Source: Coriobacteriia bacterium (GTDB lineage: Bacteria; Actinomycetota; Coriobacteriia; Coriobacteriales; Eggerthellaceae). From it: a stretch of DNA of 59,867 nucleotides. Below are positions 1 through 59,867 of the stretch, in pieces. The stretch is taken from the NCBI GenBank assembly GCA_030536315.1, contig JAUNQF010000005.1, positions 1-59,867 on the forward strand. Direction: 5' to 3'. Numbering within the stretch: position 1 is the first letter of the stretch; each line of letters opens with the position of its first letter. The translations under genes were made by a program, and so were the position numbers. The notes beneath the pieces were generated by a model, which was given only the letters and a program-made list of their open reading frames with translations, was not told the origin of the DNA and searched no databases.

Positions 1-216
1 GGCACCTGCGGTGCCGAACTGATCATAAACCTGCCTTTTCTTCGGGTCGCTTAAAACCTCATATGCTTCGTTAATTTCTTTAAACTTTTCCTCGTCGCCG
101 CCAGCATCTGGATGATACTTCTGAGCGAGCTTTCGAAAAGCCTTCTTTATTTCTTTATCGTCAGCGTCCTTAGAGACGCCGAGGGTCTTATAATAATCTG
201 GTGCATTATTTGCCAT
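1..216 (-). CDS. dnaJ: Chaperone DnaJ, N-terminal part (cut by window edge)
   Basis: The first 72 residues are visible and form a complete J domain, with the HPD tripeptide at residues 35-37 that stimulates the ATPase of DnaK. The rest of the gene, including any zinc-finger region, lies outside the window. A strong AAAGGAGG ribosome binding site ends 8 bases before the ATG. It is the last visible gene of dnaK-grpE-dnaJ, 34 bp after grpE, so it is probably co-transcribed from the promoter upstream of dnaK. CbpA-type co-chaperones share this N-terminus, but the gene order favours DnaJ. Confidence 0.93.
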
Positions 217-250
217 AATATGCGCCTCCTTTCTAATTTAGAGACGATAA

Positions 251-937
251 TTATTCTTCAGACTTTTTATCGTCTTCTTTTTCGACTTCGTCGCTAGGAC
301 GCTTCTTACCACCGGTTGTTACACTTACCATAGCTGGGCGAATAACCTTATTGCCCATCTTATAACCTTTTTGCATAACACCAGCGATACTCTCGTCAAA
401 CTTTTCTTTATCCTCAACAGTAGAAACAGCCTGATGCTGCAAAGCGTCAAATGCTTCGCCTTCCTCAGGATCGATAACAGCTGTACCATTCTTCTCTAAC
501 ATACTAATAAGCTTAGAATGAACAGCTTTAACTCCGTCAAGAAGTCCTTTCTCACCGTTTTCTTTTGCAAAACTAATGGATCTCTCAAAGTCATCCAAAA
601 CCGGAAGAATATCTGTAACCAACGCTTCGCTAGCTGTCGCCTTCTCCGCTTCACGTTGCTCAGCGGAACGGCGACGATAAGTATCTCACTCAGCATGCAA
701 ACGAAGATAGTTATCCTTCCACTCTTTTACTTCAGCCTGCAAGCTTTCAAGCTGCTCAGCTGCCTGTTTCATAAGAGCATCAGCATCTTCTTTAACGTCA
801 GTCTTAACGTCTTTGAGCTCTTCTTCGAGCCATTCTTTGTCGTTTTGCTTTTTATCAGTCTGCTTTGCAGTCTGCTTCTTCTTAGCCGAAGAGGAGGCTT
901 TCGCCTCCGTCCCCGACTTCTTTTTATTATTAGCCAT
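251..937 (-). CDS. grpE: Nucleotide exchange factor GrpE
   Basis: This 228-residue protein is the nucleotide exchange factor of DnaK. Residues 1 to about 45 are a low-complexity Lys/Ser-rich leader, followed by a long coiled coil and the C-terminal beta domain containing GNKVIRPAMVSV. An in-frame TGA at 686-688 lies in AEWDTYRRR, a position that is Trp in actinobacterial-type GrpE; read as a stop it would cut the protein in the middle of the coiled coil. The ATG at 937 has a purine-rich AGAGAGG site upstream. It lies 24 bp after dnaK and is presumably in the same heat-shock operon. Confidence 0.96.
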
Positions 938-961
938 GATGATTCCTCTCTCTTCTAAAGA

Positions 962-2974
<2,013 letters not shown>

Positions 2975-3007
2975 TTATATATACATTTTTATTTTTGCCA
3001 AAAATAT

Positions 3008-3029
3008 AACGCAGCTTTATGTCTGCGTT
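3008..3029. promoter_or_regulatory. Inverted repeat at the dnaK start site (candidate operator)
   Basis: Perfect 7-bp arms AACGCAG and CTGCGTT flank an 8-bp spacer, directly downstream of the -10 box and over the expected transcription start. The position suits a repressor operator. It matches neither CIRCE (TTAGCACTC-N9-GAGTGCTAA) nor the HspR HAIR box (CTTGAGT-N7-ACTCAAG). It could also act as a hairpin at the 5' end of the mRNA. Confidence 0.55.
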
Positions 3030-3035
3030 GTGCGT

Positions 3036-3064
3036 ATTATAAAACCTTAGTGTGTGTTTGTCAA
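3036..3064 (-). promoter_or_regulatory. Consensus sigma-70-type promoter of the dnaK operon
   Basis: On the minus strand a perfect TTGACA (-35, 3059-3064) is separated by 17 bp from a perfect TATAAT (-10, 3036-3041). Transcription should start near 3029, giving a 5' leader of about 70 bases before dnaK. A full consensus promoter suggests that regulation is by repression. Confidence 0.88.
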
Positions 3065-3160
3065 GTTTTTTTACAAACTTTTTTAAGATTTTTTAAAAGA
3101 CCTGCAGGAGTTTCGAAAATGTATTCCAAAATTTCCATAAATTTGGTATCATAGCGCGCT

Positions 3161-4381
3161 GTGTTCGTAAATATGAAAAAAAGTAATGTAACAAAATACT
3201 TAATAATCGGTGCGGCCATTCTTCTCTTTGGCATCTGCGATTGTGTCAATATGTATAAGATTCCGTCGATCTTCCAAACAATATATACTTCCCTTGATGT
3301 TGAACCTACGAGTGCATCGTGATTAATGACAAGTTATTCAATGGTGGCTTTGATACTTGCAATTCCAGCGGGATGACTCAGTGAAAAATTTGGCTACAGA
3401 AAAATTTTGATAATTGGCATTTCCCTATCTATTATTGGAGCAATCATTGAAGCCATTACTTTTAGCTTCGCTGATTGGGATATTAACGTTTTAATTATTG
3501 GAAGATGCCTTGAAGGCACCTGCTACATATTCTCAAGTGTATGTATCCCAATTTTGATTCAGCGAATTGTTAAGGACAAGCATATTGGAAAGATTATGGG
3601 CATATGGGCAATACGTGTGCCTTTAGCTTGTTTTATCGGCGAATCTCTAACCCCAGTTCTTGTTAATAGCTCAAGCGTTTCTATTACATGATTAATTTAT
3701 GTTTTCTTTGTGATAATTACTTCAATTATTATGTTGTTTGTTCTTAAGAAAAATAGCGGCACAAATCCTTCAACGGAAGTTAGCCAAAGAACTTCAAACA
3801 AGAAATCAAATATCAACAAAAAACAATTTAAGAATTTTGTTCTTTTCCTAATTTCGTTCTTAATTATTGCAATAGTTCAAACTGGAATTCTCAACTATCT
3901 ACCAACCCTACTTCAAGTTAGGTTTGAAATATACGACTCAATTTCGGGTATATTAACTTCGTTAACGATGATCATTTCAATCCCGTCATCCTTGCTGTTT
4001 GGATTTTTGTGCGACAAATTCAAGACTTATAAATATGTATATGTTATTGGATGCGCACTGATTGGGCCAGGCGCTTTTCTTATGTTTAACTGCTATGGAA
4101 CACTATTTGTTGTTGGACAAGTTCTGCTTGGTTTAGGCCTTGGTGCTCCAGCAGTTTCGGCGAATGCCGTCTTTGAAATTCTAGAGCCGAAGTTCCACTC
4201 CATCGGAATTGGAATTGGAATGGCAACTTTTAGCTTAGGACAAGTTTTGGGGTCTTCGTTAACTCAAATTATTTTAGACAATACTTTCAATAATGTCTTG
4301 TTTTGCGGAGCCTGCCTTTTGGTCGCTGGAATTTTCGGCGCGATAATTGCTATGTTTAGTAAAACAAGAACTAGCCGTTAA
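3161..4381 (+). CDS. MFS transporter
   Basis: About 406 residues with some 12 hydrophobic segments form a major facilitator; the cytoplasmic loop between TM2 and TM3 reads AGWLSEKFGYRK. Three TGA codons encode Trp, for example in SASWLM and AGWLS. There is no Shine-Dalgarno site. A TATCAT -10 at 3147-3152 places the transcript start on or next to GTG 3161, so it is probably leaderless; ATG 3173 is the alternative start. The substrate cannot be deduced. It converges on the next gene and overlaps it by 11 bp. Confidence 0.85.
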
Positions 4382-5285
4382 TGATCTTTATAAGAATGTC
4401 GGTGGCACGTTTTGTCACGACAGGAAATGCATCGTCAAAATTATCGAACGAAGTAGAATCGAAGCTACCCTTGCCTTCGCCCCATAAGTTTTCTGGATTT
4501 TGATCGGCCATAAAAACATCAGTATTTACTGCGAAACGCATAATTAATAATTGATCAAGTAAGTTGTAATTTTTAAATACTTGAGCCACTGCGATATCTT
4601 CCATGTCTGTTGCGGCAAACGGATGCTTGCATTTATAAGTGTCTGCAACATATTTAGCATTTTGATGGTCGAAGTTACCTTTTCAGTAAGAATCTGCAGT
4701 CACCGAAGCGGCCTTCATAATTTTTGGCTCGCGTGTTGCCCACGCTTCGTTGTTAAAAGACTTCGCCATAAATAATTTTGCGTTTTCGCTAGATTCCGCC
4801 TTTTCATCTTTAACCAGTTCAAAAGCTTTATTTAAACAATCATTTTCAAGATTAACATAACCAAAACGCGCGAACGATTCATTTGGATATCATGAATGAT
4901 TACTGCTGCTTCCATCTTCGCGGGCATCTGCGTGGTGTCCCAATTCACCATCAACAGCTTCAGCAACGAAGTAAATGTCGCCAACAACACCAACTTCTTT
5001 TGCACATCCACAACAGCCGAACAATACAAATTTGGTGTCACTTGCTACAACTTCTTTGTCATTTAAAAGGGCTGTAGTAAACATCGAAGCGTTGGTCTTG
5101 CCTTCGCCGATAATATAAAGGCCAACATCACCTTTGATATAAAGTCTACCCTCAAGACCAGTCCCTAAAATTTGCTTGTAGCTTGCGTCCTTAAAATGCT
5201 CTTCATGTAAAAATTTTGCTTCGGCCACTGGAACTTCGTTTGATTCACCAGATGCAACATATGGAACTAAAATTATTGTTTTCAT
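4371..5285 (-). CDS. Nucleoside phosphorylase-like protein
   Basis: This 304-residue protein resembles the phosphorylase/purine nucleoside permease superfamily: a Gly-rich N-terminal strand region, VLFGCCGCAKEVGVVGDI in the middle, and AATDMEDIAVAQVF near the C-terminus, which resembles the conserved DMES-AVA helix. Two in-frame TGA codons (at NHSWYPNE and SYWKGNF) are read as Trp. There is no signal peptide, so it is cytoplasmic. Its ATG overlaps the TAA of the upstream ABC-F gene (TAATG), so translation is probably coupled. The function is a family-level guess. Confidence 0.65.
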
Positions 5286-7288
5286 TACAGCTTTCCTGCC
5301 TTCTCTATCTTTTCATTAATCTCGAATCATTCATCTTCAAGCTCTTTGATTCTTTGTTTTAAATCAGCATGCTCCATAATCACATCTTGCGCATCGTCAC
5401 GATTTGTATAAAATTCAGGATCTGCCAAAACCTCTAAGAGCTCCTTCATTTTAGCATTATTTTCAGCAAGTTCTTGATTAACCTCGCCAAGCCTGTCTTT
5501 TAGCTGATGCGTGGCTGCATAAATTGCATTCCGGCGCTCTGCTTCGACACGCTTTTGCTCCTTAGTTTTAGGCCCGCTTTTAGGCTTCGTATCTTTAACA
5601 GTCCGAACGCGAGGCGTCGCCCCAACATATTCTGGAGACTTTAGCGTTGTCTTGTCAAAAAGCATTCGGTCTTCATCTTTTGATTCTTGCAAAATTTGCT
5701 TCTTATATAAATAGTAATCGTAGTTGCCATCGAACATCGTAATCTTGCCGGGCATAATCTCCACAATTTTATTAGCAACAGAATTTATTAAATGCCTATC
5801 GTGCGTGATAAACAAAAGCGTTCCTTCGAAGGTCCGAAGCGCCTGCTCCAGCACGTCGCAACTTGAAATATCAAGATGGTTTGTAGGCTCATCCAAACAC
5901 AGAAGTGGCGCTGGCTCAACCAACATCTTCGCCAAAGCCAAACGAGATTTTTCACCGCCAGACAAAACTGACACAAGCTTTTCAACATCATCGCCCTTGA
6001 AAAGAAAAGCTCCCAACAAATTCCGAATCTGCCCCATGCTCCATCCAGGAGCAATTTTTTCGACCTCTTCATAAACCGTGTTTTCTGTATTCAATTTATC
6101 CAATTGATGTTGAGCGTAATACATAAGATCAACATGAACACCATATTTAACGCGTCCACTGTCTGGCTGCAAATCTCCAGCAACCATCTTTAGAAGTGTC
6201 GATTTTCCTGCACCATTAGGGCCAACAAGAGCAATTTTATCTCCTCTATACATTTTAAAATCGGCCTTATCGTAAACGATGTTGTCACCATAAGCTTTCG
6301 AAACTGAATTTGCATGAACAACCAAATCTCCCGTGCGCGGAGGTTGCTCAAAATGAAAGTGAACCTTCTTCGTGGCTTCGGGGATTTCAACTAATTCTTG
6401 ACGAAGCTTCTCTAATCGCTTTAAACGTTCTTGCGCCTGCCTTGCCTTCGTTGCTTTATATCTAAAACGCTCAACAAAAACTTCTAAACGATGCATCTCA
6501 TCGAGTTGCTTGGACCTCTTTGCTTTTAATATTTCAATATAGGCCTCGCGCTCTTTTTCATATTTAGAATAGTTGCCTTTGTATTGCTTAATCTCGCCAT
6601 TAGCAAGCTCGACAACCTTTGTAACCATGTTGTCCATGAACTCTCTATCATGAGATACAAGCACAATAGTGCCTGGGTAATCATTTAAAAATTGTTCAAG
6701 CCATTTAACGCTATCCAAATCAAGATGGTTGGTTGGCTCATCCAAAAGCAAAATTTCTGGACTTTGCACTAACAACTTTGCAAGAGCAATTCTCATTTGT
6801 CATCCGCCAGAAAACTCCGAAGTCTTCCGGCGTAAATCGCTCTCTTTAAAACCAAGACCGAACATAACGCTTTGAACTTTTGCTTTAAGAGCGTATCCAT
6901 TTAGTGATTCAAACTTATCTTGAAGTTTGCCATACAAATCCATGTCGGCAGAGTCTGGATCTTCGGCAATTTGAGCTTCAAGATTCTCAAGCTTCTTTTC
7001 AAGTTCTAAAATATCTTTTTGGGCAGAGATTACTTCGTCGAAAATTTCAACATCGTTCATCTCAATTGCTTCTTGAGTTAAATAGCCAACATTAACATCT
7101 TTAGCAATTGTCACACTTCCCTTATCGGCTGTCTCTTCGCCAGAAATTATATTTAAAAGCGTGGTCTTACCTGCACCGTTAGCACCAACAAGAGCCATAC
7201 GGTCTCCTGCTTCTAAAAATAAATTGACATTTGAAAATAAAGTTTTACCAGGGTAAGTTTTTTCAATATTCTCTAATTGTAAGAGCAT
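5285..7288 (-). CDS. ABC-F family ATPase
   Basis: A 667-residue soluble protein has two ABC ATPase domains and no membrane segments. Domain 1 has [22 protein letters not shown] and [11 protein letters not shown]; domain 2 has [22 protein letters not shown] and [12 protein letters not shown] charged coiled-coil tail follows. The Trp of SGGWQMR is TGA at 6797-6799, and a second TGA near the end gives EDEWFEI. ABC-F proteins act on ribosomes as translation factors or antibiotic protectors; which applies here is unknown. It starts 1 bp after the flippase-like gene and overlaps the next gene by one base. Confidence 0.93.
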
Positions 7289-7289
7289 T

Positions 7290-8453
7290 TTAGGTATCGG
7301 AATTTTCTAGATGAACTTCGTTTTGCTCTTTTTCTTTTTCGAATTCTTCATGAGCTTGTTGAACTTTCTCACGAAGATTTAGCTCGCCTTTTTCGTGATA
7401 TTCTTCAGCAATTTTACCAACGCCTTCGACAGATTTCTTTGACGAATCCTTAAAAGCTTTAATTTGAGTCATAAGAATTGCACCAATAATAAATGGCATC
7501 CAGAAAACAATACCTCTATAAACAAGAGCAGTTGCTGTTGCGGCTGCAGCGTTTTGATCATAAGCAGTGAAGGCAACAACAACCATAGCTTCAACAACGC
7601 CAACACCTTGAGGAGTAATCGAAATCATAGCGAAGAGCGTGGCAACAACATAACCACAAATTAATGGCTCGGGCGCAAGGATTTCAAAACCAATTCCGCA
7701 TAAAGCGAAGCAGCTAAGTTCGCAAACACTTGCAAACAAACTGCATCCATAAGCAGCCAAAACCCATCTCATATTTTGACTTACTAAATGCGAAGCATCC
7801 GAAAAATTATCAACAATACGCTCCGCTCAAGGCTTAACAGGTTTTTTTCGAACTTTTAGTGAAAGCTTATTGATTAGCGCTTCTACCTTTCCAAGCATAA
7901 AATGCAAAAGTTTAGGATTAATTTTGCCAAGAGCAAGAAGCAAAATCATAACCAAAACCAAAACAACAACAACGCTTCCCATTAAAATTCAAAGCGGATT
8001 AAGACCAACCGTGCAAAGAAGCAAAATGAAAGCGCCAATCATAACAGTCGTAAATGCGCCATCTATTGTAATTTGCATAAGCAATGCAGCCGAGGTAGAC
8101 TTTCCAGGGTCGATGCCTCTTCGTCTTGCATCATCAACAACCAAAGTTGTGCCTGCTAAATTCATCGAAGGGGCAATTGTGTTCATAAAGAAAGTTCCAA
8201 AAACAAGCGGAAGCGTTTCTCTTGCTCGCATCTTTTCACCAACAGCTTTAAAGCTAAAAGAATAGGCAAAACTTTGAGCAAAGTACTTCGCCAACTGGGT
8301 TAGCACCGCCAAAATAATTGGGATTGGCGTAGCCCCTTGCATTGTGTCAATTAGTTCTTTAAGAGAATCTCCACGAAGAAGAACAACCCCCAAAACAATA
8401 ATAATAATTACCCCAATAAATATTTTTTGAATATTGTTCTTCAGGAATTTCAT
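7290..8453 (-). CDS. Lysylphosphatidylglycerol synthase TM-region / flippase-like membrane protein
   Basis: 387 residues with multiple membrane segments and the motif TPQGVGVVEA (residues of the TPGGxGxxE type) match the UPF0104/LPG-synthase TM family. These proteins flip or transfer lipid-linked substrates. There is no catalytic synthase domain, so this is a stand-alone membrane part. Two TGA codons encode Trp (NPLW and KPWAER). The C-terminus, about 60 residues, is a charged, predicted cytoplasmic helix. It lies 7 bp after the sortase gene in the same operon, which suggests an envelope role. The substrate is unknown. Confidence 0.8.
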
Positions 8454-8460
8454 AACGAAT

Positions 8461-9270
8461 TTATTCTAGGCCAGGAACTCCATCTACCGTTGATTCGGCA
8501 ACATAAGCAAAACACATATCTCGATAATTTCTATCTGTGTTATCACATGTTGAAAAAGTAAAAATCTTTGTCATAGCTGCTGGATCTGGTATTTGTCCAT
8601 CAACATCAACTATGCAACGATTTATTTTATCCGTAATATATTTAACTTTGTTAGCTTCCGTTCCAAAGTTTGTTTGAATAATCTTTTCTTCTGCATTTAC
8701 ATGACAAAGAGAAAAAGACTTCAATCTATAATTTCCTTTAGGAGTTAGAAAATAAATATTTCTGTTTTGGTTGAAAACATTTGAATCTTTCATCTGCCTA
8801 AAAACAGCATACATTGAACCGTCGTTCATATTGTGTCCATATGTAACAATGTTTTGATCGCTTAAATCATGCTTGTTGTTGCAATCCATAAATATTGCAC
8901 CATAAGAAACGTATGATGTATATCCCCTAAAATTAGTGTGCAAATATTTTTCATTGTCTGTCGTGTGGACAACAGGATAATTAACCGGCGTGCCAGGAAT
9001 GTAGACCCAAGCAACTGTTTCAGGATTAATCTTTAAAAGAGCATCCCAATCAACTTTCATGTCTGCAAGATTCAAATTTCCGTCATCGAAAGCATCATCA
9101 GAAATGTCTCTATACATCATGCAGCCCTCAAGGTAACCAAATCCAATGATTCCAAGAGCAATCAGAGCTGCAATCATTACAGTAAGCGAAGCCCAAAACA
9201 AAAACCCGCGCTTTTTCTTAACTTTTGCAGTGCTTGCGTGACTAGCTTTTATTTCCTCATTATTAACCAT
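8461..9270 (-). CDS. Class B-like sortase
   Basis: A 269-residue membrane-anchored transpeptidase has a short Lys-rich cytosolic leader, one TM at about residues 22-44, and then the sortase barrel. The catalytic residues are visible: His in YGHNM, Cys in TFSTCDN, and Arg in RNYRDM. Class B sortases attach proteins to peptidoglycan, but no sorting-signal substrate was recognised in the window. All Trp codons are TGG. No Shine-Dalgarno site is present. TATAAT lies 8 bases before the ATG at 9270, so the mRNA is probably leaderless, and a TTG at 9279 would overlap the -10. Confidence 0.88.
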   Translation of the reverse strand: MVNNEEIKASHASTAKVKKKRGFLFWASLTVMIAALIALGIIGFGYLEGCMMYRDISDDAFDDGNLNLADMKVDWDALLKINPETVAWVYIPGTPVNYPVVHTTDNEKYLHTNFRGYTSYVSYGAIFMDCNNKHDLSDQNIVTYGHNMNDGSMYAVFRQMKDSNVFNQNRNIYFLTPKGNYRLKSFSLCHVNAEEKIIQTNFGTEANKVKYITDKINRCIVDVDGQIPDPAAMTKIFTFSTCDNTDRNYRDMCFAYVAESTVDGVPGLE

Positions 9271-9278
9271 AGCCAGCA

Positions 9279-9284
9279 ATTATA
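9279..9284 (-). promoter_or_regulatory. Extended -10 promoter of the sortase gene
   Basis: On the minus strand TGTTATAAT forms an extended -10 with no clear -35. The distance to the ATG at 9270 is 8 bases, so the transcript should begin at or within three bases of the start codon. Confidence 0.55.
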
Positions 9285-9380
9285 ACATACAGAACAACAT
9301 CAACCGTCCTAATGTTTGTTTAACTTTTATTTAATCTATAAGATTAAAATGCTAAAATGGAAAAAGTTAAAGGAGATGTT

Positions 9381-10679
9381 ATGGAAGAAAATAAATCAGC
9401 TTTTGCAGGTGGAACTAAAGTAACTTTTAACACTGGAGGCACTTATAGTAGTGGTCCAAAAAAGAAACCTAATATTGTTGAAAAAGCCACCCAGAAAGTT
9501 ACAAAAGGAGACCCAAACAAAAAGATGTTTTTGTACGGTTTTTTGGGTGCCCTACTTGCGTGCATAATAGTACTACTTGTTTTTTCATTGGCAAATTGTG
9601 GAAAGAAAGTTACATTGGGAGCAACTGATAGCGTAACAATTGAAAATGCAGACGAATCAGAAAACCTTGCCGAAGCAGTTGCCAACAAGTGCTTGCCAAG
9701 TGTTGTTGCAATTAATGTTTACACAACAACCCGAGGAACGGAGTCCTTAACTTCGCTGGGTAGCGGTGTAATTTTAAGTGGCGATGGATACGTTATTACA
9801 AATCAACACGTAATTGATGGAGCATCAAAAATTAAAGTAACTGCAAATGGTCAAGAATATGAAGGTGATAAAGTCGGCGAAGATTCAAGTTCTGACATCG
9901 CTGTAATAAAACTTAAGAACGCAAACGATCTTCAAGCAATTGAACTTGCAGACAGTGACCAAGTTAAAGTTGGTGCATGGGTAATGAGTATTGGAAGCCC
10001 GTTTGGTCTTGAGCAATCTGTTGCAACTGGTATTGTTTCAGCAACATCTAGAAGCCAAGTTGTATCATCTCAAACGGACGGTTCAAACAAGGTCTACCCT
10101 AACCTCATTCAAACGGATGCTGCAATTAACCCTGGAAACAGCGGTGGTGCATTAGTAGATAAAAATGGAAGGTTATTAGGTATTAATGCTCTTATCGAAA
10201 GTGATTCTGGAAACTATTCTGGCGTAGGCTTCGCCATTCCTGTAAATTATGCTGTTGGTTTGGCAAAAGACATCATCGATGGAAAAACTCCATCACATGC
10301 TCAGCTTGGAATTTCAATGCAAAATGTTACTGCTTCAAATTCAAAACAATATGGATGGGCAGTTAGCGAAGGTGCTTATGTATCCGGAGTTACAAGCGGT
10401 GGCGCTGCTGAAAAAGCAGGAATTAAAGTTGGAGACATCATTACAAAAATTGAAAATGATAAAATTTCAACAACAAGTGATGCCCTTTTAGCTGTTCGCA
10501 AACATAATCCAGGAGACACTATTAGCATAACTTTCAATAGAGCAGGAGAAGATATGACTGTTCAAGCAACTCTTGGATCAGACGAAGGACAAACTCAACA
10601 AAAACAACAACAGCAACAAAACAACAACCAAAACTACAATGACATGTATGATTTATGGAAATACTTTTTCGGATTTTAA
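9381..10679 (+). CDS. htrA: HtrA/DegP-type membrane-anchored serine protease
   Basis: This 432-residue envelope protease has a cytosolic leader, one TM at about 49-70, a trypsin-like domain with the triad H143 (NQHVID), D172 (SDIAV) and S254 (GNSGG), and then one PDZ domain (about 310-405). The end is Gln/Asn-rich. It degrades or refolds misfolded exported proteins. All Trp codons are TGG. The start was chosen for AAAGGAG five bases before the ATG at 9381. An in-frame ATG at 9357, six bases after a TAAAAT, could serve as a leaderless start and would add 8 residues. Confidence 0.95.
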   Translation: MEENKSAFAGGTKVTFNTGGTYSSGPKKKPNIVEKATQKVTKGDPNKKMFLYGFLGALLACIIVLLVFSLANCGKKVTLGATDSVTIENADESENLAEAVANKCLPSVVAINVYTTTRGTESLTSLGSGVILSGDGYVITNQHVIDGASKIKVTANGQEYEGDKVGEDSSSDIAVIKLKNANDLQAIELADSDQVKVGAWVMSIGSPFGLEQSVATGIVSATSRSQVVSSQTDGSNKVYPNLIQTDAAINPGNSGGALVDKNGRLLGINALIESDSGNYSGVGFAIPVNYAVGLAKDIIDGKTPSHAQLGISMQNVTASNSKQYGWAVSEGAYVSGVTSGGAAEKAGIKVGDIITKIENDKISTTSDALLAVRKHNPGDTISITFNRAGEDMTVQATLGSDEGQTQQKQQQQQNNNQNYNDMYDLWKYFFGF

Positions 10680-10711
10680 TTAGTAAATAATTTAGATTCG
10701 GCTATAATACG

Positions 10712-10744
10712 AGCCTGCGTCTTTACGGCGCAGGCTTTATTTTT
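10712..10744 (+). terminator. Rho-independent terminator after htrA
   Basis: An 8-bp GC-rich stem (AGCCTGCG / CGCAGGCT) is followed by a T-rich run, 33 bp after the htrA stop and directly before tRNA-Ser. A TATAAT at 10703-10708 just upstream could be a tRNA promoter whose transcript begins inside this hairpin. Confidence 0.8.
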
Positions 10745-10833
10745 GGAGAGATGGCTGAGTGGTCGAAAGCGGCGGTCTCGAAAACCGTTTTGCCGCGCAA
10801 GCGGTAACTGGGGTTCGAATCCCCATCTCTCCG
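10745..10833 (+). tRNA. tRNA-Ser(CGA)
   Basis: This is an 89-nt class II tRNA with acceptor stem GGAGAGA/TCTCTCC, anticodon loop bases CTCGAAA, a long variable arm, a GGTTCGAAT T-loop and an encoded CCA at 10834-10836. Anticodon CGA reads UCG. Confidence 0.95.
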
Positions 10834-10842
10834 CCACACTCC

Positions 10843-10991
10843 GGGATTTGTTTTTTTATTTTTTCTTAAATAATAACTGCTTGCCTGCCGGGCGGAATAT
10901 ACTTTTTAGCATTTTTTCTACGAAAAAATCTAAAAAATATATTCCTGTCGCGGTCGCCTTAAGTCTTTTAAAAAATAAAAAAACAAATCCC
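10843..10991. repeat. 149-bp nested palindromic element between two tRNA-Ser genes
   Basis: Outer arms of 22 bp are perfect inverted copies (10843-10864 and 10970-10991, beginning GGGATTTG and ending CAAATCCC). CTTAA/TTAAG continues the pairing inside. A second hairpin, 10894-10945, closes on a 3-nt loop (TAC) with one bulge. No credible reading frame is present. It could be a MITE, a long bidirectional terminator or a structured RNA; no target-site duplication was seen. Confidence 0.7.
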
Positions 10992-11053
10992 TACGTTTCC
11001 CATATTTCTCGCTGTCTTTACCAATACATAATGCTAAAATACTACAAACATTT

Positions 11054-11142
11054 GGAGAGCTGTCCGAGCTGGCCGAAGGAGCACGATTGGAAATCGTGTA
11101 TGCCCCAAAAGGGTATCTGGGGTTCGAATCCCCAGCTCTCCG
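11054..11142 (+). tRNA. tRNA-Ser(GGA)
   Basis: This class II tRNA has acceptor GGAGAGC/GCTCTCC, anticodon GGA in an ACGATTGGAAATCGT arm, a long variable arm and an encoded CCA at 11143-11145. It reads UCC and UCU. The tyrosine phosphatase gene starts 14 bp after the CCA. Confidence 0.95.
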
Positions 11143-11159
11143 CCAGAAAAAGTAAAACT

Positions 11160-11915
11160 ATGAATATTGATTTAGAAAAAATATTTAATGCGAGGGATCT
11201 TGGTGGCATGAAAGGTGCCGATGGAAAGACCATCAAACCAAAGAGATTAATTCGGTCTTCGTGCTTGCATGGAGCTTCAAAAAAAGATGCCAAGATTCTT
11301 GTTGATGAATTTAATTTAAAAAACGTAGTCGACTTTAGATATCAAAAAGAACGTGAAGAAAAACCACATCCAAAAAGAGCTTTCAAAAAGGTAAAGTACT
11401 ATTCCCTTCCATCATTTGAAACAATTGTTAAAGCTTTTACACGTGACGAAGAATCAATGAAACTTTTAAACAACCAAGGCGAATTCACTGAGGAAAGCGC
11501 TGTTAAATTTATTGAAACTTTTTATAGGTGGTTGCCAACTGAACAATCTGTTCAAGATGCCTATACCCAATTCCTAAAAATTCTTCTTGACACCAAAGAA
11601 GGCTCAACTCTATGGCATTGCAGTCTTGGCAAAGATAGAGCTGGAATGGCTGCAGTTATTGTAGAGAAAATCCTCGGAGTTTCTGCAGAAGACATTTTGG
11701 CAGATTACATGGAAACAAATAATCATATGGATCCTACAGTTGACATGAATAAAGCAAATGCTTTCAGGGCATTTTATGGAACTTGTGAGAGCTTTCTTGA
11801 AAATTGGTACAAATCGATTGATGAAACTTGAGGTAGTTTTGACAATTATTTAAAAGAAGGCTTGGACTTTAGCGATGAAAATGTTTCTCAAATGAGAGAA
11901 ATGTATTTAGAGTAA
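11160..11915 (+). CDS. Tyrosine-protein phosphatase (DSP/IphP-like family)
   Basis: This 251-residue cytoplasmic phosphatase has N-terminal NARDLGGMK and the P-loop HCSLGKDRAG with nucleophile Cys154 and Arg160, typical of bacterial tyrosine or phosphoinositide phosphatases (HCxxGKDR). One TGA encodes Trp near the C-terminus (DETWGSF); as a stop it would remove the last 28 residues. The ATG at 11160 has no Shine-Dalgarno site and lies only 14 bp after the CCA of tRNA-Ser(GGA), so its mRNA may arise by 3' processing of the tRNA. The upstream frame reading through both tRNAs is spurious. Confidence 0.85.
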
Positions 11916-12200
11916 CGATTCCATTCAAGAATCAAATTTATCTTTATCACAATCGATTTCAATTTGTTTATAACGTGACTTATGACCTCGTTTAACAGCG
12001 ACGAAGCTCTTGCCCACTTTTATGCTTTTTGCGATCAGATTGCACACTGCAATATTGGCTTTTCCCCCGTCAGGAGCAGCAGTTACCTTAATCTTTAGAA
12101 GAGCATTTCCACTTTGATCAGCTTCGATGCCACATAAAACATCACGCCCACTTTTGGGCGTGACATGAACATTAATTATATTTTTTGAAGGGTTTGACAA
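11907..12200 (-). CDS. DUF167/YggU family protein
   Basis: This 97-residue protein matches the DUF167 family (VHVTPKSGRD, APDGGKANIAVCNLIAK). Its function is not established; members often lie near cell-division genes, as here. A TGA near the end is read as Trp (FDSWMESLL), so the true stop is the TAA at 11907-11909, overlapping the convergent phosphatase gene by 9 bp. The start is TTG, directly after the TAA of divIVA, which suggests coupled translation. Confidence 0.8.
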
Positions 12201-12935
12201 TTAATCGATTTTGTCATCATCAAAATCTGTATCTCCAAAACCAGAGAAATCTTTTTCAGGTTCTGGATTAACTTGAACAGGTTTTGATTCGCTAGTCTTC
12301 GAAGCGCTTGCTTGACTTTTAACTGGAGCATTCTTTGAAGTAGAACCCCCAACAGCCTTTGTAGCATTTGTGGAAGCTGGGGATTTCTTCGCTGATAAGC
12401 CTTCCGATTCATCAAGGCGTTTGTCCATCGCAGTAATAATGTCACGAAGCATAACCTGATATTCTTTTCTGCAAGACTGTTGTTCTTTTTCAAGCTTGTC
12501 AATTTCTTGCATAACTTTTTTCTTTTGAGCATCAGCATCTTTTTCAATGTAGTCAGCCTTGTCATTAGCATCTTTAATGATTTTCTTTGCCTTGTCATTT
12601 GCCTCAGCAACAATTTTTTCAGCTTGACGCTGTGCAACAATTAAGGCTTCCGAAATGGCCTTTCCATCATTAATCTTCTCTGTAACTTCTTTCTTTAACT
12701 TTTCAATTTCAGAACTTTGCTTAGCGATTGTAGCATTAAGTTGAACAACTTCTTCGTTGCTTGCTCCTTCTTTTGCAGATTCCGAAGCACTTTTCTCAAG
12801 CTCTTCAACCTTATCATTTAAAATACCAACCTCTTTAGAAACAGTCTCTAAAAAGATGTCAACCTCTTCAATGCTGTAACCTTTTCGCTCGACTGAAAAA
12901 CTTTGATTGTCAATATCACTCGATGTAATAGCCAT
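12201..12935 (-). CDS. divIVA: DivIVA-domain protein
   Basis: 244 residues: an N-terminal DivIVA membrane-binding motif (FSVERKGYSIEEVDIFLE), a long coiled coil at about 25-165, and a Ser/Ala/Lys-rich disordered tail ending in acidic residues. DivIVA marks curved membrane at poles and septa and recruits growth or division factors. It has no Trp. It sits downstream of ftsZ and sepF, as in many Gram-positives, but has its own candidate promoter. The ribosome binding site is AGAAGGGA. In actinobacteria the homologue (Wag31) drives polar growth; whether that holds here is unknown. Confidence 0.9.
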   Translation of the reverse strand: MAITSSDIDNQSFSVERKGYSIEEVDIFLETVSKEVGILNDKVEELEKSASESAKEGASNEEVVQLNATIAKQSSEIEKLKKEVTEKINDGKAISEALIVAQRQAEKIVAEANDKAKKIIKDANDKADYIEKDADAQKKKVMQEIDKLEKEQQSCRKEYQVMLRDIITAMDKRLDESEGLSAKKSPASTNATKAVGGSTSKNAPVKSQASASKTSESKPVQVNPEPEKDFSGFGDTDFDDDKID

Positions 12936-12967
12936 AATTTGTCCCTTCTATAATTTTTTATGATGTG

Positions 12968-12992
12968 TTGCCTATTATACATAATTAGGCAA
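12968..12992. promoter_or_regulatory. Inverted repeat enclosing the divIVA -10 box
   Basis: TTGCCTA and TAGGCAA form perfect 7-bp arms around an 11-bp centre. The minus-strand TATAAT (12974-12979) overlaps the arm and centre, and a TTGATA lies 15 bp further upstream. This could be an operator over the divIVA promoter or a hairpin at the sepF-divIVA junction. Confidence 0.45.
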
Positions 12993-13003
12993 TTTATCAA
13001 CTG

Positions 13004-13687
13004 TTAATTTTCCACTTTTAAGGCAACGCCTTCCTTTACACACAATAATTTTTCGCGTTGCGAAAGCCCTGGTCCAATTGTAATTACATATGTCTTTTCA
13101 GCATCCAGACTTACATGAGCGCCACACATGCTTGCTGCACCAAATGTAAAATCTAAAAGCCTCTTTGATGTGTCTTCGTTTGTGCCTTTAAGGTATAAAA
13201 CAACCGCACAACCACCTTTTAAGGCAGCACTAATTTCACTTGCGGCAGAATTATAACTTATTGGTTTAATAACTTTAAGTCTACGATTTTGTGCCTGAAC
13301 AGGTGTTGCTTCCTTTTTCGCGCTTGCTTTTTCAGTCTTAACTTCAGGTTTGGACTTCTTTTCATTATTTTTATCATCCGACGTAGATGAAAACAGCGAA
13401 TCAAGACCACTTGAGCGAATCTCTTTGTCTTCGTTTTTCTTATCCTGGGCATTAACATTTTTCATATTTACATTTCCGCCACGATTATCTTTTTGTTGTC
13501 TGGAAAATATCTTATCTGAATTACGAAGACGTTTTTGCCCAGCAATGATAGCTGACCTTGGCTTTGAACTTCCAACTTCTCTTGATTTTACTTCGAAACG
13601 AGAGCCATAAGTATCTCGCGGATCGATTTCAGTCCCGATTCCGTCTGCAGGTAAATTATTATCTTCTTGATAAAAATCCTGCGGCAT
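13004..13687 (-). CDS. sepF: Cell division protein SepF
   Basis: This 227-residue protein has a disordered, charged N-terminal part (1 to about 140) and a C-terminal SepF domain with GCAVVLYLKG and LLDFTFGAASMCGA. SepF bundles FtsZ filaments and tethers them to the membrane through its N-terminal segment. AGAGGAG lies two bases before the ATG, within the short gap after the ftsZ stop, so it is co-transcribed with ftsZ. The linker is longer than in typical homologues of about 150-200 residues. There is no Trp. Confidence 0.92.
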   Translation of the reverse strand: MPQDFYQEDNNLPADGIGTEIDPRDTYGSRFEVKSREVGSSKPRSAIIAGQKRLRNSDKIFSRQQKDNRGGNVNMKNVNAQDKKNEDKEIRSSGLDSLFSSTSDDKNNEKKSKPEVKTEKASAKKEATPVQAQNRRLKVIKPISYNSAASEISAALKGGCAVVLYLKGTNEDTSKRLLDFTFGAASMCGAHVSLDAEKTYVITIGPGLSQREKLLCVKEGVALKVEN

Positions 13688-13699
13688 GGCTCCTCTAAA

Positions 13700-14794
13700 T
13701 TATTCGTCGCGTTTTAGAAAATCCGGAATATACTCTTCGTCTTTTACTTTCGATTCTGGTTCTTGAGCATTAAGTGCAGGTGCTTTGTAAGGATCAACTT
13801 GCTCATTTCCAGAATTAACAACAGTTTGAGTTCTTCTTGGTGTGCCTGTAAAGCCTGTTGCAATAACAGTAATGCGAACGCTATCATCTAAGTTTTCATC
13901 AATAATTTGACCATAGATGATGTTAGCGTTTTCATCAGCACAAGATTCAACTGTCTTAGCTGCTTCGTCAACCTCTGTAAGTGTAAGATCTGGGCCACCG
14001 GCAATGGAGAAAAGAACACGTGTAGCACCACTGATTGAGGTTTCCAAAAGGCTTGAATTTGTTGCTTGTTGAGCAGCTTCCATAGCTCTGTTTTCACCCG
14101 AAGCAATACCAATACCCATCATTGCAGTACCAGCATCCTTCATAACAGTGCGAATGTCAGCAAAGTCAAGGTTAATAAGACCAGGAATTGTAATAAGGTC
14201 AGTAACACCCTGGATACCTTGACGAAGTGTATCATCAGCAATTCTAAATGCATCTACCATGCTTGTCTTTTTCTCGACAATCTCAAGTAATCTATCATTT
14301 GGAATTACAATTAATGTATCAACTTTTTGTGCAAGAAGGTCTATGCCCTGTTCAGCTTGGTTTTTACGAAGACGCCCTTCGAAAGCAAATGGCTTTGTAA
14401 CAATACCAACAGTTAGAGCACCAATTTCTTCACGTGCAATTTCTGCAACAATAGGTGCAGCTCCAGTGCCTGTTCCACCACCTTCGCCAGCTGTAATAAA
14501 TACCATATCAGCTTCTGCTAACGCATCGCGAATCTCTGCACGGCTCTCTTCCGCAGCTTGACAGCCAATTTCTGGATTAGCACCAGCACCCAAACCGCGA
14601 GTTAATTCTTCGCCGATATGAATAACTTTGTCAGCATTTGACATATATAAAGCTTGTCGATCTGTGTTTACAGCGATGAATTCAACACCGCGAACATTGG
14701 CCTCTACCATGCGGTTTATTGCATTTGTACCGCCTCCACCAACGCCAACAACTTTGATTACTGCAAGTCTTTCTTGACCTTTTAGATTAGGCAT
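13700..14794 (-). CDS. ftsZ: Cell division GTPase FtsZ
   Basis: A 364-residue tubulin homologue has the GTP-binding signature [10 protein letters not shown], the T7 loop region [11 protein letters not shown], and a short C-terminal peptide containing IPDFLKRD that binds SepF or other anchors. It polymerises at midcell to form the division ring. ATG 14794 is chosen because GGAGG lies five bases upstream; the in-frame ATG at 14806 precedes that site. It contains no Trp, so it is unaffected by UGA decoding. It heads ftsZ-sepF. Confidence 0.98.
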
Positions 14795-14841
14795 AATATC
14801 CTCCATTTTTAAAAAAATAAATGATTCCTACACAGATGCGT

Positions 14842-14870
14842 ATACTACAACATATTAAGTGCGTGTGCAA
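14842..14870 (-). promoter_or_regulatory. Promoter of ftsZ
   Basis: On the minus strand TTGCAC (14865-14870) and TAGTAT (14842-14847) are separated by 17 bp. Transcription should start near 14835, giving a leader of about 40 bases that carries the GGAGG site. Confidence 0.75.
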
Positions 14871-14887
14871 GAAAAAAATAACTTTTT

Positions 14888-14916
14888 TTGGATTTTTTTA
14901 GCATTAGTGGTAAAAT
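14888..14916 (+). promoter_or_regulatory. Promoter of the NlpC/P60 hydrolase gene
   Basis: TTGGAT (14888-14893) and TAAAAT (14911-14916) are 17 bp apart and diverge from the ftsZ promoter. The leader is about 80 bases and contains a GGCGC/GCGCT hairpin before the ribosome binding site. Confidence 0.6.
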
Positions 14917-15003
14917 ATACGATGCTTTATGCGAGTTGCATTAATTCGTATACGGAGACACGGCGCCAAAAGCGCTAAAAAGAAATTTAAAGGAGGTTGT
15001 TAT

Positions 15004-15963
15004 ATGAATGAATTCAATAATAGCGTAAAGCAAAACAAAAATGTTGGTTTTGTTGTCGCAGTAGTTTCTATTGTGACTTTATTTTTGTGCTTATCTTTAA
15101 GTGTTGCTTTAAGTCCAAAAAAAGCAATAGCAGATCCGGACGATTTGCAAGCTACACTTGATCAAACTTCTAATGCTTATTTTGGAGCATTAGCAGCGCA
15201 GGAAGAAGCACAAGCTAAGGTCAACGAAGCTGAAGCGACCATCGCTGAATGCGAAAGGAAAATTCCTATTGTTCAAGGTAAATTATGTACTCGAGCAAAG
15301 AGTATGTATATGAACCAAGGCTTTGGAGAGATTCTTGAGCTTTTAACAGGCGCAACTTCAATTGAAGAATTAGTTAACAATTTGCAATACATTAGTATTG
15401 TCAATAGCAAAGATGCTGCTTTGGTTCAAAGTAGCAAAGACCTTAAAGCTCAAATTGAAAGCGAAAAAGCTTCACTGGATGCAAATCTTGCTGCAGCTAC
15501 AGAGCAAGCTAACCTTGCTGAAGCTGCTTACAACACGGCACAAGCTGCTCTTGCCGAATTTAAATCACGACAAGAACAAGGCGGTGGCGGTGGCGGTGGT
15601 GGATACACACCTACACAACCAGCAGAATATTTAGGTGATGTTGTTGCTACTGCTCGCGCTTGTCTTGGCTACCCATATGTATGAGCTGCTGCGGGACCTT
15701 ATGGTTTTGATTGTAGTGGATTAGTAAGTTGGTGCTACGGTGGTGGTGGAAGCCATATGTTTATTACAGATACATTTATGACGGAAAGTTCAGGTTTCCA
15801 CAGAATTGATGCTTCGCAAGCAGTACCAGGCGATGTTGTTTCCACGTGGTCTCACTGCGGAATCTATATTGGAGGCGGAATGATGATTCATGCACCAACA
15901 GAAGGTGACGTAGTTAGGGAAGCTGGCGTTCAAGGCGGAATGGAATATTTCACAAGACGTTAA
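15004..15963 (+). CDS. Secreted NlpC/P60 peptidoglycan hydrolase
   Basis: 319 residues: a signal or anchor segment (about 15-40, ending near ALSPKKAIA), a long coiled coil (about 42-185), a Gly-rich linker and a C-terminal NlpC/P60 domain. The catalytic Cys is in DCSGLVSW and the His in WSHCGIYIG. It would cleave peptide stems of peptidoglycan, probably at division; the coiled coil resembles PcsB/RipA-type regulation by FtsEX-like partners. A TGA at 15682-15684 encodes the Trp of PYVWAAAG directly before the active site. AAAGGAGG fixes the start at 15004. It is divergent from ftsZ. Confidence 0.92.
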
Positions 15964-15986
15964 GCTATTTTAAGATTTTGCAATTA

Positions 15987-16020
15987 AGAGGTGCTTGAGA
16001 ATTCGGGCGCCTCTTTTTTT
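15987..16020 (+). terminator. Terminator between the NlpC/P60 gene and trpS
   Basis: An 8-bp stem (AGAGGTGC / GCGCCTCT with one G-T pair) and a 12-nt loop are followed by eight T residues. The T run ends on the trpS stop codon, so the hairpin may also serve the convergent operon. Confidence 0.82.
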
Positions 16021-17066
16021 TAATAGGTCATTCCCATAGTTTTGCGAACTTCGTTTAAAGTCTCGTTCGCAATTTCATTAGCGAAGGCATTACCCTCTTC
16101 AAGAATTGCTTTCAACTGAGCTTTATCAGCAAGAAACTTTTCGCGCTTTTCACGTATTGGAGCCAAGAAGGAATTTACGGCTTCGGTGGTATAAGCCTTA
16201 AGCGCTCCACCGCCACCATCGCCAATTTCAGCAGCAATATCCTGAGGGTCCTTACCACTGCAAAGTCCAGCAGTTGTCAAAAGTGCAGATACGCCCTTGC
16301 GCTTCTTCGGATCAAAAGTAATGTTTCTATCACTGTCAGTTTGACTCTTCTTTATAAGCTTGGCAGTTTCATCGGCAGAAAGACGAAGCGAAATCGCATT
16401 GTTGTAAGACTTCGACATTTTTCTGCCATCAAGACCTGGGACTTCGATAGCCTTCGAAAGAATTCCAACAGGCTCTTTGAAAACTTTGCCATATCTATTA
16501 TTAAAGCGACGAGCAATCAAACGCGTTTGCTCGATATGAGGCATTTGATCTTTTCCAACTGGAACAATATCGGCCTTGCAAAACAAGATATCGCAAGCTT
16601 GATGAACTGGATATGTCAAAAGAAGACCAGTAAGCTCGTGTCCCGAAGCCTTCATTTCAGTCTTAACAGTCGGGTTACGAAGCAACTCAGCTTCGCTAAC
16701 GCAACTTAAAAAAGGAAGCATGAGCTGGTTTAGCGCAGGAACAGCACTATGGGCGAAGATCTTCGTCTTTTTAGGATCAATGCCACAGGCCAAATAATCG
16801 GCCAGCATATTGTAAACATATTCTTGAATGTTTTCGGTGCTGTCGCGATCCGTAATGACTTGATAATCAGCAATTAAAACAATAGTTTCCACACCCTTGT
16901 TTTGAAGCTCAACTCTATTCATAATACTTCCGAAGTAATGGCCGATGTGGAGATAGCCAGTAGGTCGGTCACCTGTAAGCATGCGGAATTTGCCAGGATT
17001 TTTATCAATCTCAGCTGCTACTTCGTTGCTCTTTGCTAAATTTGTTTCAAAACTTTTCTCTGACAT
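16020..17066 (-). CDS. trpS: Tryptophanyl-tRNA synthetase
   Basis: This 348-residue class Ic synthetase has the HIGH-type motif YLHIGHYFG and the KMSKS motif GRKMSKS. It charges tRNA-Trp and is central here because both UGG and UGA must be decoded with Trp. The protein itself contains no tryptophan, so its synthesis does not depend on the recoded codon. It lies 12 bp after xseB, at the end of the rnd-xseA-xseB-trpS run. No tRNA-Trp gene is in the window. ATG 17066 has only a weak purine-rich site upstream. Confidence 0.96.
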   Translation of the reverse strand: MSEKSFETNLAKSNEVAAEIDKNPGKFRMLTGDRPTGYLHIGHYFGSIMNRVELQNKGVETIVLIADYQVITDRDSTENIQEYVYNMLADYLACGIDPKKTKIFAHSAVPALNQLMLPFLSCVSEAELLRNPTVKTEMKASGHELTGLLLTYPVHQACDILFCKADIVPVGKDQMPHIEQTRLIARRFNNRYGKVFKEPVGILSKAIEVPGLDGRKMSKSYNNAISLRLSADETAKLIKKSQTDSDRNITFDPKKRKGVSALLTTAGLCSGKDPQDIAAEIGDGGGGALKAYTTEAVNSFLAPIREKREKFLADKAQLKAILEEGNAFANEIANETLNEVRKTMGMTY

Positions 17067-17078
17067 AATTCAATCCTT

Positions 17079-17333
17079 TTAAGACAGCGTTGTATCACGC
17101 TTCTCATCGCTCATATCTTCCGCTTCAATTTTGCCCATAAGCTCCTCAACTTGAACTTGGGCGTTGTTAAGCTCACCCTTTAAATGCGCAAGAAGCTCAA
17201 CTCCAAATTTGTATTTTTCGAGGCTTTCTTCAAGCTCAAGCGTATCGCCTTCCAAAAGAGTAACGGTTTTGTTAAGCTCATCCATCGCCTCGCGAAATGT
17301 CATATCTTTTATATTTTTAGTTTCATTAGCCAT
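17079..17333 (-). CDS. xseB: Exodeoxyribonuclease VII small subunit
   Basis: 84 residues with the family core MTFREAMDELNKTVTLLE and LELEESLEKYKFG; an all-helical subunit that binds XseA and gives the active single-strand exonuclease. GGGAG five bases upstream fixes the ATG at 17333; the upstream in-frame GTG lies within that site. It follows xseA by 15 bp. There is no Trp. Confidence 0.92.
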   Translation of the reverse strand: MANETKNIKDMTFREAMDELNKTVTLLEGDTLELEESLEKYKFGVELLAHLKGELNNAQVQVEELMGKIEAEDMSDEKRDTTLS

Positions 17334-17348
17334 AATTACTCCCACCTA

Positions 17349-18572
17349 TTATATAGAATCTCCATCAAGTTTTTGCGTCCTTTCAACATTTGTGTCTATT
17401 ACGCCATCGGACACGCGAACGCTCATCTTCGCACCTTCGCTTACCTGAGAAATGTTTTTAACAATTTTGCCCTCCGAAGTCTTGGCCGCAGCATAACCAC
17501 GAGACAAAATAACCAACGGAGATTTATCTTGAAGTTTAGCCGCAGCAAGCGAAATTTGATTGTCGTATTTTTTTGAAAGTTCACCCAACATTCTTTGCAA
17601 TTTTTCTTGATTGTAATCAAGAGTTTGAAATTCAGTTTCAAAAAGCTTTGTCCCATCAGCAAAAATAGGACGCGAAGCAATTTGGTTGAGCATCTGCGAT
17701 GTTGCGTTAACTCTTCCAATAATTGAAGTCTTGGCCTTTTCAATGTGGGCAGCAAAGTTCGCAATCAGTTCTTCGGCGTTTATGCTAACGGCTTCGGCTG
17801 CACCTGTTGGAGTGCTCGCGCGAAAGTCGCTAACTAAATCTGCAATCGTCGTGTCTGGCTCGTGTCCAATTCCGGTTACAATTGGCGTTTGAATTTCGGC
17901 GATCTTGAGCGCGAGAGCTTCGTCGTTAAAAGGCATCAAGTCTTCGAAGGAGCCTCCGCCTCGGCATAAAATTATTACATCCACTCCTGCCGAAGACACA
18001 GCATCCAGCGCTTTTATCATATCTGCCGGAGCATTCGCTCCCTCAACTCCAACGCCAGCAAAAACAACATTTGCAAAAGGCATGCGACGTCTAAGCGTTC
18101 GAATTACATCGTGAACAACAGCTCCTCGAGGAGATGTAACCAAACCAATTTTGGCAGGCATGGTTGGAATTGGCAATTTTTTGGAAGGGTCTGTTAAGCC
18201 TTCAGCTTCAAGTTTTTTAGCAAGCTTAGCAACTTGCATACGAAGCTCACCTTCGCCAGCCAAATTTATGGAATCAACATCGAAGTTCATGCGACCCTTC
18301 GCCGCATACAAACTAAACTTTCCAGACACCTCAACAAGAGAACCAACGGCAAGCTCAATACCGGCACTGTCATACTTATTCTTTCACATTAAACACGGAA
18401 GCGCGGACTTCGCATCTTTAATTGTAAAATATACAGCCTTATAACCTCGTTTATCAGAAAGCTCAGAGACTTCGCCAATAATTTTTATGCGAATTGATTC
18501 AAGACCAGTCTTGGCAATTAGAAGCGCATCGCTTACTGAATAATGATCGGGTGTTGCAACTTCATCCGCCAT
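17349..18572 (-). CDS. xseA: Exodeoxyribonuclease VII large subunit
   Basis: This 407-residue catalytic subunit degrades single-stranded DNA from both ends. It has an N-terminal OB fold (IKIIGEVSELSDKRGYKAVYF), a catalytic core with LVTSPRGAVVHDVIRTLRRR, ILCRGGGSFEDLMPFN and GIGHEPDTTIADLVSDFRASTPT, and a C-terminal coiled coil. One TGA (CLMWKNK, at 18382-18384) encodes Trp in the OB fold. Its ATG overlaps the TAA of rnd (TAATG). Confidence 0.95.
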
Positions 18573-19738
18573 TATTTCTTCTCCAGAACAATGTTGCCCT
18601 CATCGAGTCTTAAAGAAATTTTTCCGTTTACCAAATCAATAAGTTCATTCCCTATAAAATCTTTGCGCCAACCTGAAAGTGTGGGAATGCCACTTTTAAC
18701 ACCGTATGCAATTTTTGCGAGATCAGAATTTGAGGTAAGAGTTTGCGGAGCAATGTTGTTTTCTTTCGCCCTGTGCCTTACAAGGGCACACATTAAATCA
18801 ATCTCTGCCTCAACTTCGTTTTTATCAACATCCTCGTTCTTAAAGGAGTATTTGTGCTTTTCTTTAAACGAAGGCAATTCGTCTGGCTTGTAAGCATTTC
18901 CCCTCTTTACAGCATCAATAATGCCACGCGCATCTTCGGTGTTTAAGCTCCCCTTTGCACCTCGCATCGCAAAAAGGTCTTCTATTTTTGTTGGTTGCTG
19001 TTTGCAAATTTGAACAATTTGCTCATCCGAAATTACCCAACGTCGAGGAATATTTCTTCGTATTGCAGCTTTTTCACGTCACGAAGCCAGCTCTCTTGCG
19101 CAAGCAAGTTGCCTGCGAGTCAAAGTTGAAACGCGCTTTAAATGCCAAAATCTATCATCAAGAGAAATCTCATAAGCATCTTTGCCCAGGTATTTAACCT
19201 TAATGTCTTCATAAACTCAATCAAGACGTTTTAGTTGGGTGAGTTTTTTTGCCATAACATAATAAAGTTCAAGCAAGTATTTAACATCATCTTTAGCATA
19301 ACTTAACTGTGACTTCGTAAGAGGTCGAATACTTCAATCAGTATAAGTATCACCCTTTTTAAGTTTGATATTTAAAAGCGCCGAAACCAAATTGCCATAA
19401 CCAATTTGAGATTGAAGCCCCAAAAAGCCAGCAGCAATTTGTGTGTCAAAAACTGGCTCTGGCATTACTCCAACTTCGTGGAGCAAAATTTCTATATCTT
19501 GGCGAGGCGAATGAAACAACTTTACAATTTTTTTATTAGTTAAAAGATTCTTAATTGGTTTAATGTCAACTTCGAAAGGATCAACCAATGAAGTTTTTCC
19601 ATTTATAGCCATTTGTAGCAAGCACAACTTTGGCCAATATGTATTGTCGCGCAAAAATTCCGTGTCGATAGCAACAACTTCCTGCTTGTTTGCTGTTTTT
19701 AGAAATTTCTCGAACTCTTGCTGATCTGTAACATACAT
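18572..19738 (-). CDS. rnd: Ribonuclease D
   Basis: 388 residues: a DEDD 3'-5' exonuclease domain (VAIDTEFLRDNTYWP, FHSPRQDIEIL, YAKDDVKYLLELY) and C-terminal HRDC-type regions. It trims 3' ends of structured RNAs such as tRNA precursors. Three TGA codons are read as Trp (TYTDWSI, RLDWVYED, ASWREK) alongside TGG. It heads the operon rnd-xseA-xseB-trpS. A weak AAAGG lies 11 bases before the ATG. A possible -10 (TATGAT) lies upstream beside the CACAAT palindrome. Confidence 0.92.
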
Positions 19739-19773
19739 AGAAAATTTCGCCTTTCGTCAGTGGGTTATCATAT

Positions 19774-19790
19774 CACAATCTATCATTGTG
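19774..19790. promoter_or_regulatory. Palindrome between rnd and the lipid kinase gene
   Basis: CACAAT-N5-ATTGTG is a perfect 6-bp-arm palindrome in the divergent intergenic region, next to the presumed rnd -10. It could be a binding site for a dimeric regulator; the regulator is unknown. Confidence 0.35.
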
Positions 19791-19840
19791 CGATTGTTAT
19801 TTTCGGCAAAATAAATATGAGTTGTTGTATTATAGGCGCT

Positions 19841-20755
19841 ATGAAATTGCTCATTATCAACAATCTAAATTCTGGTTATGGCGAAGGATCTGTTTATGAT
19901 TTTATGCGTGCCTTTGCAAGAGAAAATGACGAACTTGTTGTTCGCAATGTAATTCACACAACGGATATGATTCGTCATCTTCGCGATGCTGATCAATTTG
20001 ATATGGTTGTGGCTGCTGGCGATGATGACACAATTTCAAAAATCAGTTTCTTTTTGGCTGACACGCAAATTCCAATTTTGCCCTACCCTTCAGGCACTGC
20101 AAATTTAATTGCACAAAATTTGTTTTTACCAAACGAACCTCATGCGTTGGCGAAGCTTGCTCGCGAATGCAAAACTCTTGACTTCGATGTTGGGCAACTA
20201 ACCGTTGATGGTAAAAATTGAGGATTTGGATGCAATGCAGGAGCTGGATACAGTACAAAAATTAGCAAAGAAGCAATGGCAACACGAAAATCTCTTGGGC
20301 CTTTTGCTTATATTGGAGCAGCACTTACAAACTTTAAGCCTCAACTTTCACAATTTGAAATTGAACTCAAAGACAAAACAATAAAGACCGAAGGCGTGGG
20401 AGTGATGCTTCTAAACTTCGCCAAGATTGGCCTAGACTTATCTGTTGCGCATAATAACAGACCTCGTGATGGTAAATTTGAAGTTGTAATTTTAAAAGGT
20501 AAAACTGCTCTTAAATATGTTCCAGCGCTTACAGCTGCTGCTCTTGATAGAGCTATTGAATTTCCTGACCGAAGCGATGCATTAGAAATTCATATTTCAA
20601 GCTACGTAAAAGTTACAGCAGATCCTGCAATGGAAATTCAAATAGATGGAAAAGCAATTAGCATAAACACTCCTTTTGAAGCAAAAGTACTAAAGCATGG
20701 AGTAAAATACGTTGTTGACGATGAATGCCTAAAAAACTATTCAGAAACGGAATAG
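19841..20755 (+). CDS. Diacylglycerol kinase-like lipid kinase
   Basis: 304 residues of the DAGK catalytic-domain/YegS-BmrU fold, with LPYPSGTANLIAQNL and GFGCNAGAGYSTKISKEAM. Members phosphorylate diacylglycerol or related lipids. The usual GGDGT nucleotide motif reads AGDDDT, so either the subfamily differs or activity is altered. One TGA is Trp (GKNWGFGC). There is no ribosome binding site; TATTAT (19828-19833) lies seven bases before the ATG, which suggests a leaderless mRNA. An in-frame ATG at 19817 would overlap that promoter. The next gene follows closely and is probably co-transcribed. Confidence 0.8.
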
Positions 20756-20764
20756 GAGCCCTCG

Positions 20765-21868
20765 ATGACTAAAACAAATAAGAGTATTTTTAAAACTCTT
20801 GGAAAAATCTTTAAAGTTATTCTTGTAACAGTTGTTGTATTTGTCACAGTCAATATTGTTTATTTAATTTTTGAATATAAACGAATTCCAGACAACCAAG
20901 AGCTTGACATTAATCTTGCAAAAGATTTCAATTCTGAAACGTGAGTTGTCGATTCGGCAAAAGAATATAAAGCAATTTCATACAACATTGGTTTTTGCGC
21001 ATATCTACCAGACTTCACTTTTTTTATGGATGGAGGAAGCCAAAGCTGGGCCAAGTCCGAAGAATCTGTCCGTGAAACAGCAGATAATATAGCAGGACTT
21101 TTGAACGAAGAAAATGCAGATTTTGTTTCAATTCAAGAGGCAGACTCAGACTCAACAAGGACTTATCATGTTGACGAAACGAAGTTGCTTCGTCAAAATT
21201 TGCCTCAATATTACAATGTAAGTGCATGTTGTTTTGATAGTCCATTTTTGTTTTGGCCAATTTGGCAACCTCATGGAGAATCAACTTCAAACCTAATGAC
21301 ACTTAGCAAATACCTTCCAAAAAACAATGCAATAAGACGTCAGTTCCCGGTTGATAACAGTTTTACAAAAATTTTAGATTATGACAGGTGCTATTCTGTT
21401 GTTCGCTATCCTACTTCCAATGGCAAGGAACTTGTTTGATACACAACTCATATGTCAGCTTATTCGCAAGACCCAAGCACTGCTGAAAATCAAATTAAAC
21501 AAATCACCGAAGACATGCAAAACGAGTTTGCCAAAGGCAACTATTGTATTTGCGGCGCAGACTTCAACAAGCAATTGGTTGACAACCCAGAAAATTATTT
21601 CCCTCAAGAAAAAGTTTACGTTATGAAAAACTTCCCTCTGGAATTTTTAGACGGAACAAATATTAAGGTTGTATCGCCTTTTAATCCAGATTACCCTGTT
21701 GGAAGCTGTCGTGATGCCGGCAAAGTTTGAAACGAAAAAGATCCTGTTTGCAACATCGATGGATTCTTGGTCTCTTCAAATGTTCAAGTCCTAACAAGCG
21801 ATGTAATTGATGCAGACTTCCAATATTCAGACCACAACCCAGTTTACATGACCTTTAGATTAATTTAG
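20765..21868 (+). CDS. Membrane-anchored endonuclease/exonuclease/phosphatase (EEP) family protein
   Basis: 367 residues: one N-terminal TM (about 14-36) and then an extracytoplasmic EEP domain. AISYNIGF, SIQEAD (metal-binding Glu), ICGADFNKQL (catalytic Asp/Asn) and YSDHNPVYM (terminal Asp-His) are all present. The family includes nucleases, sphingomyelinases and inositol phosphatases. The external location and the neighbouring lipid kinase suggest a lipid or phosphodiester substrate, by inference. Three TGA codons are read as Trp. AGGAG lies 6 bases upstream. The stop is four bases before the CCA of the convergent tRNA-Val. Confidence 0.85.
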
Positions 21869-21875
21869 AGAGTGG

Positions 21876-21947
21876 TGGGCGATGATGGTCTCGAACCAAC
21901 GGCCTCTTGCGTGTCGAGCAAGCGCTCTCCCCCTGAGCTAATCGCCC
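21876..21947 (-). tRNA. tRNA-Val(GAC), with atypical loop
   Basis: This 72-nt tRNA has acceptor GGGCGAT/ATCGCCC, D-stem GCTC/GAGC, anticodon arm CTTGC-TCGACAC-GCAAG and an encoded CCA (21873-21875). The anticodon is GAC. Position 33 appears to be C instead of the nearly invariant U, and the T-stem GTTGG/CCATC has a U-U mismatch. It may be a weak or specialised tRNA. Confidence 0.82.
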
Positions 21948-22014
21948 ACAAATGCGAGTGCCTATTTTAACACAAACATTTAAAACATAAATATTATTTT
22001 AGTGAAAATAATTC

Positions 22015-22042
22015 TTGCAATTATAAGCAACTTTGGTATCAT
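22015..22042 (+). promoter_or_regulatory. Promoter of the tRNA-Gly/tRNA-Cys genes
   Basis: TTGCAA (22015-22020) and TATCAT (22037-22042) are 16 bp apart, placing the start a few bases before tRNA-Gly. The downstream transporter operon may also be read from here. Confidence 0.6.
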
Positions 22043-22052
22043 ATGCTCTCAC

Positions 22053-22125
22053 GCGGACGTGGCTCAGTTGGTAGAGCACAACCTTGCCAAGGTTGGGGTC
22101 GCGGGTTCGAACCCCGTCGTCCGCT
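22053..22125 (+). tRNA. tRNA-Gly(GCC)
   Basis: This 73-nt tRNA has acceptor GCGGACG/CGTCCGC, anticodon arm CAACC-TTGCCAA-GGTTG, T-loop GGTTCGAAC and an encoded CCA at 22126-22128. Confidence 0.95.
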
Positions 22126-22139
22126 CCATTTTTTTATAG

Positions 22140-22210
22140 GGCGACATGGCCAAGTGGTAAGGCAGAGGCCTGCAAAGCCTTTATCTCCGGTTCGAATCCG
22201 GATGTCGCCT
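22140..22210 (+). tRNA. tRNA-Cys(GCA)
   Basis: This 71-nt tRNA has acceptor GGCGACA/TGTCGCC, anticodon loop CTGCAAA, T-loop GGTTCGAAT and an encoded CCA at 22211-22213. It is the ordinary Cys tRNA, not a UGA reader. Confidence 0.95.
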
Positions 22211-22234
22211 CCATTCTTTACATAGGAGGTTAAA

Positions 22235-23608
22235 GTGTCAAATTCGCCAAAAACTATTTCACGAAAATTCATCTACTTTTTCGGCGCATTTGGGGGCATT
22301 TTATTTGGTTACGATATCGGCGTCATGACGGGCGCACTTCCATTTTTAAAAATTGATTGAGGAATCGAAGACCCGGCACTCATCGGTTGAATTACTTCAA
22401 TCTTAATGTTGGGAGCAATCTTCGGTGGAATTTTAGCGGGCCACTTTTCTGATAAATATGGACGAAGAAAAGTCATCTTGTTTTCATCATTCGTATTTGC
22501 AATAGGAGCTGTAATGGCTGCTTTCTCACCAAATCAAATGGTTGAATGGCTTCTTGCATCAAGGATTTTATTAGGGCTTGGCGTGGGAGCTGCTTCGGCA
22601 TTGGTGCCTTCGTATATGTCAGAAATGGCGCCGGCAAATAAGCGAGGAATGCTTTCTGGCTTAAATCAATTAATGATTGTTTCAGGAATGCTTCTATCAT
22701 ATATTGTCGATTACGCATTGCAAGGTCTTCCAAATAATATTTCGTGAAGGTTGATGCTTGGACTTGCAGCAGTGCCGGCTATCATATTATTGCTTGGAGT
22801 TTTGAGGCTTCCAGAATCGCCAAGATTTTTAGTTAAAAAAGGATTTGAAAAAGAAGCTAAAGAAGTATTAACTTTAATAAGGGAAAAAGACGAAATTGAG
22901 CCGGAGCTAAAAGAAATTGTTAAAACTGCAAAAGAAGAAAACGAAGCAAGAGTGAAGATAACTTTTAGATATTTGTTTGCAAAAAGATACAGATACCTTG
23001 TAATTGCGGGTGTCAGTGTAGCATTCTTACAACAAATAATGGGCGCCAATGCTATCTTTTATTACATTCCTTTGATTGTGGAAGAAGCAACAGGGGTGGC
23101 GGCTTCAAATGCTCTACTCTGGCCAGTAATTCAAGGTGCAATATTAGTTTCTGGCGCTATCTTTTATATGGCTATCGCTGATAAATTTAGAAGGCGTTCA
23201 ATGATTATTACGGGCGGAATTATAATGGGGCTATCGTTTTTAATGCCTGCAATTCTTGGAACTCTTTTAGGATCTGCCTTCCCTAAAGTAATGATTATTG
23301 CATTTTTGTGCATATATGTAGCGTTCTATTCATTTACATGAGCACCTCTTACATGAGTTATTGTTGGCGAAATATTCCCTCTTGGAATTAGAGGAAGAGC
23401 TAGCGGTCTTGCTTCGTCAATGAATTGACTTGGATCATTTGCTGTTGGTCTATTTTTCCCAATTATGACAGCAAGCATGAGTCAAGATATAGTATTTGCA
23501 ATTTTTGGTATAATTTGTTTATTAGCGGTTTTATTTGTAAAATTCAGAGTTCCTGAAACTCAGGGGGAATCTTTGGAACAAATCGAGAAGAAATGGAGTT
23601 TTAAGTAA
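22235..23608 (+). CDS. Sugar porter family MFS symporter (pentose/hexose:H+)
   Basis: This 457-residue, 12-TM member of the sugar porter family is marked by GYDIGVMTGALPF, SDKYGRRKVI, RILLGLGVG, PESPRFLVKKG, QQIMGANAIFYYIP and the C-terminal PETQGESLEQIE. XylE/AraE-type members import arabinose, xylose or galactose with protons; the operon context favours arabinose. Six TGA codons are read as Trp. AGGAGG five bases upstream supports a GTG start. It is the first gene of the arabinose operon, just after tRNA-Cys, and the kinase follows after one base. Confidence 0.92.
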
Positions 23609-23609
23609 A

Positions 23610-25205
23610 ATGGATAATGAAAAGAATAAAGCCATAATTGAAAATGGCGACGGAATTTTAGGCGTTGAGTTTGGCTCAACAAGAATCAAGGCTGTGCTTA
23701 TTGATGATGCTGGCGAAGTTCTTGCAACAGGTGGCCACAATTGGGAAAACCACTTCGACAATAATCTTTGAACTTATCCGCTTGACGAAGTTTGATCTGG
23801 GCTTGCAAGTTGTTATGAAGACTTGTGCAAAGACGTCAAAGTGAAGTATGCCTCTGAAATTACAAAGCTTAAGGCATTTGGAATTAGCGGAATGATGCAT
23901 GGTTACCTTCCCTTCGACAAGCAAGGTAATCAACTTGCTGAATTTAGAACTTGAAGAAACAATAACACGGGCAAAGCTGCTGACGAACTTACACAATTAT
24001 TTAACTACAACATCCCTCAACGTTGAAGCATTGCTCACATATATCAAGCAATTCTAAATGGCGAAGACCATGTTGGTGATATTGACTTTCTAACAACACT
24101 TGCAGGATATGTTCATTGGAAATTAACTGGAGAAAAACTTGCAGGCGTTGGCGAAGCTTCGGGAATGTTCCCTATCAATCTTGAGACTCATGATTATGAC
24201 GAAGAGATGTTAAATAAATTTAGTGATTTGATTAAAGACAAAAATTTTGGTTGGAATTTAAAAGATATTTTGCCAAAAGTTTTAGTTGCTGGCGAAAATG
24301 CCGGAGCGCTTACTGACGAAGGCGCAAAACTTCTTGATAAATCAGGAAAACTTCAAGGTGGCGCAATTGCTTGTCCGCCAGAAGGAGACGCAGGAACTGG
24401 AATGGTTGCAACTAACAGTCTTGCTAAAAGAACTGGTAACATTTCTGCTGGAACTTCGGCGTTTGCAATGCTTGTTTTAGAGAAAAATCTAAAGGAGCTC
24501 CACACAACAATTGATATGGTTACTACCCCAGCTGGAGACCTTGTGGCTATGTCTCATGCAAACAATTGCACTACAGAAATTAACGCTTGGGTATCTTTAT
24601 TTAAAGAAGTTTTGGAACTTGGTGGTTCGAATATTGACACTAACGAACTCTACACTTTGCTATTTGAAAACTCACTTAAGGGTGACGCAGATTGCGGAGA
24701 GCTCTTGCCATATTGTTTTCATTCTGGCGAAGACATTGTTGGACTTGAACAAGGTTGCCCAAGTTTCATTCATCCTACCAAGGCAAATTTCAATCTTGCA
24801 AACTTCATCCGAGCACAAATCTATTCCTGCTTTGCTGCAATGAAGATTGGTATGGATATTCTTATTAAAGACGAAGGTGCAAAAATTGACAAGATGGTAT
24901 GCCATGGCGGAATTTTTAAGACCGAAGGCGTGGCTCAACGTTTCTTGGCAGCTGCACTTAACACAAACATTGAAACTTTCAGTACTGCTTCGGAAGGTGG
25001 CGCATGAGGCATCGCACTTCTTGCAGCATTCAGCGCAAAAGATGGCAACGAAAGCTTATCTGACTTTATAAATAAGATTTTTGAATCTTACGGAGTCATT
25101 AGTGTTGAAGCAAATGCTGATGAAGTAGCTGGTTACGATAAATTTATTAAAGTCTACAAGAAAGGTCTTCCAGCCGAAAAAGACTTAACTGAGAAGTTCA
25201 ACTAA
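23610..25205 (+). CDS. FGGY carbohydrate kinase, probable L-ribulokinase
   Basis: This 531-residue sugar kinase of the FGGY fold has a first phosphate loop ILGVEFGSTRIKAVLID, the second loop SAGTSAFAM, and GGI plus GGAWGIALLAAF in the C-terminal domain. It resembles the kinase group found beside arabinose isomerase in some gut bacteria rather than classical AraB. With araA in the same operon, phosphorylation of L-ribulose is the likely role (inference). Five TGA codons are read as Trp, including that of GGAWG. D-xylulose is another possible substrate. Confidence 0.82.
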
Positions 25206-25230
25206 ATTTATTAGGCTTAAAAGAGTTAAC

Positions 25231-27618
25231 ATGGAAAATAAAGCATTTAATATTAAATTCAACAAAAAGGGTAACTTAATTGGACTTTATCAAAATGGCG
25301 ACAAGTACAATATGAATTGGGTTGTTGACCCAGCCTACCTAAAAAAAGTTGGTTTTAAGGATGACGATAAACTTTTTGGCGAATTTGAAGTTGTTACTTT
25401 TGGTGAAAAGCGAAGATCTATTAATGCAAAGCACCGAAAAGTTGTAACCGACGATTATAGGACTTCGGTAATTTATGATGATAGGCGCGTAAAAATGGAA
25501 GTTATTTATAACTTACGCGATGCCGAATACGAAGGTCTTGATTTTAAAGTTCAACTTACTAATAAAACCAATGAAAATTTTCAAATTAATGACTTTAGAG
25601 TATGGACTCCTTTTGCTCATATAATGTATCGTGATAAAAATGTTTTAAAAAACATTAATGAAAGTTGCACAGTAACGCCTTCTATTTCGAAAGATTTTAC
25701 TCGTCTTGCAATGGTCCGAAACAACAATAAAGGCCCAAATCTTGGAATGTATCAAACTTGGGGTGAGACAAAATCTGTGGGTACTTATTGCGAATATTCT
25801 AATTTATTTTTTGAAAATGTTTCTCCATCGCTTGATGGAATTTTATTTCACCAATTAGTTTTAGCCGGTGGTTATGTTGAAAAGGACGTTCCTCATCACG
25901 ATTGAATTTATGATCATAGCCCTATCGATCTTCCTGCAAATACAACAAAAGAATGGACTTGAACAATTTGTTCATTCAAAGATAAAAATGATTTTGGAAC
26001 TCAGGGCAAAAATCTTGGAATGCCATACATAGGTTATAATCCTTATACCCATGCAGGTGGTTATGTTGCACTTGAGGTGCGTTTACCACTTCGTCGCCGA
26101 ATTACAAACATTTATGTTTGATTTAATAAAAATGGCTATCTTCAAAAGTATGAATTGCCGCATAAGTATTATGAGCCTACTGGAGGTTTTATTTACTTCC
26201 AAGTTCATGAACAAGGAGAGCATAAAATTGAAGTAGTAATGGATGACGGCTGTAGTGATTGCGTTGTTCTAAATGTCATGGATAAAATTCCGCAACTTCT
26301 TAAAGAACGTTGTGATTATATTTGTGATACTTTGTATCACGGCAAAAATGACAAAGTCCCCTACTGCTTTTACCCTGTTTCAAACCAGGGCGAAAGCATC
26401 GGTAAGTTAAACCTTGTCTTAAAGTACAGTATTTTGGCAAATAAATTTAATCCTTCACATATTAAAAAAGTTGAAGAAAGTGCTGTTTATTACATTAAAC
26501 AAAAGTGATTTGAAAATGGAGACTTTTTAAAGCCTGTAAAACTTTATGGAAGTTTTTATCGTGTTATGGATTTTGAATATATTGCTCACACCTTCTTCTT
26601 GCTTTCGCAAATTCCTAACAAATATTTAAAATTGAATAATGCTAAAACTTATATGGATTGAGCGCTACAGGTTTTTGAACTTCGGATTAATCCAGATTTA
26701 CATAAGCTAAAGCGCGCTAAAGAAGAAACTCAAATGTTAGGTGTTTTCTTTTTATATGCTCCTGAACTTTTAGAAGCGCTAAAGGCAACTGGAGACATAA
26801 AGCGTTATAAAAAATATAAAAAGCTTTGGGATAACATTATAAAAAGAGTTGGTGATGGTGCTGATACTTATAAGGGTGCAATTACTGAACATTATTTTGA
26901 TAATGCAGGATTTGGTCCAAGTGCTGGTGCCTTGGCAATGAATGGTCACTTGAAGGGCGCCCGTAAATATGCCGAACTTCTTGTTGCTAACATTGGTTAT
27001 TCAAATGATTTTCGTGCTCAAAACCCTCACAGATGGTGAGAGGCGCTTTCTTATATGACGCATTCTTTGTGAGGAGGAATTTCTGCTGCAAGTATGCTTA
27101 AGTGTTATGAAGCATTAAATGATTGAAAGATGCTTGATGCCGCATATTATGCAACAGTTGCAATTTTATATTGTTATGATACACATGCAAATGCTTGCAA
27201 CTTACGTTTAAATAAAGGCGAGGCAGCTTCAACTTATTCTGTTGCGGGACCATTAATTAACTTCCCAAAAATTTCGCGCGACAGGTTTGGACAATCTGTC
27301 TTCGCAGAGCTTGGAGGAATATTTAGCAAGCTATTTGCAAATGACGATAGCACCATGGATTGAGACATGGGCGAAGAAATGTGTGCATATTTAGATGGAT
27401 TTGGAACAAAAACATTTGTTTATGAATTGCAAGGTATTATTTATGTGGTAAATGGAGTTCCCGTTCAAACAAAAGATGGCTACATAATTAAAAGCTATGC
27501 GCCATTTCCAAAGGAATTTCATTTCCTAGACAAAGATTGACATTTCGTTTGCAAAAAGAACGAAACAATAAGTCAGGTAAGGCTGACTAAAAATGGATTT
27601 AAACGAATAAAGGAGTAA
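25231..27618 (+). CDS. Unclassified intracellular glycosidase-like protein
   Basis: A 795-residue protein with no signal peptide. Residues 1 to about 250 look like a beta-sandwich; about 380-690 are helical with aromatic repeats (NPHRWWEALSYMTHS, GGISAASMLKCYEAL) like an alpha/alpha toroid, and a small beta tail follows. That layout is typical of several glycoside hydrolase and DUF5695-like families, but I cannot assign one. About ten TGA codons are read as Trp. It lies between the kinase and the GPH symporter, so it may hydrolyse imported arabino-oligosaccharides (inference). The gene body contains the ribosome binding site of the next gene. Confidence 0.6.
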
Positions 27619-27620
27619 AA

Positions 27621-29063
27621 ATGGCAAAACCAAAAGAAGTCACAAAAGACACAGGAGACGTAAAGTTATCGCTTAAAGAAAAGTGTGGTTATGCTTGCAC
27701 AGACATGGCAGGCAACTTGCTTTACGTTACAATTTCAACTTACATCATGTATTTCTATACTGATGTATTTGGAATTCCAGCATCAGGAGCACTTGGCGCA
27801 AGTATTATTTTGCTTGTTGCTCGTTTTGCAGATGCATTAAGCGCAATTGTGTGAGGTTCGATTATCGATCACACAAAAACTAAATGAGGACAATCTCGTC
27901 CGTGGTTCTTATGGTTAACAGGACCTTTTGTTGTTACAGTTTGGTTGGCATTTTTCGCTCCAGATTTACCAGATGGAGCTCCTAAGTTTTGGTACGCAAT
28001 GATTACCTATATTTTAAGCGCGGGCATTGTTTATACTGGAGTTCAAACTGCAATTACTGCTATTTTGCCAAACCTTACAAGTAATAACAGGGAGCGCATT
28101 AATGCTAACACATTCCGTATGGCAGGTGGAAGCTTGGGAAGTTTTATTACCTGTTCACTTTGTATTCCTTTGGTTGGAGCTTTTGGTTATGCCTTAACTG
28201 GAGAGAAAAATGACAAAGTTGGGTTCATGGTTACCATTGCCCTATTTGGAATTCTTGCAGCGGCAATGTTAATTTTCGCTTTTACAAGTCTAAGAGAACG
28301 CAATTTTCATCCAGAAACTCAAAAACCAATTCCTTTTAAAGATTCACTTCGTGCTTGCAAAGGAAACTGACCTTGAATTATTTTGGTAGTTGCATTTGTA
28401 ATTTACTGGGTTGCTCAAAGTACACGAAATGGTACATCAACTTATTATGCTAAATATGTTTTGGGCAACGAAAATCTAACCTCGCTAATCAATGGAGTCC
28501 AAGTTTTGGGATTAATTGGAACATTTAGCATGCCTTTCTTGGTAAAGCATACAAGCAAAACTGGAACAATGCTTATTGGTCTTGCCGTTGGGGCTGTTGG
28601 ACAGCTTTGCATACCTCTTGCTGCAAACTTCGCAGGAGTTGATATTCTTGGGATTCCAGGAGATATGGTTGTATTTACAATCTTTTGAACTATTGGAGTT
28701 TTAGGAGCATCTGTTGCAGTTGGCATGCCGTTTGCAATGCTTGCCGACACTGTTGATTATGGCGAATGGAAAAATGGAGTACATGCAGCCGGATTTTTAA
28801 CTGCTGTTGGTTCGGCATTTTGCATTCAGGCGGGCAGTGGCTTCGGCGCTTATGTTCCACTTGAAATTATGAATGCGGCAGGCTATGTTGCTAATCAGGT
28901 TCAAACGCCCGAGGCGCTAAACGCAATTAGTTTTTGCTTTATATACCTGCCAGTAATAGTTTATGCAATTGTTGCTGTAATTATGCTTTTCTATATTAAA
29001 TTCGAAAAGATGGAACCAATGATTAAAAAAGAGCTTGCAAAACGTCACGCTCAGAAGAAATAA
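27621..29063 (+). CDS. GPH family cation symporter (glycoside-pentoside-hexuronide)
   Basis: 480 residues and 12 TMs of the GPH family, with CGYACTDMAGNLLYVTISTY near the start, SIIDHTKTKWGQSRPW after TM2-3 and MLADTVDYGEWKNGVHAAG in the second half. Such carriers import melibiose-, xyloside- or glucuronide-like oligosaccharides with Na+ or H+. Together with the preceding glycosidase-like gene it suggests uptake of a short pentoside. Five TGA codons are read as Trp. AAAGGAG overlaps the upstream stop, so translation is coupled. Confidence 0.92.
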
Positions 29064-29093
29064 TAATATCTTAGTAAAGTAAAAGGAGAAATT

Positions 29094-30578
29094 ATGAAAA
29101 AGATGAACGATTATAAATTTTGGTTTGTTGTAGGAAGTCAATTTTTATACGGCCCCGAAGTTTTGGAAACCGTTGCTTCGCGCGCCCAAGAAATGGCAGA
29201 CACGCTAAATAAGTCTGGCAAACTTCCTTGCGAGATTGTTTATAAGGTTACTGCTAAAACTCCGGAGGAGATTACAAATGTTGTTAAGGAAGCAAACTAC
29301 GATGACAGTTGCGCTGGAATTATTACTTGGATGCACACATTCTCCCCTTCTAAGATGTGGCTTAATGGTCTAAAACTTTTGCAAAAACCATATTGTCATT
29401 TAGCAACACAATATAACAAAAGCATTCCTAACAAAGAAATAGATATGGACTTTATGAATCTTAACCAGGCGGCTCATGGAGACCGTGAGCATGGTTTTAT
29501 TGCAGCAAGGCTTCGAATTCCTCGTAAAATAATTGCTGGTTATTGGAAAGATGCGAAGGTCCAAAAGCGCCTTGGCGACTGAATGCGAGTTTGTGTTGGT
29601 GTTGCCTTCTCTAAAGAATTAAAAGTTATGCGCTTTGATGACAACATGAGAAATGTTGCAGTTACCGAAGGTGACAAGGTTGGCGTTCAAGAAGTTTTGG
29701 GTTGGCAAGTTAATACATGGCCAGTTGGTCAACTTGTTGAATATATCGAAGATGTTAGCGAAGATGAAGTCGATGAAAAAATTAAAGAATACAAAAAGGC
29801 TTACAAATTTAATACGAAAAACATGGATGCAGTTAGATATCAAGCTAAAGAAGAAATTGCTATTAAGCGCATGCTTGACGAAGAAGGCTGCATGGCATTT
29901 ACAAATACTTTCGAAGACCTCTACGGAATGGAACAGCTTCCTGGCCTTGCATCTCAGCGTTTAATGGAACAAGGTTATGGTTACGGTGGCGAAGGAGACT
30001 GGAAAGTTTCTGCCATGACAGCTATCATCAAAGCAATGTCTGAAGGACAAAGCGGCGGTTCTTCGTTTATGGAAGACTACACTTATGAACTTGACGAAAA
30101 AGGTCAATTCTCTCTTGGCGCTCATATGCTGGAAGTTTGCCCAAGCATCGCTTCGAAGCAACCTCAAATTGAAGTTCATCCGCTAGGCATTGGTGGCAAG
30201 AGTGATCCTGCACGTTTAGTTTTTGAGGGACGCGCAGGCAAGGCTATTGTTGTAACTTTGGTGGGCATGGGTGGCAGACTTCGTATGATTGTTCAAGATA
30301 TTGAAGCTGTTAAACCAATTTATTCAATGCCAAACCTTCCTGTTGCAAGAGTAATGTGGAAGGCAATGCCTGATCTTGCAACTGGAGTTGAGTGCTGGAT
30401 AATGGCTGGTGGAGCTCATCATACAACCTTAACCTACGATGTAAGTGCAGAGCAAATGCATGACTTCGCCAGAATTATGGGTATAGAATTTGTACACATT
30501 GACAAAGACACTACACCAGAAAAATTAGAAAAAGAATTATTCTGCAACGATTTAGCTTATAAATTAAAAGCTAATTAG
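29094..30578 (+). CDS. araA: L-arabinose isomerase
   Basis: This 494-residue enzyme converts L-arabinose to L-ribulose and is close to the family's usual length of about 500. The manganese ligands are recognisable: Glu in GGEGDWK, Glu in MEDYTYE, His in GAHMLEVCP and His in GGAHHTT. Of about ten Trp codons only codon 163 (GDWMRV) is TGA, the rest being TGG, unlike the neighbouring glycosidase and transporter genes. AAAAGGAG lies five bases before the ATG. It is the last gene of the operon and converges on the DUF2779 gene with an 8-bp overlap. No AraD is seen. Confidence 0.97.
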
Positions 30579-32064
30579 AAGCTTCGCGAAGTGCTTCTCA
30601 AACTTTTACCATAGCGTAAGTATCGAGCTCGCAATATTTCAAAAGATTATGGCGGGCTCGTTTTTTATCTTCGTCGTTCATGTGTTCGATGGCTGGGAAG
30701 ATTGCCATGGCTTCGCCGCCGTGATGAACTTGGTCGAGGTTGTGATAATCAAGTTCTGGGTCATCTGGGAACAGCGCCGGCAAAACACTTTTGATTGAAA
30801 AAGAGCCGCCCATTTCTTTGTTATACATCCAACCATTGCTAAAAGGCACAAGCAAATCAACAATATTATCGCGAATGTTTAAAAGATGATTGGCCAAATC
30901 TGGATAAGCGTCCGCCAACTCCTTAATTCTTCCGCACTCAAAACCCTTGTTATAAGCGGTCGTGCAAACATCCATAGGAATATCAGCAACAAGTTGCTCA
31001 GCCAAAGCACGACGCGGATCTGGACCAGACTCCGCTAAGAATTCCTTATGCTTAAGCTCCCCGCCTTCTTCTTCGATATAGTGAAGCGAATATTGGAAAG
31101 TTATCTGCTGATAAGGACGCGTCCCCTTAAAACGAGGAATCGCATCTTGCATTGTCTCGAAATCCAAAAAATACAAAGGGTAACTTAAACTATCAAGGAA
31201 TTCTTTTATCTTTTCGGGTTCAGCGTAAAGGCCAAAGTCATTCAAAAAATAATCAACTTGACGCTGCTGTTTTTCGTTAAGCATGTCGTGGTAATTGTTG
31301 AGCTCATCAAAACTTACAATTCCTTGATTATAAAATTTCAACTTTTTATCAAAATTAAGTCTATATAAATCAAACACCGAAGGCGTTGGCAAATCCCGAG
31401 AGCAATATTGAAAGAATGAACAATCATAAGGCTTGTGGCAATTACACGAAAGGCCAATTTCAGGCTCATCTTCCATAGCCAATACTTTTTCAGCCTCGGC
31501 TAAGTTATCTTCAACTTTTTCATATTCTTCCAAAATTGCATCACTAATATCTGTGATTTTGAAAAACTCGTGGATATCAAGTTCATCTTCTAAAACATAT
31601 TCGTTGTTGATAACAACCGTATAAGTTTTATTAATTGTTAAACCACAATGCTCCAAAACATATTTTTGATAGGCTAGGTCTGGAAGATAAGCATCCTTCT
31701 CGCCATCCGTTGAACTTTTAACTTCATAAATGCTTCAAGCATTGCCTTCTTTTTTCAAAATATCACAAGCACAATAAAGACCTTCAAAACTAAAAGCAGC
31801 CTCGCAAATTACTTCGGTGCCTTTGTCAATTTCAGTCTTAGTGTTCTCAAGCATTTGCTTGATGTCTAACTTTTCACCATCGCGAACAGTAACATCAGTA
31901 TAATCTCCAAAAAGACCTTTTGCGAGTTCCCCAACGGCAGTTCCAACTTCAAAACGCTTTTGCAAATCTTCAGGAACAACCTCAACTTCGGGCTTATACT
32001 TTTTTAGCCAAGCCAACTTTGGGCACTGGCAAAAACCACAATATTTTGATTTTGAAAAGTTCAT
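30571..32064 (-). CDS. DUF2779 protein: Cas4-like nuclease fused to a DEDD exonuclease-like domain
   Basis: 497 residues. The N-terminal half resembles a Cas4/RecB-type PD-(D/E)XK domain with cysteines at 9, 12 and 14, an IYEVKSST active-site strand and a second cluster, CNCHKPYDCSFFQYC, consistent with an iron-sulphur site. The C-terminal half has LYFLDFETM and later Asp residues like a DnaQ/DEDD exonuclease. The function of the family is not established; DNA repair or defence is plausible. Two TGA codons are read as Trp, the second extending the end to WEALREASN. Its ATG overlaps the stop of a sugar kinase (TAATG), an odd place for a nuclease. Confidence 0.82.
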
Positions 32065-33614
32065 TATTTAGCTCCATGATCGACGGTTTTGTGGACGATG
32101 TCACGCATTTGTGGCCAGGTTTCCATGTAGCGTTCCATGTAGAATTTGTATTCTTCGTGAGCTTTCATGTCTGGCTTGTATTCAGTATCTTTGCGAACCA
32201 TAGCGTCTGCAGCTTCGGCAAAATCTTTATAGATTCCAATGCCTTTTGCAGCGATGATGGCATCCCCTAGGCAACCCGCGCTCTGGCTTTCAACAGTTGT
32301 GTACATTGGAATTCCCGTTACATCGCAATGCATTTGCGTCCAAAATGGCGATTGAGCAATTCCACCACAAGCGATAATTTCGTTGATTTCATAGCCGGCA
32401 TCTTTCATACTAAGAAGGCAATGATTCGCGCCGTAGGCTACCCCTTCGTAGACCGCACGAGCAATATGCGCTGGACTAGTGCCAATTGAAAGGCCCCAAA
32501 ACATGCCACGAGCTTTAGAATCCGCATAAGGCGCACGGTTGCCCTGGAAATAATCCATCATAACAAGGCCATCGGCGCCAATTGGAATGCTTTCGGCTTG
32601 CTTTGTAATGTAGTCATAAATGTTCATATCGTGAGAAACGGCTTCTTCGGTCCAAGAAGCTGGAATCAAGTTATTTCTAAACCAAGTTAGAATTGCCCCC
32701 GAAGCGGTCTGCCCGCCTTCGAGCAAACTTGTGCCGTCATACATGCAATTTGGATAGGTGCCATTAACTCCATCAACGTGGAAGTCCTTCTCGGAAAGAC
32801 CGAGCAAACAAGTGCTGGTGCCACCAATTAAAGTCATGCCATTTGGGCGCACACCCCCGACTCCAAACATACAAGCGTTGCAATCTGCGGTGCCTTCGAC
32901 TACAACAGTATTTGTGCTAAGGCCAAACATCTCAGCCGCAGCCTCACTTACGTTACCAACAACATCGCCAACACTTAAAACTTCGCTTGGAATTTTGTCA
33001 ACAACATCGCCGATTCCACAAGCCTCAAAAAGATCCGTTGGAAGTCCGCCATTTTTATCATCGAAGTTCCAGCGAAACGCAGCAACAGACTTACTTAAAG
33101 TCTTTTTGCCAGTCAAAACTCAATTGAGCCAATCTTCGAATTCGAACATAGTCTGGGTGCTTGCCCAGTTCTCAGGCTCATATTTTTTTACCCACATATT
33201 TTTAGGGATCATAGTATCAGCCCTAAATGCAGGCTTATAAAAGCGAGTGGCTTCGTAGTCTTTGCGAATCGAATCAATGAAGTCGGCCTCTTCGGCAGCA
33301 CGAACATCCATCCACAAAATTGGAGGACGAACAGATTTATCATCCTTGCCTAAGTAAACTAAAGTGTTGGTCGTGGCATCGCAACAAATTGCGGCGATGT
33401 CGTTTTTGTCAACGCCAGCTTTCTTGATGCTCTCAGGAATTGCAGTCTTTAGCGCATTAAGCCATTCAACATCACTTTGCTCAGCCCAACCATTTTTAGG
33501 ATAAGTTGTGCCGTATTCAGAAATCGCATAAGCAAGATTGTTTCCAGTCTCATCAAAAATTGCAACACGAACACTTCCTGTGCCGCAATCAATTCCCATT
33601 AAATGCTTAGCCAT
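32064..33614 (-). CDS. FGGY carbohydrate kinase, ribulokinase-like
   Basis: This 516-residue FGGY kinase has GIDCGTGSVRVAIFD at the N-terminus, LWMDVRAAEEA, IGGTSTC and YEGVAYGANHC/ACGGIAQS in the C-terminal ATP-binding half. It is closest in style to ribulokinase and polyol kinases, and the exact pentulose or polyol is uncertain. One TGA (at 33117-33119) is Trp in DWLNWVLTG. It sits in gpsA-like/xylB/rpiB/kinase/DUF2779 with gaps of about ten bases. With RpiB beside it, D-ribulose or D-ribitol metabolism is possible. Confidence 0.82.
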
Positions 33615-33623
33615 AGCTTCCCC

Positions 33624-34061
33624 CTATTCATTTTCAAAATCAACGATGCGCTGAACCTTCGCAACACTTCGTCCGTTCATATCAAATTCTCCAGCACCCA
33701 AAAACTCTTTAATAAGTTGCTTAGCAAGCTCAATTCCAATAACCTGCGAGCCCATTGTTATGATGTTTGCGTTGTTTGATAGCTGTGCGCGTTGTGCCTG
33801 GTAGACATCGTGAATATTTGCGGCATAAGCGCCTTTAACCTTGTTTGCGGCAATAGAAACACCAATTCCTGTCCCACAAAGCAAGATACCTTTATCAAAA
33901 TCTCCAGCAGCGACTGCCTTGGCAACTTTTATTGCAGTGTTAGCATAAATTGGATCGACGTCTCCGAAGTCCTCCACATCATGTCCCAAACTTTTAGTAA
34001 ACTCAATTAGTTGTTGCTTAAAATCTTCGGCGTTTGGGTCGCAACCAAAAACAATCTTCAT
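33624..34061 (-). CDS. rpiB: Ribose-5-phosphate isomerase B (RpiB/LacAB family)
   Basis: 145 residues with GCDPNAEDFK at the N-terminus, the active-site loop GILLCGTGIGVSIAANK (Cys base) and NANIITMGSQVIG. It interconverts ribose-5-P and ribulose-5-P; LacA/B-type relatives use other aldose phosphates. AGGAGG lies five bases before ATG 34061, which decides the start over the TTG three bases upstream. It contains no Trp. It lies between two sugar kinases, linking their products to the pentose phosphate pathway. Confidence 0.9.
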   Translation of the reverse strand: MKIVFGCDPNAEDFKQQLIEFTKSLGHDVEDFGDVDPIYANTAIKVAKAVAAGDFDKGILLCGTGIGVSIAANKVKGAYAANIHDVYQAQRAQLSNNANIITMGSQVIGIELAKQLIKEFLGAGEFDMNGRSVAKVQRIVDFENE

Positions 34062-34070
34062 CAATTCCTC

Positions 34071-35576
34071 CTAAAGTTCCAAAATTGACTTAAAACTATC
34101 TTTAAGTTGTGGATAGAGCTTGTCAAATTCGGCATAAACCTTGTCATAGAATTTAGCACGCTGCGCGTCCGGCGTGTAAACTTCGTCACGCATCTTAATG
34201 ATCTTATCGCAAGCCTCCACAACGCTTGGATAAGCACCAGTTCCAACCATAGCCAAAATTGCAACGCCAAGAGCCGCAGCATTTTCAGAATTCATATCTG
34301 GAAGCTTGACTGGAATGTTATAAATATCAGCCATAAGTTGACGCCAGAAAGGGCTCTTCGAGCCGCCACCACACATAATAACGTTGTCAGGCTCAATATC
34401 AGCATTGCGAATTGCAGTCAAAATATCACGAAGAGCATAAGTTGCGCCCTCCATAACTGCACGAGTCATATCCCCTTTTGTGTGAACCTTCGAAAGACCG
34501 ACGAAGGAACCTCGACAGTTCAAATTAAAGTGAGGCGATTGCTCACCATTTAAATAAGGAAGATAAATTAGTCTGTTAGCACCAGGCTGCGAAGCTTGAG
34601 CCACCTTGTTGATCTCTTCGTATTCAGCATCATTTGGATACATTTCATTGCGCCATCACTTGAGCGAATCTCCACAAGAATTTACGCTTCCCATAAAATG
34701 CCACGCACCAGGAACAGGCATACAATAAGTGTAAACTGCTTGACCAGGGTCTGTAACAGGCTTTTCAGTGAAGGCGAATACGGTTCCGCTTGTGCCAATA
34801 GTTGTCATTGCGCGGCCAGGAGCAACAATTCCAGTTCCAACACCAGCGGCGGCGTTATCCCCTGCACCTCCAACAACGGCACATTTCGAAGTAATGCCCA
34901 TTTCGCGTGCAACATCTTCTAATACATATCCTGTAATTTCGGAGGACTCATAAACCTTACCCATCATGTCTTCGGTAAGTCCCATAATTTCCATAATTTC
35001 GCCACACCATTTACGTTTTGGAACGTCCAAAATTTGAGTTCCGGATGCATCCGAAACTTCGGTGGCATACTCACCAGTTAAGCGATATCGCAAATAATCC
35101 TTTGGAAGCATAATATGTGCAACTTGAGCATAAATATCAGGCTCATTTTCTTGCATTCACTGAATTCGCGAAGCCTGAAGACCAGGACGCGCAGGATTGC
35201 AAACATGTTTTAGGAAGGTGTCATTTCCAACTCGGTCGCGAAGATGCTCGCAAGCCTCAGTTGTTCGCGCATCGTTCCATAAAATTGCACGACGCAAAAC
35301 TTCGCCGTTCTTGTCAGAAAATACAGCACCTGCCATCTGACCCGAAATTCCAAGGCCGAGAACCGAAGCTGGATCAACCTTCGCTTCTTCCATGACTGTG
35401 CGAACAGTTTTTACAGCAGCTTGATACCAATCCTCAGGTTCCTGCTCTGACCAGCCATTATTAGGTTGATAAATTGGATATTCAATCGCGTTTTGAGCAA
35501 TCTCTTTTCCATTGACGTCGAAAAGCACAGTTTTCATGCTTCCCGTTCCTAAATCTAAACCCAAATAATAATTCAT
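34071..35576 (-). CDS. xylB: Xylulokinase
   Basis: This 501-residue FGGY kinase has LGLDLGTGSMKTVLFD, ISGQMAGAVF, ILWNDART, TTIGTSGTVFAF and CGGGSKSPFWRQLMAD, the pattern of bacterial D-xylulokinases. Two TGA codons are read as Trp: one at 35157-35159 (SRIQWMQE) and one next to a TGG (SLKWWRNE, 34656-34658), a direct demonstration that both codons are used. GGAGG lies seven bases before the ATG. No xylose isomerase is in the window, so xylulose may come from arabitol or xylitol oxidation or from a distant xylA. Confidence 0.92.
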
Positions 35577-35591
35577 AATTACACCTCCAAA

Positions 35592-36629
35592 TTACATTTT
35601 CTTTTCAAATTTCTTCCACGGAATATTTACAGTTTTTCCTTCGTTTAGCAATTCATCAACATGCATAAGCAAAGGAAAATCATCCAAGTTAACTTTGCCT
35701 CGCTTCGCAAGTGCCTTGACAGCGCGAGCAGTGCGAGTCGCAATTACAACAGCCTCCAAAGTTTGGCCTTCCAACTTCTTAAGCGTTTCCTCAATTGTAT
35801 AGCCCTGCCCCAACATAAGGCCTACAGTTCTGCTTCGTCCTGCTGCAACAGTTACGTTTAAGTCACCAGCCGCAAACATAATATTTTCATCTTTACCACC
35901 AACAAGCCGAAGCAAATCCAACATCTCCTTCACGCTTTGTTGAAAAAGCGCGCTCTCCGAATTGTTGTGGTCGATGCCATCATCGCCAGCCTTTTCGGCC
36001 ATGCCAATTGCAAGCGCAGTTCCTAAAGCATAACCGTTTTTAAGCGCAACAGCAGCTTCAAGCCCGACAACATCTTGAGTCAAACTAATAATGTAATAGT
36101 CAGTTGAAAACATATCGCGAATTTTCTCCAGAATTTCAAAATCAGGTCCACAATATGCGACAAACGAGGGGTCATGGTCAGACAAATCACGAGCAGTACA
36201 AGGACCGCCAATCGCATAAAACTTTAGCTTGGAGTCTTTCGGAAGTTTAGATTGCCAATAATTTGGATAAACCTCCATGCTTCCATCTTCGTGATCAAGC
36301 ATTCCTTTAGTTACAGAAATCAGTGGGACATTTTCATCCAGGATTGGAAGCACTTCGTCAGCAAACCAATCTACTCCGAAGCTCGATACTCCGCAAACAA
36401 CTAAATCTACACCTTGAAGTGCATCTTTCATGGCATCATTTTTATAGTAATTAATTCCGTCATGTAAAGTTCTGCGAAGGTTAACATGATAATTATCTTC
36501 ACGAAGGCGGTCAATTACTTCGTCATCTAAAGGGCTGCCAACCAACCTAACCTCATGTCCATTTTCAAACAGCGGAAAAGTTAAGGCAGAAGCCATTTGT
36601 CCAGAACCTATTAATGTAACAACACTCAT
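35592..36629 (-). CDS. Glycerol-3-phosphate dehydrogenase-like NAD(P)-dependent enzyme
   Basis: 345 residues. A Rossmann domain (VTLIGSGQMASALTFPL) is followed by the GpsA-type core: SVTKGM, FYAIGGPCTARDL, GLEAAVALKNGYALGTA and TVAAGRSRTVGLMLGQG. The catalytic Lys of LKNGYA is present. GpsA normally has GAGSWGTA at the nucleotide site; here it is GSGQMASA, so this is a divergent paralogue. As first gene of a pentose-kinase operon it may oxidise a phosphorylated sugar or polyol rather than make glycerol-3-P (inference). AAAGGGGC lies five bases upstream. No TGA occurs within it. Confidence 0.75.
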   Translation of the reverse strand: MSVVTLIGSGQMASALTFPLFENGHEVRLVGSPLDDEVIDRLREDNYHVNLRRTLHDGINYYKNDAMKDALQGVDLVVCGVSSFGVDWFADEVLPILDENVPLISVTKGMLDHEDGSMEVYPNYWQSKLPKDSKLKFYAIGGPCTARDLSDHDPSFVAYCGPDFEILEKIRDMFSTDYYIISLTQDVVGLEAAVALKNGYALGTALAIGMAEKAGDDGIDHNNSESALFQQSVKEMLDLLRLVGGKDENIMFAAGDLNVTVAAGRSRTVGLMLGQGYTIEETLKKLEGQTLEAVVIATRTARAVKALAKRGKVNLDDFPLLMHVDELLNEGKTVNIPWKKFEKKM

Positions 36630-36690
36630 TCGTGCCCCTTTAATTAAATAGCGATTATGAAATTTAGCATTTCAAATTATACTATAAAAA

Positions 36691-37200
36691 TTAAAGTGAA
36701 GTAATTGCTGTATACATTTTTTCGACGATAACTTCGGGGCGAAGTCCTCCGCACGCGCCTCCGAAGGCCGGAATTACAATGCTTTGAACATTATTTTCGC
36801 AAGCAACTTCCAAAGTTGACTTCGTGCATTCATAGACAACATTTGGATCTTGAATACGCGATGGGTTAATCATCGAAGGCGTGTGAATGAGGTTTATCCC
36901 CTCCATACCAGTGTCAATTATAAAACTTGTTCCAACTGGCTGCTGTCCTTCGTAATTTTCAATAATATAAGCTTGAACTCGCTTAGTTAAATCTCATCCA
37001 AAGTATTCTGAGAGCGCTCGATCATAGCCACCTGCCATTACACCATGAGAATTGCCAGGTGATACAACACAATCAACATCGTAATTTGCCATAAAACTAT
37101 CGAAGTCAGCATGAACTACTTCGACACAATCAACTCCTGAAAACTTCTCATTTCAAGCTTTGACAACAGCAGGATTGATATCTAACAAATAAATCTTCAC
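36691..37200 (-). CDS. Macro domain protein
   Basis: 169 residues form one macro (ADP-ribose-binding) domain, recognisable by CVVSPGNSHGVMAGGYDRAL and VIPAFGGACGGL. Such proteins remove or bind ADP-ribose or related metabolites. Two TGA codons are read as Trp (VKAWNEK and YFGWDL). The start is GTG 37200, without a ribosome binding site but six bases after an extended -10 (TGATAAAAT), so it is probably leaderless. It is transcribed away from the GH127 gene. Confidence 0.78.
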
Positions 37201-37206
37201 GTATTC

Positions 37207-37257
37207 ATTTTATCATAAGCTTTATTTGATAACACTTAAGCTTCCTAGTGCTATAAT
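37207..37257. promoter_or_regulatory. Divergent promoter pair: macro-domain gene and GH127 gene
   Basis: Minus strand: TGATAAAAT (-10 at 37207-37212) sits six bases from GTG 37200. Plus strand: TGCTATAAT (-10 at 37252-37257) gives a short leader with an AAAGGA site before the GH127 ATG. Both are extended -10 elements; -35 boxes are weak. Confidence 0.5.
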
Positions 37258-37291
37258 AATTTTGCTAATAAATCTCACGAAAGGAATCATA

Positions 37292-39778
37292 ATGAAAATT
37301 AAGGGTATTCATAAGCGAATATTGATTTGCGTTGGGGTTGTTGTTATGGCTACAGCATTTATTTTTGGACTCAGCGCTTGCCAACAAAAACAACAAGCAC
37401 CAGTTAAAACTGCTGTTCCGTTTTCACAGGTTAACGTTGACGATGGATTCATGCGCGATTATATAAAACTTGTAATATGTAATGTTATTCCAACAGCAAT
37501 TGCCAATGTTGAAAAAGCTGAAGGCGGAATTCCAAACATTAAAAATTGCGCATTGTGACACGAAGGAAAAATTGCCCAACGCCCTGAACACCAAGGTGCT
37601 AAATATGTAGATTCTGATGTTCATAAAGTTTTAGAGTCGATGTGTATGGCTCTAGATACCGATGCGCAGGGCGACCAACAAATTCTTGCTGCGCAAGCAA
37701 AAATTGCTGCAAAGCTTAATGAATGGATTGAGTATTACACTTGAGCTCCTGAGCAAAGCGGACAGTACGCTGGATACTTTAATTCGTATTATTCCTTAGA
37801 GCCAACCTATGAAAAATATAGCAATACCGATAACCATGAACTTTATTGCCAGGGTCATTTTATCGAGGCAGCAGTTGCCCATTACAGATACACAATGCAC
37901 CTAGGGAAGCCTGACCCAGTACTCTTAAACGTTGCGATAAATTGTGCAAACCACATTTGTGATACTTTTGGACCAGATAAACGTAAACAAATTACAGGAC
38001 ATCAAGAACTTGAGCTTGCACTTCCAAAACTTGCGAAGCTGTGTCAAGAAATTGGCGAGCCATATAATGCAAGATCCAAAGAATACATTGATAAAGCTGC
38101 CTTTTTCCTAAGTGTTCGAGGCGATTATGCAAACCGATCAACCGACGATGTTGCCGACATGCGTTCGCATTTCCAGGATCATGCAAAAGTCGAAGACCAG
38201 ATGGAGCCTGTTGGTCATGCAGTTCGAGCACAATATATGTACACCGGCATGAGCGAATTGGCTGCTCTTGATTCAAGCTATTACCAAAAATATGACAAAG
38301 CACTCACTTCCCTTTGAGATTGTTTAACTCATAAAAAACAATATGCTAATGGAGGTCTTGGCGACAGCAGTAATGATAACGAAGGCTTCGCCGATGAGTA
38401 CTACTTACCAAATTACAGTTCATATTGCGAGACATGTGCAGGTGTTGCAAACATGCTTTGGAATCGCGCCATGAGCACAATTTATGATGGATCCCAATAT
38501 GCTGACCAAATTGAAACTGATCTTTATAATAATATTTTGGGTTGTGTAAACTTTGATGGTAATGCCTTTTATTACGAAAACCGACTTGCAACTGTTGATG
38601 CCTTCCAACGTAAAGAATGGTACGGTACAGCTTGTTGCCCTCCAAATTTTATGCGAACAATTCTCCAAGTTGGAGGATATATTTACAACACAACAAATGA
38701 CAATGTTTTTATAAATCAATACATTTCTAACACTGCTAATTTTGAATTTGGCGACAACAAACTAAACGTTAATATAAAGAGCAACTTCCCTTATAAGGGC
38801 AACGGGACAATAACTTTTGTGCCAGAAAAGGCTGGGAGTTTTGGCCTTGAACTTCGAAAGCCAGCATGATCTGATAATTACACTATAAAGGTAAATGGAG
38901 CTGTTGCTAACACGACAGAAAAAGATGGCTACATTGTCATTAATCAGGAATGGCCAGCAAAAGCTTCCACTATCGAATTTGATTTCAACATGCCACTGCA
39001 ATATGTAACCATGAACGAAAAAGTCACTTTCGATAACGGCTTGATGGCACTTCGTCATGGACCAATTTTGTATTGTGCAGAACAATGTGACAACCCTGGC
39101 ATTGACTTAACTAAAGCAGTTGTTGAACGAAGCGATAAAGGAAGCTTTGAATATGTTGCAAGCTTGGATGGTAAAGCAAATCCATTTAATGTTCGTTCGG
39201 TATATGTTCTAAACCAACCGGGCAAAGTTTCTACTGGAAATGATGCGCAAAGCTTTACTTGAAGGTTAATTCCTTATTACGCTCGTTGCAACCGTACGAA
39301 TTCTGGCAGTATGTCTGTGTTCTTGCATGACAGCAACGCTCCAATAAAAATAAGTCAAAAAGCAAAAGTTAGTGCCAAATTCACATATAGTGGAGACAAT
39401 GTAAATGCAATTAACGACGGCATACTTGAGCCTGAAGTTAGATGGACAGACAATGAAGACCCTGCCCTAAACCCATGAGTTCAATATAATTTTGACAAGC
39501 CTATTAGCTTTAAAGATTTTAGAATTTATTGGTATGAATATTACAAAGACATAACTATTCCATGGCGCTTAACAATCCATGTTAAAAATAGTCAAACGGG
39601 CGAAGAATATTCAAAAGAATTTAAAAACGGAGATTTGCCGATAGTAAATAAAACAAAAGTTGCAGATTATTCTATGGACGAAGTTGTATGCGGCGATGAA
39701 ATTCGTATTGAAGTACACAACGAACATGGTGAAAAACCAGTCGGCATTGTGGAATGAGAAATCTTCGAAGCAAACTAA
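37292..39778 (+). CDS. Surface lipoprotein beta-L-arabinofuranosidase, GH127
   Basis: 828 residues. A lipoprotein signal ends at the lipobox GLSAC (about residue 31). The GH127 (DUF1680) core follows with its metal-thiolate site: Glu and Cys in YCETCAGVANMLWN and the paired Cys of GTACCPPNFMR. A C-terminal discoidin-like beta domain (from about residue 690) may bind sugar. It would release L-arabinofuranose from plant cell-wall polymers outside the cell and feed the arabinose operon. Seven TGA codons are read as Trp. GAAAGGA lies before the ATG. The GH67 gene follows after 17 bp. Confidence 0.9.
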
Positions 39779-39795
39779 TCTTAAAAGGAGTACTT

Positions 39796-41895
39796 ATGAA
39801 AAAGTTTTTAATAATTTTAAACGCAATAATTCTACCTGTGATTTTGTGTGCATGCGTGTCATGTGCAAACTTTCAATCTAGTGACGAAGGTCATTCGCTT
39901 TGGTTTAAGACATCCAATACAAATGTTGTAAAAAATGTTGATAAGAGTGATGCCGATACAGCAAGCTTAAATATTGCAAAAGCAGAACTTAAGCAATATG
40001 GTAAAAGCGAAGACGAAGTTGAGCTTTCGCTTCTAAGCACAAAAGACAAAAATATTGGCGATCAAGGCTACACAATAGATGCAAGTGATTCGTCAAAAAT
40101 TAAGATTTCTGCCAATACACAAATTGGGCTTTTGTATGGAACTTACGCTTATATAAGAAACGACAAAACTGGTCAACTTAAAAATAATGTAGTGACTGAA
40201 ACTCCTTCATATAATAATCGAATTCTTAATCACTGAGACAACCTGGATGGAACTATCGAGCGAGGCTATGCTGGGTCTTCGATGTGAAAATGAGAAGAGC
40301 TTCCAAATAAAACGAGACCAGAATACGAAGAATACGCGCGTGCCAATGCAGCAATAGGAATTAATGGAGCTGTGTTAAACAACGTAAACGCAAAGCCAGA
40401 AATTCTCACATCTGAATATCTCGAAAAAGTAAAAACACTAGCTGACATTTTTCGCCCATATGGAATAAAAGTCTACCTTTCAATTAATTTTGCCTCCCCT
40501 AAACACCTGGCAAATTTGGACACAGCTGATCCTCTAAACCCACAGGTAATTAAGTTTTGAAACGACAAAGTTGCTGAAATATATAACTACATTCCAGACT
40601 TTGGGGGCTTTTTGGTCAAAGCAAATTCCGAAAGCCAGGCTGGCCCTCAGGATTATGGACGAAACCATGCTGATGGTGCAAACATGCTGGCAGATGCCCT
40701 GAAGCCATACGGCGGAATTGTAATGTGACGCGCCTTTGTTTATTCGCCTCAATCCGAAGACCGAGCCAAACAAGCTGTTGAAGAATTCCAACCATTGGAT
40801 GGTCAATTCCGTGACAATGTTAGTATCCAAATTAAAAATGGGCCTGTAGATTTTCAGCCACGTGAACCTTTTAGTCCACTTTTTGGGTGCATGAACAAAA
40901 CAAATATTATGCCCGAAGTTCAAATTACGCAAGAATATCTTGGTCATTCAATTTATATGGCCTACCTCCATCCAATGTGAAAAGAATGTTTGGACAGCGA
41001 CACTTATCAATATGGAAGCGGAAGCACAGTTGCTGCAATTACCCAAGGAAAGCTTCGCCAAACCTCAATAAGCGCAATTGCTGGAGTAACAAATATTGGC
41101 GATAATGCAAATTGATGCGGTCACGACTTGGCCCAGGCTAATTGATATGCCTACGGACGCATGGCATGAGACACAAATGCGACTTCGCAACAAATTGTAG
41201 AAGAATTCCTAAAACTTGCGTTTTCAGATAACGAAGATTTTGTGTCGAAGGTAAGTGGAATGATGCTTGACTCGCGCGAAACCATTGTAAATTATCAAGA
41301 ACCTTATGGACTTCATCACATCTTCGAAATGAACCATCATTATGGACCAGGACCATGAGATGTTTTGTCGAGACCTGATTGGTGCCCTTCGTATTATCAT
41401 AAAGCCGCAGCAGATGGCCTGGGATTTAATCGTGCTTCAACAGGCAGTAATGCAGTTTCGCAATATAATGAGCCACTTAAATCGTTGTATTCAAATCCAG
41501 AAACCTGCCCAGATGAATTATTACTATGGTTTCATCACCTACCTTGAAATTATAAAATGAAAAATGGCGAAACCCTTTGAAATGCCCTACATCACAAATA
41601 TCAGGCGGGCATAGACTCAGCCAAATCTTATATCGATACTTGAGATAGCGTCAAACAATATGTTGATAACACGCGTTTTAACAGAGTTCGCGAAAAGCTT
41701 GTTCGTCAGGCAAAGGATGCAATATGGTGGCGCGATGCCCAAATGCTATATTTTCAAACATTTTCTAATTTGCCATTCCCAAGCGATGTTTCTCCTACAC
41801 AAAAAGATTTAGAATGACTTGAAAACTTTAAGCTTGACATAACAAATTACGAAGCTCCTAAAATCGAAGACCTGCCTGACTACAAGCTTGATTAA
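39796..41895 (+). CDS. Surface lipoprotein alpha-glucuronidase, GH67
   Basis: 699 residues with a lipoprotein signal (cysteines in [11 protein letters not shown]). The GH67 core is clear: [37 protein letters not shown] and [12 protein letters not shown]; the first and second carry substrate-binding and catalytic regions. It removes (4-O-methyl)glucuronic acid from xylo-oligosaccharides. TGA is the major Trp codon (14 or so, including two three bases apart in SMWKWEE), the highest density in the window. Without recoding the gene would be shredded into about 15 pieces. It is co-transcribed with GH127. Confidence 0.93.
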
Positions 41896-41927
41896 AAAAG
41901 TAACTGCACAATTAGAGTTTTAAGTAT

Positions 41928-44234
41928 TTATAATCCTGCTGTGCTTCGGGAGTTTATTCCTTCGTTGACACCACCAGCAAGAATATAAGGCTTAACATCC
42001 ATCTCTTGACTATAAGTCATATGGAATGTAAGTTCGCCGCCGTTCATAATATCTTGATAAGTGATACAGTCGGCCGAAACTTCTTCGCCGTTTAAATAGA
42101 TTTTGTCAACATAGTAATTTTGCTCACTATAGTTTTCAGCCTTTACAGTAAAAGTTTTGCCATTTGGTAGATGAATTGTTACACTTTCAACTTGAGGAGC
42201 ACCGAAGACGAAGTCCCCACCGCAAGGGTTAACTGGATAAAAACCTAAAACGCTAAAGATATATCAAGCCGACATGGCTCCGCAGTCTTCGTTACCGCAA
42301 AGGCCTTCAACACCAGTCTTATATAAGTTTGTACAAATTTCGTTAACCAAAGCTTCAGTTTTATGAGGCTGACCAGCTAACCTATAGAGATAAGCAACAT
42401 GATAGCAAGGCTCATTTCCGTGTGCATATTCGCCAATTAAGCCAGTTATATCACGAGAATGTTCAAAACCACGTTCTCTAGTTAAGCTTGTTCTAAATAA
42501 AATATCTAACTGATTGCAGAATTTTTCTTTACCACCAAACATATCAATTAAACCAGGAATGTCTTGCAAAACATGCCAGGTATAGTGCCATGCATTGCCT
42601 TCGGTGTAATCGCTTCCGTCCCCATTTCCATAATGCTCATACCAAAAGCCATCAAATGGATCCCTTCAATTTCCTTGACTGTCCTTTCCTCGCATTAAAA
42701 GAGTTTGCTGGTCAAATACATTCTTTCAATAATTTGCACGCTTGCTAAAAAATTCGTAATCGTCCATCTTGCCCAATTCTTTAGCCATAAGAGCAGCACA
42801 ATAATCATCAAAGGTGCTCTCCAAAGTTATGGATACTGACTCGCTTTTTAGATGGTCGTATGGAATGTAACCATATTTATCATAATCTTCCCAATGAGTT
42901 TTATAATGTTCGTTAGTCAAAGAAACCTTAATTGCGTTATACGCTCGCTCAACATCGAAATTTCGAATCCCTTTTAGATATGCATCAACAATAACAGGCA
43001 CTGCATGGTTTGCAATCATGCACTCGCCTTCCACACCTCAAATACTCCAAACAGGCAAATGACCAATCTGATCAAACTGGTCAAGCATAGAATTTATACA
43101 ATCGCTTGTCAGCTTGGGATTTAGAATAGTGTAGAGTGGATGAGCGGACCTAAAAGTATCCCAAAGCGAAAGTGTAGAATAATTAATTTTCTCTCCTGCA
43201 TCTGCAACATTATCTGGATGCAAATACAACCTATACATTGCGCTATAAAACTTTTCCTTTTGCGTGTCTGTGCCTTCGATGTCAATTGCGTTTAGTAGCT
43301 TTGCCCATTCGTTTTGAGCGGAGTTCTTAACGTTATCGAAGTTCCAACCAAGCATTTCGCTTTTGATGTTTTTCTTAGCATTATCAACGCTCTCTTTAGA
43401 AACAGAAACCTTAACACTTAAACTTTCCCCTTCAGGAATGTCAAAACTTAAGACATGACGATGTGCTTTCTCACGAGGGTCACGAAGATCAAGCTTAACA
43501 TTATCTGTATAAGGATGGCTAAATTCAATCTCGTAATAAAAATCACGCTCAAGCCAAACCTTTGTTTTAGCATGTCCAGAAATATGAGTGCTATCAACAA
43601 AGTTCTGCTCACTTGATATTACTCTCTCTTCAACAACACCTTCCTTGCGTGTAATCCCAGATTGAAAATCGATCATAAGCTTTGCTTCATCACCTTTATC
43701 AAAGGTAAACTTTTGAATAGAGGCATGAGGCATGGCAGTTAGCTCTGCCTTTACTTTTGCATCATCCAAATAAACACTATAATAGCCAGGCTCACCATGT
43801 TGATTCTCGTTTTTATACAAACTTTTAAATGGCGCATTTTTTTCTTGATAGGTAGCGGCCTTGTTGGCTTCGGCGACCTCTTCCAATTTATTATCACCAC
43901 AATATGGAAACATTAGCAAGTCACCGAAGTCTGTCCTGCCTGTTCCATTTAGGCGTGTTTGGGTAAAGCCATAAAGCGTATCGTCATTATATTGATAACC
44001 TGAACAGTAATATCAAGATTCACTACCACTTTGTGGCCCAACCATAGTCATGCTTAAGGGATAACCGGCACTGGGAGATGTATGTCCAATGTCCGATGCA
44101 CCTGCAAAAACATCTATGTATTGAAACTTATCCTTTGAAGTATTTTGAAGGCTACATGCACTGCATATTACAACACAAATAGCTACAACAAATATGGAAC
44201 TTAATACTCCACATTTAATAAATAGATTTTTCAT
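41928..44234 (-). CDS. Surface lipoprotein GH92 alpha-mannosidase (first copy)
   Basis: 768 residues with a lipoprotein signal (lipobox CSAC near residue 27). The GH92 pattern runs VFAGASDIGHTSPSAGYP, SLWDTFRSAHPLYT, HGNEPCYHVAYLY (catalytic acid region) and GLCGNEDCGAMSAWYIFS near the C-terminus. GH92 enzymes are calcium-dependent exo-alpha-mannosidases of N-glycans or mannans. About six TGA codons are read as Trp. AAGGGG lies upstream of the ATG. It diverges from a second GH92 gene and converges on GH67 with 32 bp between the stops. Confidence 0.92.
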
Positions 44235-44336
44235 AAATACCCCTTCGTATAGAAATTAAAATAGCACTATTAAGATATTTATATTATAATTGATGAACTA
44301 AAAGAATTATCCATATATAAATCAGGAGGAACTCAA

Positions 44337-46550
44337 ATGGCTAAAAAAATCACTATTGGTATGAGGGGCAAAATTGTTCTTGTTTCAGTAATTAGTATTG
44401 TTTTGCTTGTAGGTATTACCATACTGTCAAGTTGCAACACTGTTAAGAGAAGTGCACCGGAACAATACCTCAATGACTATGTCAATGTATTTGCGGGCAA
44501 TGCCACAGTTGGACACACATCCCCCTGTGCAACTACCCCTTTTGGAATGGTTAAGGTAGGCCCTGAAAGTGGATTAACAAGCTGAAAATATTGCGCTGGA
44601 TATCAGTACACTGACACAGAACTTTATGGTTTTTCTCAAAATAGACTTAACGGTACAGGATGCGCAGACTTAGGTGATTTACACTTATTCCCATTTAGCG
44701 GAGACTGAACTAAGGCCGAATATAAAAGCGCTTATAATAAAAATACCGAAAAAGGCGAACCAGGCTACTATACTGTTCGCTTAGAGGATGCCAAAGTAAA
44801 TGCCGAAATGACATGTACCCCTCACGTATCTATTGAGCGCTTTTCTTTTGATGATCCAACAAGCGCCAATTTATTGATTGATTTTCAAAGCGGAATAATT
44901 TGAGATGAAAAAGGGTTCCATAAAAAAATTGTTTCTGCAACTCAAAATTTTGTTGACCCATATCATATTACAGGAAATGCAAACACAGAAGCATGAGCAG
45001 AAAGGTGGTATTACTACGACATCGAATTTGATGCACCATACACAATCAAGCAAGAACTTCCGCTTCGTGACGAAAACGAAAAAGCTCCAAGATATATTTT
45101 AACGTTTAAGCTAGCTAATAAACAACCTCTAAATGTAAAGATTTCAATTAGTAAGAAAAGCATTGAAAATGCTATAACCAATATTGAAAAAGAAATGCCA
45201 AATTGAGATTTTGATCAAGTAAAAGATAAAACTCAAAACAGCTGGAATGAAGTATTAAACCGTATTAATGTTAACGCTGATGATGAGCATAAAATGTTGT
45301 TTTATTCTTCTATGTATAGATTATTTGAACAGCCAGAAAACATTTCAGACGTAAATGAAACTCCATTTTATTCAACATTGTCTCTTTGAGATACTTTTAG
45401 AGCTGCACACCCACTTTACACAATAACATCGCCTGAAAACGTCAATGATTTTGTAAACTCAATGCTTGACCAATATGATAAACAAGGATATTTACCAATA
45501 TGACCACTATGGGGCTACGACACAAACACTATGATTGCCAATCATGCGGTTCCAGTAATTGTGGATGCTTATTTAAAAGGATTTAATGGTTTTGATGCAA
45601 ACCGAGCTTACGAAGCAATTAAAACTACTTTAACTGTTAACCACGTAGATGCAAACTGAGACTTATATAATCAATATGGTTACTGACCCTTGGACAACAT
45701 TGATCAAAGTGCTTCAAGAACACTTGAATGTTCATATGACGATTATTGCGCAGCATTGATGGCGCAAAAACTTGGGCATAAGGAAGATTACGAATTCTTC
45801 TTGAATCGTTCAAATAATTACAAAAATATATGGGACTCAAGTAATATGTTAATGCGTGCAAAAGACAAAAACGGCAAATGGCGTGAGCCTTTCAGTGGAT
45901 TTGATTATTATGTGCCTAACACCGATAGAGAAAAACGTGATTTTACCGAAGGAAATTCATGACAGTATACATGACATGTAATGCAAGATATCCCAGGACT
46001 TATCGAACTATTTGGAGGAAATGATAAGTTCTGCGAAGCGCTGGATAAGTTCTTCACCGTATCACATAACTATGAAAATCCTAAAGATATACCATCTGAT
46101 GTAACTGGACTAATTGGGCAGTATTGTCAAGGAAACGAGCCAAGTCATCATGTTGCTTATCTTTATACTCTTGCTGGCCAACCTTGAAAAACCCAGCAGT
46201 TAATTAATCAAATTTGCAAGACTCGCTACAACAATGGAGTTGATGGTCTTTGTGGAAACGAAGATTGTGGTCAAATGTCAGCATGGTACATTTTTAGTGT
46301 TCTTGGTTTTTATCCTGTTAATCCATGCGGCGGTGAATATATTTTAGGAGCTCCTCAAATCGAAGGCGCAAGCATTGATCTTGGCAATGGAAAAACATTC
46401 ACAATGAAAGCTAACAATTTTGGCGAAAAAAATATTTATGTTGCATCTGTTAGCTTAAATGGCAAAGAAATTACTGACTGAAAAATTATGCACCAAGATA
46501 TCATGAATGGCGGAGAAATTGTCTTTAACATGACAGACAAAAGACCATAA
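44337..46550 (+). CDS. Surface lipoprotein GH92 alpha-mannosidase (second copy)
   Basis: 737 residues with lipobox ILSSC near residue 33. It has VFAGNATVGHTSPCATTPFG, SLWDTFRAAHPLYT, QGNEPSHHVAYLY and GLCGNEDCGQMSAWYIFS. It clearly shares ancestry with the divergent neighbour, but the two sequences differ widely, so they probably cleave different mannosyl linkages. About 13 TGA codons encode Trp, including both flanks of PIWPLWG. GGAGG lies seven bases before the ATG. A TATAAT in the 102-bp intergenic region probably drives it. Confidence 0.92.
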
Positions 46551-46581
46551 TCGCCTTGATAGTATGTATATATACAAATAA

Positions 46582-48144
46582 ATGGCTAAGATAATTAAAA
46601 TAAACAATTCAAAAGATAAAAGTAAAGCCCTTGAAATTATAAAGAAAAAAGTCAAGGGCTTAAGCATTCCGAAGCGAAGTCATGCCCACATTCTTACACT
46701 TACTGAGGCTTTAATTGATGCTGTAAAAAAACTAAGTAATAATTCAACAATTAAAGTCTCTGTTAGTTCTGGTCTCGGAGAAAAAACTATAAAGCTAAGC
46801 ACTCCTGTACCTCTTCCAGAAAATTTAGATGCATATTGTGAGAATGAAATTGTTTCTTATTCGACTGATTTTTTGTCTGTAAAAAACAAAGACGGTCAAG
46901 GATCGGTTTCGCTTACAGTAAAGGGTTCTGCAAGTTATGCGTTGCTAAAAACTTTCATTACTGTTGGACTTGCAGTTTTATTTGCATACTTGATTACTAA
47001 TTTTGGAACTGCTGACTTTGCTGCGGTTATTCATACTTATCTAACATATCCAATAGAATTGCTGTTTATAAACGCACTTCAAATGATAGCAATGCCAGTT
47101 ACCTTCTTTGCCATTGTGTGTTCAACTTCATTTTTCTACTCTAACTTAAAGGACGGAGATCTTGGAAAAAGCCTGCTTTGGCGCTATGTTTTATCGGCAG
47201 CTGTTGCCGTAGTTATTGGCGGTCTATTATTTATCTTGATTCAACCATTGTTCCCTATTGGCAGCCTTGCAGAATTTGCAGAAAATAAAAGTACGGCTTC
47301 GCAAAGTTTAATAGATTTTATTGCAAACTTGATTCCAGCAAACATAATGGACCCTTTTGTAAAAAGCAACAGCGCGCAATTGTTAGTTTTAGCAATAATA
47401 ATTGGTGTGGCTGTGGGAGTTCTTCGTCGCAAACAAACATTTATAGGTAAACTTATTGATGCCCTAAATTCCATATTTATCGAGGTCCTAAACATCATTT
47501 TTGTGTTTTCGCCATACGCATTATTCTTCGCCGTTTTAGGCATTCTTATTGGCTCCGAAGACTACGAACTGGCTTTGATAGCAATAATGTTTATAGCAAT
47601 TGTAATTGGACTTGTAATTCTTGTGCTCATTAGGCTTGTTATCCTTGCATTTAACGGAATCAACATTGTCTGATTTGTTAAAAATTACAAACCTTTCTTT
47701 GCGCCAGTAATGATTACAGGCTCTACAATAGAATGCATTCCTGAAAATATTAAAAATTGCAAAACAAAATATAAGCTTCCAACTAAATACCTAACGAAGT
47801 CCATCCCGTTTTGCGCTCATAACAACATGGATGGTAATTGCTTATTTTTGGGCGTTATGGCTACAGCACTTGCCAACGCATGCAACATTGATGTAAATAT
47901 GGCATTAATTGGGTTTATTATTATCTTTGCGATTGTACTTTCAGCTGGAGCCCCAAACCAACCTGGCTCAGGTATCATATGTATGGCTGTAATAATCCCT
48001 GCTATGGGCGTAAGTCCTGTATTGCTTATCTATGTAGTACTTCTAGATTTGATGTGCGAAACCATCATTGCGTGCACGAACAATTTCTCGGACATGTCTA
48101 CAATTGTTTGCATGGCCAAACGCGAAAAACTTCTAAAGAAATAA
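46582..48144 (+). CDS. Dicarboxylate/amino acid:cation symporter (DAACS) with extra N-terminal domain
   Basis: 520 residues. About 125-515 form a DAACS/SDF transporter with IAMPVTFFAIVCSTSFFY, GAPNQPGSGI and NNFSDMSTIVC. Residues 1 to about 115 form a soluble domain not usual in the family; HAHILTLTEALIDAVKK followed by beta strands recalls a degenerate HATPase/anti-sigma fold, possibly a sensor. One TGA is Trp (NIVWFVK). No ribosome binding site is present; TATATA lies seven bases before the ATG, so it may be leaderless. The stop directly abuts that of the convergent MFS gene. Confidence 0.83.
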
Positions 48145-49326
48145 TTATTTGCGAATGTAGCGCACGCTTAATACTCAAACAATGGCCGATAGACCAATAA
48201 AGAATAACATTGAAATTGCTACGCAAAGAACATAGCTTGGAAGCGGCAATGAGCCAGCAACCATACCTAGTGCACCAAACATAGTAAATATAAAATTAAT
48301 GAGGGCTGTTGCTGAGCCGGTGTCACCTTCGTGAAGATCAAGTAAAATATTTGTAGCATAAGGTCTAAAAGCACTGTTTGCAATTGCATAAATTACAAAC
48401 GAAATAAAAAAAGCAACTGGAGACATATGTCCAAATATAAAAACACATACTGTTGAAATAAAGCCCAAAATCATCGTAAAATTTATTGAAGAGCGAAGGC
48501 TTAGTTTTCGTCCCATTCAAACACTTATTGTTGGTCCAGCGAGGGACAAAACAGCATTTAAGGCAAAGAAAAGCGAGAATTCAGTTTCGGACAGTCCAAA
48601 AAATTCTTCGTAAATAAATGAACCAGAAGCAAGATACGCAAAGAAAGCTGCAAAATAAAATGAGGCTATTACAAGAATCAAACTGAACTTTTTATTCTTC
48701 GCAACAACAAAAATTCGGCCGAATGTGGCAAGAACACTTCCCTTGTTTATTTCGTTTTTTGGAATTGATTCTTGGTACATAATTGACATTACAATTTCTA
48801 AAAGCGTTATTGCTAAAAGAACAAGAAATACATAACGCCAACTGACCACCATTAACACTGCAGCACCTAAAAGCGGCGCAATAACTGGGCCTATAATGGT
48901 AAAACTTTGAAGTACAGCAATTATAGAACCTCGCTGTTTTGAACCATAAGAATCTTTTACAATAGCAAGAGAAAGCGAAATCATTCCTCCGCCTCCGAAG
49001 GCCTGAACAACTCTTCCCAAAATAAAAATCCAAATATCAGGAGCAATAAAACAAACAAAATTGCCAACACCATACAGCACTACGCTTCACAGCAAAGGTT
49101 TTTTTCGGCCAAACTTATCGCTAATGGGTCCAAAAAGCAAAACTCCAAAAGCCAAAAATACATTAAACACCACAAGGGTCATGCTTACAAGTGACGAAGT
49201 CGTGTTTAAATCTTGTGCAATACTAGGAAAAGCCGGGAGATACATATCCGTCGCCAGCGGAGCCGTCATGCTCAGAAGGCTAAGGATAAATATCAAACCC
49301 GGCTTATGTAAATACTTTTGTATCAA
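48145..49326 (-). CDS. Bcr/CflA-type drug efflux MFS transporter
   Basis: 393 residues and 12 TMs, with the Bcr/CflA signature TAPLATDMYLPAFPSIA in TM1, GPISDKFGRKKPLL and RVVQAFGGGGM. It probably exports a small toxic or product molecule with protons. Three TGA codons are read as Trp (LLWSVV, ISVWMGR, IVWVLS). The apparent start is TTG 49326 without a ribosome binding site, ten bases after the upstream stop, so the start is uncertain. It is the last gene of amidohydrolase/Ntn-hydrolase/efflux and may export their product. Confidence 0.87.
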
Positions 49327-49336
49327 GTATTTTAAA

Positions 49337-50581
49337 TTAATATTCTATTGTAAAGACATTTTCAACTTCATAGTTTTCTTTAAGGTAGAAAGTTAGTGTT
49401 AAGTCTTCGGTGTTTAGAATATCTGTTCAAACAGTTTCCCACTCTCAGTTCTCTGCCTTATTAACATCTTTACCATCTTGCCTTAACTCCCACATAAAAT
49501 CTCTATCATTCATATGATATTTAGCAGCTTTCATAATGTCTCTAAGCTCGTCTTTTGTTGGAGTTGGATTCTTTGACATTAATTCATCTAATATTTGATA
49601 TCTCCACTTACCCGCATCATGAGCTGTGTTTTTAAATCCTTCGGTTACATAGAAGTTGGTTGAAAGCAAGTAACCAGTCTCCTGTTTTGGATATTGAATT
49701 TGAATGTTGTCTGTTGTTTCATTGTATTTAACCTTTAGAGGATACTTATTGACATTCATCTTTCCATTAACATATTCAATAACAGCCTTGTTGCCACTTT
49801 TATCTGTTAGAGCCCAATGAAAATTGAGATCTGCCAACCATGGTTCAACAAAGTAATCATTTCTAAAATCACAATTGCTCAGAAGCTCAATTGCATTATC
49901 GACGCTGTTAGCATTATCTAACAAATAACGAACAACCAAAGTTGAGGGCAGCCAATTCTTGCCTGTATCTTGAACGTTTTGGCCTTCGCTAAGAACCATA
50001 ATTGAGCATGCAAAACCAGTTTCATTAACGCCATCCATCGTAAAATAAGGAGCATACAAGAATAGTTCTTTATTCGTATTGTTGTTTGCCATGTCTGTAA
50101 AAGACAATCCACATTGACCAGGGTCAGCAACTCCAACAGATTTATATCCATCTTTAGGGCTTGCATGAATAACGGCGGTCAAGGCGTTTGAATTAACATC
50201 CAAATCGTAATTCCTGCCAATTACAGGTTGCCCATCTGCATTTTTGCAAATTACAGAACTACACCCAGGAGTAAAATTTGTGAGCCTATCAAGAGGATAA
50301 ACCTTGGATTTTGGCGCAATTAAATCCTTCAATTTTGTGCGAATTTCATACGCCGAAGTCATCTTTTCCTTCGTTATCATATCCATAAATTCTGGAACTT
50401 TGTAATCTGCTGTGTAATTAATTTCATAAGCCTTGTTGTCTGTGTTTTTAATTGCCCTGGCGCTATTAATTGTGTCGTTTTGATTATCATCTAAATACGG
50501 GATGTTTTGCTTAACACAACCCGTAAAAATAAGAACACCTAATAGTAAGACCGGACAAACAAATAAAAGTAACTTTTTCAT
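49337..50581 (-). CDS. Lipoprotein Ntn-type amide hydrolase (choloylglycine hydrolase/penicillin V acylase-like)
   Basis: 414 residues with lipobox IFTGC (Cys about 22). Cys107 in TPGCSSVI, Arg123 and Asp126 in GRNYDLD have the same spacing as the Cys2/Arg18/Asp21 catalytic residues of bile salt hydrolases, so the active cysteine should become N-terminal by removal of the first 106 residues. Asn and Arg residues later in the fold were not assigned. The substrate could be conjugated bile acid, N-acyl amino acid or beta-lactam side chain. Two TGA codons are read as Trp near the end (ENWEWETVWTD). It is in an operon with the amidohydrolase. Confidence 0.75.
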
Positions 50582-50611
50582 TAAAACCTCCCCATTGTTT
50601 TTTTTATAATT

Positions 50612-52408
50612 TTAATCTAAAGAGAACACATTTTTGCCTTCAAAATAAGTGTTTAGTATTTTTACATTATGAACTGTGCGAAGTTGCTCACCCTGGTAAT
50701 TTAAGATATTCTTATCTAATAATAGAAAATCTGCATACTTTCCAACCTTGATAGAACCTCTTTCATTTTCAAGACCAAGTTGTCACGCCCCATTAATAGT
50801 CAAAGCCTTCAATGCATCTTTTACAGTTAATAATTCACTGGGAGTAAATGGCTTCGCATTTTCTTCGGGAATAATACCTGTAGTTGCAACCTCAATCACA
50901 TTCTGAATGTTTCCAGTACAATAAACAGCAGCTGGAGCATCTGTTGAAGAACTAACGACAACACCATTTTCTATTAACGATTTCATAGGATATCCACTGT
51001 AATAATTATCTTGCGAAATATGACTTAAAATACTTTGCTTTTGCATTGCTTCGCTAGGGTTTGATTCGTCTAAATCTGAATGCCACACAAGATTTTCTGC
51101 AATAGAAATTTTATTTTCTGCTGCCCTTTTTATGTCGTCAGCTTTAATATTGCGAGCATGCCCCAGACTATTCCTGAACTCTCCTGAATTATCTTTATTA
51201 GAAGCAATATAAGCATTTAACAAAGCATTACACGCAGCATCTCCGTATGTATGGGTGTGAACCATAATATTTTTGCTGTTAGCATATTTAACAAGCTCAT
51301 TTAATTCGTCTTGTTGCCATACTATATTTCCATGTTCTTTACCACTTGCAACATTATTGTATGGGTCAAACATCCATCCGGTAGTTGACTCAACAACACC
51401 ATCTGCAAACAATTTAATAAAGGCTGGATTGGTATGCTTACTTTTGTAATTTTGTGTTAATTTTGCAACCTCATCAACCTTAGATTTATAGTTTTCAGCA
51501 TCACAACTCTTAATCGTAAAACATTCTGCAACATTCATATTTAAATTACCTTCGTCATCTAACTTTTGCAGATTTACATAAGCCGCCGAAGGATCATATA
51601 AATTAGTAAACGCATCTAATATATTTGTATAACCATAACCTAGTAATGTTTTTTGAATGTTTTTATAAGCCTCGAGATATTGCTCGTCAGTTATTAGTTT
51701 ACCAATCGACTTTTCTACAATGTAGTAAACAGCTTCATCTTTTACTAAACCACTTGGTTTACCATTTAAATCTAAGCAAATTTCACCTCCGCGAAAGTTG
51801 GTGTTTTCCAAGAATCCTGCTTTTTGTAAAGCAGTAGTATTACAAACGGCATCATGAGCAGAATTTGACATAAGCACTACCGGTATACCAGGAGCAAGCT
51901 TTTCAAGTTCTTCAGCAATATTAACACCTGAAGCTAAAGTGTCATGCAATTCCGAAGGTTTTCATCCAAAAGCAAAAAACTTTTCAGGATTGTTGTTAGC
52001 CACCTGTACCTTTAATGCATCTATCATTTCGTTAAAAGAACAATTAGAAACAGGAAGACAAGTTTCTATTGCGCTTTGACCAAAGTAATGGCTATGCCCT
52101 TCTGTAGCTCCTGGCATAACCATGCCTTCACCAGTCTTGTCAATTACTTCGGTTTTACCTTCTTTAATGTAATCTTTTACGCCTTCCTTGTCACCGACAT
52201 AAACATATTTACCATCTTTAACGGCGAAGGCCTCTGCCATGCTGTTGTTTTCATCTTCGGCAGTATAGATATTTCCGTAAACAACTAAATCTGCAGACTT
52301 ATCAAAAGAACATCCAACTGCGAAAACAGTAAGAAAAAATAGCGCAATAAATAATATGGAAAATACAGCTTTTATTAAAAAATTATCAAACAATCTCAAT
52401 TTATTCAT
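50612..52408 (-). CDS. Lipoprotein amidohydrolase (YtcJ-like)
   Basis: 598 residues with a TM/lipobox (FAVGC). It is an amidohydrolase-superfamily enzyme with an N-terminal strand (ADLVVYGNIYTAED), metal site TEGHSHYF, VHTHTYGDAA, a later His (SLGHARN) and SSSTDAP. YtcJ-type members hydrolyse N-substituted formamides and related amides. Two TGA codons are read as Trp (FGWKPSE and NGAWQLG). GGAGGGAG two bases upstream fixes ATG 52408. Being lipid-anchored outside the cell, it probably acts with the next gene on an extracellular amide; the substrate is unknown. Confidence 0.83.
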
Positions 52409-52437
52409 AACTCCCTCCAAGGTTTCTTATTTTTCTT

Positions 52438-52465
52438 ATTATATAAAAAGATTTTTTAGTGGCAA
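52438..52465 (-). promoter_or_regulatory. Promoter of the amidohydrolase operon
   Basis: On the minus strand TTGCCA (52460-52465) and TATAAT (52438-52443) are 16 bp apart, giving a leader of about 23 bases with a GGAGGGAG site. It diverges from the two-component operon. Confidence 0.65.
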
Positions 52466-52560
52466 GTAAAACTTATTTATAAAACTAAAATATGTCTACT
52501 CTTTATGTTAATAATAATTTAATCTTCATATAGATAATTTCCCTACGGAAAGGAGAAATT

Positions 52561-53229
52561 ATGAATGTACTAATAATTGAGGATGATGAAAATTTATCAA
52601 AAGCACTTGCCTATATATTAGAGGAAAATGATTATAGGGTGGAAGTTGCAAATGATGGAGAAGAAGGGTTTAATCTCGCATCAAGCAAGAATTATGATGT
52701 AATTGTTTTGGACAGAATGATGCCAAAAATGGATGGAATAACCGTCTGCGAAAAACTTCGTAAGCAAAACAATAATATCCCAATAATTATGCTGACAGCA
52801 AGAGATAGCGTCGAAGACAAAATCAAAGGCCTTGATAGTGGCGCAGACGATTACATGACCAAACCTTTTGCTCCTCAAGAATTACTTGCTCACCTAAATG
52901 CCATTACAAGAAGAAAAGGCGGAATAATACAAGCAAGCTGCAAATTTGCAGATTTAGAATTAAATACCGACGAAAAGAATCTTATATGCGGTGACCAATC
53001 TATAAGTCTAGACAAGCAAGAGTTTACTCTAATCAAAACTTTAATAGATAATTCAAATCAAGCTATTTCAAAAGATGAGATCGTAAATAAAGTTTGAGGT
53101 TCAAACAGCTATGTTGGTAAAAACAACATCGACTCTTATATAACATTTATGCAAAAGAAACTTAAATACCTAAATTCAAAATGCGAGATTGTTCAAAATC
53201 ACGGCAACTATAAGCTCAGAGAAAAATAA
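52561..53229 (+). CDS. OmpR/PhoB-type response regulator
   Basis: 222 residues: a receiver domain (acidic pocket EDD at 7-9, phosphoacceptor Asp in VIVLDRMMPKMDG, Thr in MLTARD, Lys in MTKPF) and a C-terminal winged helix with VWGSNSYVGKNNIDSYITFMQKKL. It controls transcription on phosphorylation by the adjacent kinase. One TGA gives the conserved Trp of VWG. GAAAGGAG precedes the ATG. The kinase gene starts on the base after its stop. Confidence 0.95.
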
Positions 53230-54516
53230 ATGCTCAACAAACTTCGTAACAAATTTATTATTATTTTACTTAGCTTCACTTCTATTGTATTAATACTTGG
53301 CACTATCGCAATTTGCGCAATATTATACAAAACAGAACTTGACAATGAAGATCTTAGACTTACTCAAATAATTGAAGAGTCAGTTAATAATGTAAATAAT
53401 ATGCCCAACAACGAAGAAGGATACGTACCGCCCGAAATTGGAGGCAGAAGCCCTGAAAAGCCTATGAATAATCCTGTATCTGTTTTTATGCAAAACGAGA
53501 TTGGCGAAGCAATAATTCCGGTTTCCGCATTTACAACAGCAACAATTTCTCAAAATGTTCTAAGTTCGGTCCAAGATAAAATTATTAATTCTGAAAATGG
53601 TATTTATGTCTTAGAAGACTCCGGTCTTGTTATAAAAAAGCTATATCAAAGAGATAAATATTACATTGCAATATCAGACATAGGCAATATTACTTATTGA
53701 AAAAATATATTTTGACCTCTTGTTTTCGGCGATATTGCTATTCTTCTAATCTTTTTTGTACTCAGCATATATTTGTCAAAATGATCTCTTAAGCCAGTTA
53801 AAGAATCATGAGATAAACAAAAACAATTCATTGCCGATGCAAGCCATGATTTAAAAACTCCACTCGCGGTAATTATGGCAAACAATCAGATTTTAGAAAC
53901 AAGTAAGGACAAATTAATCAGCGAAGAAATGCAATGAATTGATAGTAATCAATCCGAATCGGAAAAGATGCTTGAGTTAATTAACGCAATGTTAGACCTG
54001 GCTAGAATAGAAAACCCAAGCTTAACAAAGCAAGAATTATTAAAACAATTTGAAACTATCAACTTGTCAAATTTAGTAGAACTTTGCTGCCTGCAATTTG
54101 ATAGTGTAGCATTCGAGCGAAACTTAACTTTTAATGTAAATGTGGAAAAGGAAATATTTATATACGGAATTGAAACGAAAATTGCTAATATGATTGACAC
54201 AATCATTTCAAACTCATTTAAATATGCTCCTGATAAAGACACGATTACAGTGAACCTTAAAACAAACAATAAATGAGCAATCATTGAAATGTGTAACGAA
54301 AAATCTGTAATTAGTAAAGAGGATCTTCCGCATGTTTTTGATAGGTTTTACCGTTCAGACAAATCACGCAAAAGAGCTGATGAGAAACATCAAAGTCATG
54401 GTTTGGGCTTAGCAATATCAAAATCTATAGTCGAAATTCATGGCGGAGAAATTTCTGTTAAAAGCTCAGCCCAACAAGGAACAGCATTTACTGTCAAATT
54501 ACCAATAAAGAAATAA
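53230..54516 (+). CDS. Sensor histidine kinase
   Basis: 428 residues: TM1 (about 9-32), an extracellular region of about 120 residues with a Pro/Gly/Asn-rich patch (GYVPPEIGGRSPEKPMNN), TM2 (about 160-180), an H box (FIADASHDLKTPLAVI), N box (IISNSFKYAPD), FDRFYRSD and G boxes (SHGLGLAIS). Six TGA codons encode Trp. It should phosphorylate the preceding regulator. One base separates its stop from the convergent ABC transporter operon, a layout typical of BceRS-like peptide-sensing modules; the stimulus is unknown. Confidence 0.94.
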
Positions 54517-54517
54517 T

Positions 54518-55180
54518 TTATTTATTCAACTTTAATGTATATACTTTATCAGCTGATTTGCTTATATTTTCTGAATGCGAAACAATAATTACACACTTAT
54601 TTTGCTTATGCGCAAGGTCGCTAAATATCTCCATAATTTCATCTTCAGTTTCGCGATCAAGATTACCTGTCGGCTCATCAGCAACAATCATGTCTGGATC
54701 ATAAGCTAAACTTCTTGCGATAGCAACGCGCTGCTGTTCCCCACCAGAAAGTTTTAGAACTCTTCGGTCAGCATATTTTTCTTGTAAGCCCACCTTTTTC
54801 ATAAGTTCAATTGCCTTTGCTCGTTTATCGTCAATTTTTTGACCATTGATATCCATAGATAAAATGATATTTTCGACAGCGCTTAGATGCGGAAGCAAGT
54901 TATAACTTTGAAATACAATGCCAATATGAGTATTTCTGTAAGTATCCAAATTAATATCAGAGAGTTCTTCGCCCTTATATTTAATAGATCCACCATAATT
55001 AGGCTCAAGTCCACTAATCAACGAAAGTAAAGTTGTCTTTCCGCTACCAGACCTGCCTTTTATCGTATAACTTTTGCCAGGCTCAAAAGTAAAATCTAAA
55101 TCTTTAAATACATATTCGTCTAGTTCTGTACCTTTATAACGATAAGAAACACCTTTTAATTCTAATATATTTTTACTCAT
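54518..55180 (-). CDS. ABC transporter ATP-binding protein, MacB/LolD-like
   Basis: 220 residues with Walker A GRSGSGKTT, Q-loop VFQSYNLLPHLSAVEN, signature LSGGEQQRVAIAR, Walker B MIVADEPTGNLD and H-loop IVSHSE. It is the motor for the adjacent FtsX/MacB-type permease. The start is ATG 55180, overlapping the permease stop (TAATG) with AAGGGAG inside the permease's last codons. It contains no Trp. Confidence 0.94.
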   Translation of the reverse strand: MSKNILELKGVSYRYKGTELDEYVFKDLDFTFEPGKSYTIKGRSGSGKTTLLSLISGLEPNYGGSIKYKGEELSDINLDTYRNTHIGIVFQSYNLLPHLSAVENIILSMDINGQKIDDKRAKAIELMKKVGLQEKYADRRVLKLSGGEQQRVAIARSLAYDPDMIVADEPTGNLDRETEDEIMEIFSDLAHKQNKCVIIVSHSENISKSADKVYTLKLNK

Positions 55181-56787
55181 TAGCTTCTCTCCCTTAAAAT
55201 CTCTAATGGCGAAAACCTGGCAATTGCCACACAAGCCGCCAAACTGCCAATTATTGTTAGTGCTAGACCCAAAGCAAGTAATTGCCCGAGTACCGTAAAA
55301 TCAACAACAGCATTAATGTCGTCGACTTTATTTATAGATGTTGTTCCACTAAATTTTTCGTTTCCTGGTCCGCCTGGACCATCTTGATTGTCGCCTTGCA
55401 TACCTGGACCTCCTGGTCTCATATCACCACCAAAATTACTTTCAATATTTTGCATTTGTGTTTGAGTACTTTCGATTTCTGTTTCTAAAAGCTTGTTTGC
55501 AACACCAACACTACTTGAAGCACCAATTCCAGCTCCAATCAAAAGTCCAACCAACGCAACAATTAATAGTTCTAAAACAAACTGTCACACAACTTTTATC
55601 TTGCTCATACCAATAGTTCTAAGCACACCAATCTCATATTTTCTCTCGCGAATATTAATCATATTAATAACAAAGAGAACTACCCCACCAATAATTAAAC
55701 TAATAATTAAAAATGTAAAAGCAAATGTTCCAACATTTGTTACGCCTTCAGTTGCGCTTTCAACTTCGTTTAGATTATTTGTTACAGTGTAATAAGGACT
55801 TAGGCCTTTGGAACTAACTTCGTTTGCAAAAGCTTCTGCTACATCACTACTTTTTAGTATAAAAGTTGGAGTTATTGTGGGTTTTAAATTCGAATTGCCA
55901 GCTGCGATATTTTGAACAACAGTAATATTTGTAATAATACTATTAGCAGACCCAGAATACATTTGAGCCATGTCGTCAGATTCTTCGGTGTTTTCTGTAA
56001 AGATACCTGTAACTTCTAACGCATAAGTATGAGTAGTGTCTTTAGGGTCGACCAGTGTAATTGTTGACCCAACTGTCAAGCTATTTAGGTCAGCAAGCTC
56101 TTTACTAATAACGCAAGTATTAGCAGTGAAATCCGAATTTACAGACCCACTTGATATTGTATATTGCCCTTCAACAAATTCTGTCATTGAGGCATAAGAA
56201 TCATAGCCAATTACAGTAAAAGTACCTTCTTGAGCCTTCATATTTTCAATTTTTTCAGTTCTTTTAGTTTCTGTTGTGGTTTCTTCTGTAGAGGTCGTGC
56301 CACCTCCACCAGGACCCATTCCTCCGCCTCCACCAGGCTCGGGCATACCACCGCCCCCGCTAGTAGACGTTTTTGTACTAGTAGTAGTTTCAGTTGTTTC
56401 TTTTACTAATTGGTCAGCTGCTTCAGAAATTCCATTGGCGTTCATCCCTAAACTGTAGGTATAGTAATAATCCTTTACATAATCACTATCGCCATAATTT
56501 TCAATTTCATCAACACTAACTTGCTCAATATCATTAAATTCATTAATTCTATCTTCTTGTGATTTATCACTGGAACGCATTTGTTGCATCAAATAATCAC
56601 GATTCATACCTATTGTTGCTTTAATTTGATACTTCTCTTCATAAGCCTTAACAATTCTATCTGCAGAATTCATGATTGAAAGTGTAATTGCACAAGCCGA
56701 AGCAATTACTACAACAATTATCGCAATTAAAATATTGCGACCCTTGTTCCTCTTTATTGAAGTTCAAGCATTTTTAAAAATATACAT
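55180..56787 (-). CDS. MacB/FtsX-like ABC permease with Gly/Met/Pro-rich inserts
   Basis: 535 residues: TM1 (about 18-38), a large extracellular MacB_PCD-like domain, and three C-terminal TMs with NIRERKYEIGVLRTIGMSK. The external domain carries two low-complexity inserts rich in Gly, Met and Pro (about residues 111-134, and one near the C-terminus containing FGGDMRPGGPGMQGD). It may export or resist peptides or act by mechanotransmission. Two TGA codons are read as Trp (KNAWTSI and KVVWQFV). AAAGGA lies six bases before the ATG. The facing two-component genes probably regulate it. Confidence 0.88.
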
Positions 56788-56880
56788 ACCAGTTCCTTTC
56801 TCACATCTAATATTTTATTTTTAGATATTAAATAAGAATTAATACATTTCATTATTCAGCTATTGCGAATGAAGGACAGG

Positions 56881-57097
56881 GCGCTTCAGGGGTGGTACTG
56901 GAAACTATAGAGAATTCTAATCAGTGATTTTATTTTATTTTATTTACGAAAACCCATGTAAATACAGAGAAAATAGGCATGGGGAAGATGGTGAGTGCAG
57001 CCAAAATGGCAGGACGACTTTGCATAATTAGTAAATAAAATAAAATCTAATAAAGAGAAGAATTCTCTCCTAGTTTACAGTGCCACCCCCGAAGCGC
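56881..57097. repeat. 217-bp palindromic element abutting tRNA-Arg (MITE-like or structured RNA)
   Basis: Imperfect inverted arms of 67 nt each (56881-56947 and 57031-57097) begin GCGCTTC and end ATTTTATTTAC, with most positions pairing. The 83-nt centre holds a CCCATG/CATGGG hairpin and no credible reading frame. The element ends two bases before the CCA of tRNA-Arg. No clear target duplication was found. It occupies most of the 315-bp gap between the permease and tRNA genes; the remaining 93 bp hold the AT-rich permease leader. Confidence 0.7.
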
Positions 57098-57102
57098 ACT
57101 GG

Positions 57103-57175
57103 CGTCCCTGAGAGGAGTCGAACCTCCGACGCACGGTTTAGGAAACCGACGCTCTATCCACTGAGCTACAGGGAC
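57103..57175 (-). tRNA. tRNA-Arg(CCT)
   Basis: This 73-nt tRNA has acceptor GTCCCTG/CAGGGAC, D-stem GCTC/GAGC, anticodon loop TTCCTAA (anticodon CCT, reading AGG), T-stem GGAGG/CCTCT and an encoded CCA at 57100-57102. The bottom pair of the anticodon stem is a T-T mismatch. Confidence 0.93.
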
Positions 57176-57184
57176 GCATTAAAA

Positions 57185-59191
57185 CTAGAGAATGCCAAAA
57201 ATCCTGCAGAAAAATGAAATAGCTTGATTAAATACAGGAATGTTTAAATTCAAAACAGTTATTGCTTCATTTGAACCAAGTGTTAACGTTACAGTTGTTC
57301 CTTGAGCTACTTTATTTCCTGAAACTGGATTTTGGCTTATGACCTTGTTGCCACCACCAGAAGTAGCTACATTTAAACCAACTGATTGTAGCGTTGATTT
57401 AGCTGAATCATAATCCATTCCAACAACATTAGGAACAGTAACTTGTCCTGAGCCTCTGCTGACTGTAATTGTTACAGCAGAACCCTTATCAGCTTTTTGT
57501 CCACTACTTGGACTTTGGGCCATAACAAAGCCTTCATCAACACTATCGCTATATTCGCGTTTAATTGAAACTTCAAAGCCTGCAGCTTTAAGTGCAGCAA
57601 CAGCGTCAGCTTCGGAGTAGTTAACAACATTAGGAACATCGCCTTTTTCGACACCCTTGCTTACAGTAATTTTAACAGTTGAGCCTTTTGGAGCCTGAGT
57701 TTTACCTTCAGGATCTTGCTTACAAACTTTACCGGCTTCGATGTCTTTGTCATAGGCATCATCAGTTAATTCTACTTTAAATCCAGCACGCTCAAGAATA
57801 TCGGTAGCTTCGCTTCTCGTCTTATCTTTAACATCTGGAACTTCAACCATTTCGGCGCCTTTAGATACAACAAGGTTAATTTTATCGTGCTCGAAGGCTC
57901 TCCAACCTGGGTTTTGGCTTATAACGTGATCCTTTTCAACTTCAGGATTAAATTCTTCGGTAATGTCTCCAACTTCAAAATTGGCTTCAGTGATTTCAGT
58001 TTTGGCATCATCAACATGCTTGCCAACAACGTTTGGAACGCCCTTCATAACAACGAAGACAAATATCGCAGCAGCAGCAAGTATTACAGCAATAATAGCA
58101 AAAATAATTAGACGCTTCTTTCTTGCAGCAGCTTTTTGCTCTGGGGTTTTCTCTGGTTTTTTAGGCTTTTTGCCAGTATTGTCAGCACGATAATTTTTCT
58201 GTGCGCGCTGCTGAACTTCTTCAGGAGACATAACACCAGTTTTATCAGGAGAGTCTCCATAAGCAGCGCCGGCCATAGCAGCACCGGCAGCAACACCTGC
58301 AGCAGCTCCACCTATACCAGCAATTACAGCAGTTTTATCAGCACTTGAGCCGAAGCGAACCGGTCGACCCGCCAAATAATCTTGCAGTGCATTTTGCATA
58401 TCACGAGCAGTAGCGAAGCGCTTTTGAGGATCCTTGTTCATTGCCATACCAATAATCTTTTCCAAATCTGGATCGATATCTGGCTTAATTGAACGAGGAG
58501 CAGCAGGCTTTTCGTTAACCTGTTTCATTGCAACAGCAACGGCATCTTCGCCATCAAAAGGAAGCTTGCCAGTTACAGCCTCATACATTACACAACCAAG
58601 AGAATAAATATCGCTTGATTGAGTTATCTCTTTTCCTTGAGCTTGCTCAGGAGAAATATAATGTGCAGTTCCAAGAACAGAAGAAGTGTGTGTCTTTACA
58701 GAATTTTTAGCACGAGCGATGCCAAAATCCATGACTTTAGCATTTCCATCAGGCTGAACCATGATATTTTGTGGCTTAATATCACGATGCATGATGTCTT
58801 GTGCGTGTGCAGTTGCAAGCGCTTGACAAACCTGGCTTGCAATTTCAGCAACCTTACGTTGACCAATTGCACCCTTAGCCTTAATTCCAGATTTAAGATC
58901 AGAGCCGCGAACATATTCCATAACAATGAAATAATCATCGCCGTCTTGGCCCCAATCATAAATGTTAACAATATAAGGATTTTGTAAATTAGCAGCACTT
59001 GCTGCCTCTTGACGGAAGCGATCGGTGAATTCTTTGTCCGCCGCATACTGAGGAAGCATAACCTTTACAGCAACAACGCGACCCAAGACGGTGTCTTCGG
59101 CACGATAAACCTCAGCCATTCCCCCAGTTCCAATGCGCTCAACGAGCTTGTATCGCCCGCTAAACACTCTTCCTATCATATCTGTAGCCAC
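57185..59191 (-). CDS. pknB: PASTA-domain serine/threonine protein kinase (PknB/Stk type)
   Basis: 668 residues: a kinase domain (GTGGMAEVYRAED, VAVKVM, HRDIKPQNIMV, DFGIA, APE-like SPEQ), an Ala/Gly-rich juxtamembrane region, a Lys-rich stretch, one TM (about 364-386), and four PASTA repeats that bind muropeptides. It couples wall state to growth and division. A short hydrophobic end (NIPVFNQAISFFCRIFGIL) after the last PASTA repeat is unusual. Trp codons are TGG only. AAGGAG six bases upstream supports a GTG start. It follows the PBP gene, as in actinobacterial pbpA-pknB clusters. Confidence 0.95.
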   Translation of the reverse strand: MATDMIGRVFSGRYKLVERIGTGGMAEVYRAEDTVLGRVVAVKVMLPQYAADKEFTDRFRQEAASAANLQNPYIVNIYDWGQDGDDYFIVMEYVRGSDLKSGIKAKGAIGQRKVAEIASQVCQALATAHAQDIMHRDIKPQNIMVQPDGNAKVMDFGIARAKNSVKTHTSSVLGTAHYISPEQAQGKEITQSSDIYSLGCVMYEAVTGKLPFDGEDAVAVAMKQVNEKPAAPRSIKPDIDPDLEKIIGMAMNKDPQKRFATARDMQNALQDYLAGRPVRFGSSADKTAVIAGIGGAAAGVAAGAAMAGAAYGDSPDKTGVMSPEEVQQRAQKNYRADNTGKKPKKPEKTPEQKAAARKKRLIIFAIIAVILAAAAIFVFVVMKGVPNVVGKHVDDAKTEITEANFEVGDITEEFNPEVEKDHVISQNPGWRAFEHDKINLVVSKGAEMVEVPDVKDKTRSEATDILERAGFKVELTDDAYDKDIEAGKVCKQDPEGKTQAPKGSTVKITVSKGVEKGDVPNVVNYSEADAVAALKAAGFEVSIKREYSDSVDEGFVMAQSPSSGQKADKGSAVTITVSRGSGQVTVPNVVGMDYDSAKSTLQSVGLNVATSGGGNKVISQNPVSGNKVAQGTTVTLTLGSNEAITVLNLNIPVFNQAISFFCRIFGIL

Positions 59192-59228
59192 AATTTTCTC
59201 CTTCTCTAGTCCTGCATTATATAATAAA

Positions 59229-59867
59229 TTAACTTAACCGCCCTTGTTTTTTTAGTGCGATTTTCAAAACATTATTAGCTTGCGAAGGCGCGTCAGCGCT
59301 GTCTTCAATAACAATGGCAATTACAACGCTGCCTCCCTGTGCATCATTAGCGAAGCCGACAAACCAACTATCATCTCGTCCGCCACCTTTTTCAGCTGTA
59401 CCAGTTTTACCTGCAATAGTAATGCCAGAAATTGCAGCCGGCGTACCAGTGCCTCGTTTCACAACACCTTCCAAAACAGCTGCAACTCGAGCAGCAACTT
59501 CGGGGGTGACAGGCTTTGCAAGTTCAGATGTGTCAGCTGTGTAGGAAACTTCGCCACTTGGATTTTTAATTTGCTTAACCAAATAAGGCTGGTTGATTAC
59601 TCCATGATTAGCAATTGCGCAACCAACAAGCGCCATTTGAAGGACAGTAGTTTGAGGTCCCGCCGGACTATTATGCTCACCAACAGGCACACCTGCAGCT
59701 GCCCATCCAGTTTCTCACATAGTCATTTCATCTGGGTCTGGCATAAGGCCTTCGGAAAGCGGAATGTCAAAATTAATTTTCTTGTTAAACATAAAGTTTT
59801 CGGCATTCTTAACAAGTTTATCGGCGGTTAGCTTCTCACCAACTTGAGCATAAACCGTATTCGAAGA
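59229..59867 (-). CDS. Penicillin-binding protein transpeptidase, C-terminal part (cut by window edge)
   Basis: 213 residues of a class B PBP transpeptidase are visible. The first visible residues include the SxN motif (SSNTVYAQVG), then GPQTTVLQMA, and the KTG motif in IAGKTGTAEKG. It cross-links peptidoglycan outside the membrane. The SxxK motif and N-terminal anchor lie beyond the window. One TGA is Trp in MTMWETGW, next to a TGG-coded Trp. It is followed after 37 bp by the PASTA kinase, which suggests PbpA- or FtsI-type identity. Confidence 0.93.

Follow-up and report, generated by a model that had tools for sequence, protein, structure and literature searches.

Polysaccharide lyase family PL27, whose enzyme removes sugars from plant gums, is represented by BACCELL_00875 (PDB codes 5no8 and 5nok). 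The family is described as an L-rhamnose-α-1,4-D-glucuronate lyase composed of a β-sandwich and an (α/α)6 barrel, which frees L-rhamnose from glucuronic acid by β-elimination (PMC8377490). DUF5695 (PF18951) is a family of unknown function, and the one paper found to mention it is on fungal phylogenomics. Judging by the listings, none of the papers found on PL27, BACCELL_00875 and DUF5695 describes the protein treated here, P0001.

P0001 is encoded in a stretch of 59,867 nucleotides from a gut-type Coriobacteriia bacterium, referred to as the window, by a single frame of 795 codons that runs from ATG to TAA under translation table 4 (Table 1). The frame contains 10 TGA codons, at residues 225, 244, 297, 426, 477, 603, 614, 632, 711 and 770, and 6 TGG codons. 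Table 11 splits it, the longest piece being 224 amino acids, and the opposite strand has stops throughout. The gene is intact; its codon usage and that of the 36 other tabulated window genes correlate at 0.90. The N-terminus (MENKAFNIKFNKKG), as read from the sequence, contains no hydrophobic segment, and for this reason P0001 is most likely intracellular. The first-pass annotation had described a large 795-residue protein between a kinase and a GPH symporter, free of a signal peptide and fragmented by about ten TGA codons under table 11. Under the table-4 translation that it proposed as a check, each of these points holds, with an FGGY kinase and a TIGR00792 symporter as neighbours. Its explanation that TGA codons let the gene escape annotation holds insofar as the frame is broken under table 11, but the correctly read protein also matches no family.

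Table 1. Features of P0001, of its operon and of the members of a third related family (window coordinates unless a locus is named).
Feature	Position	Strand	Basis or remark
P0001 gene (795-residue protein, remote PL27/DUF5695 relative)	25231..27618	+	table-4 translation, profile comparison
Residues 1-390: β-sandwich, second β domain, first toroid helix	25231..26400	+	hhalign E 1.6e-10 to PL27
Residues 351-735: all-helical, putative (α/α)6 toroid and active site	26281..27435	+	low-confidence models, global alignment
Motif EHYFDN, residues 553-558	26887..26904	+	aligned with relatives
Motif RWWE, residues 601-604 (W603 is TGA)	27031..27042	+	aligned with relatives
C-terminal extension, past the end of the PL27 alignment	27436..27615	+	alignment, model
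Sugar porter family MFS transporter	22235..23608	+	64-65 % identity to a porter next to AraB at four loci of Selenomonas ruminantium
AraB-type FGGY kinase (L-ribulokinase by linkage)	23610..25205	+	homologue loci, AraA linkage
GPH-family cation symporter	27621..29063	+	TIGR00792, 324.8 bits against a cut-off of 231.35
L-arabinose isomerase AraA	29094..30578	+	NF002795, 762.8 bits against a cut-off of 622
Third-family member, locus L164	835-3246		about 760-800 aa
Third-family member, locus L157	1015-3369		about 760-800 aa
Third-family member, locus L193 (Phocaeicola)	3704-6103		about 760-800 aa
Third-family member, locus L194 (Persicobacter)	5821-8088		about 760-800 aa

The genetic code was tested at conserved tryptophans of the neighbouring AraB, AraA and sugar porter. 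Among the best 80 of 578 AraB homologues, TGA codons 54, 115 and 139 correspond to tryptophan in all 80, codon 62 in 69 and codon 466 in 79; in the loci of the same 80, TGA codon 163 of AraA is tryptophan in 51 of 51 homologues and six TGA codons of the sugar porter are tryptophan in 4 of 4. By these alignments TGA is tryptophan in the region of P0001. Within P0001 itself, W244 and W603, both TGA-coded, fall on invariant tryptophan columns of the joint alignment with its relatives, as does W632 (also TGA), the placement of which is less sure. The 37 tabulated genes of the window contain 116 TGA against 115 TGG codons in total and end in TAA (30) or TAG (7); none ends in TGA, which follows partly from the method, since table 4 was used to delimit the frames.

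The same use of TGA as tryptophan is observed in the host genome (contigs C4, C5, C9, C14, C21 and C28, and C24, which is the window), six stretches of which carry 5 to 25 TGA each, contig C14 having the fewest. Relatives of the same family seem to be on the standard code, the low-GC genomes G008 and G016 having no TGA in more than 4300 codons each; TGA was counted in long frames, a count that is unreliable for the high-GC relatives. All 37 tRNAs found in the genome were inspected: the tRNA-Trp carries CCA only, and the sole UCA anticodon belongs to a tRNA-Sec. The genome is 75 % complete and may be a mixed bin. As bacterial groups that read UGA as tryptophan, PMC8629427 lists Mycoplasmatales, Entomoplasmatales and a small number of endosymbionts.

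The genes for the sugar porter, the FGGY kinase, P0001, the GPH symporter and AraA follow one another on one strand, with 25 nt between the kinase and P0001 and 2 nt between P0001 and the symporter. The kinase falls under the cut-off of every NCBIfam kinase model. It is 53–62 % identical to its best 80 of 578 homologues, which come from Clostridium, Lachnospiraceae, Pasteurellaceae, Bacteroidales and others. Of these 80 loci, 51 contain AraA, 9 a GH51 arabinofuranosidase and 4 a sugar porter like that of the window, the counts being lower bounds, with several loci on short contigs; in the Actinobacillus locus L055, AraG and AraC adjoin the kinase. Because AraA accompanies this type of kinase in 51 of the best 80 of 578 loci, the kinase beside P0001 is, by linkage, an AraB-type ribulokinase and the operon is araBA. 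The placement of P0001 in an arabinose operon, as initially annotated, is therefore sustained.

No relative of P0001 occurs in the best 80 of 578 AraB loci, and hence its link to the operon rests on one genome; kinase neighbourhoods were rejected as a source of homologues. The same 80 of 578 loci contain no GPH symporter like that of the window (threshold 120 bits), and the best plasmid neighbours of the symporter give no clue to its substrate. The GH51 arabinofuranosidase (ArfA type) found close to araB in 9 of the best 80 of 578 loci holds a place comparable to that of P0001, although it is of another family, with no sequence match to P0001 in Pfam or NCBIfam. Further along the window, at 32064-46550, a second ribulokinase-like FGGY kinase, XylB, GH127, GH67 and two GH92 proteins are clustered, making this a region for pentoses and plant glycans within a small recoded genome. 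The GH67-type protein is presumably an α-glucuronidase.

Direct searches find no family for P0001. It matches no Pfam family at E up to 10, no NCBIfam family, and by phmmer no PDB chain at E up to 10, BACCELL_00875 included; plasmids and phages give no match at E up to 1, viral contigs searched with P0001 or its relatives give no useful match, and genome contigs searched with P0001 yielded nothing useful. Searches of whole genomes (100 from relatives, 396 from the class, 396 from the phylum, 9 chosen individually, 274 from a clostridial class and 277 from the phylum to which a Bacteroidales record belongs, in overlapping sets) gave, the own genome aside, only weak matches, of which L132 proved real. 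On inspection, those at L136 and L138 were considered unrelated, and the remaining ones were dismissed by profile scan alone (all loci except L001, L020 and L021). A weak match in the clostridial genome G851 (E 0.0016, residues 1-33 of P0001) is a 695-residue frame, P0002, which scores 383 bits to BACCELL_00875 (5no8). The start FNIKF...GN...DKYNMNW, a likeness to PL27, is shared with P0002.

Profile comparison places P0001 near PL27. The PL27 profile was made of four sequences, BACCELL_00875 and three called PL27-like from their similarity to it, and in hhalign it matches residues 1-390 of P0001 at 96.9 % (E 1.6e-10, 341 columns), while for control proteins of the window the values are 0.7 % (GH92), 1.1 % (GH127) and 0.2 % (GH67). 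The score of 87.9 compares with a mean of 18.5 and a maximum of 29.1 for 100 shuffles and with 17.2 for reversed P0001. W244 and D254-F255 align with columns that do not vary in PL27. A joint PL27 and DUF5695 profile extends the alignment to residue 565 (96.3 %, E 1.6e-9; 10 % for the GH92 control), and a joint profile of PL27 and the third family extends it to residue 616 (94.8 %). The DUF5695 profile alone (11.9 %) and the third-family profile alone (0.3 %) stay within noise. By these comparisons P0001 is a remote relative of PL27 and, less directly, of DUF5695, over residues 1-390.

PL27 and DUF5695 are themselves homologous by profile comparison (99.5 %, E 1.2e-22), and the PL27-like protein of L153 exceeds the DUF5695 threshold with 43.4 against 25.2 bits. 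DUF5695 proteins and a third family, which Pfam does not match, were found with the joint alignment as query. The third family matches the PL27 profile at 97.3 % and over most of its length; it has no match in Pfam (L164 and L157 scanned) and none in NCBIfam or the PDB (L164). Five DUF5695 genes are found in one genome (loci L153-L168, from genome G1352 and others); none was found in 119 genomes of the phylum of P0001 or in 14 control genomes. The third-family gene of Persicobacter lies between sulfatases, near GH97 and GH92 genes. A clostridial PL27-like protein (L145, 5206-10563) has no evident signal sequence, and its gene adjoins two Gfo/Idh/MocA oxidoreductases and an EamA transporter, a context that suggests an intracellular pathway for PL27-like proteins outside Bacteroidota.

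P0001 belongs to neither PL27 nor DUF5695. Overall identity to PL27 is 18–19 %, phmmer against the PDB shows no recognisable full-length similarity to the characterised member, and of the PL27 toroid motifs HEVNYEQ, RHWDG.WFGK and PHYWS only E, R and W are identical. Unlike PL27, P0001 has a longer toroid and a C-terminal extension, is most likely intracellular and is encoded in an araBA operon. It stays below the gathering threshold of DUF5695, whose Pfam model gives no match even at E up to 10, and it is not matched by the Pfam models of glycoside hydrolases (GH51, GH127, GH92, GH67 and others). Since it fails both the sequence and signature tests of PL27 and the DUF5695 model threshold, P0001 is, as judged by Pfam, NCBIfam and the PDB, neither of the two and forms a deep branch of its own within the group; it may conceivably fit a CAZy family that Pfam does not model. 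The family libraries thus fail to recognise the protein, in agreement with the first-pass annotation for Pfam, NCBIfam and the PDB sequence search, but the protein does have relatives, being a deep branch of the PL27/DUF5695 group.

The order of β domains followed by a helical domain is the same in P0001 and PL27, the N-terminal part being recognised by profile similarity and the helices being predicted. Local hhalign does not detect the toroid of P0001 taken alone (0.1–5.4 %). In a global alignment with the PL27 barrel it reaches a z-score of 5.95 (100 shuffles), compared with −1.4 to 3.7 for six control stretches, GH67 being the highest, and it keeps 23 of the 78 invariant PL27 toroid columns. 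Two AlphaFold models from the single sequence, a check proposed at the outset, are of low confidence (pLDDT 33.5 and 39.5) and give no reliable tertiary structure. The layout of a β-sandwich and a helical toroid, a guess in the first-pass annotation, is supported by remote homology to PL27 and by predicted secondary structure.

Two motifs of the toroid are common to the group. EHYFDN of P0001 aligns with EVNYEQ of PL27, [DE]-x-x-F-E-D of the third family and S-E-Y-x-x-D-R of DUF5695; its E553 and D557 are candidate catalytic carboxylates. RWWE has its counterparts in R-H-W-D (PL27) and R-[FY]-W-E (third family). The third-family R-[FY]-W-E-A resembles RWWEA of P0001; direct similarity between this family and P0001 does not rise above noise. 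In two of three MAFFT modes E553, D557, R601 and W603 are on acidic, acidic, arginine and tryptophan columns, in common with PL27 (E/D, E/D, R, W), and 14, 14, 14 and 13 of the 14 other sequences agree; in the third mode E553 has no match to DUF5695. In 120 trials with a shuffled toroid all four columns were filled in 1 and three in 10, the four columns having been picked after the alignment was seen. Together these alignments suggest that the toroid is probably a PL27-type barrel with E553, D557, R601, W603 and E604 occupying the shared motif positions.

Our reading of P0001, which we consider to have an even chance of being correct, is that of an intracellular carbohydrate-cleaving enzyme on a deep branch of the PL27 group that frees arabinose from an imported oligosaccharide. 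It draws on the location of the gene between AraB and AraA and on the lack of a secretion signal, and the operon makes arabinose release the likeliest role. The action on imported arabino- or xylo-oligosaccharides that the first-pass annotation proposed would likewise have its basis in the operon. The GPH symporter encoded directly behind P0001, perhaps together with the sugar porter, would import a short arabinose-bearing oligosaccharide, which P0001 would cut in the cytoplasm. Its N-terminal β domains would be followed by a helical toroid carrying the active-site pocket. The freed L-arabinose would then be isomerized by AraA and phosphorylated by AraB, products of the same operon.

We infer both the arabinoside substrate and the chemistry, for which we lean slightly toward hydrolysis by a carboxylate pair over β-elimination. 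The reasons are that the first shared motif has Phe as its aromatic residue in P0001 and Tyr in PL27, and that the 75 % complete genome yielded no GH88 or GH105 gene to process the unsaturated product, the same search being positive in 3 of 14 control genomes. A tyrosine was reportedly proposed as the base in a 2017 paper on PL27; the Tyr of the first motif may or may not be that residue. The description glycosidase-like stands as one possible chemistry, but the one characterised family of the group is a polysaccharide lyase. P0001 might tentatively be seen as the founder of a new family of enzymes within the PL27/DUF5695 group, namely as an intracellular arabinoside hydrolase with a lyase-type barrel and its own symporter in araBA. 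D557 together with E604 or E553 would form the carboxylate pair, and the hydrolase would have evolved from, or beside, a lyase.

A true PL27-like lyase is a possible though doubtful alternative. Such an enzyme would cleave a pentosyl- or rhamnosyl-(1,4)-uronide by β-elimination to a free sugar and an unsaturated uronate, in line with the fact that the sole characterised relatives of P0001 are the PL27 lyases. GPH symporters include hexuronide importers by name, and the GH67-type protein of the window shows that the cell meets uronates. However, the PL27 signature is not preserved, with 23 of 78 invariant toroid columns kept and HEVNYEQ and PHYWS changed, and both the Phe in place of Tyr and the lack of a GH88/GH105 gene in the 75 % complete genome count against a lyase as well.

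It is unlikely that P0001 is a hydrolase or phosphorylase for a non-arabinosylated oligosaccharide, whose gene sits in araBA because it is co-regulated or was inserted there by chance along with that of the symporter. Phosphorylases with a β-sandwich and a helical barrel exist, and P0001 and the symporter form a tight pair that is absent from the best 80 of 578 AraB loci and may be a recent insertion; the layout, however, is that of co-transcription, with AraB before and AraA after, and the operon gives no hint of another sugar. A role of P0001 in carbohydrate binding or regulation, or its being an inactive group member, as the low conservation of invariant PL27 toroid positions might indicate, is very improbable in view of the intact gene and of the acid, R-x-W and acid positions common to four groups that it keeps.

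If the arabinose-freeing reading is true, PL27, DUF5695, the third family and P0001 would constitute one large group of sugar-cleaving barrels, for whose P0001 branch the arabinose operon provides a concrete substrate hypothesis. The locus also illustrates how the recoding of TGA hides whole enzymes from standard annotation.
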